A stretch of 64,000 bases of DNA from Agarophyton chilense (taxonomy: Eukaryota; Rhodophyta; Florideophyceae; Gracilariales; Gracilariaceae): NCBI GenBank assembly GCA_030374765.1, contig JARGXX010000097.1, forward strand, positions 1,113,141 to 1,177,140. The letters run 5' to 3'. The notes beneath the pieces were generated by a model. It was not told the DNA's origin. It ran no database searches and saw only the letters and a list, made by a program, of their open reading frames with translations. The first letter of the stretch is position 1; each line of letters begins with the position of its first letter. The position numbers and the translations under genes were made by a program. Of this stretch, positions 1 to 64,000 are shown in pieces.

Positions 1-1031
1 CGTAGAATAGAATAAATAAAGTCTATCCTAAATAGCTAAATGTCCGTCTAACAAAGGGGCCAATCTGGCGGCCACGTGTCGCGCGGGTGCTGCGGCCACG
101 CGTATAGCACCCGGTCCCGCCGGTGCATCACCGGCGTTCCGCCCATCGCCGTGAAAACGGATTACTCCTACTCATAACGAGGTTGCACGCCGGAGGCTCC
201 GGAAAAAAACTTAAGTTCCCAAAAACCTCCCTGGAGAACGTTGCTCTTCACGCGGAGACAGCGCAATTTGATCTCCGCCATCGAAAACAATAACCAAAAA
301 ACTGTTTGGCTATGGGGGACCGTTGATGGCTACGCATGCTAGTGCTGGCTAGATTGGTCATCATTTCGAACGGCCTAGCCGTATTAGGTCGTAGTGTAGA
401 AGTAGCACTTTCGTAACCCAAAGCAGTTGGGTTATAGCAGCCCAAAATGGCAGGAACCTCTTTGTGGATCACCCCGAACGCGGCATTATAAAAGCCCGGA
501 CCCGATTGAAGATATCGAGTCCGGAGGTATCCTTAAACGATCTTCCAAGGTCTTTGTGTCTATTCTCTTCCCGAACGATAGCGAGGCGCGTAGACTCCCG
601 TACCCGTCTTGATCAACAGTCCCGTGGTCATTACCGCATGAGAGTACACCATCCATCTTTAATTCATAAACCATTGAAACACTTTAGTCTTGCTCTCCAT
701 TTGGACGCTCATCTAATCCCTCCTCCTTTCTAATGCGTCTGCTAACCCTTGACCAAACACTTGATCTCATCAGATCGAAAATCTATTTCTTATGCGCGCT
801 GTCGCCTTCCATCGTAGCGCTGGAACAAAGCAGAATATCTTTGTACCTCTCCAGCGCTTCATTTCGTGCGCGCTAAAGATCTATTGCATCTGTGGCAAGG
901 TGCAGCTTCTTTCTACTTATTGCCTTTTTGGTGTGTAATTCTTTCGCCTTTCGGCGCCCTATTGGCCGATTCTTCACGTCGTCGTTTGCATTTTTCTCCG
1001 TTCATTCCGTAGTAGTGTGTAATTCGCCATT
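1..1031. other. No supported gene
   Basis: No reading frame here has recognisable protein features, and the short open frames on both strands overlap one another without coherent composition. I see no RNA gene or strong repeat. It lies downstream (3') of the minus-strand SANT-like gene that follows. Confidence 0.5.
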
Positions 1032-1977
1032 TCAAACACGTTCTGCTCCATTTTGTCTCACTGCTTGTGTATTTGCATCTTCTGTAGTATGGACAGTGTC
1101 GGAACGACGGGTCTCGAATCCAGCCATAACATTGGTGTGCTCCTGAAGCACCTTCCATGCCTCCATAAAGCTGAAGTCCCGACCACAGGGATCATGAACA
1201 TTTCCCATTTTGTCGTTGTTATAAATACCCGCCGCAAGATTTATAATGTCACCTCTTCTCACGTCCGTTGGCTTAGCCCGTCTCACAGTAGTTAGGCAGC
1301 CCGCGAACTTTACGCATTCTTTTATAGAAAGTTTATCCCTGGACTTTACTGATTCATAGCTCTTGTCGGTAGAGAAAAGGTCTTTCATGGTAATGTATAC
1401 AGTATTTATTCTGTCAAAGAACGCATTTGACTTTTTTTCAGTTCCCAATATCGGATCCTCCGATACGCACAACCAGGAGCGGGCGATGAGAACATCATCT
1501 ATCATCTACTGTGTTATAGTTTTGCCTTCTTGTTCTTGACGTTCGGGGAGCCGTAAATACTGACATGCCTTGCGGCAGTATCGCGGCTGCTCTGTCAACT
1601 TTAGCCATAGTATCTCCATTCTTCTCTACATTGCCAGGCGTAGGAGGAATTGAGGTTTTGGAGACAGCAGATGGACCGGGTGACGGCGTTGCTGTTGGTG
1701 CCGTTGGATCAGTAATAGAATGATTGGAAACAGCATTTCTGGCCGCAGGAGAATTTGGGAGTGATGGCACGGAAGGAAGTGGAACACCTTCTGGAAGGAC
1801 ATCTTCTCCCCCGTATGAAAAAGTCATGCGATGCAGTGTAGGCAGAGTTGGTTCCAGCTTCAGGATGCAAACCTGGCGGGGGATAGAACATAATTTGGAG
1901 TATCTTGTCAAGTGTGCCCACGGTTGATACAATCTGGCTGTGTCTACCTTTTGGCGCAAAAGATGAGCGGTATCCAA
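1032..1977 (-). pseudogene. Myb/SANT-like DNA-binding protein, frameshifted
   Basis: The product resembles the Myb/SANT-like DNA-binding proteins that often accompany PIF/Harbinger-type transposons. Read from 1977 downward, an N-terminal Pro/Ser/Thr-rich stretch (PSVPSLPNSP and TATPSPGPSA are visible) leads to NYNTVDD. A second frame then continues from about 1505 with VLIARSWLCVSEDPILGTE, followed by an FFDRI motif, a KFAGC motif and an F-x-F-x-EAW motif near the end. The order ARxW, SEDPxxGT, FFxRI, then aromatic-rich helices is that of the family. The two frames are separated by a 7-bp tandem duplication at 1494-1507 and join cleanly if one copy is ignored, so I read this as one gene broken by a slippage or footprint mutation. 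No transposase catalytic domain is visible next to it. Family assignment is moderate; the exact function is unknown. Confidence 0.55.
1494..1507. repeat. 7-bp tandem duplication (ATCATCT x2)
   Basis: The heptamer ATCATCT occurs twice in direct succession. It falls exactly where the SANT-like coding frame shifts and accounts for the shift, since 7 is not a multiple of 3. Confidence 0.85.
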
Positions 1978-2025
1978 TAATCGTTGGCTATATGTTTTGT
2001 TCGCTTGAGCAAAAAGCCAAGTTAG

Positions 2026-2090
2026 GGGGCTATATTCTCGGAATGTGGCCCTCGAATATAGCCCCTGAGCAAATATTTGGTAATTTGCTC
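2026..2090. repeat. Pair of adjacent inverted repeats
   Basis: GGGGCTATATTC at 2026-2037 is a perfect inverted match to GAATATAGCCCC at 2054-2065 (12-bp stem, 16-nt loop). Directly after it, GAGCAAAT and ATTTGCTC form a second, shorter stem within 2067-2090. Together they could be the ends of a small non-autonomous element or a transcribed hairpin. No coding frame crosses them convincingly. Confidence 0.6.
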
Positions 2091-2107
2091 AACGCGTTGA
2101 GAGCGTA

Positions 2108-2893
2108 AATCGAAACCAAAAGATCAAATATTGCTTTTTGCTAATTTGATTCAAGGTGTGTGAATGCTCTTATAGTGTAAAATTTATGCATATCTTCTAA
2201 CACTCTTGAAACCGTCGAGAAAGTCTACAGAAGTAAGAGCCTGACCTCCGACTAGCGGAGTTCAGGCACCAACCTTAACAAGTTTGTCAATAAACCTTTA
2301 GTGATTACCTCAATATTTACTCGTTCATACAACGGGCAGCTTTTGCTGCGTTTTTCCACCATGTTCACTGACTATTGACGCGTAAGCCGGTTGGATAGGG
2401 CGCTACACTCAATAGATTGCGCTGATTGGCTCGTTAGAGCTTTAAAATCCAGACGGTCAGCCGCCCGTCAAAGCTATTTACAGTGATCAGCAAGAACGAA
2501 ATACACTAACGTTATGAATCTAGGTCAGCCTACCACAGGTTGTCGCATCGCAGCAACATTCCTTTGTCATTTACATAATCGACTTCAGAAATCGTTTCAT
2601 CACAGCAATTGAATTGCAAATTCATATTGGAAAATGAGAACTCGTGTTTGCGCATATTGGTCTATTCGTGGTAAGTCCTCGCTGAAATCTGTTCACGCAA
2701 AGTCTTGTATGGATTTGTGCTTGGTCACTAGTCCGAGGGCGTTTCGAGCAATAAAGCCTGAAAAGATCCCCTCCTTCCTTGACAGGAGATATTTAAGGAC
2801 TCTTTAGAGCGAGAAAGCATTTTGGCTGAATTCCATTTTTTTACTCTACTGAGTCCAGGGGCGTTGGAAAGCTGGGAGAACTTTAACTAGTCA
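2108..2893. other. Non-coding stretch before Gypsy-1, possible LTR remnant
   Basis: No gene is visible. The stretch ends just before TGGTAACC at about 2896, which could be a degenerate primer-binding site for the Gypsy element that follows. If so, part of this interval is a decayed 5' LTR. I could not find a matching 3' LTR, so this is weak. Confidence 0.3.
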
Positions 2894-2974
2894 GTGGTAA
2901 CCCTCTCTACTCATAGGGCTAATGAATTTCTCTTCTAAGAACCTCTTTTGGGTGTACTGATCCTGTGTTAGTAC

Positions 2975-3760
2975 TTGAAAAGTACTGGAAACGCTGTAAG
3001 CGGTGAGGCCAAAGCGGCCTTTCGGAAATACCGACCACTAATGGACCAGTATTCGAGGAACCCGGCTCAAGCGGATGCTCAAACTCAACTGAAAGGGCAA
3101 TCATCTGCGCAATCGGCACCCCAAGTTCAAAATGTTTACTTTGTTCCTCCTTTCATCGAGCCGGTTCAACCGTCAACTTATCATGGTAAAAGAGATTCTT
3201 TCAAAATTCATAGTTGGGTTCTTCTCGTGTAACAATTGCTCACAATTACGCACCATGGAAACCCTGTATAACACGAGATGACGATTACGTACGTTTCAAG
3301 TTTGCTTCGTGATGTAGCCGCTTTTTGGTGGCTTTTTAAGACGATGGAAGTTGCGAGCAAACCCAATACTTGGGGCAATTGAAAAACTAGATCAAGAACG
3401 AGTTCGTTCCTGCTGATTATTCTTTACAGACAAGTAATCGGCTCGCAGCACTCCGCCAATGCAAGTCTTCTGTCGAGTTTCGTAATCTAGTCATCACCAT
3501 TCCTGGTATGACCGACGGTGAAATGCTTGAGCGCTTTGTCGACGGTCTCAAGGATGACGTACAGCTTGATTTCATCAAGAGTGGTGCTTCTTCTTTCAAT
3601 AAAGCCGTCTCTCTGGCCGTTCGACTGGACAATGCTCTCTTTTCTCGCAAGAAGAGGTTCTACCCACGCTTTGGCTATGGCTTCCAGTTTACGAATCGAG
3701 GAGCGTTGGCAGCCTCTCAACTGGAGCTGGACCAATGGAACTTGAAGCACTGAACAGCAA
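2975..3760 (+). pseudogene. gag: Gypsy-1 gag remnant
   Basis: Two pieces look like a retrotransposon Gag. The first (2975-3232) contains a Gln/Ala-rich N-terminal segment ending PVQPSTYHGKRD. The second (about 3430-3753) reads QTSNRLAALRQCKSSVEFR followed by MTDGEMLERFVDGLKDDV, which matches the capsid pattern of a short hydrophobic helix, then F-x-x-GL. Stops and frame changes between 3232 and 3430 separate them. In Gypsy elements this product assembles the virus-like particle; here it is broken. Confidence 0.6.
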
Positions 3761-4049
3761 TCGGTCCGGTTTTTCATTAAATGTTAGTAAGAAGAAAAAG
3801 GCGAAATGTTGGGATCGCGGAAAGATTGTAGAAAGTCGCCGCCAATAAGGCTGCGTGAAGCAGATAAACTGGGCTCGCCCCGTGTTAAAGCGAGTAACCA
3901 CGGGCGTTAGCTCTGTCCGAGTCAGTGACGTTGGTGCTGATTCAAATGACATTCTCGCCTTGAAGGAAGTTTCATACGGAAAGTTACCCCTTCTGGAAGC
4001 TATGTAGATTTGAAAGACGAATAGAAAGCTAGAAGGCAAGGAGGTTACT

Positions 4050-4526
4050 GTCGCAATTGATATTTGTGCAGGCTCCAACTTCATCCCGTTGACGATAGTC
4101 AAAAAGTTCGAAATGCCGATGTATAGCAACAGCGACGAAGTATGCTCTCTCGTCAAGAATGTATCGGTTAAATCATGTGGAAGCTGTGTTGTTTCAGTCA
4201 TCGTTCACGGTAGTGAGCTTCGGACGGCTTTCGTCGTTCTCGAAATATCAGATGACCAAGATATTTTGGGTCGACCTTGGCTTCGAGCTACAAACCCCAG
4301 CATAAACGGGCAGGATGACTCGAATTCTTTCGACCGACAAGGAAATACAGACAAGAAGATTAATGAAATTGAATACAAAAATACCATGGTTTTGGAAAAT
4401 AAGAAGATCATGGATATGGAAAAGAAAAAGATCATGGATATGGAAAAGAAAAAGATCATGGATACCGAAGAGAACAATATCATGGGTATGAAAAATAGAA
4501 GAGAAGAAACAAAGAATCCGAGCTAG
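4050..4526 (+). pseudogene. Gypsy-1 protease-like remnant with internal repeat
   Basis: The frame reads AIDICAGSNFIPL and then DILGRPWLR. These are the expected positions of the aspartic-protease active-site loop and the ILG-x-PWL strand of Gypsy proteases. The normal D-S/T-G-A signature is altered to D-I-C-A-G, so catalysis would be lost. The tail (about 4385-4485) is an expanded Lys/Met/Glu repeat in frame. The frame ends at a stop at 4524-4526. Confidence 0.55.
4395..4483 (+). repeat. 24-bp in-frame tandem repeat, about 3.5 copies
   Basis: A unit encoding KKIMDMEK is repeated: two copies are nearly exact, then come two diverged ones (IMDTEENN, IMGMKN). The period is a multiple of three, so the open frame is kept. 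It sits at the C-terminal side of the protease-like remnant. Confidence 0.75.
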
Positions 4527-4746
4527 ATCTTTGCACTGCCAGTGAACCTTAGGCAGGCAAAACGCGCTCTTTGAAGAGGAGCCGAGGTCTTCTTTGGAAG
4601 ACTGGGAGCTGTGGAGGATTTCTCACTTGAGTCTCCTCGTACTTCAGCCTCATCCCAGTGGGTAACAAAACGTTTTAGAACCGGTTTTTGCATAGTCACT
4701 ACAGCCCGGCTTACCTCCAAAACGAGAATTCGAACACTCAATAGCG

Positions 4747-5823
4747 TTGAAACCAGGGTCTTCGCCGACAAGTCCGGGCCTCATTCGATTTGGCCCTCGG
4801 GAGTTGGATGAGCTTAAACAGCATTTGAACCAGTTTCTAGATAAGGGATTCCTGCGCCCAAGCTCATCTCTTTTTGGTGCTCCCGTGTTCTTTGTCAGAA
4901 AGAAAGACAGAGCCCTTTGCATGGTTATCGATTACAGAGCGTAAAACGAAAAGAATGTGAAAATCATTACGTCTGTACCAGGAATCGATGAGATGTTTGA
5001 TCGATTTTTGTATGCGAGGATATTTTCGCGTATTGATCTTAGATCTGGATATTATCAAGTTCGTGTAAACAAGGAAGATGTTTACAAAACGGTAATCAAG
5101 ACAAGATATGGCACGTATGAATTTACCCTGATGCCTTTCGGACTGTGCAATGCTCCCTCCACTTTCGTCAGAGTGGTGAACTCTATCTTTCACGATCTTT
5201 TAGATGACTTCATCGTGATCTACAATGAAGACATTTTAATCTTCTCTCGGAGTGAGGAAGAGCATCGAGAACATTTGCATATCGTTTTCGAACGGCTCTG
5301 TATTCACAAACTCTATGCCAACTTAAAGAAGTGTGAGTTTGACGTTCGTAAAACTGATTTTCTGGGACACATTATTGGAGATGGGTGCATGAGACCGAGG
5401 CAAGATAAAGTATCTGTAGTCAAAGATTGGAAGCACCCTTCCAATGTGACCGGACTGCGCGCCTTTCTCGGACTTATTGGGTACCATCGTCGTTTTATCC
5501 CGCAGTTTGCTGATATCAGCTTTCTGCTGACTCAGTTGCTGCACAAACGTACTGCATGGTCATGGGATAATAAGCATGATAACGCTTTCGAGAAGCTGAA
5601 ACAATCACTTCTTTTCCAACCCGTTCTGAAGTTACCTGATTTCGGTAAAGCGTTTATTGTTTACATAAATGCAAGAAAGGCTGCCGCTGGAGCAGTGTTA
5701 ACTCAGAAGTTCGAAAATGGAGAGCACCCTGTCGTATTTGGGTCAAAAAAGTTCAATGAGGCAATGAGGCTGAGAGAAAGAGAAGCACTCACGATTGGAG
5801 CTTTTCGCCTTTGTTCATGCTAA
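4747..5823 (+). pseudogene. Gypsy-1 reverse transcriptase and start of RNase H, broken
   Basis: The RT fingers and palm are clear: LNQFLDKGFLRPSSSLFGAP, then a VIDYRA motif, then FSRIDLRSGYYQVRV, then MPFGLCNAPSTF. A TAA at 4942-4944 interrupts the conserved DYRA(L)NEK stretch. The catalytic box reads YNEDIL instead of Y-x-D-D, so the first of the paired aspartates is glutamate. The connection follows with FLGHIIGDG and GLIGYHRRFIP, and then the RNase H opening KAFIVYINARKAAAGAVL, where the expected D is N. The frame is lost near 5800, and the RNase H sense resumes one frame over. This is a dead copy. Confidence 0.85.
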
Positions 5824-6320
5824 TCGTAAGTGGCGTGTGTATCTTCAAGGTTCACATTTACTTTTGAAAACTGACCATAATCTTCCCAAATATCTCATGA
5901 TCAAAAGGAACTTTCTGACCGACAAGCTCGTCATTTTGACTTGCTAGAGTCGTCAGACAATACAGTGGAACATATTGCGGGAAAACAGAATGCTGTCGAC
6001 TTTCCGAGTCGTGCTGAGTTTAAGATGATATCAATCAAAAGTGATGAAAATTGGAGAAAAGCGCTTCAAGAAAATGATGATTTTGCCGGTCTCATGGAAT
6101 CGAAACATATCCGATAAGAAAGAGGGTTTTCGATTGGTAGCGATGGTCATCTTCGCCTTCACGATCGCGTTTATGTACCCGCGTCAGAAGACTATCAATA
6201 TCGAAGTATTCAAGAATTCCATGACACTATTACTGCTGGTCATCCAGGAGTTCAACGCCCCCCTGCGAACTCTTCTGCAACACCAGGTGTCCACTTTGCG
6301 TGGAGCAGATAATGCCTTGA
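5800..6320 (+). pseudogene. Gypsy-1 RNase H end and integrase zinc-binding remnant
   Basis: After the frameshift near 5800 the plus strand reads FVHANRKWRVYLQGSHLLLK, then KTDHNLPKYL, the C-terminal half of a Gypsy RNase H. Further on, HFDLLESSDNTVEHIAGKQN matches the tether segment, and DRVYVPASEDY followed by TAGHPGVQR matches the integrase N-terminal zinc-binding domain. Stops and frame changes occur throughout. Confidence 0.65.
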
Positions 6321-6420
6321 TCGGGGTAGTTTGCGCCCTTCGCGAGGTGGTCGAGAAAACCTCTGCTTTATTATTCGCCGAGAACCTCTGCATCTTTCGG
6401 TCAGACGTCAACTCGTTGTA

Positions 6421-6790
6421 GGAATGTCTCAGTCGACCCGCTACCATCTTGAAGAAAGTTGGGACCCTATTTATTCACGTACGTGCCCATCTGAAGACGT
6501 TTAAAAACCATCTTCATGGGCGACCCCCCCACGGCCGAGCCGGCTGCAAAGTCGCATAGCCACCAACACACCAGCAAGGTTAAGAACCGATACAAGCTGA
6601 TCTAGAATCGCGTCGATTACGATTCTGGCTTTTCAATCTCGTCGGATGCTGCCCCGCATCAGTAGGAGAACTCCTACTCGTTCGATAAAACCTAACCTCT
6701 GAGGTCGGACGCCGAGAGCGTTTATCCCCCTCAAATCAGTCGTCCGCCACCCAGGGTGTTGTCGAATCTTTTTTGAAGAGAAGAGGACAC
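6421..6790. other. No supported gene; weak inverted repeat
   Basis: No coherent coding is seen. Around 6484-6523, GCCCATCTGAAGA and TCTTCATGGGC form an imperfect stem with a two-nucleotide bulge. A run of seven C lies at about 6525. It is probably decayed element sequence. Confidence 0.4.
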
Positions 6791-6799
6791 TCTGGTTTA

Positions 6800-7680
6800 G
6801 AGGAGCTGAAGCCAAAGAACTCGATGGATGTGGCATTTCTTTCGTGCCGATACTACCAGCTAAGAGATTTCTCATTCGATCGAACACCCCTTGAAACGAG
6901 TTAAATGAGAGACTGCATCAATCACATGTAATGCTCGCCGCGTTACCAGGACTTTTATGGAGGAGACCCAGTTTTGGTGCTCGACTTTATCGCCCACATT
7001 GTCGCTGAAGCCGATGTACTCGGAATTAATGAGAGGCCGCCTATCTCTGACTACTGCATTCGTACGGGGCGTGGGCAAAGAACAATACAACTCCGTTAGC
7101 GGTTCTCTTCGTGCCTCCGAAGGAGAGATTACGTGCTGGTCTGAAGCTATTCAGTACCTGCTACGCTCATACGCGACAAATACGGCCATTGAGTCAATCC
7201 TTGCTTTGCAAGACACAGGCCAGCGCTCTGGAGATATCAGAACCAATCATTCGGTACGCCTTGATAAGGCTTTCAACAGATGTGTGAATGTGTACCATGC
7301 TTGGGAACGCTGCCCGAAGTTCATTGATTCACTCGACCTGGCCATTTACTCTCTTGTCGCTCGACACCTCGAGGACAGGCCAAAGCTCACCTACGGCGAG
7401 CTGGTCTAATACGCCCGCGCAGAGGTGGATGCACTCCATGCACGTGGTCTTGCAACAAGGTCTAAGCCCGCAAAAGCGTTGTTCGTGGACACTAGCTCCC
7501 AGTCAATCTCGCTCGTCACAGATGAACACTCCCAACAGAGATGCGACAAAGTGCACCTCGCTCACGGCGATGTCGTTTGTGTCCCGACTACATAAATCCC
7601 ATCGACGACGAAGACTTCGTTTGAAACGGCTAAAGAAGAGTCGATCCCGTATGCTGACGCTCACCTCATCGTAGCTACTA
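6800..7680 (+). pseudogene. Gag-like retroelement remnant
   Basis: The plus strand reads a capsid-like segment: FYGGDPVLVLDFIAHIVAEA, then, after a frame change near 7078, SEAIQYLLRSYATN, then RLDKAFNRCVNVYHAWERC and LTYGELV. The pattern (F-x-G-x-D-P, hydrophobic helix, tryptophan, LL-x-x-Y) is typical of LTR-retrotransposon Gag. A TAA at 7407-7409 is followed in the same frame by YARAEVDALHARGLATRSK, so the stop falls inside the domain. It does not connect to Gypsy-1 or to the opposite-strand Gypsy-2 fragment. The parent family is unknown. Confidence 0.5.
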
Positions 7681-7810
7681 GACTCCCGTATTCATACGAG
7701 GGATCTTTTTATCAACAATCTGAGAGGAAACATAGCGGCCGGACGGTTCGATTCACCGAAAATTTGAACGACAACCCGAACTCTGGATCGTTGACACTCA
7801 TTCTCCCATG

Positions 7811-9104
7811 CTATAGCAACGGGCCCACCTTACCGCATTGAAGCTGGTTGTGGAGCGGACCTCCGGGGATGTAGAGTCGAAGAGAGCTAATTCCTTTCCA
7901 ATATATAAGTCCTTGTAGTATCCTGAAGTTTCTGGTTGCTCCGTCGTTGGCTACAGTGGACGCAGCTGCTGGTAGTTGAGGAGGTACATGAACGTCTTCA
8001 GCAGACTCTAAGGTTGAGATATGAGAGACGAAGATGATATTGGCAAAGTCGTCGACCTTGTAAACTGATGGGAATTGTTGAATACTTTCACCATTGCTGA
8101 TGCGATGGTACGCGATTGGAGAAACGCCGTTGTGATTCGCGAGCATGTGTCTGTATGCAAACCGCAAATGCGCGCTGTTTTCTGATGACCTCACTTTGAT
8201 CTGGCATCGCGCTAGTGTTATATCAAAATGGTTCTTGTGAGTGTATTCTACATCACGATAGATGCCATTAGAACCACTGATGGTACAATCAACACAATAC
8301 CGTCAAAGTAGTAGCCACCTGGTTTGGCGGGGGTACGCATAAGAGCCGCTCAATCTTGAGTGGCAACTCACCGGAGAAGAAATCAACCCGGTGGGTGTGC
8401 CCGATTGTTTTTTGCCTGAGTTTGCGAATCCCTTGTACACATCGCGCTACTGCAACTATCCAGCGATAAGTAGCCTATCTGTCAGACAGAACCCAGAACT
8501 CAGAACTCAACAACAGAAATCTTCTTTATTATATCCCCGGTAGTTATAGGTTAAGGGAGTTGAGGTGGATAGGAGCATGGTTCGGTCTTCGGTTTAGCGA
8601 GTCCGGCACGATATTTACTTTTCCAGGGATGTGTTGGGCTTTGAAGTAATACTCCTGAATCTCTTGCAACCATCTACGTTTTTGTGCCGCTCAGCTTCGT
8701 CTTAGATTGTAGGTATGGGATGGGGTCATTATCGTTGTGGAGGATGAACCGGTGAGCGCGTAGGTACGGGCTCCACACACGCAGAGCTATCATTAATGCC
8801 AAAAGCTTTTGTTCTCCGTTTCTGAGTTGTTCTCGGCGGGGGAGAGACGGTGAGAGATGAAGGCGACTGGAAAGGAATCTAGTGATAATGTTTCTCTGAC
8901 GATATATTTAGAGGCGTTGGTTGCCAAGGTCCTATTCGGAAGCTGGGCGGGGGTCGCAGGGGGGGCGTTTGGGTCCATTTGGTTGTCCGTCAGCGTGGTA
9001 GGGCGAATTAGTCTGATGCTGAGGGTTAGGAGTTGGGGAAGGATGACGAGGATTGGGTGTTGCGTTGACCAAGATTCGATTGGCACGCGAAACGCGAGGG
9101 GCAT
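7811..9104 (-). pseudogene. Gypsy-2 RNase H to integrase fragment
   Basis: Read from 9104 downward, the minus strand shows the Gypsy RNase H signature ATNASKYIVRETLS, then SFPVAFISHRLSPAENN. After frame changes it gives YLRAHRFILHNDNDPIPYLQ and AQHIPGKVNIVPDSL (about 8560-8790). Further down (7811-8194) comes LQGLIYWKG then LRLYIPGGPLHNQLQCGK, the zinc-binding start of integrase. Between about 8200 and 8540 no domain is readable. Several conserved residues are changed (N for D at the RNase H start). This belongs to a different Gypsy family from Gypsy-1, in the opposite orientation. Confidence 0.7.
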
Positions 9105-9639
9105 CGAAATGTCGACGATAAAGGAGAATTAGCTGGTTTGGGCGGTGGAGAACGTAGATCGATGCTACCAAACGTGAAGATGGGCGTATTTGCGCGCAAA
9201 TGTACAGTAAAAAGGTTAAAAGGGATTATTATATGCTGGTTTCGCTTGCTAGGCACCTCGGGGGAGCAAATGGAGGCAGGACTTTTGCTTGTAGGCTATC
9301 GACTCGTACGGAGGCAGTTCATTATGCTGTTTGCAGTGTTGTGGAAACCTAACGAATGGTACTAAAAACCAACGTATAATTCCTAAATAACTAACGTCTT
9401 AAGCAGTTTTGCGTCACCGTGGTGTAGCATTATCTACTTTTACGAGTAACTAGAATAATGAACGTTCTATACTAAAGGATAAGGTCTAAATATTTACACC
9501 CTATTTGCAGCTTTAGAACCATGTTTCCGGAGTAGTTAACAGTTGCACCGCTATCCACTTGCGTTATTTCAGGGCTTTCAGGCGGAGTTTGTGGAGAAGA
9601 TAGATTTTCTGTTGTACAAACAGTCGTTCATTGTGTCTT
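9105..9639. other. No supported gene
   Basis: Open frames here are short, overlap on both strands and have no recognisable domain. The stretch lies between the Gypsy-2 RNase H and the 3' end of the Copia-4 fragment. Confidence 0.4.
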
Positions 9640-10700
9640 ATCTTGCTTCTACTCCAGCATAAGCCAGGTCTGGTCTTCTTCCCAGCATAAAGTACATCAA
9701 AGAGCCGATAAGTTCTCTGTACGAGATGTTTTCAATATTCATTTCCTTATTATCTTTCTTTCTAAGAATTGTATTTGCTTCCATGGGCGTATTAAATTCT
9801 TTGCACGACTCCATATTGAATCGATTTAAATCTTTCTAGCATAATTTGATTGTGCAAGTTTCACATGTTCTTCCTCTCGGCTGTAATCAATTTCATTTCC
9901 CAAAACATGACGAATTTTTCCTAGGTCTTTCATTTTGAATGTTGAGCTAAGTTGATTTTTAACCATATCCAGAATACCCTTATCACAGCATGCCATCCCC
10001 AAATCATCTACATATAGTGCAATATAGATAATGTTGCCGTGAATATTTCCGATAAAGATTCCACTGTCGGCATGGGATCTTTCAAAGTTCATATTGTTCA
10101 ACAATTTGCTAATTACCTTGTACCATGGTCTTGGTGCCTGTTTTAGTCCATAAATTGATTTTACAAGTTTTCATACATGAGTAGGATTTTCTGTATCAAT
10201 ATAGCCTTCAGGTTGGTACATAAAGAGTTCTTCCTCAATTATTCCATTTCAGAAAGCAGTCTTTACATCCATTTAGAATATGTGAATTTCGCAGTTGCGA
10301 GCATGGTCCGAAGAGATGCCATTCTCACAACAGGTGCATATATCTCGAATTAGTCAGGTCCGTCTTTTTGTTGATACCCTCTGCATGCCGGTCGAGATTT
10401 GAAAATTTTGTCTTGATTTTAAGTCTTCGGCTTGACTTTATATATTCATCTTGGAGAAAGTATTTTCATTTCTGGTGAGACTTGAACCAGTTACCATGTT
10501 TGGTTTTTCTGTAAAGAAGTCATTTCTTTTTCCATCGCATTCTTCCAATTGTTTTTGTCCGGTCCCATGATTGAATCATTTCATGTCTTCGGTTCTGTCT
10601 TATTTGCCAGCATCATTGCTGCTCCTTGTGAAACTTCCTCATTTTCATCAGCATGTTCGTAAGTTAGCCATGTAGGCTTTTTTCTGATTCTTTTTGAACG
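9640..10700 (-). pseudogene. Copia-4 reverse transcriptase fragment, AT-rich
   Basis: Descending from about 10700, the minus strand reads DKNNWKNAMEKEM, then degraded KVKP and YAPVVRMASL segments, then NGIIEEELFMYQPEGYIDTE and SIYGLKQAPRPWYK, then IYIALYVDDLGMACC (catalytic YVDD intact) and KMKDLGKIRHVLG. After 9826 the frame changes to NTPMEANTILRKKDN and SLMYFMLGRRPDLAYAGVEA, and the match ends at about 9655, before RNase H. There are stops within the conserved blocks. Base composition is clearly more AT-rich than Copia-1 and Copia-2, and sequence and codon choice mark it as a separate family. Confidence 0.75.
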
Positions 10701-10984
10701 TCTGCGAACCGCGTTAATATTTTTCATCAGTGTCTTCTTGAACGTCATGATATTATTGAATATTTTCTGATAATACTGGATGCGTTTCTTCTTGATTCTG
10801 AATATTGTTTCCCGTTCTTACTCCAATCTCAAAATTCTTTGTATCTGATATTTCTTGAAATTTAGCGGTCGCACTTACGACGAGTATCTCACAACACGAG
10901 TGCAAATGAGGGTAGCAGAGGCAATTCAGGTGAAAACAAGACAAACGAGTTGGGGGGACTTCAGGTGTTAGTAAGTGTGCACAG

Positions 10985-11260
10985 AAGTCCTCCTTTTATA
11001 AACGCAAAGAACGACACGTGAGCATAAGCTACGTCTGTGTTTTCGGAAAGCTAGTATTGGGTTCTAGATTTCTAGTTTGGGTGTGCTAGAATGTCTATGG
11101 TTAGCATTCATAGATTCGCAGATTTTTGATGCTAGAATATCTAGCGCAAAAATACTAGCCCAAGTGAAGTTCGGGAAGAATGTAGAAAACTAGCAATTAT
11201 CCGTACTAACACCGGCACACTAGGAAGAATGGAAGAGAACTTCGGAGATATCTTTCGATA
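10985..11260 (+). repeat. Possible LTR remnant related to the Copia-3 3' flank
   Basis: The stretch TGAGCATAAGCTACGTCTG (from about 11021) continuing through GTTTTCGGAAAGCTAGTATT closely resembles the minus-strand sequence that follows the Copia-3 fragment at about 49340-49295. Both then become rich in CTAG-type words. It is probably a decayed LTR or solo LTR of that family. Exact ends were not found. Confidence 0.45.
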
Positions 11261-11542
11261 CTCATTAATCCTAGACCATGAATTCTACCGACAATGAAAA
11301 GAATACTGAACGCTATCTAGCGCATGATCATTCATTTAGCGCAGGTATCGTAGCTAGTATGAGCCGTTCAAATGCCCTGCACATTCAATTTAATGTCCTC
11401 TAATGACCCTAATGGCCAGTGCATAATACGGCGATCCTGCAACTGAGACCCGAAACGGGTCCCCGTTGCACGTGAAATGAGATCTTCCCAATTCGTATGC
11501 GGTGAACCGCTTTGCATCACGTCCCCCGATCGTTACGCTTCA

Positions 11543-11571
11543 CTTCGCGTCGCGCGAAGCGCGACGCGAAG
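11543..11571. repeat. Perfect 12-bp hairpin, CG-rich
   Basis: CTTCGCGTCGCG (11543-11554) and CGCGACGCGAAG (11560-11571) are exact inverted copies around a 5-nt loop. If the minus-strand intron-rich gene extends past 11641, this lies in its last exon or 3' untranslated region. Confidence 0.75.
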
Positions 11572-11640
11572 AACCCTCCATTCTCCGAGAACCGTCCGAG
11601 TAGTACACCAGTTCACCCTTCATCAATCCCAAATTCCTAC

Positions 11641-13067
11641 CTAAGTAGGTAGAAATCACAAAATCACACAAGTTAGAGCCCAATTCCTCGCTTCATGCAA
11701 GCACATTGCATATAAACAAACTTACCTCTGTCAATAATGTGCTTCTTGTATTGCCTCCACTTTCTTCAATCGCATCAATAAATAGAAAAAGGTCAGATCT
11801 CCGTCACAAAACAAACCCAAACCACATCAGCACGCCACTCACCTCTACAGCTACCACTTATCCCATCTCTTGTCCAATCTTGCCCCCTCTTCTCTTGCAG
11901 CAGCAAACAACGACAAGTCAGATCTCCTTCCCCAACGGCAAGTCAGATCTCCTTCCCTAACGCATACAAGATACGATGGAAGCTCGCACTTACCTTTGAT
12001 GCCACCATTTCCCGATCAACCATTGTCTTAACAAGAAAGAAATATAAGTCAGACTTCCACCAAAAATCGAAACCAAATTACTTCAATGACGCACTCACCT
12101 CCTAAGAAACTTGCTCGGCCCAGTCCTTCTAGAATATCTCCCTCCTCACCCAATCGCTCCTTTCTGTCGCTTCGCAGCAGCAAAAAGTAACATGTCAAAA
12201 CTCATTCCAAAAACAATACCAGACACAAGTAGCACTCGCACTTACCCGCACTTCCATCATTTCCCCTTCATACAACGTCGCCCGCACTTTCGTCACAATA
12301 AAAAAATACAAGTCAGATCTTCGTCAATAACAGAAAGAAATTCCTCAGGGACGCACTCACCTCCTAAGCCGCTTGCTTGATTCACTTCCTTCAAAGAGGT
12401 TCCCCTCCCCACACAATCTTTGCTCTCCGTCGCTTCGCAGCAGCAAACAAGAACACGTCAGATATCCTTCCTAAATCTCTACGAGACACCAGTACCACTC
12501 CCACTCACCTTTAACTCAACGAATCCTGGCCCCCCATTCCAATTTTCTGTCGCTTCGCAGCCACAGTCAAAAATATGTCAGGTCTCCGTACAGATTGCAG
12601 GGCAGAACACGTAGCAAACTCACCTGTTCATCATCATGAGGGCCGCTGAAATAGGTTTCCCATGTTTGCAACCAGAAGGAGAACAAACACACCAGGTCAA
12701 TGTAGCGCGCCGCGTACCTCCAAATCGCAACCCACTCACCCGCCTACCCTCCACCCCACGCTGCATCACCCATCGCTCCCGTCGCTCGTCGCCCTCTTGC
12801 GCATGACCACAAACAGTTTCAAGGCCACAGATCAGCACAGACGACGTACATCTCAATCGCAAGCTGATCAACCCGTCACCCCCCACACCGCACCCCATCA
12901 CTAAACGCCCCGGTCGTGCTCCGCCCGCTCGCGCAAAAATAGAAACAGAGTCAGCACTTGTGAAACGCAAGCGCAATACCGCTTCTGACGCACCTAGAAA
13001 CCGCAGAAGGTCCACAAGGTCCAGAAGTCATCATATCACAGGATCTCAAGATCCAACAACCGCTCAT
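11641..13067 (-). CDS. Candidate intron-dense gene of tandemly duplicated small exons
   Basis: On the minus strand, donor-like sites (mostly AG|GTGAGTG or GG|GTAAGTG; three weaker) begin at 12993, 12879, 12739, 12623, 12508, 12360, 12245, 12098, 11993, 11842 and 11725. Spacing runs about 105-117 or 140-151 bp, largely alternating. Between donors there is a CTGAC or TTGAC branch-like motif and then a plausible acceptor; the last intron ends CTACCTACTTAG at 11641. Exons would be only about 40-65 nt and their peptides are paralogous: ERLGEEGDILEGLGRAS and QRLCGEGNLFEG, or LYEGEMMEVR and VDREMVASK. A possible start is the ATG at 13067, with TATATTTTT about 45 bp upstream. The repeated peptide is vaguely TPR-like, but I do not assign a family. 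The alternative is a non-coding minisatellite that happens to carry splice-like words. Confidence 0.5.
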
Positions 13068-13120
13068 CCGGCCAATACTCACAATCAATACAAGTACACG
13101 CCGCCGCTCAAAAATATACA
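13067..13120 (-). promoter_or_regulatory. Possible TATA region of the intron-dense gene
   Basis: The minus strand reads GTTGTATATTTTTGAGC just upstream of the proposed ATG at 13067. The distance (about 45-50 bp) allows only a very short leader. Support is limited to the word match and position. Confidence 0.3.
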
Positions 13121-13288
13121 ACTTTGAATATTTTCATTCCAACCCACTTTCCAAGCCACATATGCGCCGTTTCTGTCTTGCCGCACGACTTGTGGGTGTC
13201 TCTGGCGCATCACTTGACCTTTTTGAGTACGCCTGATAAGTTTAAACTCTCCCCACCGCCCTCGTCGTGCATCTTCTTCACCTCCAGC

Positions 13289-13300
13289 CTGTATATAGTA
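13289..13300 (+). promoter_or_regulatory. Possible TATA box of the transposase gene
   Basis: GTATATAGTA lies about 85 bp upstream of the ATG at 13380 and is followed by a pyrimidine-rich tract. The intron-dense gene on the other strand starts about 220 bp away, so this would be one half of a divergent promoter region. Confidence 0.35.
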
Positions 13301-13379
13301 TCCCCCTCTCTCCTCGTCCTACGTCTTTTTCACCTCCCCGATTTACTTTCCGAGATCGAGCGCAGGCACCCTCCACCAC

Positions 13380-13549
13380 ATGCAGCGTTGTCGCTTCCCA
13401 AGGTGCACCTTCGAGACAAAAGGTCATACCTCCCTTGTCCAACACCAGCGCCGGTGTCGCTACCGCACCACCCGCAACGCCTTCGTCGCCACCACCCCAA
13501 AAGATGGAACTCAATTCCCACCACGCACGAAGCGCCCACGCGTCCAGAC
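13380..13549 (+). pseudogene. Transposase N-terminal exon (C2HC finger), cut by Copia-1
   Basis: From the ATG at 13380 the frame gives MQRCRFPRCTFETKGHTSL and continues with a C4-x4-C9-x12-H22-x3-C26 zinc-finger pattern, as found at the N terminus of Plavaka/CACTA-like transposases. The finger is followed by a basic, Pro-rich linker ending in RPRVQ at the insertion site. Copia-1 enters after CAGAC (13545-13549) and the frame stops 11 bases inside the LTR. If the element is ignored, the same frame continues without a stop at 26110, which links this exon to the large transposase body 12.5 kb away. The start codon is preceded by CCACC-like sequence. Confidence 0.6.
13545..13549. repeat. Target-site duplication CAGAC, left copy
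   Basis: CAGAC directly precedes TGTTGG, the first bases of the Copia-1 LTR. The identical pentamer follows the end of the third LTR at 26110-26114. Confidence 0.9.
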
Positions 13550-14237
13550 TGTTGGCTGTTGACCCTGTGCTGTCACTGAAAAACAAAAGTGCAGGGGAGC
13601 ATGGGCTGTTTTGGAGGGTGCCCCTGGAAAAGCGCATATGCGTGTCAGTCGGATCTCAACGTGAACTCGGGCTGTGATTGGCTACTGCAAATGTGCACAT
13701 GCAATGTGGTGTGTACAAGTGGTATGGCACTATTGGGTTTGTCTGTGGTACACGTGTGTACGTGGTCTACTTGTACTACTGTGCACGCTGTTCAATATGT
13801 CCAGCTGGTGTACTATGAACACATCTCACAAGGTGTAACGAATGTACTTGGAGAAGAGACGTGACATGTGTATTACAGGAGACTTGGTGTACTGTGCTGG
13901 AACGTGAATGTGTATGGAGGCGGATTGCAAGTAGTGTATGCTGGCATATTGAATTTGTGCACACGTCAGTGTAATTATGGGCTGTGCACTGTATATTGCC
14001 TTGTTGTGCGCTGCAATGAACATTGACTAGGGTTAATGTCATGCTTGAATATGATTGGTAGTATTGAGTGTCCCTGCTTTGTAGTCTAGGGTTTACTTTG
14101 AGTTGGAGTCTAGACAGCTGACGTTTTGAAGTAGTATATAAGTGAAAGTTTGAGCGCCTCCAAGTAAATCCAAGCCAGAGCTGGCGAACTTCCTTTTCAT
14201 TCCCTCAACCTTTCCTTCAGCTTTTCCCTTTCCATCA
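13550..14237 (+). repeat. Copia-1 LTR 1
   Basis: It starts TGTTGGCTG and ends TTTCCATCA, with canonical TG...CA ends. It carries the CGCATATGCG palindrome and the TGATTGGCTACTGCAAATG block shared with Copia-2 LTRs, and a TATATAAG box near its 3' end. LTR 2 and LTR 3 look identical by eye. Confidence 0.92.
14135..14142 (+). promoter_or_regulatory. TATA box in the Copia-1 LTR
   Basis: TATATAAG lies 96 bp before the LTR end, where an LTR promoter is expected. The same box recurs in LTR 2 and LTR 3 (offsets 5936 and 11872) and in the Copia-1c LTR near 50459 on the minus strand. Confidence 0.6.
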
Positions 14238-14251
14238 GGTTATGGGCCCAG
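14238..14251 (+). other. Copia-1a primer-binding site (initiator tRNA-Met anticodon arm)
   Basis: GGTTATGGGCCCAG follows the LTR without a gap. It is complementary to CTGGGCCCATAACC, the anticodon stem-loop of eukaryotic initiator tRNA-Met, and not to the tRNA 3' CCA end. Drosophila copia is known to use a 5' half of this tRNA as primer, so the same half-tRNA priming is inferred here. Confidence 0.8.
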
Positions 14252-15439
14252 CCCCGCTGACCTCTGCCGTCTAGTTCGTCTCTCGCCGCTCTCCCGCACC
14301 GCCGTTCACCCGTTTCGCTGTTCTATTCTCTTCGTTTCCGCCGTAGTAGCCGTTTCGTCGGGTGTGTGACCGTATCGTGGGTTGGTGTTGGTATTTTCTT
14401 TCGGTCTTGCGTTACTCCCTGAGGGCGTTGTGGTGGTAGTGGTTGGACGTTGTTATCGTGATTGTGTTTGGGTGCTCGTTGTTGCCCGTGTTTGTCGATC
14501 GCTATCCGTTTCGTTTGGTCTCCCTCTCTTTCGTTGTTTTGTGGATCCCTGCGTCGTGTTGCAGGTTCTGATCTGAGAGGTTGAGGACCGTGTTTGTTGA
14601 AGTCTGGGCCTGGAGTTCTTGGCTCAGCGTTCGTGTGTGTTTTTGTGTTTGGTCTGCATCTTTGCCTGTGCGACGAGCGGTTGATCCGAGGTACTTTGGG
14701 TGATTCCTTGTACTCGGGGACGTTAGCCTGGCGGCTTGAACCAAAGCAGGTGTACTGTCAAGCGGGTTCCCCACTGGTCCTTTTAGGGCGGATAACAGTG
14801 ACGGTCGAAAGATCTGGTTGAACTTTGCGGGTGCATTTGTGGACGGGGTGCCGTGGCGCACTGCATTTGGCTGGTTGTTTGACTTTGTGTGTGAGCCCGA
14901 CCTTTGTGGTTGGGCACTTGGACTGTTGTGAACAGCATCCATAAGGAGCTTTTGATCCGCAGTACGCGGGGAGGCGACGTTTCGAAGGCTGACCTCCTTT
15001 TCAGGATCAGGCCGCGTGCGATCTTCATTGATTGCTCGTTAGAAGCGTATCTTGGTGTTGAAGTAGCTTCGGTTTCGAGGTCGCGCTAGTTCTTGAAAGA
15101 GGCCAGAGAGGGTCAACTTGGTGAAGGCATATCTTCGGTCATTAACCATCCTCTGGAAGCCTCGTAAGGAGCAACGCGCCTTCTCCTTTTGACGTGGGAG
15201 GAGGTAGACTGCAGAAAACCGTTATCTACCCAGAAGAGCTCTGGGGGCCAGGGGTCCGACCTTTAGGGACGCGGGTATAGGAAGCCCTGCCAGTGCGCCC
15301 GCAGACTATTGTCTGTTCAATCTTGAAGACTTATTTGTTGTTTGTTGTTTTTACTTTGTTGTTGTTGTCTGTTGTTGTTGTTCACTTGTCTGTTGCTGTC
15401 AAGCCATCTCTCTCGGCCTCTTGTGACACTTTGCACACC
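14252..15439 (+). other. Copia-1a untranslated leader
   Basis: This is 1.2 kb between the PBS and the gag ATG. It is T/G-rich and has a (TTG)n-like tract at about 15330-15390. Small open frames on both strands repeat exactly in the second unit, but they have no protein features and I do not treat them as genes. Packaging signals would be expected here. Confidence 0.6.
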
Positions 15440-18400
15440 ATGGATTCGTTCAGTGGGGTGAAAATCGAAAAGCTGGTTGAGGATAACTTCCACGTATGGA
15501 AGCAGAAGATTGAGCTGCTGCTTGCACTCAAGGACCTCGACGGCCACCTCGACTCTGTTAGACCCACTGACGAAGATGAGCTGTCGACTTGGAAAAAGAA
15601 AGATGCCAAGGCCAGAGCTATTATTGGTCTCACACTCAGCGATGAGCATTTAGATCATGTGCGGGACGCCGACAACGCTGCCGATATGTGGAAAGCCATT
15701 TGCGATGTGTTCCAACGCAAGACTCTGCTCAACAAAATCAACGCCCGACGGTCCTTCTACTCTGCCAAGATGCGTGATGATGAGAAAATGCTACAGTTCA
15801 TCAACCGTGTACGTCATCTGGCATCGGACCTGAAGTGTATGGACGTTGTTGTTGAGGAGGAGGACATTGCTATGGCCATCCTATGCGGACTTCCGGAAAG
15901 ATTCGAGCACCTCATCGTCGCAATTGATACCACGATTGGCGATCGTCAACTCACTCTAGAGTTTGTGAAGAGTCGTCTGCTGCAAGAAGAGCAGCGAATG
16001 AACGATCGTGCCAAGGAGGAGCCTGGTGGAAGTGAGGCAGCTTTGGTTGGCAGGCAGTCGCGATGGAAGAACATCGAGTGTCATTATTGTCATAAGAAGG
16101 GTCATATCCAGAGGAACTGTTTCAAGAAGCAACGTGATGGGGCTAACATGAATCAGGTCGGTGCTGCTCACCCAACTGTCAATACTGAGCTCAGCGATGA
16201 GCGAGGTACGGGTGGCAACGACTCTGACTTTGTATGTCTCATTGCTACTGGCTCTGATAAAGCCACGAACAGTGACTGGATTGTTGACTCTGGTGCTACT
16301 GCCCACATGACTTTTGACGAATCCATGTTCCAAACATATGATAGTAAGGTGTCTTCTGGCGTTAGCATCGGTAATGATTCCAAACTAGAGTCTGTTGGTC
16401 ACGGTAGTGTGGAGCTTGATCTGATTGTGGAAGGGTCCAAACGAAAGTGCCAGCTGAAGCAAGTTGTTCATGTACCGAATTTAAGGTACCATTTGCTTTC
16501 TGTATCGGCGATTTGTGATGTGGGGTGCAAAGTAGTGTTTGAAAAAGAGAAGGTATGTGTATACAAGGGGTCAAAAGTGGTTGCCTTGGGGCGCCGCGTC
16601 AAAGGCCTATACTACCTTTGCACTGCTGCACACCAGTGTTCAGATGTAAACAGCGCACTTGTGTCGGACTTGTCACTATGGCATGCTCGAATGGCTCATG
16701 TGAATGTGGATGGTATCAAGCATATGGCTCGAAACAAGGTTGTGTCAGGGCTCAATGTAGACGTTGCGCAGGATTCAGATGTGTGTGGCTCATGTGTAGT
16801 AGGAAAAGCAACCCGTGCTCCGACTCCCAAGCAAGGGGGGGAACGAGCAAAACACGTACTGGAACTTGTTCACTCCGATGTGTCAGGTCCAGTAAGTGTG
16901 AAATCCTTGGGAGGCTCGCACTACTTCGTCACATTCATCGATGATCACAGTCGTTTCTGCTTCTTCTACATGCTCAAAACTAAGGATGAGGTGTTCCAGA
17001 TGTTCCTAAGGTGGCTCAAGTTTGTTCAAAACCAAACCGGCAGACAAGTGAAAACCATCACCGCACGTGAGAGTGTGCTCAAAGCATTGCGCACTGACAA
17101 CGGTGGTGAATATTTGTCACATCGTTTTACCAAAGAACTTGAACGTCACGGTATTGAGCATCAGCGAACTGTGCCTTACAATCCTCAGCAGAATGGACTT
17201 GCCGAACGGTTCAACCGCACACTCATGGACTTGGTCAGATCGATGTTATGTCACAAGAAATTGCCAAAGCACTTTTGGGCTGAGGCACTGAATGTTGCAG
17301 TGTATGTGCGCAACCGTGTGACTTGCAAAGCTCTTCCAAGTAGTGTGACACCATATGAACTGTGGCATGGTCAGAAGCCTGATGTGAGCAACCTGCGTGT
17401 GTTTGGGAGCCGATGCTGGTACAAGGTTGTGGATCATAAGCTGAAGAAGCTAGAGGAGCGTGGTGTGGAAGCTATCTTTATTGGGTACACCCCAGGGTCT
17501 CACGGATACAAGTTGTGGGACTCTGAAAAGAAAAAGGTGATTGTGTCAAGAGATGTACGGTTTGATGAGTTTTCGGGCTCAGACAACCAGTTTAGCTATG
17601 AGGAAGAGGACTACGCAGACATTGACTTTAGTAATATGTCTAGTTCACATGATACCTCTACATCTGACACATCTGGTGGACCCAGCGATGATGACCCTTC
17701 TGCGCCTTTGCCTGACTCTGATGATGCTTCTGACAGCTCTGTTGATGATTCCGCAGCTGATAAATCAGTTGAGCCTGTAGTGCATGAGACACAACCTGTT
17801 CGTAGGTCCACGCGTGAACGTAGGAAGCCGAGCTCATGGTGGCGTGCAACTGCTCTACTCACTGCCAGTGATGACACCCCGCCGTCATATGATGATGCTG
17901 TGTCACGTCCTGATTCCGAAGCATGGAAGAAGGCAATGAAGAGTGAGTACCAGTCACTAATTGAGCATGACACATGGGACTTAGTGCCAAGGCCAGCAGA
18001 CAGCAACGTGATTTCGTCCAAGTGGGTGTATGTGCAGAAGTATGAAGCAGCACCATCTGGTGAACCAACTATCAGGTACAAGGCTCGTATGGTTGCTAGA
18101 GGATTCCTGCAGATCGAGGGTGTTGACTTTTCTGAAACATATGCACCTGTTGTTAAGTTTACCTCGATCAGGATGATTCTGTCAGTGACTGCTGTACGAG
18201 ACTTTCATTTGCACCAGATGGATGTGAAAACAGCTTTTCTGAACGGTGACCTTGAGGAGACGGTGTACATGGAGCAGCCAACAGGTTTTGTGCAGCAAGG
18301 TAACGAGGATCTGGTGTGTCGTTTGAAGAAAGCCATCTATGGGCTACGACAGGCACCCAGACAGTGACATGCAAAGATATACTCGTTCCTTGTTGAGGAG

Positions 18401-19465
18401 ATGCAGTTGACGCCAAATGACGCAGATGAGTGTGTGTACAGCGGAAAGATACTGGGATTTGTTGTTTTGATTGCTCTATACGTTGATGACTTGCTTATTG
18501 CAAGTCCGAGCATGAAGACAATGGATCGTGTAAAGGCAGAGCTGTCGTCTCGGTTCCACATGAAAGACCTCTATCAAGCTCGCATGGTACTCGGATTCGA
18601 GATCCACCGTGACAGAGTTAAGCGAGAGTTGTATCTGACTCAGTCTGCGTACACACAAAAGGTCTTGGAACGTTTTGGCATGCACCAGTCCAAACCAGTT
18701 GACACTCCAATGGAAGTTGGCATGGACCTGTCTGCGATTCAGGATGTACTCAGGGAGGTGCCGTACCGTCCGGCAATTGGCTGTCTCATGTACTTGTCTG
18801 TAGGAACTCGTCCAGATATCTCATACGCGGTGTCCAAACTTGCCAAGTATGTTGAGAAACCTGGAGAGATTCACTGGAAGGCAGTCAAACGTGTGCTTCG
18901 CTATCTCAACGGTACTTGTACATTTGGTCTCACCTACGGCTTAAACACCGATTTGGCACTTCAAGGCTACGTGGACTCTGACTGGGCAGGCGATGTTGCA
19001 AACCGCAAGTCTACCAGTGGGTACTTGTTCATGATGGCTGGAGGTCCTGTGTCATGGTGTTCACGTCAGCAAGAAGTGGTTGCACTGTCTAGTGCTGAAG
19101 CTGAGTATGTGAGTCTGTGCAGTGGTTCCAAAGAGGCCATCTGGCTTAGGCGTTTGTGGAATGGCATCGGCATAGTCATTGGAGTAGAAGTGGACGATTC
19201 GGTAAAGTTGCTTGTTGAACCAACGCCTGTATATGTTGACAACCAAGGGTGCATTGACCTTGCCCGAAATGGCGTTGTCAACAAGCGTACCAAGCATATC
19301 GACATTCGTTTTCACTTTACTCGAGAAGCTCTACGTGACAAGTCGATTGTGTTGTTCTACTGCCCTACCGATTGTATGACAGCCGATATGCTCAACAAAC
19401 CACTTTGCCGTGTGAAGCACGAGAGGTTCCGTGAAGACAGTGGCGTCCGACACCTAGACCTTTGA
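15440..19465 (+). pseudogene. gag-pol: Copia-1a gag-pol polyprotein, one in-frame TGA
   Basis: The start is the ATG at 15440 (CACCATGG context). The open frame extends upstream to 15293, but that part is poorly coding. Domains in order, by residue: Gag; CCHC knuckle CHYCHKKGHIQRNC from about 214; protease VDSGATAHM near 283; integrase HHCC from about 415, with D480, D553 and E589 (35 residues between the last two); RT with YAPVVKFTSIR and VKTAFLNGD; YVDD near 1014; RNase H YVDSDWAGD and LSSAEAEY. It ends with the tRNA-proximal HIDIRFHF segment. A TGA at 18365-18367 (codon 976) sits at the conserved Trp position after GLRQAPRQ, and the frame continues unbroken to the stop at 19463-19465. The polyprotein is therefore cut within RT before the catalytic box. 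It could move only with help from another copy or by readthrough. Confidence 0.9.
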
Positions 19466-19485
19466 AGTCAGTGACAGAGGGGGAG

Positions 19486-20173
19486 TGTTGGCTGTTGACC
19501 CTGTGCTGTCACTGAAAAACAAAAGTGCAGGGGAGCATGGGCTGTTTTGGAGGGTGCCCCTGGAAAAGCGCATATGCGTGTCAGTCGGATCTCAACGTGA
19601 ACTCGGGCTGTGATTGGCTACTGCAAATGTGCACATGCAATGTGGTGTGTACAAGTGGTATGGCACTATTGGGTTTGTCTGTGGTACACGTGTGTACGTG
19701 GTCTACTTGTACTACTGTGCACGCTGTTCAATATGTCCAGCTGGTGTACTATGAACACATCTCACAAGGTGTAACGAATGTACTTGGAGAAGAGACGTGA
19801 CATGTGTATTACAGGAGACTTGGTGTACTGTGCTGGAACGTGAATGTGTATGGAGGCGGATTGCAAGTAGTGTATGCTGGCATATTGAATTTGTGCACAC
19901 GTCAGTGTAATTATGGGCTGTGCACTGTATATTGCCTTGTTGTGCGCTGCAATGAACATTGACTAGGGTTAATGTCATGCTTGAATATGATTGGTAGTAT
20001 TGAGTGTCCCTGCTTTGTAGTCTAGGGTTTACTTTGAGTTGGAGTCTAGACAGCTGACGTTTTGAAGTAGTATATAAGTGAAAGTTTGAGCGCCTCCAAG
20101 TAAATCCAAGCCAGAGCTGGCGAACTTCCTTTTCATTCCCTCAACCTTTCCTTCAGCTTTTCCCTTTCCATCA
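19486..20173 (+). repeat. Copia-1 LTR 2 (shared, central)
   Basis: It lies exactly 5936 bp after LTR 1 and has the same ends. It serves as 3' LTR of the first unit and 5' LTR of the second. No target duplication flanks it, which shows that the two units did not insert separately. Confidence 0.92.
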
Positions 20174-20187
20174 GGTTATGGGCCCAG
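20174..20187 (+). other. Copia-1b primer-binding site
   Basis: This is the same GGTTATGGGCCCAG sequence directly after LTR 2, complementary to the initiator tRNA-Met anticodon arm. Confidence 0.8.
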
Positions 20188-21375
20188 CCCCGCTGACCTC
20201 TGCCGTCTAGTTCGTCTCTCGCCGCTCTCCCGCACCGCCGTTCACCCGTTTCGCTGTTCTATTCTCTTCGTTTCCGCCGTAGTAGCCGTTTCGTCGGGTG
20301 TGTGACCGTATCGTGGGTTGGTGTTGGTATTTTCTTTCGGTCTTGCGTTACTCCCTGAGGGCGTTGTGGTGGTAGTGGTTGGACGTTGTTATCGTGATTG
20401 TGTTTGGGTGCTCGTTGTTGCCCGTGTTTGTCGATCGCTATCCGTTTCGTTTGGTCTCCCTCTCTTTCGTTGTTTTGTGGATCCCTGCGTCGTGTTGCAG
20501 GTTCTGATCTGAGAGGTTGAGGACCGTGTTTGTTGAAGTCTGGGCCTGGAGTTCTTGGCTCAGCGTTCGTGTGTGTTTTTGTGTTTGGTCTGCATCTTTG
20601 CCTGTGCGACGAGCGGTTGATCCGAGGTACTTTGGGTGATTCCTTGTACTCGGGGACGTTAGCCTGGCGGCTTGAACCAAAGCAGGTGTACTGTCAAGCG
20701 GGTTCCCCACTGGTCCTTTTAGGGCGGATAACAGTGACGGTCGAAAGATCTGGTTGAACTTTGCGGGTGCATTTGTGGACGGGGTGCCGTGGCGCACTGC
20801 ATTTGGCTGGTTGTTTGACTTTGTGTGTGAGCCCGACCTTTGTGGTTGGGCACTTGGACTGTTGTGAACAGCATCCATAAGGAGCTTTTGATCCGCAGTA
20901 CGCGGGGAGGCGACGTTTCGAAGGCTGACCTCCTTTTCAGGATCAGGCCGCGTGCGATCTTCATTGATTGCTCGTTAGAAGCGTATCTTGGTGTTGAAGT
21001 AGCTTCGGTTTCGAGGTCGCGCTAGTTCTTGAAAGAGGCCAGAGAGGGTCAACTTGGTGAAGGCATATCTTCGGTCATTAACCATCCTCTGGAAGCCTCG
21101 TAAGGAGCAACGCGCCTTCTCCTTTTGACGTGGGAGGAGGTAGACTGCAGAAAACCGTTATCTACCCAGAAGAGCTCTGGGGGCCAGGGGTCCGACCTTT
21201 AGGGACGCGGGTATAGGAAGCCCTGCCAGTGCGCCCGCAGACTATTGTCTGTTCAATCTTGAAGACTTATTTGTTGTTTGTTGTTTTTACTTTGTTGTTG
21301 TTGTCTGTTGTTGTTGTTCACTTGTCTGTTGCTGTCAAGCCATCTCTCTCGGCCTCTTGTGACACTTTGCACACC

Positions 21376-24300
21376 ATGGATTCGTTCAGTGGGGTGAAAA
21401 TCGAAAAGCTGGTTGAGGATAACTTCCACGTATGGAAGCAGAAGATTGAGCTGCTGCTTGCACTCAAGGACCTCGACGGCCACCTCGACTCTGTTAGACC
21501 CACTGACGAAGATGAGCTGTCGACTTGGAAAAAGAAAGATGCCAAGGCCAGAGCTATTATTGGTCTCACACTCAGCGATGAGCATTTAGATCATGTGCGG
21601 GACGCCGACAACGCTGCCGATATGTGGAAAGCCATTTGCGATGTGTTCCAACGCAAGACTCTGCTCAACAAAATCAACGCCCGACGGTCCTTCTACTCTG
21701 CCAAGATGCGTGATGATGAGAAAATGCTACAGTTCATCAACCGTGTACGTCATCTGGCATCGGACCTGAAGTGTATGGACGTTGTTGTTGAGGAGGAGGA
21801 CATCGCTATGGCCATCCTATGCGGACTTCCGGAAAGATTCGAGCACCTCATCGTCGCAATTGATACCACGATTGGCGATCGTCAACTCACTCTAGAGTTT
21901 GTGAAGAGTCGTCTGCTGCAAGAAGAGCAGCGAATGAACGATCGTGCCAAGGAGGAGCCTGGTGGAAGTGAGGCAGCTTTGGTTGGCAGGCAGTCGCGAT
22001 GGAAGAACATCGAGTGTCATTATTGTCATAAGAAGGGTCATATCCAGAGGAACTGTTTCAAGAAGCAACGTGATGGGGCTAACATGAATCAGGTCGGTGC
22101 TGCTCACCCAACTGTCAATACTGAGCTCAGCGATGAGCGAGGTACGGGTGGCAACGACTCTGACTTTGTATGTCTCATTGCTACTGGCTCTGATAAAGCC
22201 ACGAACAGTGACTGGATTGTTGACTCTGGTGCTACTGCCCACATGACTTTTGACGAATCCATGTTCCAAACATATGATAGTAAGGTGTCTTCTGGCGTTA
22301 GCATCGGTAATGATTCCAAACTAGAGTCTGTTGGTCACGGTAGTGTGGAGCTTGATCTGATTGTGGAAGGGTCCAAACGAAAGTGCCAGCTGAAGCAAGT
22401 TGTTCATGTACCGAATTTAAGGTACCATTTGCTTTCTGTATCGGCGATTTGTGATGTGGGGTGCAAAGTAGTGTTTGAAAAAGAGAAGGTATGTGTATAC
22501 AAGGGGTCAAAAGTGGTTGCCTTGGGGCGCCGCGTCAAAGGCCTATACTACCTTTGCACTGCTGCACACCAGTGTTCAGATGTAAACAGCGCACTTGTGT
22601 CGGACTTGTCACTATGGCATGCTCGAATGGCTCATGTGAATGTGGATGGTATCAAGCATATGGCTCGAAACAAGGTTGTGTCAGGGCTCAATGTAGACGT
22701 TGCGCAGGATTCAGATGTGTGTGGCTCATGTGTAGTAGGAAAAGCAACCCGTGCTCCGACTCCCAAGCAAGGGGGGGAACGAGCAAAACACGTACTGGAA
22801 CTTGTTCACTCCGATGTGTCAGGTCCAGTAAGTGTGAAATCCTTGGGAGGCTCGCACTACTTCGTCACATTCATCGATGATCACAGTCGTTTCTGCTTCT
22901 TCTACATGCTCAAAACTAAGGATGAGGTGTTCCAGATGTTCCTAAGGTGGCTCAAGTTTGTTCAAAACCAAACCGGCAGACAAGTGAAAACCATCACCGC
23001 ACGTGAGAGTGTGCTCAAAGCATTGCGCACTGACAACGGTGGTGAATATTTGTCACATCGTTTTACCAAAGAACTTGAACGTCACGGTATTGAGCATCAG
23101 CGAACTGTGCCTTACAATCCTCAGCAGAATGGACTTGCCGAACGGTTCAACCGCACACTCATGGACTTGGTCAGATCGATGTTATGTCACAAGAAATTGC
23201 CAAAGCACTTTTGGGCTGAGGCACTGAATGTTGCAGTGTATGTGCGCAACCGTGTGACTTGCAAAGCTCTTCCAAGTAGTGTGACACCATATGAACTGTG
23301 GCATGGTCAGAAGCCTGATGTGAGCAACCTGCGTGTGTTTGGGAGCCGATGCTGGTACAAGGTTGTGGATCATAAGCTGAAGAAGCTAGAGGAGCGTGGT
23401 GTGGAAGCTATCTTTATTGGGTACACCCCAGGGTCTCACGGATACAAGTTGTGGGACTCTGAAAAGAAAAAGGTGATTGTGTCAAGAGATGTACGGTTTG
23501 ATGAGTTTTCGGGCTCAGACAACCAGTTTAGCTATGAGGAAGAGGACTACGCAGACATTGACTTTAGTAATATGTCTAGTTCACATGATACCTCTACATC
23601 TGACACATCTGGTGGACCCAGCGATGATGACCCTTCTGCGCCTTTGCCTGACTCTGATGATGCTTCTGACAGCTCTGTTGATGATTCCGCAGCTGATAAA
23701 TCAGTTGAGCCTGTAGTGCATGAGACACAACCTGTTCGTAGGTCCACGCGTGAACGTAGGAAGCCGAGCTCATGGTGGCGTGCAACTGCTCTACTCACTG
23801 CCAGTGATGACACCCCGCCGTCATATGATGATGCTGTGTCACGTCCTGATTCCGAAGCATGGAAGAAGGCAATGAAGAGTGAGTACCAGTCACTAATTGA
23901 GCATGACACATGGGACTTAGTGCCAAGGCCAGCAGACAGCAACGTGATTTCGTCCAAGTGGGTGTATGTGCAGAAGTATGAAGCAGCACCATCTGGTGAA
24001 CCAACTATCAGGTACAAGGCTCGTATGGTTGCTAGAGGATTCCTGCAGATCGAGGGTGTTGACTTTTCTGAAACATATGCACCTGTTGTTAAGTTTACCT
24101 CGATCAGGATGATTCTGTCAGTGACTGCTGTACGAGACTTTCATTTGCACCAGATGGATGTGAAAACAGCTTTTCTGAACGGTGACCTTGAGGAGACGGT
24201 GTACATGGAGCAGCCAACAGGTTTTGTGCAGCAAGGTAACGAGGATCTGGTGTGTCGTTTGAAGAAAGCCATCTATGGGCTACGACAGGCACCCAGACAG

Positions 24301-25401
24301 TGACATGCAAAGATATACTCGTTCCTTGTTGAGGAGATGCAGTTGACGCCAAATGACGCAGATGAGTGTGTGTACAGCGGAAAGATACTGGGATTTGTTG
24401 TTTTGATTGCTCTATACGTTGATGACTTGCTTATTGCAAGTCCGAGCATGAAGACAATGGATCGTGTAAAGGCAGAGCTGTCGTCTCGGTTCCACATGAA
24501 AGACCTCTATCAAGCTCGCATGGTACTCGGATTCGAGATCCACCGTGACAGAGTTAAGCGAGAGTTGTATCTGACTCAGTCTGCGTACACACAAAAGGTC
24601 TTGGAACGTTTTGGCATGCACCAGTCCAAACCAGTTGACACTCCAATGGAAGTTGGCATGGACCTGTCTGCGATTCAGGATGTACTCAGGGAGGTGCCGT
24701 ACCGTCCGGCAATTGGCTGTCTCATGTACTTGTCTGTAGGAACTCGTCCAGATATCTCATACGCGGTGTCCAAACTTGCCAAGTATGTTGAGAAACCTGG
24801 AGAGATTCACTGGAAGGCAGTCAAACGTGTGCTTCGCTATCTCAACGGTACTTGTACATTTGGTCTCACCTACGGCTTAAACACCGATTTGGCACTTCAA
24901 GGCTACGTGGACTCTGACTGGGCAGGCGATGTTGCAAACCGCAAGTCTACCAGTGGGTACTTGTTCATGATGGCTGGAGGTCCTGTGTCATGGTGTTCAC
25001 GTCAGCAAGAAGTGGTTGCACTGTCTAGTGCTGAAGCTGAGTATGTGAGTCTGTGCAGTGGTTCCAAAGAGGCCATCTGGCTTAGGCGTTTGTGGAATGG
25101 CATCGGCATAGTCATTGGAGTAGAAGTGGACGATTCGGTAAAGTTGCTTGTTGAACCAACGCCTGTATATGTTGACAACCAAGGGTGCATTGACCTTGCC
25201 CGAAATGGCGTTGTCAACAAGCGTACCAAGCATATCGACATTCGTTTTCACTTTACTCGAGAAGCTCTACGTGACAAGTCGATTGTGTTGTTCTACTGCC
25301 CTACCGATTGTATGACAGCCGATATGCTCAACAAACCACTTTGCCGTGTGAAGCACGAGAGGTTCCGTGAAGACAGTGGCGTCCGACACCTAGACCTTTG
25401 A
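21376..25401 (+). pseudogene. gag-pol: Copia-1b gag-pol polyprotein, same in-frame TGA
   Basis: This is the second unit of the array, with the same domain order and length as the first. The TGA at 24301-24303 is at the same conserved Trp codon, and the frame continues to 25401. At least one silent difference separates the units (GAC-ATC against GAC-ATT at 21804). The shared stop means the mutation predates the duplication of the unit, or was copied by gene conversion. The copy is not autonomous as written. Confidence 0.9.
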
Positions 25402-25421
25402 AGTCAGTGACAGAGGGGGAG

Positions 25422-26109
25422 TGTTGGCTGTTGACCCTGTGCTGTCACTGAAAAACAAAAGTGCAGGGGAGCATGGGCTGTTTTGGAGGGTGCCCCTGGA
25501 AAAGCGCATATGCGTGTCAGTCGGATCTCAACGTGAACTCGGGCTGTGATTGGCTACTGCAAATGTGCACATGCAATGTGGTGTGTACAAGTGGTATGGC
25601 ACTATTGGGTTTGTCTGTGGTACACGTGTGTACGTGGTCTACTTGTACTACTGTGCACGCTGTTCAATATGTCCAGCTGGTGTACTATGAACACATCTCA
25701 CAAGGTGTAACGAATGTACTTGGAGAAGAGACGTGACATGTGTATTACAGGAGACTTGGTGTACTGTGCTGGAACGTGAATGTGTATGGAGGCGGATTGC
25801 AAGTAGTGTATGCTGGCATATTGAATTTGTGCACACGTCAGTGTAATTATGGGCTGTGCACTGTATATTGCCTTGTTGTGCGCTGCAATGAACATTGACT
25901 AGGGTTAATGTCATGCTTGAATATGATTGGTAGTATTGAGTGTCCCTGCTTTGTAGTCTAGGGTTTACTTTGAGTTGGAGTCTAGACAGCTGACGTTTTG
26001 AAGTAGTATATAAGTGAAAGTTTGAGCGCCTCCAAGTAAATCCAAGCCAGAGCTGGCGAACTTCCTTTTCATTCCCTCAACCTTTCCTTCAGCTTTTCCC
26101 TTTCCATCA
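25422..26109 (+). repeat. Copia-1 LTR 3
   Basis: It starts after the purine tract AGAGGGGGAG and ends TTTCCATCA at 26109. It is directly followed by CAGAC, the right target duplication. Confidence 0.92.
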
Positions 26110-26114
26110 CAGAC
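26110..26114. repeat. Target-site duplication CAGAC, right copy
   Basis: It matches 13545-13549 and directly follows the last LTR base. Confidence 0.9.
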
Positions 26115-29100
26115 CGCAGACACCCGCTCCGTTGGCATCTCCAACCCCCTTTCCAACATCGATCCGCTGGTAGAAGAGGACGACTACCATTCGAGCCAGC
26201 TCGCTCTGGCCATACGCTCCGCAGACGCCGCCCACATTCTCAACGCTTCTCTTCGCTCCCCTTCTCCCAGCCCTCGCCCACTCGTGAAGCTCCATCCCAT
26301 CATCTCCTACATCTCATTCATCGCCACCAAGCTCGGCAAACGCAAAGCCGACGAACTCATTACCCTCGTCAAGGACCCCAATTACTCCCAAACACTCATT
26401 CAACAGGTTACCTCCGTCTCCCACTGCCTTCAACTTCATTCCAAACTATTCGAAGACACTGTCGGCTCCATCGGCTTCAAATCCACAACCGTTCGTCACA
26501 ATCCCTCAAACATCACTGAACTCTCTACCTCAAAAACCCCGTCGATGTCCTTCTCCAGCAACTTCGCTACGCCACTCGCGCTAACACCTTCTTCCACCCC
26601 GTCACACAGTGTTCTTCAAATGGTTCTCCTGCACTCGCTCATCCCATGGCTTCAAAACTCGGCAGTTGTGTTTATCCGGACCTCAAACACCACATCCTCT
26701 GTTCTCAAGACCCAGATGTTATTTGGCACAACGTGGACATCACTGGCACGGAATCTTTCATCGGCTTCATCCAGCTCTACTCGGACAAGTCTTCCACCTC
26801 CCTGAAAAGCTCCTCTATCACCTCCTACCCCCTTCACATCACACTCCTCAACTTTTCAGACTCCTTCCGTCGCCATTGCATCTCCCGCAACTACACCCTC
26901 CTTGGCTACTTCCCCACCTCGTTCGACGCCCCTTCCTCCACATCCGACGAGGAATCCATCGAAGGCCACCTTCTTTCTTCAGCCCTCAGCCGCACCACCC
27001 GAATGGAACTCATCCAAGAATCTCTACAAACCATCCTCGAACCCCTCGCTGCAGTCGCCCTCAAGGGTTTCCCTTTCCGTGATGAAGACCAGGTCATTAG
27101 ACAGTGCCACCCAGTCATCGCAAACTATGCTGCAGACATCCAAGAAGCAAAAGACATCCTCGCCATCCTACACGGCACAAACCCATCCAAGCCGTGCCAC
27201 AGATGCCTAAAACCTCGCTCCGACCTCAACCTCCACCTCACTTCCGTATCCCCTCGAACTATTTCCCACACCCGTCGCACCAGATCCGCACACGACGCCC
27301 TTCTCAAGGATGCCAACGACGCCGAACAACTTCGCCGACCGCGCGTAGCAAGAACTCTCAGAGACCAAGCAGCATCTGTCCTCCGCACAAACTCCCTCTC
27401 CACGTACCACTCCTTCTTCGAAACATACCCTCTTCTTAATATATCCCCACTCCTCACCCCTTACTCTATCTTCTCCTTCGAACCCCTTCACAATTTCCAT
27501 CTGGGTATCTCCAAGCTCGTCAAACTGGCAACCATCGAACGCTTGAAGTCCGACAGCCTCTTCACCACTCTCGCGTCCTCCAACGGCTCCTCAAAATCCT
27601 TTAAATCCATCCGAAGCTCCCTTCTCACCAACGCAAACAACATCCTCACAGATATTGAAGCCAACTTCTCCGCACCCGGACTGCACATCGACTTTTCCAC
27701 ACCCGAAAAGGGTACATACCTAAACGGGTTCTTCACCTTGGACGGCATCAAAGGCATGCTCGAGGCAAAAGACTACCGCGCTGTCGACATGGTCTTCCCC
27801 TTCATAGGTGCCTTTTTCGACCGTTGTTGCGGTGAAGTTGACACAGCTCCCATCACCTCCATCTTCACAGCATACGCAGACCTCTTCACAGCCGCACTCC
27901 ACCACAACACCACCTCAGAATGGAGAGACCAACGACTTTGCGACCTCCAAGAACTCATCAAGCACTTCAAGTCTCTTTGCGTCTCCGTCCTCGCCCCTTT
28001 CCAAGCTTCTCACTTCGGAACACTGAAGTTCCACCTTCTGGACCACATCATTGCTGATATTGATTTATACGGAAGTCTTCAATTCACTGACGCCGGCATC
28101 TACGAACATGCACACCTCCTCTTCAAAAACCACTATCGACGCACATCCCGAAGATCCTCAACCGCTCACAGAGAAACAGTCGACGCAATCCAGCTCACAG
28201 AAGGCTTCCGAAACTCAACCGCCATTCCCCACCACACTTCCTCCTCCTCAAACTCCTCCTTCCTTCATGCTCGACGGTTTTCCATGGTCCGCGACGGTAC
28301 AACCGTTCTCTTCCGCGACATCATCACTGCAAAGAAGTACCTCCGTGCAAACCGAAACTGCTCCAATGCCTCTCTCTCAAACATGTTCACCTCTTCCACC
28401 CTTTCTTTCATCACCCAAATCTCACGCGACGCCATTTCACCCTTTCACGACCTGTGCCTCGAAGTTCTCGGACTCTCTTCCTCTTCCCTGTCTCTCTCCT
28501 CTCTTACCTTCTCCCTGGTCAACTCCGCCTTCATCCCCAGCGGGTTCACCCCCGCCTTGCAAGACGTCGACCAAACATTCAACTGCATCCGCTTCAGAGA
28601 ACCACCAGTCCCCGTCACACAGCGCATATTTGCCACCTCCACCTTCGGTCCTTCCAAACTTCCAAAGTTCTCTCACATTCTCGTCTCCGGTACTCCACCA
28701 CCTAACTGCAACTTCCCCACTGTTTGGGTCTGCAAGCTCCTCGCCCTTCTTCGCTTTCCCAAAAAAGATGAAAATCCTGACGAACGCGAATATGCTTTCG
28801 TCCGCTTCTTCGAACTCACAACTCCCCTCGATCACGTGGATGAAACCCTGAAGTGCATCACCCTCCGTTGGGCAACAGACGATGAAGAGGACCACACCAT
28901 CCCCCCCGCTGGAAACAGATTACAACGCTCTGGCTCCTATGTCGCACCCTGGTTCGGTCTCGTTCCCTTCTCCGCCATCCTCGGTTCCGTCCATCTTGTA
29001 CGCCAGAACTACCCAGCACGCCCTTTCTTCCCGCCCCTCCTCTGGCATGAACATCGCTTCTATATCAACCGATTCTACCGCGACCCAAGAGCTAGAGCTT

Positions 29101-29126
29101 GTTTCTCTACCAAAGAATCAACTTGA
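26110..29126 (+). pseudogene. Plavaka/CACTA-like transposase body, frameshifted
   Basis: The first part (26110 to about 26520) continues the frame of the finger exon at 13380 (KLGKRKADELITLVKDPNY is visible). Near 26517-26523 the coding sense moves one frame, picks up at LYLKNPVDVLLQQLRY and runs to the stop at 29126. A one-base deletion explains it. The body has a Cys pair PCHRCLKPRSDL (27196-27231), then FEPLHNFHLGISK, then LKFHLLDHIIADIDLYG and EHAHLLFKNHYRRTSRR, and near the end LWHEHRFYINRFY. The blocks G-x-x-PCxxC, PLHNxxLG, K-x-H-x-x-x-H and F-Y-x-N-x-F are those of Plavaka-type (CACTA-related) transposases. I could not identify all three catalytic acids. Terminal inverted repeats were not found by eye. 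Confidence 0.6.
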
Positions 29127-29160
29127 AGCAAATGAAACCCATCTTCTGATAGTAAAGTTA

Positions 29161-29577
29161 TCACTCATCAAAAATATCTTGTTCACCTCCGCCTTCCACC
29201 CCCTCCCCATCTCTCTCCTTCCCTTCCTCTTTCCCCTCACACATTTCTTTCTCCTCCGCTAACAACTCCCTAAACTCGCGTTCTTCAGGCATACAACGTC
29301 CGACGTAGCAATCAAATACATACCCGAGAAAAGTCGTCATCTCCTCCTGAAACACCTCGTAACGAACACCCAGATAGGCCAGTTGGTTCGAAGGCATCCA
29401 AAACGCAACGGTCCCTTTACGTTCCTCATTTCCCATCACTTCAGTCGGGTCTTCACCATTCACACCATGGTTCACCAGCTCCTCTCCGAACTTCTCTTCC
29501 ACCTTCCTTCTCGCTGTCCGTAAGATATCCTCCACAGCAACCGGCAGATGCTTCTCATACAGTTTCGAAAACAGCAT
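29161..29577 (-). CDS. Unknown 138-codon ORF, in-frame continuation of its neighbour
   Basis: The ATG at 29577 immediately follows the TAG that ends the 801-codon ORF, in the same frame. The product starts MLFSKLYEKHLPVAVEDIL, continues with VAFWMPSNQLAYLGVRYEVF and ends in a Glu/Gly/Lys-rich tail. It may be the C-terminal part of one protein of about 940 residues split by a nonsense mutation, or a separate cistron. It is convergent with the transposase, whose stop is 34 bp away. I recognise no family. Confidence 0.45.
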   Translation of the reverse strand: MLFSKLYEKHLPVAVEDILRTARRKVEEKFGEELVNHGVNGEDPTEVMGNEERKGTVAFWMPSNQLAYLGVRYEVFQEEMTTFLGYVFDCYVGRCMPEEREFRELLAEEKEMCEGKEEGKERDGEGVEGGGEQDIFDE

Positions 29578-31983
29578 CTATCGCTTCCCTCCTCTACCCA
29601 TCTCCTCATCCAACGCCTCTACCACAGATGCAATCCACGCATCCAAGCGGGCCAGATGCATCACACTTCCATCCACATACTGTGTCTCTCCTTCCTTCCA
29701 AGGTTGCTCTACATCGTACCCCAGAAACTCTCTCAAAACCTCCACACTCAATCCGTTCTTGAAGTACAAGTCATCAGGTTCATCCCCATACTTTGTCGAG
29801 TTCACATCGTACCCTGAAAAACATAGGTTTTCCATCTTGTCTAACCTCCACGCAGATATGACGGGCTTCCCATTCGCGTCTTTCGGCAACAACTTCTCCC
29901 GAGCCTCCATCTTCTGCTCTTCATACAACACATTCAGTTCTTCATCATCCTCGTTAAGAGGTTTTCTAGCAAGTAGAGAATATCCCAGACCCAAAAACAA
30001 CCTATCCCTCGCATTCCTTTTCCGCACCCCCACAGCATCACTGAGAGCCTGTTTCATCCGCCTCCTCAAACACGTATCCCTCCTCAACTCCTCTTCACAC
30101 TGCTTCTTCATTCCCATCCCCACAAATTTTCTCCATATCGGATTCTCCAACTCCATCCGCACCACATGCAACAACATCTCATCACTTCCCCCCTGAAAAG
30201 ACGGAGTGTAGGCCTTCGGTCCCCACCAATTTCTTCCTGTTGCCAGCTCCATAGGATCTAAAGGCACCATCTTCTTTTCATTTATAATCAGAATAATCTG
30301 ATTCCTCCCCGCCCTCACTTCTTCCGCCCGGTTCGACCAGTTTCGCTCCGGTTCCCTCCTTCCGAAGCACAACTCACTCGTCTCCTCCTTTGCATAACGC
30401 AATATGTTCTCGTAAACTCTCGAGGCTACTCCAATAAATCGCATATCCACTTCAATTCCATACCGTTTCCGACCCCCCTTCCCTTCTTCGCCACCCACTT
30501 GTCCTGGTCGACCACGAAGAGTCTCTTGCAATGACGTCAGCAGCATTTCCTTTTTCCTATCTTCGACCTCCAGCCTCTTCATCTCCCTGTGTGCCAGTTT
30601 CAAGCTTAGTTGCAAACTTGCGTTGTCATCCCTTGCCCTTTTAAGCTCCCCCTTCATGTCTCCAAGCTTGGCCAACAGCTGATTCCGCCCCATAAACTTT
30701 GTTTCTGCATACGTCATCCCCTTGTGTTCGCCTTCCTTCCACGGGCGAATTGCATCCTCATCCTCCTCATCCCCACCCCAGAGTCTATCTCCTTTTTTAA
30801 CCTCCACTCCCTTCCTACACACCCTCACACTCTGGTTTCTCGGAGGTCTCCCCGCGCCCACTCGGTCGTTTGACCCCTCAGCGTCCCCTTGTTCGACACT
30901 CCTCACTGCATGATCCGGGGTCTGTCGATAAGAAGCCTGTTGTATTGATCTGCCTTCCGGGACTCTGCGAATCTGCACCCCCTTCCTTCCAACCACGACT
31001 CCTTTTCCCGTAGGCTCCGTCCCTACACGTTTTTCCCCGCTCACGCTTGGTATGGCCCTTGGAAAACGAACTTGGCCCTTATGCCGTCCCGCACTCCCAC
31101 CTGGAACAATTTTGTCCTTTGATTCGTCAAAAACGTGTTTCTTTGAAACAGCAGTGCCTCCGCGTACCTCATTCATTTCTGAACCATGCCCTTCTGCCTC
31201 ATTGCCTTCTCCTCTTTCATGGAAGTTAACACCATGGGAACCGCTACACCGTCGCCTCTTCGCTTGTCTCTCGGACCCATTTTCTTCGTCACTAGCTAAG
31301 TTTGGAATGTCGTGAACGGCCCGATTACGAGTCACCGGACCTCCCGAATTTCTTTCGATCCTCCTCACCACCTCGCTCACCGTACCTTCCGTCGCAGACG
31401 ACGAACCTCTTTCTTGCTCCTTTTCCTTCACCGTCTTAACAGAGGGCTTCTTGGCTGAAGGTGCAGACCGAGTGGAGGACGGTGTCTGTGGAAGAGTCGC
31501 CGCTTCGCCACCATAAAGTTTCATCATGTTCACGTCCCAGCAATAGAAAGAGTTGCGCTCCATATCTCCCAGACGGTTCGGTACGGTATCTGTTGTTTTG
31601 AACGGATAAGGGTAATCCATTTCTTTCTCATCCTGAATCAACACCTTCCATACCACCACGGGTTTCTCCTTCGCTTTCCCGACCAGTTTGTGACCATGCA
31701 ACTCTCTAACCAAATCTCCCGTAAGCCTCCCCGTCGCATCAACCGCACCCCTTACAAATGCCTTCCCCACGACTTTCTTTTCGCCGTTCGGAGTGGTCAC
31801 CAACAGAGTCACCTGCTCGTCAGGTTTTGGCTTCCATGGTGGGATTCCTACCTTATTCGCCCGCGTTGCTCCGCTGCGCGTTGTAGGTATCGCGTCCTTC
31901 CTGGTAGAAGCCGTAACAGGCGGCTTGTGTTTCCGAGAACTCGGAATGATCCTCCTTTTCTCTGCGTTTTTGCGCCGCATCAC
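29578..31983 (-). CDS. Unknown 801-residue protein, convergent with transposase
   Basis: This long uninterrupted frame starts at the ATG at 31983 with a basic N terminus (MMRRKNAEKRRIIPSSRKHK). A compact N-terminal region of about 150 residues contains LVRELHGHKLVGK and YPYPFKTTDTVP. A charged, low-complexity middle follows (about 180-440), then a coiled-coil-like stretch at about 455-515 (LLAKLGDMKGELKRA). A C-terminal globular region contains NWWGPKAYTPSFQGG and FSGYDVNSTKYGDEPDD. GC content and Pro/Ser/Lys-rich style match the transposase. The 34-bp tail-to-tail spacing suggests it belongs to the same DNA transposon as an accessory or DNA-binding protein; that is inference. Length and frame purity make it a real coding region. 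No known family is recognised. Confidence 0.6.
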   Translation of the reverse strand: MMRRKNAEKRRIIPSSRKHKPPVTASTRKDAIPTTRSGATRANKVGIPPWKPKPDEQVTLLVTTPNGEKKVVGKAFVRGAVDATGRLTGDLVRELHGHKLVGKAKEKPVVVWKVLIQDEKEMDYPYPFKTTDTVPNRLGDMERNSFYCWDVNMMKLYGGEAATLPQTPSSTRSAPSAKKPSVKTVKEKEQERGSSSATEGTVSEVVRRIERNSGGPVTRNRAVHDIPNLASDEENGSERQAKRRRCSGSHGVNFHERGEGNEAEGHGSEMNEVRGGTAVSKKHVFDESKDKIVPGGSAGRHKGQVRFPRAIPSVSGEKRVGTEPTGKGVVVGRKGVQIRRVPEGRSIQQASYRQTPDHAVRSVEQGDAEGSNDRVGAGRPPRNQSVRVCRKGVEVKKGDRLWGGDEEDEDAIRPWKEGEHKGMTYAETKFMGRNQLLAKLGDMKGELKRARDDNASLQLSLKLAHREMKRLEVEDRKKEMLLTSLQETLRGRPGQVGGEEGKGGRKRYGIEVDMRFIGVASRVYENILRYAKEETSELCFGRREPERNWSNRAEEVRAGRNQIILIINEKKMVPLDPMELATGRNWWGPKAYTPSFQGGSDEMLLHVVRMELENPIWRKFVGMGMKKQCEEELRRDTCLRRRMKQALSDAVGVRKRNARDRLFLGLGYSLLARKPLNEDDEELNVLYEEQKMEAREKLLPKDANGKPVISAWRLDKMENLCFSGYDVNSTKYGDEPDDLYFKNGLSVEVLREFLGYDVEQPWKEGETQYVDGSVMHLARLDAWIASVVEALDEEMGRGGKR

Positions 31984-33063
31984 GGGAACCTATCGATAAG
32001 CGCCTCGGAATCTCTCCTAGACCGTCACGAAAAGCAGGGCTCGCTGACAACGTAAATGAACACTCGTTGGCTACGTAGCCGTTCGATAGGGATCACGGGC
32101 TTGCTTGACCTCTCTCGGACGATGGCGAACAGAAACGCGTGCAGACGAAGGGAATGAACGCTGCTTGAAGTCCTCTTCACGTCCAAAAGAATCGCTTTTT
32201 TTGGGTTCGTGATCTGGATGTGTTTCCGTCGAGGACAAAGGTATGCAATTACACTTTGCACACCTGGTACAAGCAGCGTAAGAAACGGAAAAGGCGTGTG
32301 CGACTCGAGCCGTGCAACAAGAACATCTGCCTCAAGATGATTGACTGCGAAAAAATCTTTTTTTTGCTGCTGCGCTATTTGGCGAGCTGCTCGATACCCA
32401 ACGCAGAGACAAATCTCCAATGCGGGTATCATAGTAGCTTCGACGGCGTCTAAATCTGTTTCGCGTAGCCTTGAGTCATAAAGTGCCTGACTACTCACTT
32501 TATCAATGATAGCAACATGTGCATCTCAACGAATGATATGTTCTGACTCACATTCGATGTTTCCATTCCGTCATTTCGTCGAGTTGAAACGATTCGACCG
32601 CGTTCGCGCCGTTGTGGGATTTCATCCGGGAAGGTAATAGGAGTTGTTTTCTCCTCTGTACCAAGCCACTTCTCAGCGCTCAATGACCTATGAAGATCGG
32701 CTCTCTTTCGGAACAACCTCTCTGTGAAAGTCCATTGCATTCGCAACACGGTTTTACGGCTAATTCTTTGCCTCCCGTACTCTTTGACCGCATCTACTGT
32801 ACTCTCTTCGCTCTCAAGAGCGCACAGGGTGGGATGAGTTTCCGGACTATGGAGGCCGAAAACCAGTGGAGGCGATGGATTTACCTTCGAGGAATTGGAA
32901 AAAGCGAATTCAGAGCCCTGAGGATTTCTGTTTTGCATACCGCGGTCACTCGAGCGTCGACCATTTGGACTTAAGGTTCCGCTTGTGATGTTGTGAATCG
33001 GGCTTATTCTCGAGTTTATTTGCAAAGTAAATGCAGTCTTCCATTCTTCATCATTCGAATCGT
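31984..33063. other. No firmly supported gene
   Basis: Two minus-strand open frames (32025-32498 and 32495-33091) overlap by four bases, but neither product has a recognisable domain. A short T-run (about 32350-32357) and mixed composition suggest non-coding or decayed sequence. The right end of the transposase-bearing element may lie here. Confidence 0.35.
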
Positions 33064-33279
33064 TCAGTGGCGGGTTGTTTCTTCGATCCAACGTTGGATA
33101 GTTACTGCGACCCTTTGCATCACGGAAGAAGTGTTCACATCTGGCGGCAGAGTGGCATTGGCTACGCCGTGAATACGCTTCGATCCGGAAAAGAAGCGCT
33201 CTGGTGAATTATCTGGCACACTGGACGCCTCACTCGGTGTGGGGTTTTGGGTGGGTTGCAAGAGTGCATCGATGGGCAT
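33064..33279 (-). CDS. Possible DCP1 C-terminal tail after an in-frame TAG
   Basis: This frame is the same as that of the DCP1-like gene, beginning two codons after its TAG at 33283-33285. It reads KMPIDALLQPTQNPTPS, then a Ser/Pro-rich stretch, and ends at 33064. Short hydrophobic motifs followed by Pro/Ser-rich linkers are common in DCP1 tails, so it could be a lost or read-through extension. It is equally possibly chance. Confidence 0.25.
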   Translation of the reverse strand: MPIDALLQPTQNPTPSEASSVPDNSPERFFSGSKRIHGVANATLPPDVNTSSVMQRVAVTIQRWIEETTRH

Positions 33280-33282
33280 TTT

Positions 33283-33873
33283 CTAAGGACGCGGGTTGGG
33301 AATTTGAGGACGGGTCTTTGCGTTCTTGATACTGGCGTTACGTGTGGCGCGCTTCTGTGTACGTTGAGTGCGTGGGGAGGTATCGAGAAGGCGGGCAGAT
33401 TGGGTGGGTTGTGAGGCAGACGTTTCGGATGATTGGGAGGAGGAGGGCATTTCGACGGGCGGTGACTGAGTCGCAGAGAGATATCTCCCTTTCACAAGAG
33501 CCTGGAGAAGTTGGAACACGGAAGAAGCCTCTGGTTTTTGATAAAACCAGATTCCGATAGTCTTTTGTTTGGAGTATGTGTAAATGATCATCTGGTCTTG
33601 AAGCTTGATCTCCTTGTTTCCAATGACGACGTCATCGGAATAGTTTTCAAGACTCTTACGATTTATGACGAAAATGCGGTGGCGAGCGCGGGCGGAGTTG
33701 TTCGGATGGTTCACATGGAGCTCGACGACAAAGAAAGAGCCTTCGATATTCAGTCGACGCCACACTTGGCTGTCGTCGAGCTTATGGAGACAGAGGTGCG
33801 AGGCAAGTGTGATTACCTTTGTGACTGCTGGGTCGGCCCTTTGCAGCACGGACTAGTTCATTTTAGCGGCCAT
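33283..33873 (-). pseudogene. DCP1: mRNA-decapping enzyme subunit DCP1 homologue, stop at codon 7
   Basis: DCP1 activates the DCP2 decapping enzyme in cytoplasmic mRNA decay through an EVH1-like domain. From the ATG at 33873 the frame gives six residues, a TAG (33853-33855), then SVLQRADPAVTK, then WRRLNIEGSFFVVELHV, HRIFVINRKSLENYSDDVV and TIGIWFYQKPEASSVFQLL. This aligns along the whole DCP1 domain with the plant pattern NL-x-VLQR-x-DP, W-x-x-x-x-x-EGS-x-FVV, NR-x-x-x-x-N and IWFY. The TAG falls where DCP1 proteins have Leu. The Ser/Thr-rich tail ends at a TAG at 33283. A less likely alternative is a 69-nt intron, GTGAGT (33921) to AACTAG (33853), joining an upstream exon. Family call is strong; intactness is doubtful. 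Confidence 0.8.
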
Positions 33874-33879
33874 AGCATC

Positions 33880-34398
33880 ACGACGTGGAGGGTCGAAATA
33901 AATACCAGCCGTCATACTCACGGAAAGCACGAGACCGTTCGGGGCGCGAGATGAATCGCACGGAGACACGCCTAAGAGCTGGACGGGAGAAAAGGGGGAG
34001 ACGGCGAGGGGGGGGTTGGCTGGTACAGATGGTCGCATTGTTTCGCAAGGCGCAGCTGTGAGCCGGTTCGGCAAGGTGTTCCCAGCTCGAAAGTTTTCTG
34101 TTCACAAGGGCTTGCTCGCGACATGGGGAAGGCGGGAGGGAAGCGAAGGGATGAGGGTGACCATTGGGAGTTGACCAGGGACCGCAAGATGCAACGCCAC
34201 CTCGCACATGGCGAAGATACGCAGGAGTGGGGGGAGCAAGTGCAGCGACCGCGACTGTTAGACGAGCTGGACGGAATCAGTTGGGCACTGCGTTAGGCCA
34301 TCGGAAAAGAGGATGACGATTCGGCTGCGCGGCTACGCGATATTGTAAAATACTACCGATGTATTCTGCCAGAGATGATTGGCTTATATATGCAGCAG
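33880..34398. other. Upstream region of DCP1, no separate gene supported
   Basis: Minus-strand open frames here would be 5' exons of DCP1 only if the GTGAGT...CTAG intron is real. Otherwise it is leader or promoter sequence. A run of seven G lies near 34010. Confidence 0.35.
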
Positions 34399-34490
34399 GG
34401 TTACGTGAAAGAAGGAAATTCATTGGATGAATTAGGTTACGTGAAAGAAGTAAATCCATTGGTTGAATGAGGTTACGTGGAAGCAGTCTC
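34399..34490 (+). repeat. 36-bp direct repeat, 2.5 copies
   Basis: Units start GGTTACGTGAAAGAAG at 34399 and 34435, with a partial unit GGTTACGTGGAAGCAG at 34471. TATATA lies 14 bp before the first. The array sits about 120 bp upstream of the cysteine-rich ORF and could be part of its promoter. Confidence 0.75.
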
Positions 34491-34607
34491 AAGGTGTAGA
34501 CACCCGACCGGTAGCTTTTCATATTCCACGGCCATAGTCTCGACTTCTTCACCCGCACATGGTTGAACTCCGTTGAAATTCCCTAGCAGTTCTGAGATCT
34601 TTCAGAC

Positions 34608-35540
34608 ATGGCGAAGCAGTTTTTTTGCATTGAAAATGAACGAAAGAAATGTCTGGTAAAGGACGGAGTGATCGGCTCTGATCCTAATCATTATTGTCTT
34701 ATATGCAAGGAACCGATTCATATCATCTGTGGCACATCACCGGTGACACCGATAATGAAAAAATACGGTTCAGATAATTCCTTAGAAGGCTGCGTCGTTT
34801 GCAGTGTATGTAAAAATCCAGGCGGGGCAAGTGGCGCGAGAGGTGTGTGCAGTGCCACTGAGGGGAAGCAAAGACGAGACAAAACAGATGATCAGAACTC
34901 AATTAGAGCCGTTGGAGAACTAATTCCATCCAATGTGAAGGCATTGGTATATGTTGAAACTCAAGACTCTCCGGAGAGGAGAGTTTTCAATGAGCATGTG
35001 CACTACTTGTGCGTTGCAGGGAATCCTCGTGCCGAAAGCTCTGAATGTGATCGTGCTCGCTTAATTCTCCCAAGAACTCCGCACAAAGTATACTGCACCG
35101 ACACTCAGCTTGTGATTGATAAGCGTCGAGAAAATACGGAGAAGGTCCGCAAATACCGTGCCACACACAGAGGAAGGGATAACCGCAACGCACGACGTCG
35201 ATACCAGGAGAAGAGAGATCAACGCGATAGTGAGTCTGCTAGCAATGCCACCTCAAAAAGAAGATCTACGGGACCAAACCAAAAACCACGGGTATTTCTT
35301 ACACCGGCTGGAAGCAGACGAGGCACTGCTGACCCTCACCATCTCCAAGGTGTATATCACGTTCACACGGTTACTGACCTCTATGAAGTTCGGCGAAGCT
35401 TTCACGAATACACTGCATCGGAGATTCCTGAACACGAAAAGAAGAAAATCGTTGAGTTGCAGGCCGACGGGGAAGGTGGACGTCAACTAATGTTGGTAAC
35501 CGAAGAAATCAAAGCGATTGATGCCGGAAAAATGCCGTAG
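34608..35540 (+). CDS. Cysteine-rich zinc-binding-like protein of unknown function
   Basis: This is a 310-residue frame from the ATG at 34608. The N-terminal 70 residues have a metal-binding pattern C30-x2-C33-x4-H38-x2-C41 and then C62-x2-C65-x2-C68, after KDGVIGSDPNHYCLICKEP. A middle region (about 100-165) is followed by a strongly basic segment (KRRENTEKVRKYRATHRGR) that may bind nucleic acid. The C terminus (about 240-310) is charged and helical-looking. Similar Cys/His N-terminal modules occur in transposon-associated proteins, but I do not recognise the family. No intron is evident. It lies upstream of the G-rich minisatellite and is the only non-retroelement ORF here with no obvious lesion besides the 801-codon ORF. 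Confidence 0.55.
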   Translation: MAKQFFCIENERKKCLVKDGVIGSDPNHYCLICKEPIHIICGTSPVTPIMKKYGSDNSLEGCVVCSVCKNPGGASGARGVCSATEGKQRRDKTDDQNSIRAVGELIPSNVKALVYVETQDSPERRVFNEHVHYLCVAGNPRAESSECDRARLILPRTPHKVYCTDTQLVIDKRRENTEKVRKYRATHRGRDNRNARRRYQEKRDQRDSESASNATSKRRSTGPNQKPRVFLTPAGSRRGTADPHHLQGVYHVHTVTDLYEVRRSFHEYTASEIPEHEKKKIVELQADGEGGRQLMLVTEEIKAIDAGKMP

Positions 35541-36070
35541 ACTTGTAAATGATACGGCAAAGCGAAACAATCCATCACATATGTTGAGCAATACTGACGG
35601 TCATTCCAAATCGGTGAATTGAGCCAACCATAGTACAGTTCAGATCTTCTGAAGATCGAATGTCGGAAGAGGATACCGTGAGTACAATCGAACACATGCC
35701 ATTTGTTGAAGACATTCATGTCAATTTCGGCTGGTTCACGAGAAAAAACACACCTGCATCTCATTCTTGTTTGTTTCTTGCATCGCGTTTGCCAGACATA
35801 CCTCTTCGGCGCGTATGTTGCATTTCAGCCTTTTTGAAGGATAAGAACATGGTGACATTCGGGAAACCTCCTGAAAAGAATGAAGGTTCGGCGTTTGAGA
35901 ATAAAGAGACACGTTTTCCGTGACTCCTGTCAATTGAACGGAATGGTTGCATTCTTCGTCCGTTTCTTTTCTGCTTTCCTTGTTCCCCACCTTTTCTATC
36001 CGGAATTGCTGTGGGTCGAGGTCTCGTTTCCTCTAGCACTGTCCGTGAGATCTTTCTGATTGGTGATTCT
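35541..36070. other. No supported gene
   Basis: The frame downstream of the cysteine-rich ORF is broken by several stops. No domain is visible on either strand. Confidence 0.4.
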
Positions 36071-36074
36071 TCGA

Positions 36075-36560
36075 CAAGCCGGGTGCGGGGTTAGTTTGGG
36101 ACAGGGTTGCGGCAGTGGTGGAGGGGAAGTCGGTGCGGGGGTGAGTTGCGGACGGGGTTGCGGCGGTCAGTTTCGGACGGGGTGGCGGCGGTGTTGGAGG
36201 GAGAATTACTGCGGGGGTTAGGTAGGGACTGGGTTGCGGCCGTGGTGGAAGGTGATTTAGTGCGGGGGTTAGGTGGGGACAGGGTTGCGGCGGTGGTGGA
36301 GGGAGAGTTAGTGCGGGGGTGAGTTGCGGACGGGGTTGCGGCGGTGTTGGAGGGAGAATTAGTGCGGGGGTTAGGTGGGGACAGGGTTGCGGCGGTGGTG
36401 GAGGGAGAATTAGTGCAAGGGTTAGGTGGGGACTGGGTTGCGGCCGTGGTGGAAGGAGATTTAGTGCGAGGGTTAGGTGGGGACAGGGTTGCGGCGGTGG
36501 TGGAGGGAGATTTAGTGCGGGGGTGAGTTGCGGACGGGGTTGCGGACGAGGTAGCGGCGG
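36075..36560. repeat. G-rich minisatellite, about 60-bp unit
   Basis: About eight diverged units share GTGCGGGGGTTAGGTGGGG followed by ACAGGGTTGCGGCGG and TGGTGGAGGGAGA. The plus strand has repeated runs of three to five G, able in principle to form G-quadruplexes. Both strands stay open because the period is a multiple of three, giving spurious Pro-rich (minus) and Gly/Val-rich (plus) frames. Confidence 0.85.
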
Positions 36561-38600
36561 CAGATGATGTTTTGGTTGTGGTTGTACAAATGTTGATTTT
36601 GAAGACGGAGTTGGGTGTGGCATTGTATTTAGCAGGAAGTCGGGGAAGGTATGTCGCACTGAGAAAGGAGGTGGAGAGGAAATGGCAATGTTATGGTTAG
36701 TTGCGGACGGGGTTGCAGCGGAAGATGATGTTTTGGTGAAGATGGTACAAACGTGGGTTGTGAAAGCTGAGTTGGCGTTTCCAGTGGGTTCAGAAAGAGA
36801 TCGTGGAAAGGTTGCCCTGAGGAGGGCGCTGGAGAGAATGTGGATCACGGTGACGACGGTTGAGGCAAAGTAAAATGAAGTTTGGAAGCAGTCGATGCGC
36901 TAATCCCAACAAGATGGCGAGTTGGAGGGTTGGCTTTCGGAAGGAAGGTGCGTAACGTGCAGCGTTGGATGCACCCTCGGTGAAAGCGCTGAGGGAGAAG
37001 GGAGGAGGGGAATGCGGAAATGGGGATGGCGGGATGCGGTTGTATGCAGGGGCGCGAGCAGCGCGGTAAATGTTTGGTGCGCGTCGAGCTGGGGCTTAAG
37101 GATGACTAGGGTTGAGAGAGAGGGAGGAGGAGGGTACAGGGAAGGGGAGGGATTGCGTTCGGGGTAGTTGTGGTGGTGGTTTGAGCATCGCGGTTGCCGG
37201 GTGTTTTGGACCTCGACAAAGAGCCGTGCGAGTATGCAGTGATACCCGGACATCGGTTCCCTTTTGAAACAACTGCGCGCGCGCCCCATTTTGGACTTAC
37301 TACGTCCAAACTGGGGCGCGCGCTGCAATTGTGCCACGTGTGGCGCACCCAAATCGCAAACGACATATTCGCCTGGCTTTTCGTCATCAACTTGATGGAC
37401 CCTAGTCTTTCGTTCGAGCAAGCCACGCGCCAGTGAATTTCGCTGTGCCGACTCTTCAGCCCTTTCGCCTCGCAACTTCTCTCAGAACGCGAGTTTTTCC
37501 TCCCTCCTTCCAATGCCGAGGCCAACCTCTCTCGTCATCGCCGAAACAACACCCGCCGCTTGGATCGCTGCCTTTTGCGCCACTTCCTTCTCACGGCCCC
37601 AGACCCCAGCATCTCGCTTCCGGATGAGGGCGCCAGTGAAAAGCGGGACCAAAAAGCTACAGTTGGGGATCGTACTCCTGAGATGGACGCCTTGAAGTTG
37701 GCAGACTCCGTTGCCGTTGATTGTGCCAGTGCGTGCTACGTTTTATCAGCGTATCGTAATTCACACTGGGGGATATCGTCGACCGTGATTGAGAACTCTC
37801 TTTCACAAAGCTCTTCACACGAAGCCTTCCTGTACGAGTCAGAGGGGTCTTAAGAGGTCCGCACAGAATCCGTCGACAAAGACATATGTCCACACAGTCT
37901 CATGTTCTTAAAATGGAAGGCCTTTTTCCAAGAGAGACGGTCAAGTTCACTATCTTATTTCTTTACTTGAATTGCAGCTCTTTTCAATGAATGAACTGTC
38001 TCTGTTCCGGGGAAGTTTGAATGATCCTATGGATTTCGCCGAGAAGGAAAGAGTTTCTGTGGATGTTGAAACAAATGAGGTTTCTTCGGCTACAATGCGA
38101 CGGGTGCTTCTTGGGTTGCCGCCAGCGTTGGAAACCATTCATTTGTTTAAGACGTGTCTGGGGTCTCTTGGTTGCGGACCCAAGCTTTCGCAATCTAGAT
38201 CAGGGGAATCTCCTGACCCCGAGCTTATCCGGGAACCTAAACACAACGTGCCCGGCTTACTGGGTCCGCTTTCTGTCAACGACGAGGTGGTCCTGTTCAT
38301 TAGTAGTCGCGGAGACCTACGAAGAACGCCCGGAAAGAAATTTCTAACCTCAGCGAAAAATGCACGCGGGATTCTCCTTCTCCACTGTTGCTGTTACGCG
38401 TGCTGCTGACCATTCAAACATCTTCACTAGTACCTGATGTTCTAGGACGCCGTCAGGATGCCTTGCCTTCTGAACTGCATCCTATTTTTCTTCTTTCATT
38501 CCAGTTTGGCATTTCCAGAACCTTTTAACTTTGACATGCATCAAGAAGAACCATGATGAATTGAATATCCCCGTGAATAGTTCCAAGGGCTTTCCAACGG
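36561..38600. other. No supported gene apart from the hairpin
   Basis: Many overlapping open frames occur on both strands, none with domain features. Part of this may be the 5' region of the Rieske gene (transit peptide and early exons), but I could not place an exon with confidence. Confidence 0.35.
37268..37331. repeat. Long hairpin, 20-bp stem with one mismatch
   Basis: GCGCGCGCCCCATTTTGGAC (37277-37296) and GTCCAAACTGGGGCGCGCGC (37304-37323) pair with a single mismatch around the 7-nt loop TTACTAC. Pairing continues imperfectly outside (ACAACTGC against GCAATTGT). Confidence 0.8.
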
Positions 38601-38617
38601 CAGACGAGAAACGGTAG

Positions 38618-38903
38618 AGGAACAAGAGCTTCAACTGGTTAAACAAATGGTATCCTGTTTCTCTAGTAGATGATCTAGAAGTTTGACGGCGAAATGCAGT
38701 CCAAATACTCGACACCGATATCGTCGTGTGGCGTGCGGAGGGAAGCGATGGCTGGACGGTGTTTCATGACCGATGTCCGCATCGATTTGCCGCACTCTCA
38801 GAACGAGTACGTTCGTCTACCTATTTCATACCGTCGTCAAAGTTACATTCATCTAACTCTTGAATCGCGCATAAACCGAACGACCAAGACCTTGGAATGT
38901 GGG
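38618..38903 (+). pseudogene. Rieske oxygenase (PAO/TIC55-like), N-terminal part
   Basis: Pheophorbide-a-oxygenase-type proteins are plastid membrane Rieske [2Fe-2S] monooxygenases. The plus strand reads FNWLNKWYPVSLVDDLEV, a TGA (38684-38686), then DIVVWRAEGSDGWTVF and HDRCPHRFAALSE, i.e. the first iron-binding pair C-x-H. A gap of about 60 bp resembling a short intron (GTACGT at 38807, CTAAC at 38853, no usable AG) follows. Another frame then gives ESRINRTTKTLECG up to the Copia-2a insertion at 38903. The second half of the iron-sulphur motif lies on the far side of the element. The in-frame TGA, the damaged acceptor and the insertion make this a pseudogene as it stands. Upstream exons were not identified. 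Confidence 0.75.
38899..38903. repeat. Target-site duplication GTGGG, left copy
   Basis: GTGGG precedes the Copia-2a LTR. The same pentamer follows the other LTR at 45461-45465. Confidence 0.88.
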
Positions 38904-39577
38904 TCACAACGTGAGCGCAGGTTAGGTAAAGGAAAAGGAAGAAGAGGGGGAAAAGACGAGAAGAAGAGAAAAATAAAAGAAGAGAAACAAAGGAAGGTAG
39001 TCAGCCTTGACAATTTACTTCGATCGTTGGCGACCGTCATTGAAAACTATATCTACCTCGCACGCAGTTCCGCCGCCGGTGCTGACCGTCGGCGGGTCAC
39101 CCACGTCTCACACCTTGCCACTGTGCGACGAGGAGTTGCGCGCCAAAACAATTTCAAACATGAAGCATATCAAATAAAAACTCAAAAAAATCATCCAAAG
39201 TGGTGCGCCAGTGCCAACCACCCCGCGCAGCCCAGATTCGGCTGTTACGGCCAAACCCCGTATCCAGCCCACATTCGCACATTCTCTCCAACTGCATAGC
39301 CCGTGCTCATTCAGCGCTCTCGTCCAATCAAATCGCTCCACTTGGGCCGAAGCCCCAACACGCCCCATTAGAACCAGACCACTTGTCCATACCACGTTGC
39401 ATGAGGGCATTTGCAGTAGCCAATCAGATGGCCGTTTCACGTTGAGATTGAGATGAGGCGCATATGCGTTTTTCCGCGGAGGGTGCCCAAAAGTGCCCAT
39501 GCTTAAATCCACTTTTTGTTTTCCACTATTTCCAACACTCCAAAGGGCTTGGGGGCACAGTCGACCAAACCTCAACA
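38904..39577 (-). repeat. Copia-2a 3' LTR
   Basis: In element sense it starts at 39577 with TGTTGAGG, right after the purine tract CGAGGAGGAG. It carries the conserved CGCATATGCG and TGATTGGCTACTGCAAATG block at about 39376-39505. Confidence 0.9.
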
Positions 39578-42500
39578 CTCCTCCTCGACTGGTCGGCCAA
39601 GTCCAACACGGTCCGCGTTATTGTTGTGAAGACCTGGGCCAAGTGGTTTAGTTAAGAAGTCCGCATCATTGTCTTCACTTGGAACGTACGTCACATTGAT
39701 GTGACAATCCTTGACTAGTTCCCGAACGAAGTGCAACTTAACGTCAATGTGCTTAGCGCGACCCGACGGACAGCGTTCACCAGTTGCCCAGTCAATGGCG
39801 CACTGGTTGTCCGAACGAATGGGCACAGCACCTTGCACTTTCCATCCAATCTCCTTAAGCACACGCTTCAACCAAATGACCTCCTGACACGCAAGCGTCA
39901 AAGCATAATACTCGGCCTCGCCGGTAGACAACGCCACCGAAGCCTGTTTTCTTGCGCCCCACATACATGTCGCTTTGCCAAGCTTCACTAAGAAACCAGA
40001 CATTGACTTGCGATCACGCGTGTCCGCAGCGTAGTCAGAGTCAACGTACGCCTCCAGTTTCACCATGCCAGAGTGATAGTGCACACCATGTTCAGTTGTA
40101 CCGCGAAGGTAACGAAGAACCCGCTTTGCTGCCTTGTGACAGTAGGCCGTGGGCGATTTCTGAAAACGAGCCAAGATTAGGACGGGTGCTAATATATCCA
40201 ACCGAGTTCTCAGTGCCAAATACAAAAGCGATCCAATGATCTGCTGGTACAGCTGAGTATCCTGGATGGATTTGTCTTTCTCAGATGTCCACCCGGTAAA
40301 AAAAGATTCTACCATAGGGGTGCATGCCGGCTTGGATCGCTGAAACCCGAAACGGCGCAACACGCTTTCCGTGTACAGTGACTGACCAAGATACAGCGAC
40401 ACAGGTCGACCATCTGAATCTAAAGTCCATTTGAATTCAACGCCGAGGTACAAGTTCACTTCGTCCGCCACACGCAGCTCGTAAAACGACTTAAGCTCCT
40501 CCAAAATCGCATCACGTTCCATGGCAGAAGTTGTGAATATTAGCAAGTCATCCACATAAACTAGCACGAACGCATCCTCACTGCTCTCGTTTTGGCGGCG
40601 AAACACGCAAGGTGCACTCGGTAACTCTTCAAAACATATGCTTTTCATATCCTCGCATAGTTTGTTGTGCCATGCCAAGTGCGCTTGCTTCAGTCCATAG
40701 ATAGCCTTGAGCAATTTGAAGCATCGTGAAGTCACGCCAGGTATACCTCGAGGTGACATGATCCACACATCTTCCTCAAGTTCGCCATTGAGAAACGCAG
40801 TCTTCACATCCACCTGTACCACATACATGCGCAAGCATAACGTCAGATACAAGAATATGCGAACCAAAGAGAACGAAACAACTGGTGCATAAGTCTCCAT
40901 GTAGTCCTGACCATATGTTTGGTGGTTTCCACCGGCTACAACACGAGCCTTAAAACGTTCAACTGACCCATCAGCATTGCGCTTTACCTTCAGTATGACG
41001 TGAGTTGGTAGTGGTTGTGAAGCAGGAGAGTCATCAGGTTTCCAAGTTTGCTTCGACTCCAATGATGAAAACTCTTCATCTACGGCTGCTTGCCACATGG
41101 TACGCTCCTCCGCACTGGCGGACATTGCCTCCTTGAGTGAGGGCTCATCACTAGTAGTGACTTTGACTTGCGATGTACAGTGAGCAGACCCTGCCATGAA
41201 CCACCTCAGAGGTTGACGGCGCGTGCGCCGCGGGTAGCGTGGTTCCGTATCAGCGTTGGCAGATGTATCAAGGTCATCAGCAGCACTTTCGTCATCACTT
41301 TCGGAATCCTGTGCATCGTCTTCATTGCTGCCGGAGTCTGACTCCGACTGCCTGAGTGCTGGAATCAGGTGCGAGGATCCGTCATGAACCACCTCCTCCT
41401 CAACATTATCGACGGAGAAGGTATCCGATTCGTCATCAATGCTATCACATAATCCCATATCGGAGCTATAGTCAGCATCTGACGCACTTTCATCATCCAT
41501 GTAGTTGGCAAGAGATGATGCGCCAGGGAACTTGGATTCATCAAAAGTAACATGTCGTGACTCAATAATACGCGGAGTACCGTCATTATCAACGACGAGT
41601 ACCTTGTACACACCATGCTCAAGAGTCTCCAAGTACACTCCCTCAAGTGCACGAGACTCGAACTTGGGTCCACGCGGAGTCCTTAGCACGAATGCAGTGC
41701 ATCCAAACACACGCACGTGCTTCAACAAAGGTTTATTTCCAGTTACCAGAAAGTAGGGACTGTTGTTAACAGTAGAATGTTGCACTCGATTACGCACAAA
41801 GATAACATGTTTCAGCGCATATGGCCACAAACATTCTGGTAGATCGGCTTGGATCAGCAACGATCGAGCAGCTTCCACCATGGTACGATTGATGCGCTCA
41901 GCTATAGCGTTGTGTTCGGGGGTGTATGGAGCAGAGAAAGAAGTGAGGCCATGTTCTGCTGCCAAGTTCTCTTGCAGGGCAATATATTCTTCTGCACCGT
42001 CCGAGTGCAAACTTTTGATATGCACTCCTCCAAGCTGCTTAAACTTTGCCGCAATACCCACAAACACATCACTAAGAGCACTGCGATGGATCACCAGACC
42101 TAGGAACACATACCGTGAGTGATCATCGAGGAATGTACATGCATATTGAAACTTGTCCGGAAAAGACTTTTCCAGAGGACCTACAATATCCGAGTGCACA
42201 ATGTCACCAACCGCGGATGCATGTTCAAAGTGACCTGGGAACGGAAGCTTATGAGCCTTGCCAAGTCGACATGCTCGGCATACCTCCTCCATGTCACACA
42301 AGTGCGGCACTCCATCTGCGTACTTGTGTACATGTTGCAGATCACGTTGGTTGATGTGAGCCAGTCGTCGGTGCCACAGTTGAGTCTCCGTAGACTTTGT
42401 CGAAAGCGCAAGTTCCACGCCAGCATGCCCTAAAGGTTGAGGCAGTGTGTACATGCGAGATACCTTGTCACGATCACCATTGCCCACCTCAAAACCATTT

Positions 42501-43873
42501 GACTCTAGCGTCAAACGTACACTATGACGACCGAAGAGCGACTCAATACCTTTGTCGGCCAAACACCCGGTTGAAACCAAGTTGTATCCCAGAGCGGGGG
42601 TCAGTAGGGCATCACTCAGACGTATGTTCGCATTGTCCAAAGGAATGATCACCTCTCCGCGTTGTTTAGATACAACAGATGTGTTATCGGCAAGCATCAC
42701 TGTCCTTTCGTCGCAAGGTTCAAGTGAACCGGGCACGAACGCACAAACAGAATGGAAGCAATGTACTGTCGCACCGCTGTCTGCGTAGGTACTCAGGTCA
42801 TTCGGCGGAACTATAGTGGTCCTTTCCACAGTTGCACCAGCAATTTCGATTTTTCCAGACTTTCCAGAAGACTTGCTCGAGGCGCTTCTACCACTACTGC
42901 CACCCATTCGCTTGGGTTGTGGCGACAGTTTATCGAGGATACTCTGCGGCAAGTGGTTGTCCGGGTTGTCCGGATTCATAAAGCAACGATCTTGTGTGTG
43001 TCCATCGCGATCACAGAAGTCGCAATGATGTCCATTGCTCGATCCAGAACGATCAAATGATGACGATTTCAAGGCGGCAGCAAGTGCACGAGCAGTAGAC
43101 TCAATGTCGGAGTGACCATCAGACTCCTCATCTTCGTTGTTTGCACTACTGCGGGTACGATTAGTCGATTCAGAATGTCGACCAGATTTTTTCCTGCCCT
43201 TCTTCTTGCGACGTGAACTACGTCCAGACGGCCTTGCAGACACCTGTTTCGCGTTGTATTCATCTATGAGGGTCGTGGCCACGTAGTCCCATGTAAGCTC
43301 AGCGATATCCTTGGTTCGAAGAGCTGCAGCAGTAGACTCCAGTGTGCAATTGGGATCAATAGAAGCAAGTAACATGGGAGCTTTGTGCGACTCGGGTACT
43401 GCCGCATCCTTTCCCATGCGCTCTAACTGAGCAAATAACGCCGTGTACTGGTCCACATAGCCTGACATATTCTGACCATTGTATCCCATACGGAATAGTT
43501 GAGTCTGCACAGCAATTCTGGATACAGTACGATTGGACGCATACCGTGCATCAAGTAATGCGAGCATGCGCGCCGGGTCGTCGTCGACATCCATGACCAC
43601 ACGAAGTGGCGCATCACCCAAGGCGCATATTATGATTCCACATGCCTTCTCGCGCTTGGCGACAACTCGAGCGCTATCAATAGCGGTATCCGATGTTGCT
43701 TCAGTAGTTGCTGAATATCCAGAATCGGATTCCACAACGTTCCACACACCTTTAACACGGCATGCAGCACGAAGGCGATGGCGCCATAGGGCATAATCAT
43801 CACCACGCCTTCCATGAAAACGAGGGATTTTCATCCCGGTAGTACTTTCGGATTCCATTTCCGTGTCCGACAT
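39572..43873 (-). CDS. gag-pol: Copia-2a gag-pol polyprotein, intact, 1433 aa
   Basis: One frame encodes Gag, protease, integrase, RT and RNase H. Visible features by residue: CCHC knuckle CDFCDRDGHTQDRC from about 284; protease YADSGATVHC near 365; integrase HHCC from about 501 with D562, D625 and E659; RT with YAPVVSFSLVR and VKTAFLNGE; YVDDLLIF at about 1106; RNase H YVDSDYAAD near 1276 and LSTGEAEYYAL; C-terminal KHIDVKLHF. All catalytic positions I can check are present and no stop interrupts. A long acidic linker (about 790-900) separates integrase from RT. The last Cys codon and the TGA lie in the first six bases of the 3' LTR. ATG at 43871-43873, purine at -3. It differs from Copia-2c at a few residues (e.g. 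GNGDRD against GIGDRD). Confidence 0.95.
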   Translation of the reverse strand: MSDTEMESESTTGMKIPRFHGRRGDDYALWRHRLRAACRVKGVWNVVESDSGYSATTEATSDTAIDSARVVAKREKACGIIICALGDAPLRVVMDVDDDPARMLALLDARYASNRTVSRIAVQTQLFRMGYNGQNMSGYVDQYTALFAQLERMGKDAAVPESHKAPMLLASIDPNCTLESTAAALRTKDIAELTWDYVATTLIDEYNAKQVSARPSGRSSRRKKKGRKKSGRHSESTNRTRSSANNEDEESDGHSDIESTARALAAALKSSSFDRSGSSNGHHCDFCDRDGHTQDRCFMNPDNPDNHLPQSILDKLSPQPKRMGGSSGRSASSKSSGKSGKIEIAGATVERTTIVPPNDLSTYADSGATVHCFHSVCAFVPGSLEPCDERTVMLADNTSVVSKQRGEVIIPLDNANIRLSDALLTPALGYNLVSTGCLADKGIESLFGRHSVRLTLESNGFEVGNGDRDKVSRMYTLPQPLGHAGVELALSTKSTETQLWHRRLAHINQRDLQHVHKYADGVPHLCDMEEVCRACRLGKAHKLPFPGHFEHASAVGDIVHSDIVGPLEKSFPDKFQYACTFLDDHSRYVFLGLVIHRSALSDVFVGIAAKFKQLGGVHIKSLHSDGAEEYIALQENLAAEHGLTSFSAPYTPEHNAIAERINRTMVEAARSLLIQADLPECLWPYALKHVIFVRNRVQHSTVNNSPYFLVTGNKPLLKHVRVFGCTAFVLRTPRGPKFESRALEGVYLETLEHGVYKVLVVDNDGTPRIIESRHVTFDESKFPGASSLANYMDDESASDADYSSDMGLCDSIDDESDTFSVDNVEEEVVHDGSSHLIPALRQSESDSGSNEDDAQDSESDDESAADDLDTSANADTEPRYPRRTRRQPLRWFMAGSAHCTSQVKVTTSDEPSLKEAMSASAEERTMWQAAVDEEFSSLESKQTWKPDDSPASQPLPTHVILKVKRNADGSVERFKARVVAGGNHQTYGQDYMETYAPVVSFSLVRIFLYLTLCLRMYVVQVDVKTAFLNGELEEDVWIMSPRGIPGVTSRCFKLLKAIYGLKQAHLAWHNKLCEDMKSICFEELPSAPCVFRRQNESSEDAFVLVYVDDLLIFTTSAMERDAILEELKSFYELRVADEVNLYLGVEFKWTLDSDGRPVSLYLGQSLYTESVLRRFGFQRSKPACTPMVESFFTGWTSEKDKSIQDTQLYQQIIGSLLYLALRTRLDILAPVLILARFQKSPTAYCHKAAKRVLRYLRGTTEHGVHYHSGMVKLEAYVDSDYAADTRDRKSMSGFLVKLGKATCMWGARKQASVALSTGEAEYYALTLACQEVIWLKRVLKEIGWKVQGAVPIRSDNQCAIDWATGERCPSGRAKHIDVKLHFVRELVKDCHINVTYVPSEDNDADFLTKPLGPGLHNNNADRVGLGRPVEEEC

Positions 43874-44772
43874 ATTTCAGTCTGTTATCCACGAAGCAGA
43901 TAGAACGGAACCAAACGAAATTAATTAGTAGAGGGAAGCAGAGTGAGGGACTCAATGCCTTGGGAAGTTTAAGAAAAGGGCCACGAGCAGTGATGAATTC
44001 GTGGCCGAGCTTGCCCGAACGGAGTATCCCAACTCAAACGTTCGACAGCGAGGACGACAGCGGAGACTTTTGACGTAGCCTGCAACGCTCACCGAGACGC
44101 GTCTCGTACGCGATCACAAGCGGAGCTCGGGTGCTCCCACGCTTGGAGTATACTCACGGGCAGTGGCAGAAGGCGTACCCGGAACAGACAAACTTCTCGA
44201 CTTCGGGTTGAAACTTCTTGATTGAACCTACCGAGACTTGCTCGAGGTAGGCGGGCGCACTGGCGGGAGAAACTACCTCCGCTACCCTAAAGGATGATCC
44301 CCTGGACCCTGGTTACTCTCTCCAGGTGAGGTACGCTTTGATTACCTACCGAACTCTGCGCACTTCAGAGTCCGGCGCTTTTAGTCCCTACGAGGCGTCC
44401 CAAGGAGGGGTGTCGTCAAGATACACTTCCCCCAGTTGACCCAAGCTAGCCTCTTGCGGGAAAGTAGCGCGGTCGTGCGGTGTAGTACGGTTGCTCCTAC
44501 ACTTCCAAGCCCAATTCATCGACCTCCGTACTCTACGGACGGAGAGCAGGATTTGGCAGACTTCCCGGTCTCGTGCCAAGGGGGTACTAACAAACGCGAT
44601 ATGTTTTCGCCACCAAGGAGGAAGTCCGCAGGGTACACGCCTGTCGCAAAACAAAATAACTTCTTGAATCCAGATGAGCGTTAGTCGTAGATCGCGCACC
44701 TGTCGCAGTAGGGAATCTTCTTGAATCCAAATAAATGTTAGTAGAGCGTGACGTCTGCGAAGAGTCGACGCT
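43874..44772 (-). other. Copia-2a untranslated leader
   Basis: About 900 bp lie between the gag ATG and the PBS. It contains imperfect direct repeats around CTTGAATCCAGATGAGCG and CTTGAATCCAAATAAATG near 44663-44735 and a short inverted pair GAGCGTGACG / CGACGCTC. Open frames inside it are repeated in the other copies and show no protein features. Confidence 0.6.
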
Positions 44773-44786
44773 CTGGGCCCATAACC
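44773..44786 (-). other. Copia-2a primer-binding site
   Basis: In element sense it is GGTTATGGGCCCAG, directly adjoining the 5' LTR. The sequence is identical to the Copia-1 PBS and complementary to the initiator tRNA-Met anticodon arm. Confidence 0.8.
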
Positions 44787-45460
44787 TCACAACGTGAGCG
44801 CAGGTTAGGTAAAGGAAAAGGAAGAAGAGGGGGAAAAGACGAGAAGAAGAGAAAAATAAAAGAAGAGAAACAAAGGAAGGTAGTCAGCCTTGACAATTTA
44901 CTTCGATCGTTGGCGACCGTCATTGAAAACTATATCTACCTCGCACGCAGTTCCGCCGCCGGTGCTGACCGTCGGCGGGTCACCCACGTCTCACACCTTG
45001 CCACTGTGCGACGAGGAGTTGCGCGCCAAAACAATTTCAAACATGAAGCATATCAAATAAAAACTCAAAAAAATCATCCAAAGTGGTGCGCCAGTGCCAA
45101 CCACCCCGCGCAGCCCAGATTCGGCTGTTACGGCCAAACCCCGTATCCAGCCCACATTCGCACATTCTCTCCAACTGCATAGCCCGTGCTCATTCAGCGC
45201 TCTCGTCCAATCAAATCGCTCCACTTGGGCCGAAGCCCCAACACGCCCCATTAGAACCAGACCACTTGTCCATACCACGTTGCATGAGGGCATTTGCAGT
45301 AGCCAATCAGATGGCCGTTTCACGTTGAGATTGAGATGAGGCGCATATGCGTTTTTCCGCGGAGGGTGCCCAAAAGTGCCCATGCTTAAATCCACTTTTT
45401 GTTTTCCACTATTTCCAACACTCCAAAGGGCTTGGGGGCACAGTCGACCAAACCTCAACA
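44787..45460 (-). repeat. Copia-2a 5' LTR
   Basis: It has the same sequence and length as the 3' LTR (674 bp) and is followed on the plus strand by the right duplication GTGGG. Confidence 0.9.
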
Positions 45461-45465
45461 GTGGG
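45461..45465. repeat. Target-site duplication GTGGG, right copy
   Basis: It matches 38899-38903. Host coding resumes at 45466. Confidence 0.88.
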
Positions 45466-46551
45466 TACCACGGATGGCAATTCAACTCAATGGGAGAGTG
45501 TTTGGTTATCCCTCAAAGCAAGAGGACTCCATCTGATATATTATGCGCCGCTTCTTTGCCGAGCATTGTGAAAATTGGTATACTGTTTGCATGGATGGGA
45601 AATTCAGAAACCTCTTCGAACTCCCTTCCATCTTTTGTCGATGACGTGAGGGCAAAGTACATCACAAGCTCTTACTCTCTTATCCTCCCTCTTTGCTTCA
45701 CGACTCTGATTCAGAATGTACTCGACCCGGCACATATAAGTTTGTTGCTTTCCTCGGCCGTAAACATTGAACCTATTCGGCAGTGAAACTTATTAACGCC
45801 TAATTTCTCTTCGTAGATTCATTTTGCACATCACGAGCAAATCTGACATCGAGATCTTGCAGCTCCAATTCCTGTTCGTATACTAAAATCTCATACGATT
45901 GAGGGATTCACTGCAGACTACTATGATGGTTCTGTTCGGCTTAGGTATCGGCCGCCCTGTCTGGTTGAGATTGACACAGCCGACGGGCTGTCGTTTGCGT
46001 ATTATGCGGTACCTGTTTCGTCTGGTGTAGTGCGTACATTTGCTTTGCGTGGGACCTCACGTCGTCCTCTACTTCGAATGCCTCATTGGTTTGATCACAT
46101 TCAGCGAAAACGTTTGGTGGAGGAAGACTTAGACCTAATGATTTCACAACACCGCGAAATGAGGAAAGTATCGATAACAGCGGATTATACTGGGAGCTGG
46201 GGTGACTTTAATATTCCAACTAGCTCTGATAGACTAATCGTTGAAATGAAAAGGTGTCTTGAGGATCACGCTCCCCTTCACTCATGTGAATGGTTTACAT
46301 TCTTCCCCGGAGAAGAAAATATTGACAGATTCAAATCCAGAATGTCCAGTCACACAGTAGGGTGCACTAGCTGTTCCCGCTTGAGAGGGGTCCTGGTACT
46401 AACTGAGAGACTTGGCACAATAGCTGCTGCAGGTGCGGCAATTGGTGGGCTTTTCACTGCCGACGAAGTGATAGTTGAATTGCGTGCGGTGATTGTGGTG
46501 TCCGGGCTTCTCTATGTCGTTTCTCAAGGATTGCGTAAAAGATTTGAATGA
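45466..46551 (+). pseudogene. Rieske oxygenase (PAO/TIC55-like), C-terminal part
   Basis: Directly after the duplication the frame reads YHGWQFNSMGECLVIPQ, the second iron-binding half of the Rieske motif, in frame with ECG at 38903. It continues with GILFAWMGNS and LIQNVLDPAH to 45735. An 81-bp intron-like segment follows (ATAAGT at 45736, TAG ending at 45816), where the donor has A instead of G. The next exon opens IHFAHHEQI, then a TGA (45844-45846), then HRDLAAPIP and a long open stretch with FNIPTSSDRLIVE, and SSHTVGCTSCSRL with the family's C-terminal C-x-x-C. Hydrophobic segments come before the stop at 46551. LDPAH then HFAHH matches the mononuclear-iron site region of pheophorbide a oxygenases. 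The gene is broken by the element, two TGA codons in all and splice-site damage. Confidence 0.8.
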
Positions 46552-48124
46552 AGGGAATGGGAAGATGGAAACATCCGCACTGGTCTTTTGCTGCCTCTAG
46601 GTGCGCACAGCTTTTATGATACCAGGACCGGTGTGTGCATCCATGGGAGGCTATCCCCATCTCAAGGCATTCCAAAATGTTTACTGGCGAAGAAAACTAT
46701 CTCGCAGGTTACTTCTTGGCGTCGAACAAATGTTTCAAAGCAACTCTAAGAAAGCAACTTCCTCGACTTCCTTCAGAACTCTTATACAGTTTGACATTGT
46801 AAGATACACATCCCCCGCCGCAGAACGAGCAAGTTACGTTTTCCTCTGCATCGACGTTTTTAATACTTACAATGTGGTGTGACGTGCTTTTGTGGAATCC
46901 TGAGTGTGGTTTTAAACCCAAGTCTTGCTTCCGATGCGTTGAAAGCTTAAGCTCTGAGCGAAGGAATCGAATGTGCATTGGGGCGAGAGAGTTATCTTTA
47001 TTTGATTCGCATTCTAAAGCAAGGAAAAGATACGAGACTTTGTCTGATGAAGGAGTAAACGACATGTGGGGCATTGCAGCATGGAGCAGATACTTGCAAC
47101 TGCTAAGCTTTTTCACCATGGAAGCCGTGAGAAATTTTGATCGCATTTGATGGAGGTATCTACACGAAGTGAATAACATCGGACGACAATTTACGAAGAG
47201 CTCATCATCGCATGTAATGTTCGTTTTGTCCGTTTGAACAAAAATGAATTCATCGAACTTATTACATCCCAACAGATGACTGTTCACCTAGTCTAGGCAC
47301 GCAATTTGTTGTTAACAGTCACATGGGAAGACTCTAATCCGGACTGTAAAACGTTTTCTACGCTCAACAGCTCGGAGATCAATGCGTGACAAAAGGTTCA
47401 TAAATTGTCATCTGGGCGATTCACATTGATTAAGTGGAGGACAAATCCGAATGCTGAGCTCCCTTTAGTGCTCAGCGTTTATCAGCGACGAAATTCGTTT
47501 TCACATGATAAACAGGAGAGGTTTATTGCTACCATAGAGCATAAACATACTCTTACCCATTCAATGCGGTTAACTGCACTGGGTTAATTAGAGCGAAGCA
47601 GGTTAGCGTTTCTCCTCTCTTTGTAGTGAACTCGTGCGCTGGGTCATGATGTAGGCTCATTCATCGAGCCTTACCCCTCCCCCCCCCAATGTAACACCCG
47701 GCGAGCTTTGGACTGGGTGGAAGTCTAACAAACTACGAAATCTGCACTCTGCGAATTTCGTCTCCAAGAGTGGAAAAATCTACAGGGCGTATTTTGTGTG
47801 ATCGATGGAGGTATATCGTCTCTCCAGCACTCATGTAAAGCTGCCAACATATGATGTTACCAAGGGTTTGTACGTACTGTGAAGTAAATCCTTGGTAAAG
47901 CATGCTATTTATTGGAAAAGAGTGGATGACATCATGTCATGGTTGGTGTAACGCACGTATGTATATGGTAGCTAATGAGCTACTCGAGTAATCAAGAGTG
48001 GAAGCCGCGGACATCGGTTAGATTTCGAAAAGTTAGAGAGGACACCGGTGGCCTACAAACTAAGCGCATTTCGTCCAGGTTTTCGGGAGCCGGCGACTAT
48101 CCGTGTTGCAAAAAATGAGCTATG
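46552..48124. other. No supported gene
   Basis: Moderate open frames occur on both strands (e.g. 46601-46882 plus, 46709-47287 minus), without recognisable domains. A run of ten C lies at about 47679-47688. No repeat or RNA gene is evident. Confidence 0.4.
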
Positions 48125-49054
48125 TTAACGCTTTCGGTCTTCATCGGTTCCGATGCGAGCATCCCACGGTAATGGGCCTTTGAACAAATACCGACTGCAA
48201 TGACGAAACAACGCAGAAAGCTGGGGACAACCCTGTGGATAGGGGTGATATCGAATGTATGGATTTCTGTCCTGGCGTTTTGTGCTTAAAAGTGGTGAGT
48301 AGCAGCCGTACGGATCGCCAGAAAACGGCCCCAAGGCTTTGGCTCTTTCGCCAGCAGCTACGCCGCGCATGCCACGAACATTTTGAGGGTCGACCCCGAA
48401 GTACTGGAATCGATGGGCAGGAAAGCGAAGCGCTCTGCGATGAATGTCAACAAAACGATATCGTTTAAACTCGAAGCCAACAACCTTGAAAACGTGGGCA
48501 TAACTTCCGGTAAGTTGATTAAAGCGACAGATTGAAAACAAAAGGTTCTCCATGGAATCTCGGGCAAACTCTTCAGCGAAGGTGCGATTACGTACGTGCG
48601 TAGCTTATTGACCGAACCATGCCAAGGAGTCAGCGGCCATCCAGTATGTCATGCGTTCACTTCGCGGACCGGTATTGCGACGCGTCTGTCCGCTGTAAAA
48701 CAAGAGCAACGCGGTAGAATCATTGGCCGCCAGCTCGACTCCGCGCTGTATGTGACTGAGAAATGTGGGAACCTGTCCTTTTTGGAAGGGTTCGAGCTCC
48801 CAGTTGTTCTCGTCAAACAGCGACGCATGGTCCCATTGATGAGCAGTGTAAACTGCGTGGCCGGCCACCATGACCAAGGTAGTGAGGACGCCAAGATGGG
48901 GCGGGCGTGCATTGTCGGCCGTAGACTCAGTCAGGCCGTCGAGCACGACATCGTTTCGAAGGTTGCGGTTGGTGGGGGCGGCGAAAAGAAGAGCAAGAGA
49001 AAAATGCAGAGAAGAAATGGAGAGCGACTCAAACACGCAATACGATACGCGCAT
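48125..49054 (-). pseudogene. YdcF/DUF218-like protein, one in-frame TAA
   Basis: DUF218 (YdcF/SanA-like) proteins are predicted Rossmann-type enzymes whose eukaryotic members are poorly characterised. From the ATG at 49054 there is a short hydrophobic N terminus (SLHFSLALLFAAP). Then come TTLVMVAGHAVYTAHQWD, NNWELEPFQKGQ, HIQRGVELAANDSTALLLF, YSGQTRRNTGPRSERMTYW and DSLAWFGQ. A TAA (48602-48604) interrupts, and the same frame resumes with THVRNRTFAEEFARDSMENL, KVVGFEFKRYRFVDIHR and PYIRYHPYPQGCP to the stop at 48125. Gly-His, S-G-G/Q-T-R and the GPRSE box are family signatures on one side of the stop, EEFARDS-ENL and VGFEFKR on the other. The protein is full length apart from the single stop, so this is a recent pseudogene or a sequence or strain variant. 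Confidence 0.78.
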
Positions 49055-49406
49055 GTCTTTGGTTTGTGAGCCAGGCTTTTGTCATTCACATCTAGCGTTT
49101 GGCATCCAAACATAGGCGGTAAACTAGCAGGGGCTTTTGCATTCGTTTCCCATTCATAATTTGCAGGATTTTGATATAGAACAGAAAGCCAAAACTAGCT
49201 GGCACTCTAAAAAATTAACAGAAATTACCTCTGCATCCGCGATCCGTCATTTTTCGCAGATTTTTCGCCGGATATCTTCCGGCATACTAAACTAGCGGCT
49301 AATACTAGCTTTCCGAGAACACAGACGTGGTCTATGCTCAAGTAAAAGAATGTTTCGTAAAAGATTACAAATACAAAAGCATAAAACGTAGTTCAAACAT
49401 TCAAAG
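49055..49406 (-). repeat. Copia-3 3' flank, probable LTR
   Basis: This sequence follows the Copia-3 stop on the minus strand and begins TGACTTTGAATG after a G-rich tract. It contains TGAGCATAGACCACGTCTG and then GGAAAGCTAGTATT, similar to the segment near 11021-11061. It is probably part of a decayed LTR; the end was not determined. Confidence 0.45.
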
Positions 49407-50358
49407 TCACTGAGATCCCCCCTCGACCAGTAAGGGAGTAACAAGCAAAGCGTTGCGATGTTGATTGGAAACATCGCCAATCAGAGACTTTGTAAAAATG
49501 TCGGCTCGATTTTTTGCTGATGCAACGTGTTGTATCCTGACCAAACCACAGTTGAGTGCATCCAAAACGTGATGGTGCCTGATTTCAATATGCTTGACTT
49601 TCCACATTCCAAAGTCAGTCTTCGTCCAAGATATAGCTCCATGGTTGTCTTGATACAATGGCAAAGGTTTGTTACAATCCAGTCCAAGGTCCTCAAAAAG
49701 GTTCTGCAGCCAATACAACTGCTTGATGCACTCAGAGATGTCATAGAACTCGGCTTCTGTAGTAGAAAGGGCTGTAGACTTTTGCAGCTTCGAACTCCAT
49801 ATGACGGGTACATTGCCAACACAGACAAAAAAACCGCCTTTGGAGTGACGTTTGTCCAAGTCACGACCCCAATCAGCATCGGACCATGCTGATATAGCAA
49901 TAGAACATGATCGAGGGATCATCAAGCCATAGTTTGCGTTTTTGATCAGGTGACGTACCACTCTCATCATGCACTGCAAATGCTGAGGAAGTGGGTTAGA
50001 TGTAAACTTTCCCAGCATTGAAACAGACACCGACAAATCAGGTCGCGTTCGTGTGCTCAGAAAAAGCATGGATCCAAGTACTTCTTTGTACGGGATATTA
50101 CTCATGGACGTTAACTCAGATTCCGTAGGGACAGGGACAGCATCATACAGACAATGGGTGCCTGGTAGGGGTAGTCTGATGGCAAAGCATCATTCATACG
50201 GCACATGCGAACAACTTTTTCGATCAAATGACGCTGATGAAGAGTGATTGATTCAGGCTTCTCTACAATTGATACTCCTAAATACAGATCCGTGTGACCA
50301 AGATCGGATATATCATATTGCGGTCCAAGTTTCTTCTTAACCCATTCCGTGAGATTAG
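49407..50358 (-). pseudogene. Copia-3 RT/RNase H fragment, cut by Copia-1c
   Basis: From 50358 downward the minus strand reads NLTEWVKKKLGPQYDISDLG and LYLGVSIVEKPESITLHQ. After a frameshift near 50170 it reads SMSNIPYKEVLGSMLFLSTR, then WSDADWGRDLDKRHSKGG, STALSTTEAEFYD, KVKHIEIRHHHVLD and a stop at 49407. These are the RT tail and RNase H of a Copia polyprotein, distinct from Copia-1, Copia-2 and Copia-4. The upstream part is separated by the Copia-1c insertion and lies beyond the window if it survives. Confidence 0.8.
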
Positions 50359-51045
50359 TGTTGGATAGGGAAATGCTGAAGGAAAGGTTGAGGGATGAAA
50401 GGTAAGTTCGCCAGCTCTGGCTTGGATTTACTTGGAGGCGCTCAAACTTTCACTTATATACTACTTCAAAACGTCAGCTGTCTAGACTCCAACCCAAAGT
50501 AAACCCTAGACTACAAAGCAGGGACACTCAATACTACCAATCATATTCAAGCATGACATTAACCCTAGTCAATGTTCATTGCAGCGCACAACAAGGCAAT
50601 ATACAGTGCACAGCCCATAATTACACTGACGTGTGCACAAATTCAATATGCCAGCACACACTACTTGCAATCCGCCTCCATACACATTCACGTTCCAGCA
50701 CAGTACACCAAGTCTCCTGTAATACACATGTCACGTCTCTTCTCCAAGTACATTCGTTACACCTTGTGAGATGTGTTCATAGTACACCAGCTGGACATGT
50801 TGAACAGCGTGCACAGTAGTACAAGTAGACCACGTACACACGTGTAACACAGACAAACCCAATACTGCCATACCACTTGTACACACCGCATTGCATGTGC
50901 TCGATTGCAGTAGCCAATCACAGCCCGAGGTCACGTTCAGATCCGACTGACACGCATATGCGCTTTTCCAGGGGCACCCTCCAAAACAGCCCATGCTCCC
51001 CTGCACTTTTGGTTTTCAGTGACAGCACAGGGTCAACAGCCAACA
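50359..51045 (-). repeat. Copia-1c 3' LTR
   Basis: It aligns with the Copia-1 LTR over its full length, with scattered substitutions and a diverged last dozen bases. The sense start is TGTTGGCTG at 51045, after the purine tract AGAGGGGGAG. Confidence 0.88.
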
Positions 51046-51065
51046 CTCCCCCTCTGTCACTGACT

Positions 51066-52057
51066 TCAAAGGTCTAGGTATCGGACGCCACTGTCTTCAC
51101 GGAACCTCTCGTGCTTCACACGGCAAAGTGGTTTGTTGAGCATATCGGCAGTCATGCAATCGGTAGGGCAGTAGAACAACATAATCGACTTGTCACGTAG
51201 AGCTTCTCGAGTAAAGTGAAAACGAATGTCGATATGCTTGGTACGCTTGTTGACAACGCCATTTCGGGCAAGGTCAATGCACCCTTGATTGTCAACATAT
51301 ACAGGCGTTGGTTCAACAAGCAACTTTACCGAATCGTCCACTTCTACTCCAATGACTATGCCGATGCCATTCCACAAACGCCTAAGCCAGATGGCCTCTT
51401 TGGAACCACTGCACAGACTCACATACTCAGCTTCAGCACTAGACAGTGCAACCACTTCTTGCTGACGTGAACACCATGACACAGGACCTCCAGCCATCAT
51501 GAACAAGTACCCACTGGTAGACTTGCGGTTTGCAACATCGCCTGCCCAGTCAGAGTCCACGTAGCCGTGAAGTGCCAAATCGGTGTTTAAGCCGTAGGTG
51601 AGACCAAATGTACAAGTACCGTTGAGATAGCGAAGCACACGTTTGACTGCCTTCCAGTGAATCTCTCCAGGTTTCTCAACATACTTGGCAAGTTTGGACA
51701 CCGCGTATGAGATATCTGGACGAGTTCCTACAGACAAATACATGAGACAGCCAATTGCCTGACGGTACGGCACCTCCCTGAGTACATCCTGAATCGCAGA
51801 CAGGTCCATGCCAACTTCCATTGGAGTGTCAACTGGTTTGGACTGGTGCATGCCAAAACGTTCCAAGACCTTTTGTGTGTACGCAGACTGAGTCAGATAC
51901 AACTCTCGCTTCACTCTGTCACGGTGGATCTCGAATCCGAGTACCATGCGAGCTTGATAGAGGTCTTTCATGTGGAACCGAGACGACAGCTCTGCCTTTA
52001 CACGATCCATTGTCTTCATGCTCGGACTTGCAATAAGCAAGTCATCAACGTATAGAG
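51066..52057 (-). pseudogene. Copia-1c RT-RNase H, truncated
   Basis: In element sense the frame starts at LYVDDLLIASP next to the Copia-2b LTR and runs through HMKDLYQARMVLGFEI, YVDSDWAGDVANRKS and LSSAEAEYVSL to KHIDIRFHF and the stop at 51066. The region carrying the TGA of the array copies is not present here, so this copy cannot show whether the stop is general. An apparently longer open frame to 52142 is only LTR sequence of Copia-2b read through the junction. Confidence 0.88.
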
Positions 52058-52730
52058 TGTTGAGGTTTGGTCGACTGTGCCCCCAAGCCCTTTGGAGTGT
52101 TGGAAATAGTGGAAAACAAAAAGTGGATTTAAGCATGGGCACTTTTGGGCACCCTCCGCGGAAAAACGCATATGCGCCTCATCTCAATCTCAACGTGAAA
52201 CGGCCATCTGATTGGCTACTGCAAATGCCCTCATGCAACGTGGTATGGACAAGTGGTCTGGTTCTAATGGGGCGTGTTGGGGCTTCGGCCCAAGTGGAGC
52301 GATTTGATTGGACGAGAGCGCTGAATGAGCACGGGCTATGCAGTTGGAGAGAATGTGCGAATGTGGGCTGGATACGGGGTTTGGCCGTAACAGCCGAATC
52401 TGGGCTGCGCGGGGTGGTTGGCACTGGCGCACCACTTTGGATGATTTTTTGAGTTTTCATTTGATATGCTTCATGTTTGAAATTGTTTTGGCGCGCAACT
52501 CCTCGTCGCACAGTGGCAAGGTGTGAGACGTGGGTCACCCGCCGACGGTCAGCACCGGCGGCGGAACTGCGTGCGAGGTAGATATAGTTTTCAATGACGG
52601 TCGCCAACGATCGAAGTAAATTGTTAAGGCTGACTACCTTCCTTTGTTTCTCTTCTTTTATTTTTCTCTTCTTCTCGTCTTTTCCCCCTCTTCTTCCTTT
52701 TCCTTTACCTAACCTGCGCTCACGTTGTGA
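52058..52730 (+). repeat. Copia-2b 5' LTR
   Basis: It runs TGTTGAGG...GTTGTGA and is one base shorter than the Copia-2a LTR because of a shorter homopolymer near 52450. Confidence 0.9.
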
Positions 52731-52744
52731 GGTTATGGGCCCAG
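52731..52744 (+). other. Copia-2b primer-binding site
   Basis: GGTTATGGGCCCAG directly follows the LTR and is complementary to the initiator tRNA-Met anticodon arm. Confidence 0.8.
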
Positions 52745-53643
52745 AGCGTCGACTCTTCGCAGACGTCACGCTCTACTAACATTTATTTGGATTCAAGAAG
52801 ATTCCCTACTGCGACAGGTGCGCGATCTACGACTAACGCTCATCTGGATTCAAGAAGTTATTTTGTTTTGCGACAGGCGTGTACCCTGCGGACTTCCTCC
52901 TTGGTGGCGAAAACATATCGCGTTTGTTAGTACCCCCTTGGCACGAGACCGGGAAGTCTGCCAAATCCTGCTCTCCGTCCGTAGAGTACGGAGGTCGATG
53001 AATTGGGCTTGGAAGTGTAGGAGCAACCGTACTACACCGCACGACTGCGCTACTTTCCCGCAAGAGGCTAGCTTGGGTCAACTGGGGGAAGTGTATCTTG
53101 ACGACACCCCTCCTTGGGACGCCTCGTAGGGACTAAAAGCGCCGGACTCTGAAGTGCGCAGAGTTCGGTAGGTAATCAAAGCGTACCTCACCTGGAGAGA
53201 GTAACCAGGGTCCAGGGGATCATCCTTTAGGGTAGCGGAGGTAGTTTCTCCCGCCAGTGCGCCCGCCTACCTCGAGCAAGTCTCGGTAGGTTCAATCAAG
53301 AAGTTTCAACCCGAAGTCGAGAAGTTTGTCTGTTCCGGGTACGCCTTCTGCCACTGCCCGTGAGTATACTCCAAGCGTGGGAGCACCCGAGCTCCGCTTG
53401 TGATCGCGTACGAGACGCGTCTCGGTGAGCGTTGCAGGCTACGTCAAAAGTCTCCGCTGTCGTCCTCGCTGTCGAACGTTTGAGTTGGGATACTCCGTTC
53501 GGGCAAGCTCGGCCACGAATTCATCACTGCTCGTGGCCCTTTTGTTAAACTTCCCAAGGCATTGAGTCCCTCACTCTGCTTCCCTCTACTAATTAATTTC
53601 GTTTGGTTCCGTTCTATCTGCTTCGTGGATAACAGACTGAAAT

Positions 53644-56600
53644 ATGTCGGACACGGAAATGGAATCCGAAAGTACTACCGGGATGAAAATCCCTCGTTTT
53701 CATGGAAGGCGTGGTGATGATTATGCCCTATGGCGCCATCGCCTTCGTGCTGCATGCCGTGTTAAAGGTGTGTGGAACGTTGTGGAATCCGATTCTGGAT
53801 ATTCAGCAACTACTGAAGCAACATCGGATACCGCTATTGATAGCGCTCGAGTTGTCGCCAAGCGCGAGAAGGCATGTGGAATCATAATATGCGCCTTGGG
53901 TGATGCGCCACTTCGTGTGGTCATGGATGTCGACGACGACCCGGCGCGCATGCTCGCATTACTTGATGCACGGTATGCGTCCAATCGTACTGTATCCAGA
54001 ATTGCTGTGCAGACTCAACTATTCCGTATGGGATACAATGGTCAGAATATGTCAGGCTATGTGGACCAGTACACGGCGTTATTTGCTCAGTTAGAGCGCA
54101 TGGGGAAGGATGCGGCAGTACCGGAGTCGCACAAAGCTCCCATGTTACTTGCTTCTATTGATCCCAATTGCACACTGGAGTCTACTGCTGCAGCTCTTCG
54201 AACCAAGGATATCGCTGAGCTTACATGGGACTACGTGGCCACGACCCTCATAGATGAATACAACGCGAAACAGGTTTCTGCAAGGCCGTCTGGACGTAGT
54301 TCACGTCGCAAGAAGAAGGGCAGGAAAAAATCTGGTCGACATTCTGAATCGACTAATCGTACCCGCAGTAGTGCAAACAACGAAGATGAGGAGTCTGATG
54401 GTCACTCCGACATTGAGTCTACTGCTCGTGCACTTGCTGCCGCCTTGAGATCGTCATCATTTGATCGTTCAGGATCGAGCAATGGACATCATTGCGACTT
54501 CTGTGATCGCGATGGACACACACAAGATCGTTGCTTTATGAATCCGGACAACCCGGACAACCACTTGCCGCAGAGTATCCTCGATAAACTGTCGCCACAA
54601 CCCAAGCGAATGGGTGGCAGTAGTGGTAGAAGCGCCTCGAGCAAGTCTTCTGGAAAGTCTGGCAAAATCGAAATTGCTGGTGCAACTGTGGAAAGGACCA
54701 CTATAGTTCCGCCGAATGACCTGAGTACCTACGCAGACAGCGGTGCAACAGTACATTGCTTCCATTCTGTTTGTGCGTTCGTGCCCGGTTCACTTGAACC
54801 TTGCGACGAAAGGACAGTGATGCTTGCCGATAACACATCTGTTGTATCTAAACAACGCGGAGAGGTGATCATTCCTTTGGACAATGCGAACATACGTCTG
54901 AGTGATGCCCTACTGACCCCCGCTCTGGGATACAACTTGGTTTCAACCGGGTGTTTGGCCGACAAAGGTATTGAGTCGCTCTTCGGTCGTCATAGTGTAC
55001 GTTTGACGCTAGAGTCAAATGGTTTTGAGGTGGGCATTGGTGATCGTGACAAGGTATCTCGCATGTACACACTGCCTCAACCTTTAGGGCATGCTGGTGT
55101 GGAACTTGCGCTTTCGACTAAGTCTACGGAGACTCAACTGTGGCACCGACGACTGGCTCACATCAACCAACGTGATCTGCAACATGTACACAAGTACGCA
55201 GATGGAGTGCCGCACTTGTGTGACATGGAGGAGGTATGCCGAGCATGTCGACTTGGCAAAGCTCATAAGCTTCCGTTCCCAGGTCACTTTGAACATGCAT
55301 CCGCGGTTGGTGACATTGTGCACTCGGATATTGTAGGTCCTCTGGAAAAGTCTTTTCCGGAAAAGTTTCAATATGCATGTACATTCCTCGATGATCACTC
55401 ACGGTATGTGTTCCTAGGTCTGGTGATCCATCGCAGTGCTCTTAGTGATGTGTTTGTGGGTATTGCGGCAAAGTTTAAGCAGCTTGGAGGAGTGGATATC
55501 AAAAGTTTGCACTCGGACGGTGCAGAAGAATATATTGCCCTGCAAGAGAACTTGGCAGCAGAACATGGCCTCACTTCTTTCTCTGCTCCATACACCCCCG
55601 AACACAACGCTATAGCTGAGCGCATCAATCGTACCATGGTGGAAGCTGCTCGATCGTTGCTGATCCAAGCCGATCTACCAGAATGTTTGTGGCCATATGC
55701 GCTGAAACATGTTATCTTTGTGCGTAATCGAGTGCAACATTCTACCGTTAACAACAGTCCCTACTTTCTGGTAACTGGAAATAAACCTTTGTTGAAGCAC
55801 GTGCGTGTGTTTGGATGCACTGCATTCGTGCTAAGGACTCCGCGTGGACCCAAGTTCGAGTCTCGTGCACTTGAGGGAGTGTACTTGGAGACTCTTGAGC
55901 ATGGTGTGTACAAGGTACTCGTCGTTGATAATGACGGTACTCCGCGTATTATTGAGTCACGACATGTTACTTTTGATGAATCCAAGTTCCCTGGCGCATC
56001 ATCTCTTGCCAACTACATGGATGATGAAAGTGCGTCAGATGCTGACTATAGCTCTGATATGGGATTATGTGATAGCATTGATGACGAATCGGATACCTTC
56101 TCCGTCGATAATGTTGAGGAGGAGGTGGTTCATGACGGATCCTCGCACCTGATTCCAGCACTCAGGCAGTCGGAGTCAGACTCCGGCAGCAATGAAGACG
56201 ATGCACAGGATTCCGAAAGTGATGACGAAAGTGCTGCTGATGACCTTGATACATCTGCCAACGCTGATACGGAACCACGCTACCCGCGGCGCACGCGCCG
56301 TCAACCTCTGAGGTGGTTCATGGCAGGGTCTGCTCACTGTACATCGCAAGTCAAAGTCACTACTAGTGATGAGCCCTCACTCAAGGAGGCAATGTCCGCC
56401 AGTGCGGAGGAGCGTACCATGTGGCAAGCAGCCGTCGATGAAGAGTTTTCATCATTGGAGTCGAAGCAAACTTGGAAACCTGATGACTCTCCTGCTTCAC
56501 AACCACTACCAACTCACGTCATACTGAAGGTAAAGCGCAATGCTGATGGGTCAGTTGAACGTTTTAAGGCTCGTGTTGTAGCCGGTGGAAACCACCAAAC

Positions 56601-57539
56601 ATATGGTCAGGACTACATGGAGACTTATGCACCAGTTGTTTCGTTCTCTTTGGTTCGCATATTCTTGTATCTGACATTATGCTTGCGCATGTATGTGGTA
56701 CAGGTGGATGTGAAGACTGCGTTTCTCAATGGCAAACTTGAGGAAGATGTGTGGATCATGTCACCTCGAGGTATACCTGGCGTGACTTCACGATGCTTCA
56801 AATTGCTCAAGGCTATCTATGGACTGAAGCAAGCGCACTTGGCATGGCACAACAAACTATGCGAGGATATGAAAAGCATATGTTTTGAAGAGTTACCGAG
56901 TGCACCTTGCGTGTTTCGCCGCCAAAACGAGAGCAATGAGGATGCGTTCGTGCTAGTTTATGTGGATGACTTGCTAATATTCACAACTTCTGCCATGGAA
57001 CGTGATGCGATTTTGGAGGAGCTTAAGTCGTTTTACGAGCTGCGTGTGGCGGACGAAGTGAACTTGTACCTCGGCGTTGAATTCAAATGGACTTTAGATT
57101 CAGATGGTCGACCTGTGTCGCTGTATCTTGGTCAGTCACTGTACACGGAAAGCGTGTTGCGCCGTTTCGGGTTTCAGCGATCCAAGCCGGCATGCACCCC
57201 TATGGTAGAATCTTTTTTTACCGGGTGGACATCTGAGAAAGACAAATCCATCCAGGATACTCAGCTGTACCAGCAGATCATTGGATCGCTTTTGTATTTG
57301 GCACTGAAAACTCGGTTGGATATATTAGCACCCGTCCTAATCTTGGCTCGTTTTCAGAAATCGCCCACGGCCTACTGTCACAAGGCAGCAAAGCGGGTTC
57401 TTCGTTACCTTCGCGGTACAACTGAACATGGTGTGCACTATCACTCTGGCATGGTGAAACTGGAGGCGTACGTTGACTCTGACTACGCTGCGGACACGCG
57501 TGATCGCAAGTCAATGTCTGGTTTCTTAGTGAAGCTTGG
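53644..57539 (+). pseudogene. gag-pol: Copia-2b gag-pol, truncated in RNase H by Copia-2c
   Basis: About 1298 codons are the same protein as Copia-2a, from MSDTEMESESTTGMK through Gag, the CCHC knuckle (284), protease (365), integrase (D562, D625, E659), RT (YVDD 1106) and RNase H (YVDSD 1276), to GFLVKLG. The Copia-2c LTR then adds a few foreign residues before a stop at 57561. Substitutions such as NGKLEED and ALKTRLD (E and R in the other copies) are G-to-A type. No other break is seen. Confidence 0.92.
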
Positions 57540-58212
57540 TCACAACGTGAGCGCAGGTTAGGTAAAGGAAAAGGAAGAAGAGGGGGAAAAGACGAGAAGA
57601 AGAGAAAAATAAAAGAAGAGAAACAAAGGAAGGTAGTCAGCCTTGACAATTTACTTCGATCGTTGGCGACCGTCATTGAAAACTATATCTACCTCGCACG
57701 CACTTCCGCCGCCGGTGCTGACCGTCGGCGGGTCACCCACGTCTCACACCTTGCCACTGTGCGACGAGGAGTTGCGCGCCAAAACAATTTCAAACATGAA
57801 GCATATCAAATAAAAACTCAAAAAATCATCCAAAGTGGTGCGCCAGTGCCAACCACCCCGCGCAGCCCAGATTCGGCTGTTACGGCCAAACCCCGTATCC
57901 AGCCCACATTCGCACATTCTCTCCAACTGCATAGCCCGTGCTCATTCAGCGCTCTCGTCCAATCAAATCGCTCCACTTGGGCCGAAGCCCCAACACGCCC
58001 CATTAGAACCAGACCACTTGTCCATACCACGTTGCATGAGGGCATTTGCAGTAGCCAATCAGATGGCCGTTTCACGTTGAGATTGAGATGAGGCGCATAT
58101 GCGTTTTTCCGCGGAGGGTGCCCAAAAGTGCCCATGCTTAAATCCACTTTTTGTTTTCCACTATTTCCAACACTCCAAAGGGCTTGGGGGCACAGTCGAC
58201 CAAACCTCAACA
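57540..58212 (-). repeat. Copia-2c 3' LTR
   Basis: It is 673 bp long and nearly identical to the other Copia-2 LTRs. In sense it starts TGTTGAGG at 58212. Confidence 0.9.
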
Positions 58213-61200
58213 CTCCTCCTCGACTGGTCGGCCAAGTCCAACACGGTCCGCGTTATTGTTGTGAAGACCTGGGCCAAGTGGTTTAGTTAAGAAGTCCGCA
58301 TCATTGTCTTCACTTGGAACGTACGTCACATTGATGTGACTATCCTTGACTAGTTCCCGAACGAAGTGCAACTTAACGTCAATGTGCTTAGCGCGACCCG
58401 ACGGACAGCGTTCACCAGTTGCCCAGTCAATGGCGCACTGGTTGTCCGAACGAATGGGCACAGCACCTTGCACTTCCCATCCAATCTCCTTAAGCACACG
58501 CTTCAACCAAATAACCTCCTGACACGCAAGCGTCAAAGCATAATACTCGGCCTCGCCGGTAGACAACGCCACCGAAGCCTGTTTTCTTGCGCCCCACATA
58601 CATGTCGCTTTGCCAAGCTTCACTAAGAAACCAGACATTGACTTGCGATCACGCGTGTCCGCAGCGTAGTCAGAGTCAACGTACGCCTCCAGTTTCACCA
58701 TGCCAGAGTGATAGTGCACACCATGTTCAGTTGTACCGCGAAGGTAACGAAGAACCCGCTTTGCTGCCTTGTGACAGTAGGCCGTGGGCGATTTCTGAAA
58801 ACGAGCCAAGATTAGGACGGGTGCTAATATATCCAACCGAGTTCTCAGTGCCAAATACAAAAGCGATCCAATGATCTGCTGGTACAGCTGAGTATCCTGG
58901 ATGGATTTGTCTTTCTCAGATGTCCACCCGGTAAAAAAAGATTCTACCATAGGGGTGCATGCCGGCTTGGATCGCTGAAACCCGAAACGGCGCAACACGC
59001 TTTCCGTGTACAGTGACTGACCAAGATACAGCGACACAGGTCGACCATCTGAATCTAAAGTCCATTTGAATTCAACGCCGAGGTACAAGTTCACTTCGTC
59101 CGCCACACGCAGCTCGTAAAACGACTTGAGCTCCTCCAAAATCGCATCACGTTCCATGGCAGAAGTTGTGAATATTAGCAAGTCATCCACATAAACTAGC
59201 ACGAACGCATCCTCATTGCTCTCGTTTTGGCGGCGAAACACGCAAGGTGCACTCGGTAACTCTTCAAAACATATGCTTTTCATATCCTCGCATAGTTTGT
59301 TGTGCCATGCCAAGTGCGCTTGCTTCAGTCCATAGATAGCCTTGAGCAATTTGAAGCATCGTGAAGTCACGCCAGGTATACCTCGAGGTGACATGATCCA
59401 CACATCTTCCTCAAGTTCGCCATTGAGAAACGCAGTCTTCACATCCACCTGTACCACATACATGCGCAAGCATAACGTCAGATACAAGAATATGCGAACC
59501 AAAGAGAACGAAACAACTGGTGCATAAGTCTCCATGTAGTCCTGACCATATGTTTGGTGGTTTCCACCGGCTACAACACGAGCCTTAAAACGTTCAACTG
59601 ACCCATCAGCATTGCGCTTTACCTTCAGTATGACGTGAGTTGGTAGTGGTTGTGAAGCAGGAGAGTCATCAGGTTTCCAAGTTTGCTTCGACTCCAATGA
59701 TGAAAACTCTTCATCGACGGCTGCTTGCCACATGGTACGCTCCTCCGCACTGGCAGACATTGCCTCCTTGAGTGAGGGCTCATCACTAGTAGTGACTTTG
59801 ACTTGCGATGTACAGTGAGCAGACCCTGCCATGAACCACCTCAGAGGTTGACGGCGCGTGCGCCGCGGGTAGCGTGGTTCCGTATCAGCGTTGGCAGATG
59901 TATCAAGGTCATCAGCAGCACTTTCGTCATCACTTTCGGAATCCTGTGCATCGTCTTCATTGCTGCCGGAGTCTGACTCCGACTGCCTGAGTGCTGGAAT
60001 CAGGTGCGAGGATCCGTCATGAACCACCTCCTCCTCAACATTATCGACGGAGAAGGTATCCGATTCGTCATCAATGCTATCACATAATCCCATATCAGAG
60101 CTATAGTCAGCATCTGACGCACTTTCATCATCCATGTAGTTGGCAAGAGATGATGCGCCAGGGAACTTGGATTCATCAAAAGTAACATGTCGTGACTCAA
60201 TAATACGCGGAGTACCGTCATTATCAACGACGAGTACCTTGTACACACCATGCTCAAGAGTCTCCAAGTACACTCCCTCAAGTGCACGAGACTCGAACTT
60301 GGGTCCACGCGGAGTCCTTAGCACGAATGCAGTGCATCCAAACACACGCACGTGCTTCAACAAAGGTTTATTTCCAGTTACCAGAAAGTAGGGACTGTTG
60401 TTAACAGTAGAATGTTGCACTCGATTACGCACAAAGATAACATGTTTCAGCGCATATGGCCACAAACATTCTGGTAGATCGGCTTGGATCAGCAACGATC
60501 GAGCAGCTTCCACCATGGTACGATTGATGCGCTCAGCTATAGCGTTGTGTTCGGGGGTGTATGGAGCAGAGAAAGAAGTGAGGCCATGTTCTGCTGCCAA
60601 GTTCTCTTGCAGGGCAATATATTCTTCTGCACCGTCCGAGTGCAAACTTTTGATATGCACTCCTCCAAGCTGCTTAAACTTTGCCGAAATACCCACAAAC
60701 ACATCACTAAGAGCACTGCGATGCATCACCAGACCTAGGAACACATACCGTGAGTGATCATCGAGGAATGTACATGCATATTGAAACTTTTCCGGAAAAG
60801 ACTTTTCCAGAGGACCTACAATATCCGAGTGCACAATGTCACCAACCGCGGATGCATGTTCAAAGTGACCTGGGAACGGAAGCTTATGAGCTTTGCCAAG
60901 TCGACATGCTCGGCATACCTCCTCCATGTCACACAAGTGCGGCACTCCATCTGCGTACTTGTGTACATGTTGCAGATCACGTTGGTTGATGTGAGCCAGT
61001 CGTCGGTGCCACAGTTGAGTCTCCGTAGACTTAGTCGAAAGCGCAAGTTCCACACCAGCATGCCCTAAAGGTTGAGGCAGTGTGTACATGCGAGATACCT
61101 TGTCACGATCACCAATGCCCACCTCAAAACCATTTGACTCTAGCGTCAAACGTACACTATGACGACCGAAGAGCGACTCAATACCTTTGTCGGCCAAACA

Positions 61201-62508
61201 CCCGGTTGAAACCAAGTTGTATCCCAGAGCGGGGGTCAGTAGGGCATCACTCAGACGTATGTTCGCATTGTCCAAAGGAATGATCACCTCTCCGCGTTGT
61301 TTAGATACAACAGATGTGTTATCGGCAAGCATCACTGTCCTTTCGTCGCAAGGTTCAAGTGAACCGGGCACAAACGCACAAACAGAATGGAAGCAATGTA
61401 CTGTCGCACCGCTGTCTGCGTAGGTACTCAGGTCATTCGGCGGAACTATAGTGGTCCTTTCCACAGTTGCACCAGCAATTTCGATTTTGCCAGACTTTCC
61501 AGAAGACTTGCTCGAGGCGCTTCTACCACTACTGCCACCCATTCTCTTGGGTTGTGGCGACAGTTTATCGAGGATACTCTGCGGCAAGTGGTTGTCCGGG
61601 TTGTCCGGATTCATAAAGCAACGATCTTGTGTGTGTCCATCGCGATCACAGAAGTCGCAATGATGTCCATTGCTCGATCCTGAACGATCAAATGATGACG
61701 ATTTCAAGGCGGCAGCAAGTGCACGAGCAGTAGACTCAATGTCGGAGTGACCATCAGACTCCTCATCTTCGTTGTTTGCACTACTGCGGGTACGATTAGT
61801 CGATTCAGAATGTCGACCAGATTTTTTCCTGCCCTTCTTCTTGCGACGTGAACTACGTCCAGACGGCCTTGCAGACACCTGTTTCGCGTTGTATTCATCT
61901 ATGAGGGTCGTGGCCACGTAGTCCCATGTAAGCTCAGCGATATCCTTGGTTCGAAGAGCTGCAGCAGTAGACTCCAGTGTGCAATTGGGATCAATAGAAG
62001 CAAGTAACATGGGAGCTTTGTGCGACTCCGGTACTGCCGCATCCTTCCCCATGCGCTCTAACTGAGCAAATAACGCCGTGTACTGGTCCACATAGCCTGA
62101 CATATTCTGACCATTGTATCCCATACGGAATAGTTGAGTTTGCACAGCAATTCTGGATACAGTACGATTGGACGCATACCGTGCATCAAGTAATGCGAGC
62201 ATGCGCGCCGGGTCGTCGTCGACATCCATGACCACACGAAGTGGCGCATCACCCAAGGCGCATATTATGATTCCACATGCCTTCTCGCGCTTGGCGACAA
62301 CTCGAGCGCTATCAATAGCGGTATCCGATGTTGCTTCAGTAGTTGCTGAATATCCAGAATCGGATTCCACAACGTTCCACACACCTTTAACACGGCATGC
62401 AGCACGAAGGCGATGGCGCCATAGGGCATAATCATCACCACGCCTTCCATGAAAACGAGGGATTTTCATCCCGGTAGTACTTTCGGATTCCATTTCCGTG
62501 TCCGACAT
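58207..62508 (-). CDS. gag-pol: Copia-2c gag-pol polyprotein, intact, 1433 aa
   Basis: This is the same length, start and domain order as Copia-2a, without a stop or frameshift. Protease DSGA, integrase D-D-E, RT YVDD and RNase H LSTGEAEYYAL are all present. A few residue differences from Copia-2a are visible (SFPEKF against SFPDKF; VMHRSALS against VIHRSALS; KDSHINV against KDCHINV). Together with Copia-2a it is one of two apparently intact copies in the window. As in Copia-2a, the stop codon lies inside the 3' LTR. Confidence 0.95.
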   Translation of the reverse strand: MSDTEMESESTTGMKIPRFHGRRGDDYALWRHRLRAACRVKGVWNVVESDSGYSATTEATSDTAIDSARVVAKREKACGIIICALGDAPLRVVMDVDDDPARMLALLDARYASNRTVSRIAVQTQLFRMGYNGQNMSGYVDQYTALFAQLERMGKDAAVPESHKAPMLLASIDPNCTLESTAAALRTKDIAELTWDYVATTLIDEYNAKQVSARPSGRSSRRKKKGRKKSGRHSESTNRTRSSANNEDEESDGHSDIESTARALAAALKSSSFDRSGSSNGHHCDFCDRDGHTQDRCFMNPDNPDNHLPQSILDKLSPQPKRMGGSSGRSASSKSSGKSGKIEIAGATVERTTIVPPNDLSTYADSGATVHCFHSVCAFVPGSLEPCDERTVMLADNTSVVSKQRGEVIIPLDNANIRLSDALLTPALGYNLVSTGCLADKGIESLFGRHSVRLTLESNGFEVGIGDRDKVSRMYTLPQPLGHAGVELALSTKSTETQLWHRRLAHINQRDLQHVHKYADGVPHLCDMEEVCRACRLGKAHKLPFPGHFEHASAVGDIVHSDIVGPLEKSFPEKFQYACTFLDDHSRYVFLGLVMHRSALSDVFVGISAKFKQLGGVHIKSLHSDGAEEYIALQENLAAEHGLTSFSAPYTPEHNAIAERINRTMVEAARSLLIQADLPECLWPYALKHVIFVRNRVQHSTVNNSPYFLVTGNKPLLKHVRVFGCTAFVLRTPRGPKFESRALEGVYLETLEHGVYKVLVVDNDGTPRIIESRHVTFDESKFPGASSLANYMDDESASDADYSSDMGLCDSIDDESDTFSVDNVEEEVVHDGSSHLIPALRQSESDSGSNEDDAQDSESDDESAADDLDTSANADTEPRYPRRTRRQPLRWFMAGSAHCTSQVKVTTSDEPSLKEAMSASAEERTMWQAAVDEEFSSLESKQTWKPDDSPASQPLPTHVILKVKRNADGSVERFKARVVAGGNHQTYGQDYMETYAPVVSFSLVRIFLYLTLCLRMYVVQVDVKTAFLNGELEEDVWIMSPRGIPGVTSRCFKLLKAIYGLKQAHLAWHNKLCEDMKSICFEELPSAPCVFRRQNESNEDAFVLVYVDDLLIFTTSAMERDAILEELKSFYELRVADEVNLYLGVEFKWTLDSDGRPVSLYLGQSLYTESVLRRFGFQRSKPACTPMVESFFTGWTSEKDKSIQDTQLYQQIIGSLLYLALRTRLDILAPVLILARFQKSPTAYCHKAAKRVLRYLRGTTEHGVHYHSGMVKLEAYVDSDYAADTRDRKSMSGFLVKLGKATCMWGARKQASVALSTGEAEYYALTLACQEVIWLKRVLKEIGWEVQGAVPIRSDNQCAIDWATGERCPSGRAKHIDVKLHFVRELVKDSHINVTYVPSEDNDADFLTKPLGPGLHNNNADRVGLGRPVEEEC

Positions 62509-63407
62509 ATTTCAGTCTGTTATCCACGAAGCAGATAGAACGGAACCAAACGAAATTAATTAGTAGAGGGAAGCAGAGTGAGGGACTCAATGCCTTGGGA
62601 AGTTTAAGAAAAGGGCCACGAGCAGTGATGAATTCGTGGCCGAGCTTGCCCGAACGGAGTATCCCAACTCAAACGTTCGACAGCGAGGACGACAGCGGAG
62701 ACTTTTGACGTAGCCTGCAACGCTCACCGAGACGCGTCTCGTACGCGATCACAAGCGGAGCTCGGGTGCTCCCACGCTTGGAGTATACTCACGGGCAGTG
62801 GCAGAAGGCGTACCCGGAACAGACAAACTTCTCGACTTCGGGTTGAAACTTCTTGATTGAACCTACCGAGACTTGCTCGAGGTAGGCGGGCGCACTGGCG
62901 GGAGAAACTACCTCCGCTACCCTAAAGGATGATCCCCTGGACCCTGGTTACTCTCTCCAGGTGAGGTACGCTTTGATTACCTACCGAACTCTGCGCACTT
63001 CAGAGTCCGGCGCTTTTAGTCCCTACGAGGCGTCCCAAGGAGGGGTGTCGTCAAGATACACTTCCCCCAGTTGACCCAAGCTAGCCTCTTGCGGGAAAGT
63101 AGCGCGGTCGTGCGGTGTAGTACGGTTGCTCCTACACTTCCAAGCCCAATTCATCGACCTCCGTACTCTACGGACGGAGAGCAGGATTTGGCAGACTTCC
63201 CGGTCTCGTGCCAAGGGGTTACTAACAAACGCGATATGTTTTCGCCACCAAGGAGGAAGTCCGCAGGGTACACGCCTGTCGCAAAACAAAATAACCTCTT
63301 GAATCCAGATGAGCGTTAGTCGTAGATCGCGCACCTGTCGCAGTAGGGAATCTTCTTGAATCCAAATAAATGTTAGTAGAGCGTGACGTCTGCGAAGAGT
63401 CGACGCT

Positions 63408-63421
63408 CTGGGCCCATAACC
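63408..63421 (-). other. Copia-2c primer-binding site
   Basis: In element sense it is GGTTATGGGCCCAG, adjoining the 5' LTR at 63422. Confidence 0.8.
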
Positions 63422-64000
63422 TCACAACGTGAGCGCAGGTTAGGTAAAGGAAAAGGAAGAAGAGTGGGGAAAAGACGAGAAGAAGAGAAAAATAAAAGAA
63501 GAGAAACAAAAGAAGGTAGTCAGCCTTGACAATTTACTTCGATCGTTGGCGACCGTCATTGAAAACTATATTCTACCTCGCACGCACTTCCGCCGCCGGT
63601 GCTGACCGTCGGTGGGTCACCCACGTCTCACACCTTGCCACTGTGCGACGAGAGAGTTGCGCGCCAAAACAATTTCAAACATGAAGCATATCAAATAAAA
63701 ACTCAAAAAAATCATCCAAAGTGGTGCGCCAGTGCCAACCCACCCGCGCAGCCCAGATTCGGCTGTTACGGCCAAACCCGTATCCATCCCACATTCGCAC
63801 ATTCTCTCCAAACTGCATAGCCGTGCTCATTCAGCGCTCTCGTCAATCAAATCGCTCCACTTGGGCCGAAGCCCCAACACGCCCCATTAGAACCAGACCA
63901 CTTGTCCATACCACGTTGCATGAGGGCATTTGCAGTAGCCAATCAGATGGCCGTTTCACGTTGAGATTGAGATGAGGCGCATATGCGTTTTTCCGCGGAG
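63422..64000 (-). repeat. Copia-2c 5' LTR, partial, with many small indels
   Basis: It matches the other Copia-2 LTRs but has at least eight single-base indels or local swaps in about 450 bp (e.g. GAAGAGTGGGGAAAAG, ACGAGAGAGTTG, CCAACCCACCCGCG). The 3' LTR of the same element lacks these. They are mostly in homopolymers, so sequence error at a contig edge is more likely than real divergence. Confidence 0.8.

Follow-up and report, generated by a model that had tools for sequence, protein, structure and literature searches.

A giant Plavaka-type DNA transposon with a row of predicted short introns at its 3' end

The DNA analysed here, referred to as the window, is a 64-kb stretch in which the region 11641..13067 carries a row of splice-donor-like sites on the minus strand. 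This array belongs to the terminal ~2 kb, on the 3' side, of a giant DNA transposon of Plavaka type (CACTA-related), whose main features in the window are as follows.

11032..11058, minus strand: 3' terminal inverted repeat, a 26/27 match to 49327-49301
11032..11400, minus strand: 3' subterminal region with GCTAG/CTAGC words (word count)
11543..11571, no strand: perfect 13-bp inverted repeat (hairpin) in the putative last exon
from 11640, minus strand: putative last exon, after intron 11
11641..11725, minus strand: predicted intron 11 (donor 11725, CTAAC branch, first TAG acceptor)
11726..12508, minus strand: duplicated part of the array, predicted introns 5-10 and exons 5-10
12509..12993, minus strand: upstream part of the array, predicted introns 1-4 and exons 1-4
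12994..13034, minus strand: candidate first exon, with ATGs at 13034 and 13031
13111..13118, minus strand: TATA-like box (TATATTTT) of the array unit
13292..13298, plus strand: TATA-like box (TATATAG) facing the transposase
13380..13549, plus strand: start of the transposase ORF (ATG 13380), split by copia
13550..26109, plus strand: two tandem copia retrotransposons with the middle LTR in common, inserted with a 5-bp duplication (CAGAC)
26110..29126, plus strand: remaining transposase region
29578..31989, minus strand: second ORF of the element (803 aa), no Pfam match
38902..45460, minus strand: copia retrotransposon nested in the element
49301..49327, plus strand: 5' terminal inverted repeat; the terminal ~267 bp recurs genome-wide

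The element occupies 38.3 kb in the window, or about 19 kb minus the nested copias; lengths of about 12 to 25 kb were calculated for seven further copies in which both ends could be located. We searched the 79.8-Mb genome (135 contigs) with the 1427-base region and obtained at least 43 matches, of which at least 39 places covered at least 1000 of the 1427 bases and at least 35 were full-length array copies with 81-100% identity; these counts are lower bounds, as 40 of the 119 first-look candidates were scored. Twenty further copies were fetched as ~10-kb stretches. In 18 of them homology extended from window position 11032 (within a few bases) to 13548-13552, the exceptions being L017, which ends 6 bases short at the 3' end, and L026, which is without the part above 13068. 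Beyond 11032 homology stops and the flanks are mostly unrelated. Immediately after 13548-13552, 19 of the 20 copies (all except L026) resume at the equivalent of window position 26110. Truncation of this copy on its 5' side, at 13549 in the window, was also considered and rejected, since the sequence resumes at 26110 past the nested copias. Six copies (contigs C36, C41, C60, C69 and C70) have one common 3' flank and thus spread by segmental duplication, not by separate transposition.

The assignment to a Plavaka type rests on the transposase, whose ORF at 26520-29126 contains the Plavaka transposase domain PF18759 (E 4.7e-21, 75.8 bits, cut-off 26.3) and which forms an unbroken 957-aa frame in copy L009. 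Further likenesses to Plavaka, a CMCT/CACTA-related clade, are the terminal inverted repeats, similar versions of which occur at seven other fetched 5' ends, and the captured gene pieces. For Plavaka, a target site duplication of 2 or 3 bp is expected. A 2-bp flank match was seen at four of seven independent two-ended sites (TT, TT, GA and TA, read by eye, with TA presuming a mutated last base), and no match was seen at C16, C98 or the window copy. In the excerpts of Kojima 2025 (PMC12730594), Plavaka termini are given as TGT..ACA (PlavakaA) or CATCA..TGATG (PlavakaB), and C(2)C and H(3-4)H motifs are placed between the catalytic residues. In contrast, the ends of the window element are CGTCTGTG..CACAGACG, with TGT set in by 4 bases, and match neither form. 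Therefore, we call the element Plavaka-type by its transposase and place it in neither group. The excerpted Plavaka literature (PMC12730594, PMC8290104) contains no description of an 11-intron terminal unit. The genome has at least 123 Plavaka matches and, together with the splice signals described below, these suggest that the host is a mushroom-type basidiomycete.

Besides the transposase, the element carries the 803-aa ORF, which accompanies the transposase in other copies (up to 97% identical) and may be a second transposition protein. A TsaD-like piece (32025-32525, E 1.3e-12) lies between the terminal inverted repeats, and its surrounding DNA recurs in many element copies. A pheophorbide a oxygenase (PaO)-like piece (45847-46551, E 1.4e-8) also lies between them, and the DNA around it is present in full at four other places. 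Both element ends carry GCTAG/CTAGC words (8 in the 3' 369 bp and 5 in the 5' terminal 369 bp, with 51 in the whole window and 0 in the array). The array is oriented away from the transposase gene, and the two TATA-like boxes, one per strand, are located between the transposase ATG (13380, plus) and the first ATG of the array (13034, minus). Their conservation is only partial: among the variants listed, 24 of 34 copies have TATATA as the plus box, and 19 of 34 have TATATTTT, or the same with one extra T, as the minus box.

The earlier note on this DNA had reported eleven minus-strand donors at near-regular spacing, which we confirmed: GT is present at all 11 positions and the intervals along the array are 114, 140, 116, 115, 148, 115, 147, 105, 151 and 117 bp. 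It had also assigned a branch word and an acceptor to every interval. Nine of the donors begin a strict unit (GTRAGT / YTRAC / AG). The first two, 12993 (GTGCGT) and 12879 (GTGACG), deviate from GTRAGT, and intron 2 has CTGAT as its branch word. The density of such sites is indeed odd, as had been noted, with nine strict units in the array (all on the minus strand, 0 on the plus strand) versus three across the remaining window (minus 5792, minus 8371 and plus 5826). In 1000 dinucleotide shuffles of the region, the mean was 0.17 strict units and the maximum 2. Ten of the 11 introns have 39-49 nt between donor and branch, the exception being intron 9 with 72 nt when its second branch copy is used. 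Likewise, ten have 22-36 nt between the branch A and the first AG, the exception being intron 3 with 51 nt. With intron ends set at the first AG past the branch, the predicted introns are 66-100 nt and the predicted internal exons 1-10 of the window copy are 48, 56, 22, 44, 72, 41, 71, 33, 51 and 38 nt; in 29 of the 34 copies, the exon of 51 nt measures 52 nt. Intron 9 contains a 25-bp tandem duplication (11908-11962) that doubles the branch site and is partly gapped in about 20 of the 34 copies.

The array is internally repetitive, and the earlier proposal of an ~260-bp module copied together with its introns was borne out. In self-comparison, 12031-12246 and 12295-12509 matched across 217 nt at 73.7%. 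There are also six occurrences of a 42-nt branch/acceptor block in the array. Introns 3 and 11 are strict units though outside this block, and introns 1 and 2 have weaker versions of the signals in unchanged order. These data support expansion of the array by tandem duplication of units, each comprising an intron plus an exon and probably measuring ~105-150 bp. Between modules, the donor/branch/acceptor letters agree at 22 of 24 positions (two acceptor letters sit in an alignment gap), the introns at 87 of 120 and the exons at 70 of 106. The exonic length per module is 72+41=113 nt in one and 71+33=104 nt in the other, and neither is divisible by three, so that the frame-preserving duplication of a tandem repeat protein was not found.

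These lengths, together with exons less alike than introns and frames that do not join, speak against the suggestion that the array encodes a protein of ~36-residue repeats. The related peptides on which that suggestion was based are present as open segments (by eye), but shared donors and acceptors do not join their frames. Peptide QRLCGEGNLFEG corresponds to exon 5 in frame 1 (72 nt); 2 bases then remain, so that exon 6 would have to be read in frame 1, which is open in 2 of 34 copies. Peptide ERLGEEGDILEG corresponds to exon 7, after which 1 base remains and exon 8 would have to be read in frame 2; 3 of the 34 copies have this frame open. LYEGEMMEVR lies in frame 2 and VDREMVASK in frame 0. 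From the ATG at 13031, 24 of the 34 copies (ATG present) terminate in the 56-nt exon 2, and the ORF of the window copy, which stops there, is 45 aa. Each exon is open in one frame in at least 23 of 34 copies, but the most open frames of neighboring exons do not join, and no long frame common to most of the 34 copies was found. Only L037 reads past exon 6 from 13031, with an open chain of 131 aa (191 aa from a further-upstream ATG) that stops just past the eighth intron, if acceptors are freely chosen.

In the most open frames, the ratio of synonymous to non-synonymous changes was 31:95 on internal and 156:488 on terminal branches, i.e., there was no difference. The transposase, used as a control, showed a weak synonymous excess (62:120 internal, 245:585 terminal). 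Since the control is weak too, this codon test has little power. Two candidate array peptides had no Pfam match at E up to 1. There were no Rfam matches at gathering thresholds, no tRNA was found with bacterial settings, and a search for an intron-less retrocopy with one exon 10-11 junction pattern (up to 3 mismatches) gave 0 matches. Protein coding by the array is not supported by these comparisons, the codon test among them being of low power.

To examine constraint on the splice signals, we used a tree of 34 copies, i.e., the window and 33 loci (L009-L041), with no row dropped; C118 (one of the 35 full-length places) and all partial places are outside it. Parsimony placed 449 changes on internal and 2342 on terminal branches. 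The donor (6 nt) and branch (5 nt) positions accounted for 13 internal and 131 terminal changes, versus 436 and 2211 for the remaining aligned 2.27 kb (Fisher p 0.019). With shifted masks as a control, the internal fraction was as low in 4 of 525 cases and the internal count in 10 of 525; when the AG positions were added to the mask, 8 of 525 shifted masks were as low. This depletion on internal branches is modest evidence that splicing mattered during the active life of the element. No such protection is seen on terminal branches, where the donors decay roughly as fast as the background, as would be expected for dead copies. The donor GT is intact in 28-33 of 34 copies, depending on the donor, and all 11 are kept in 13 of 34. 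In the most divergent copies the classes are nearly equal (identity in L041 is 0.86 for splice positions, 0.845 for introns and 0.83 for exons); in L051 the values are 0.875, 0.826 and 0.768, respectively, but over 315 positions only.

When up to 2 mismatches are allowed, a 21-base acceptor word of the array occurs at 100 places in the genome (reversed control, 0). Of its 30 exact places, 11 are outside the array places scored earlier, and for five of these 11 the element's 5' terminal ~267 bp recurs in matching orientation 6-11 kb away (arithmetic by eye). We fetched three of the 11 (L052-L054), as well as L055, which has a two-mismatch variant. L052, L053 and L054 are 90-97% identical to each other, keep exon 7 through the 3' part of the element, and have a cysteine-rich gene upstream of the array tail. 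This gene gave an IBR-like match (E 1.5e-4, 22.2 bits, cut-off 24.3) and a B-box match (E 1.3e-5, 25.6 bits, cut-off 27), neither of which reached its curated cut-off. Identity to the window in L052, L053 and L054, respectively, was 0.89, 0.89 and 0.85 for exons, 0.92, 0.92 and 0.935 for introns, and 0.92, 0.94 and 0.922 for splice positions; in L054, introns are conserved as well as splice positions. The donor GT is kept in 11 of 12 cases, the exception being 11993 in L052, and all three loci retain the branch words of introns 8, 10 and 11. The AGs of these introns, i.e., three of the four kept ones, are gone from the aligned places; in L052, an alternative AG was seen nearby (read by eye). 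Both the low identity of exons and the displaced acceptors count against a coding role. L052 and L053 also have a 26-bp exact stretch in common with window positions 36055-36080.

More distant relatives differ in whether they carry the array. In L051 (transposase 73% identical), part of the array is kept but rearranged, and L049 (58% identical) gave one 406-nt match, on the transposase side. L050, from a sister family (transposase 56% identical), had no array-like match and has an inverted-repeat-like end ~510 bp from the candidate transposase start (by eye). As this one member of the sister family has no room for an array, the array looks like a private, modular part of the window element's family.

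We think that the array is a minus-strand unit that diverges from the transposase and is spliced, that its product is most likely a non-coding or UTR-type RNA, and that the introns are beneficial; from the sequence evidence, we give this reading a probability of roughly 0.57. The element with its ends and copies, the one-strand density of splice signals and the absence of a common frame are direct results, whereas transcription, splicing and any benefit are inferred. A candidate divergent promoter near 13118 would start the RNA, up to 11 short introns would be removed, and the RNA would end before the 3' inverted repeat. The exons would not need to code. Where selection is visible, it acts on spliceability and not on the reading frame, and the product is therefore most likely non-coding or UTR-type RNA. 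The introns themselves might raise the processing and accumulation of RNA passing through the array. A study of Cryptococcus neoformans (PMC3744415) reports that most of the genes tested yield far less mRNA once their introns are removed, with a cumulative effect. If so, a row of introns could raise the level of element RNA or of RNA from upstream captured genes. C. neoformans is likewise a basidiomycete in which the effect grows with intron number, but it was experimentally shown there for host genes, whereas the benefit of the array is deduced. Another phenomenon of possible relevance is spliceosome-coupled RNA silencing. It is conceivable, although we regard this as doubtful, that the array is a purpose-built non-coding intron cassette, in which strong introns were multiplied so that the RNA is handled like host mRNA and escapes such silencing, and which offers a spliced tail to upstream captured genes such as those in L052-L054.

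The array could instead be a fast-evolving, protein-coding accessory gene that has lost its frame in most copies and is comparable to the many-exon tnpA-type mosaic genes found in plant CACTA elements. The excerpts of the soybean CACTA Tgmt* report (PMC2613891) describe very small exons, alternatively spliced mosaic transcripts and a proposed subterminal-repeat binder. As far as these excerpts go, the many-exon mosaic genes of plant CACTA elements (Tgmt*; En/Spm) are the nearest precedent, sharing with the window element a size of about 20 kb, subterminal repeats and very small exons (predicted here: 10 internal exons of 22-72 nt). The GCTAG words at both element ends, the one open frame per exon and the L037 chain are in agreement with a coding gene. 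However, here the unit is separate and diverges from the transposase; the open frames of adjacent exons are unjoined, most copies stop in exon 2, exons are less conserved than introns in both the module and the deep comparisons, and the two candidate peptides lack Pfam matches. We consider a coding accessory gene rather unlikely. Schistosome micro-exon genes also have rows of very short exons, and their lengths are multiples of three. The predicted array exons are similarly short, but only 4 of 10 internal exons in the window copy are multiples of three.

It is also possible that the array is an untranscribed degenerate tandem array, in which chance GGTGAGT, CTGAC and AG words were kept by duplication, e.g., as subterminal transposase-binding repeats. 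The 42-nt block common to six units and the near-background decay of donors on terminal branches would fit with this. However, introns 3 and 11 are strict outside the block and introns 1 and 2 keep the order of their weaker signals, internal branches avoid donor and branch changes, and none of eight array words tested occurs within 300 bp of the 5' terminus. GCTAG, the word that both ends repeat, is absent from the array and fits better as a binding repeat; subterminal binding repeats are not supported as an explanation of the array. An untranscribed array thus appears quite unlikely. The view of the earlier note, a host gene with duplicated mini-exons for a repeat protein, has the donor density and the module duplication in its favor. 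It has next to no chance of being correct, because the region lies between inverted repeats and recurs, with a common end, in dozens of dispersed places as part of a transposon, and because the frames are unjoined.

With these alternatives weighed, the spliced, most likely non-coding unit remains our preferred reading. A mobile element that retains many introns in a row, with no evident protein product, would allow the idea of introns as selfish cargo to be tested, and would show whether transposons gain from splicing and how captured genes come to expression. It is also a warning for annotation, as a many-exon host gene can be called at every one of the dozens of copies.

Several minor observations concern array fragments and retrotransposons. 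L055 has a 295-bp piece of the array (L055:715-1009), from intron 3 to exon 5, inside another repeat. The piece is followed by a perfect inverted repeat (by eye), which is reminiscent of a Helitron end. The 21-base variant of L055 is present at eight further places, including one array copy, and L055:99-304 matches window 34118-34323 at 88%. A 51-bp tandem repeat within the element (36175-36545, 7.3 copies) has a strong GC skew. The tandem copia pair inside the transposase gene is 99.97% identical across 6.6 kb, and a second copia family is represented in window 38902-64000 by several ~99% identical copies in both orientations, one of which is nested in the element.
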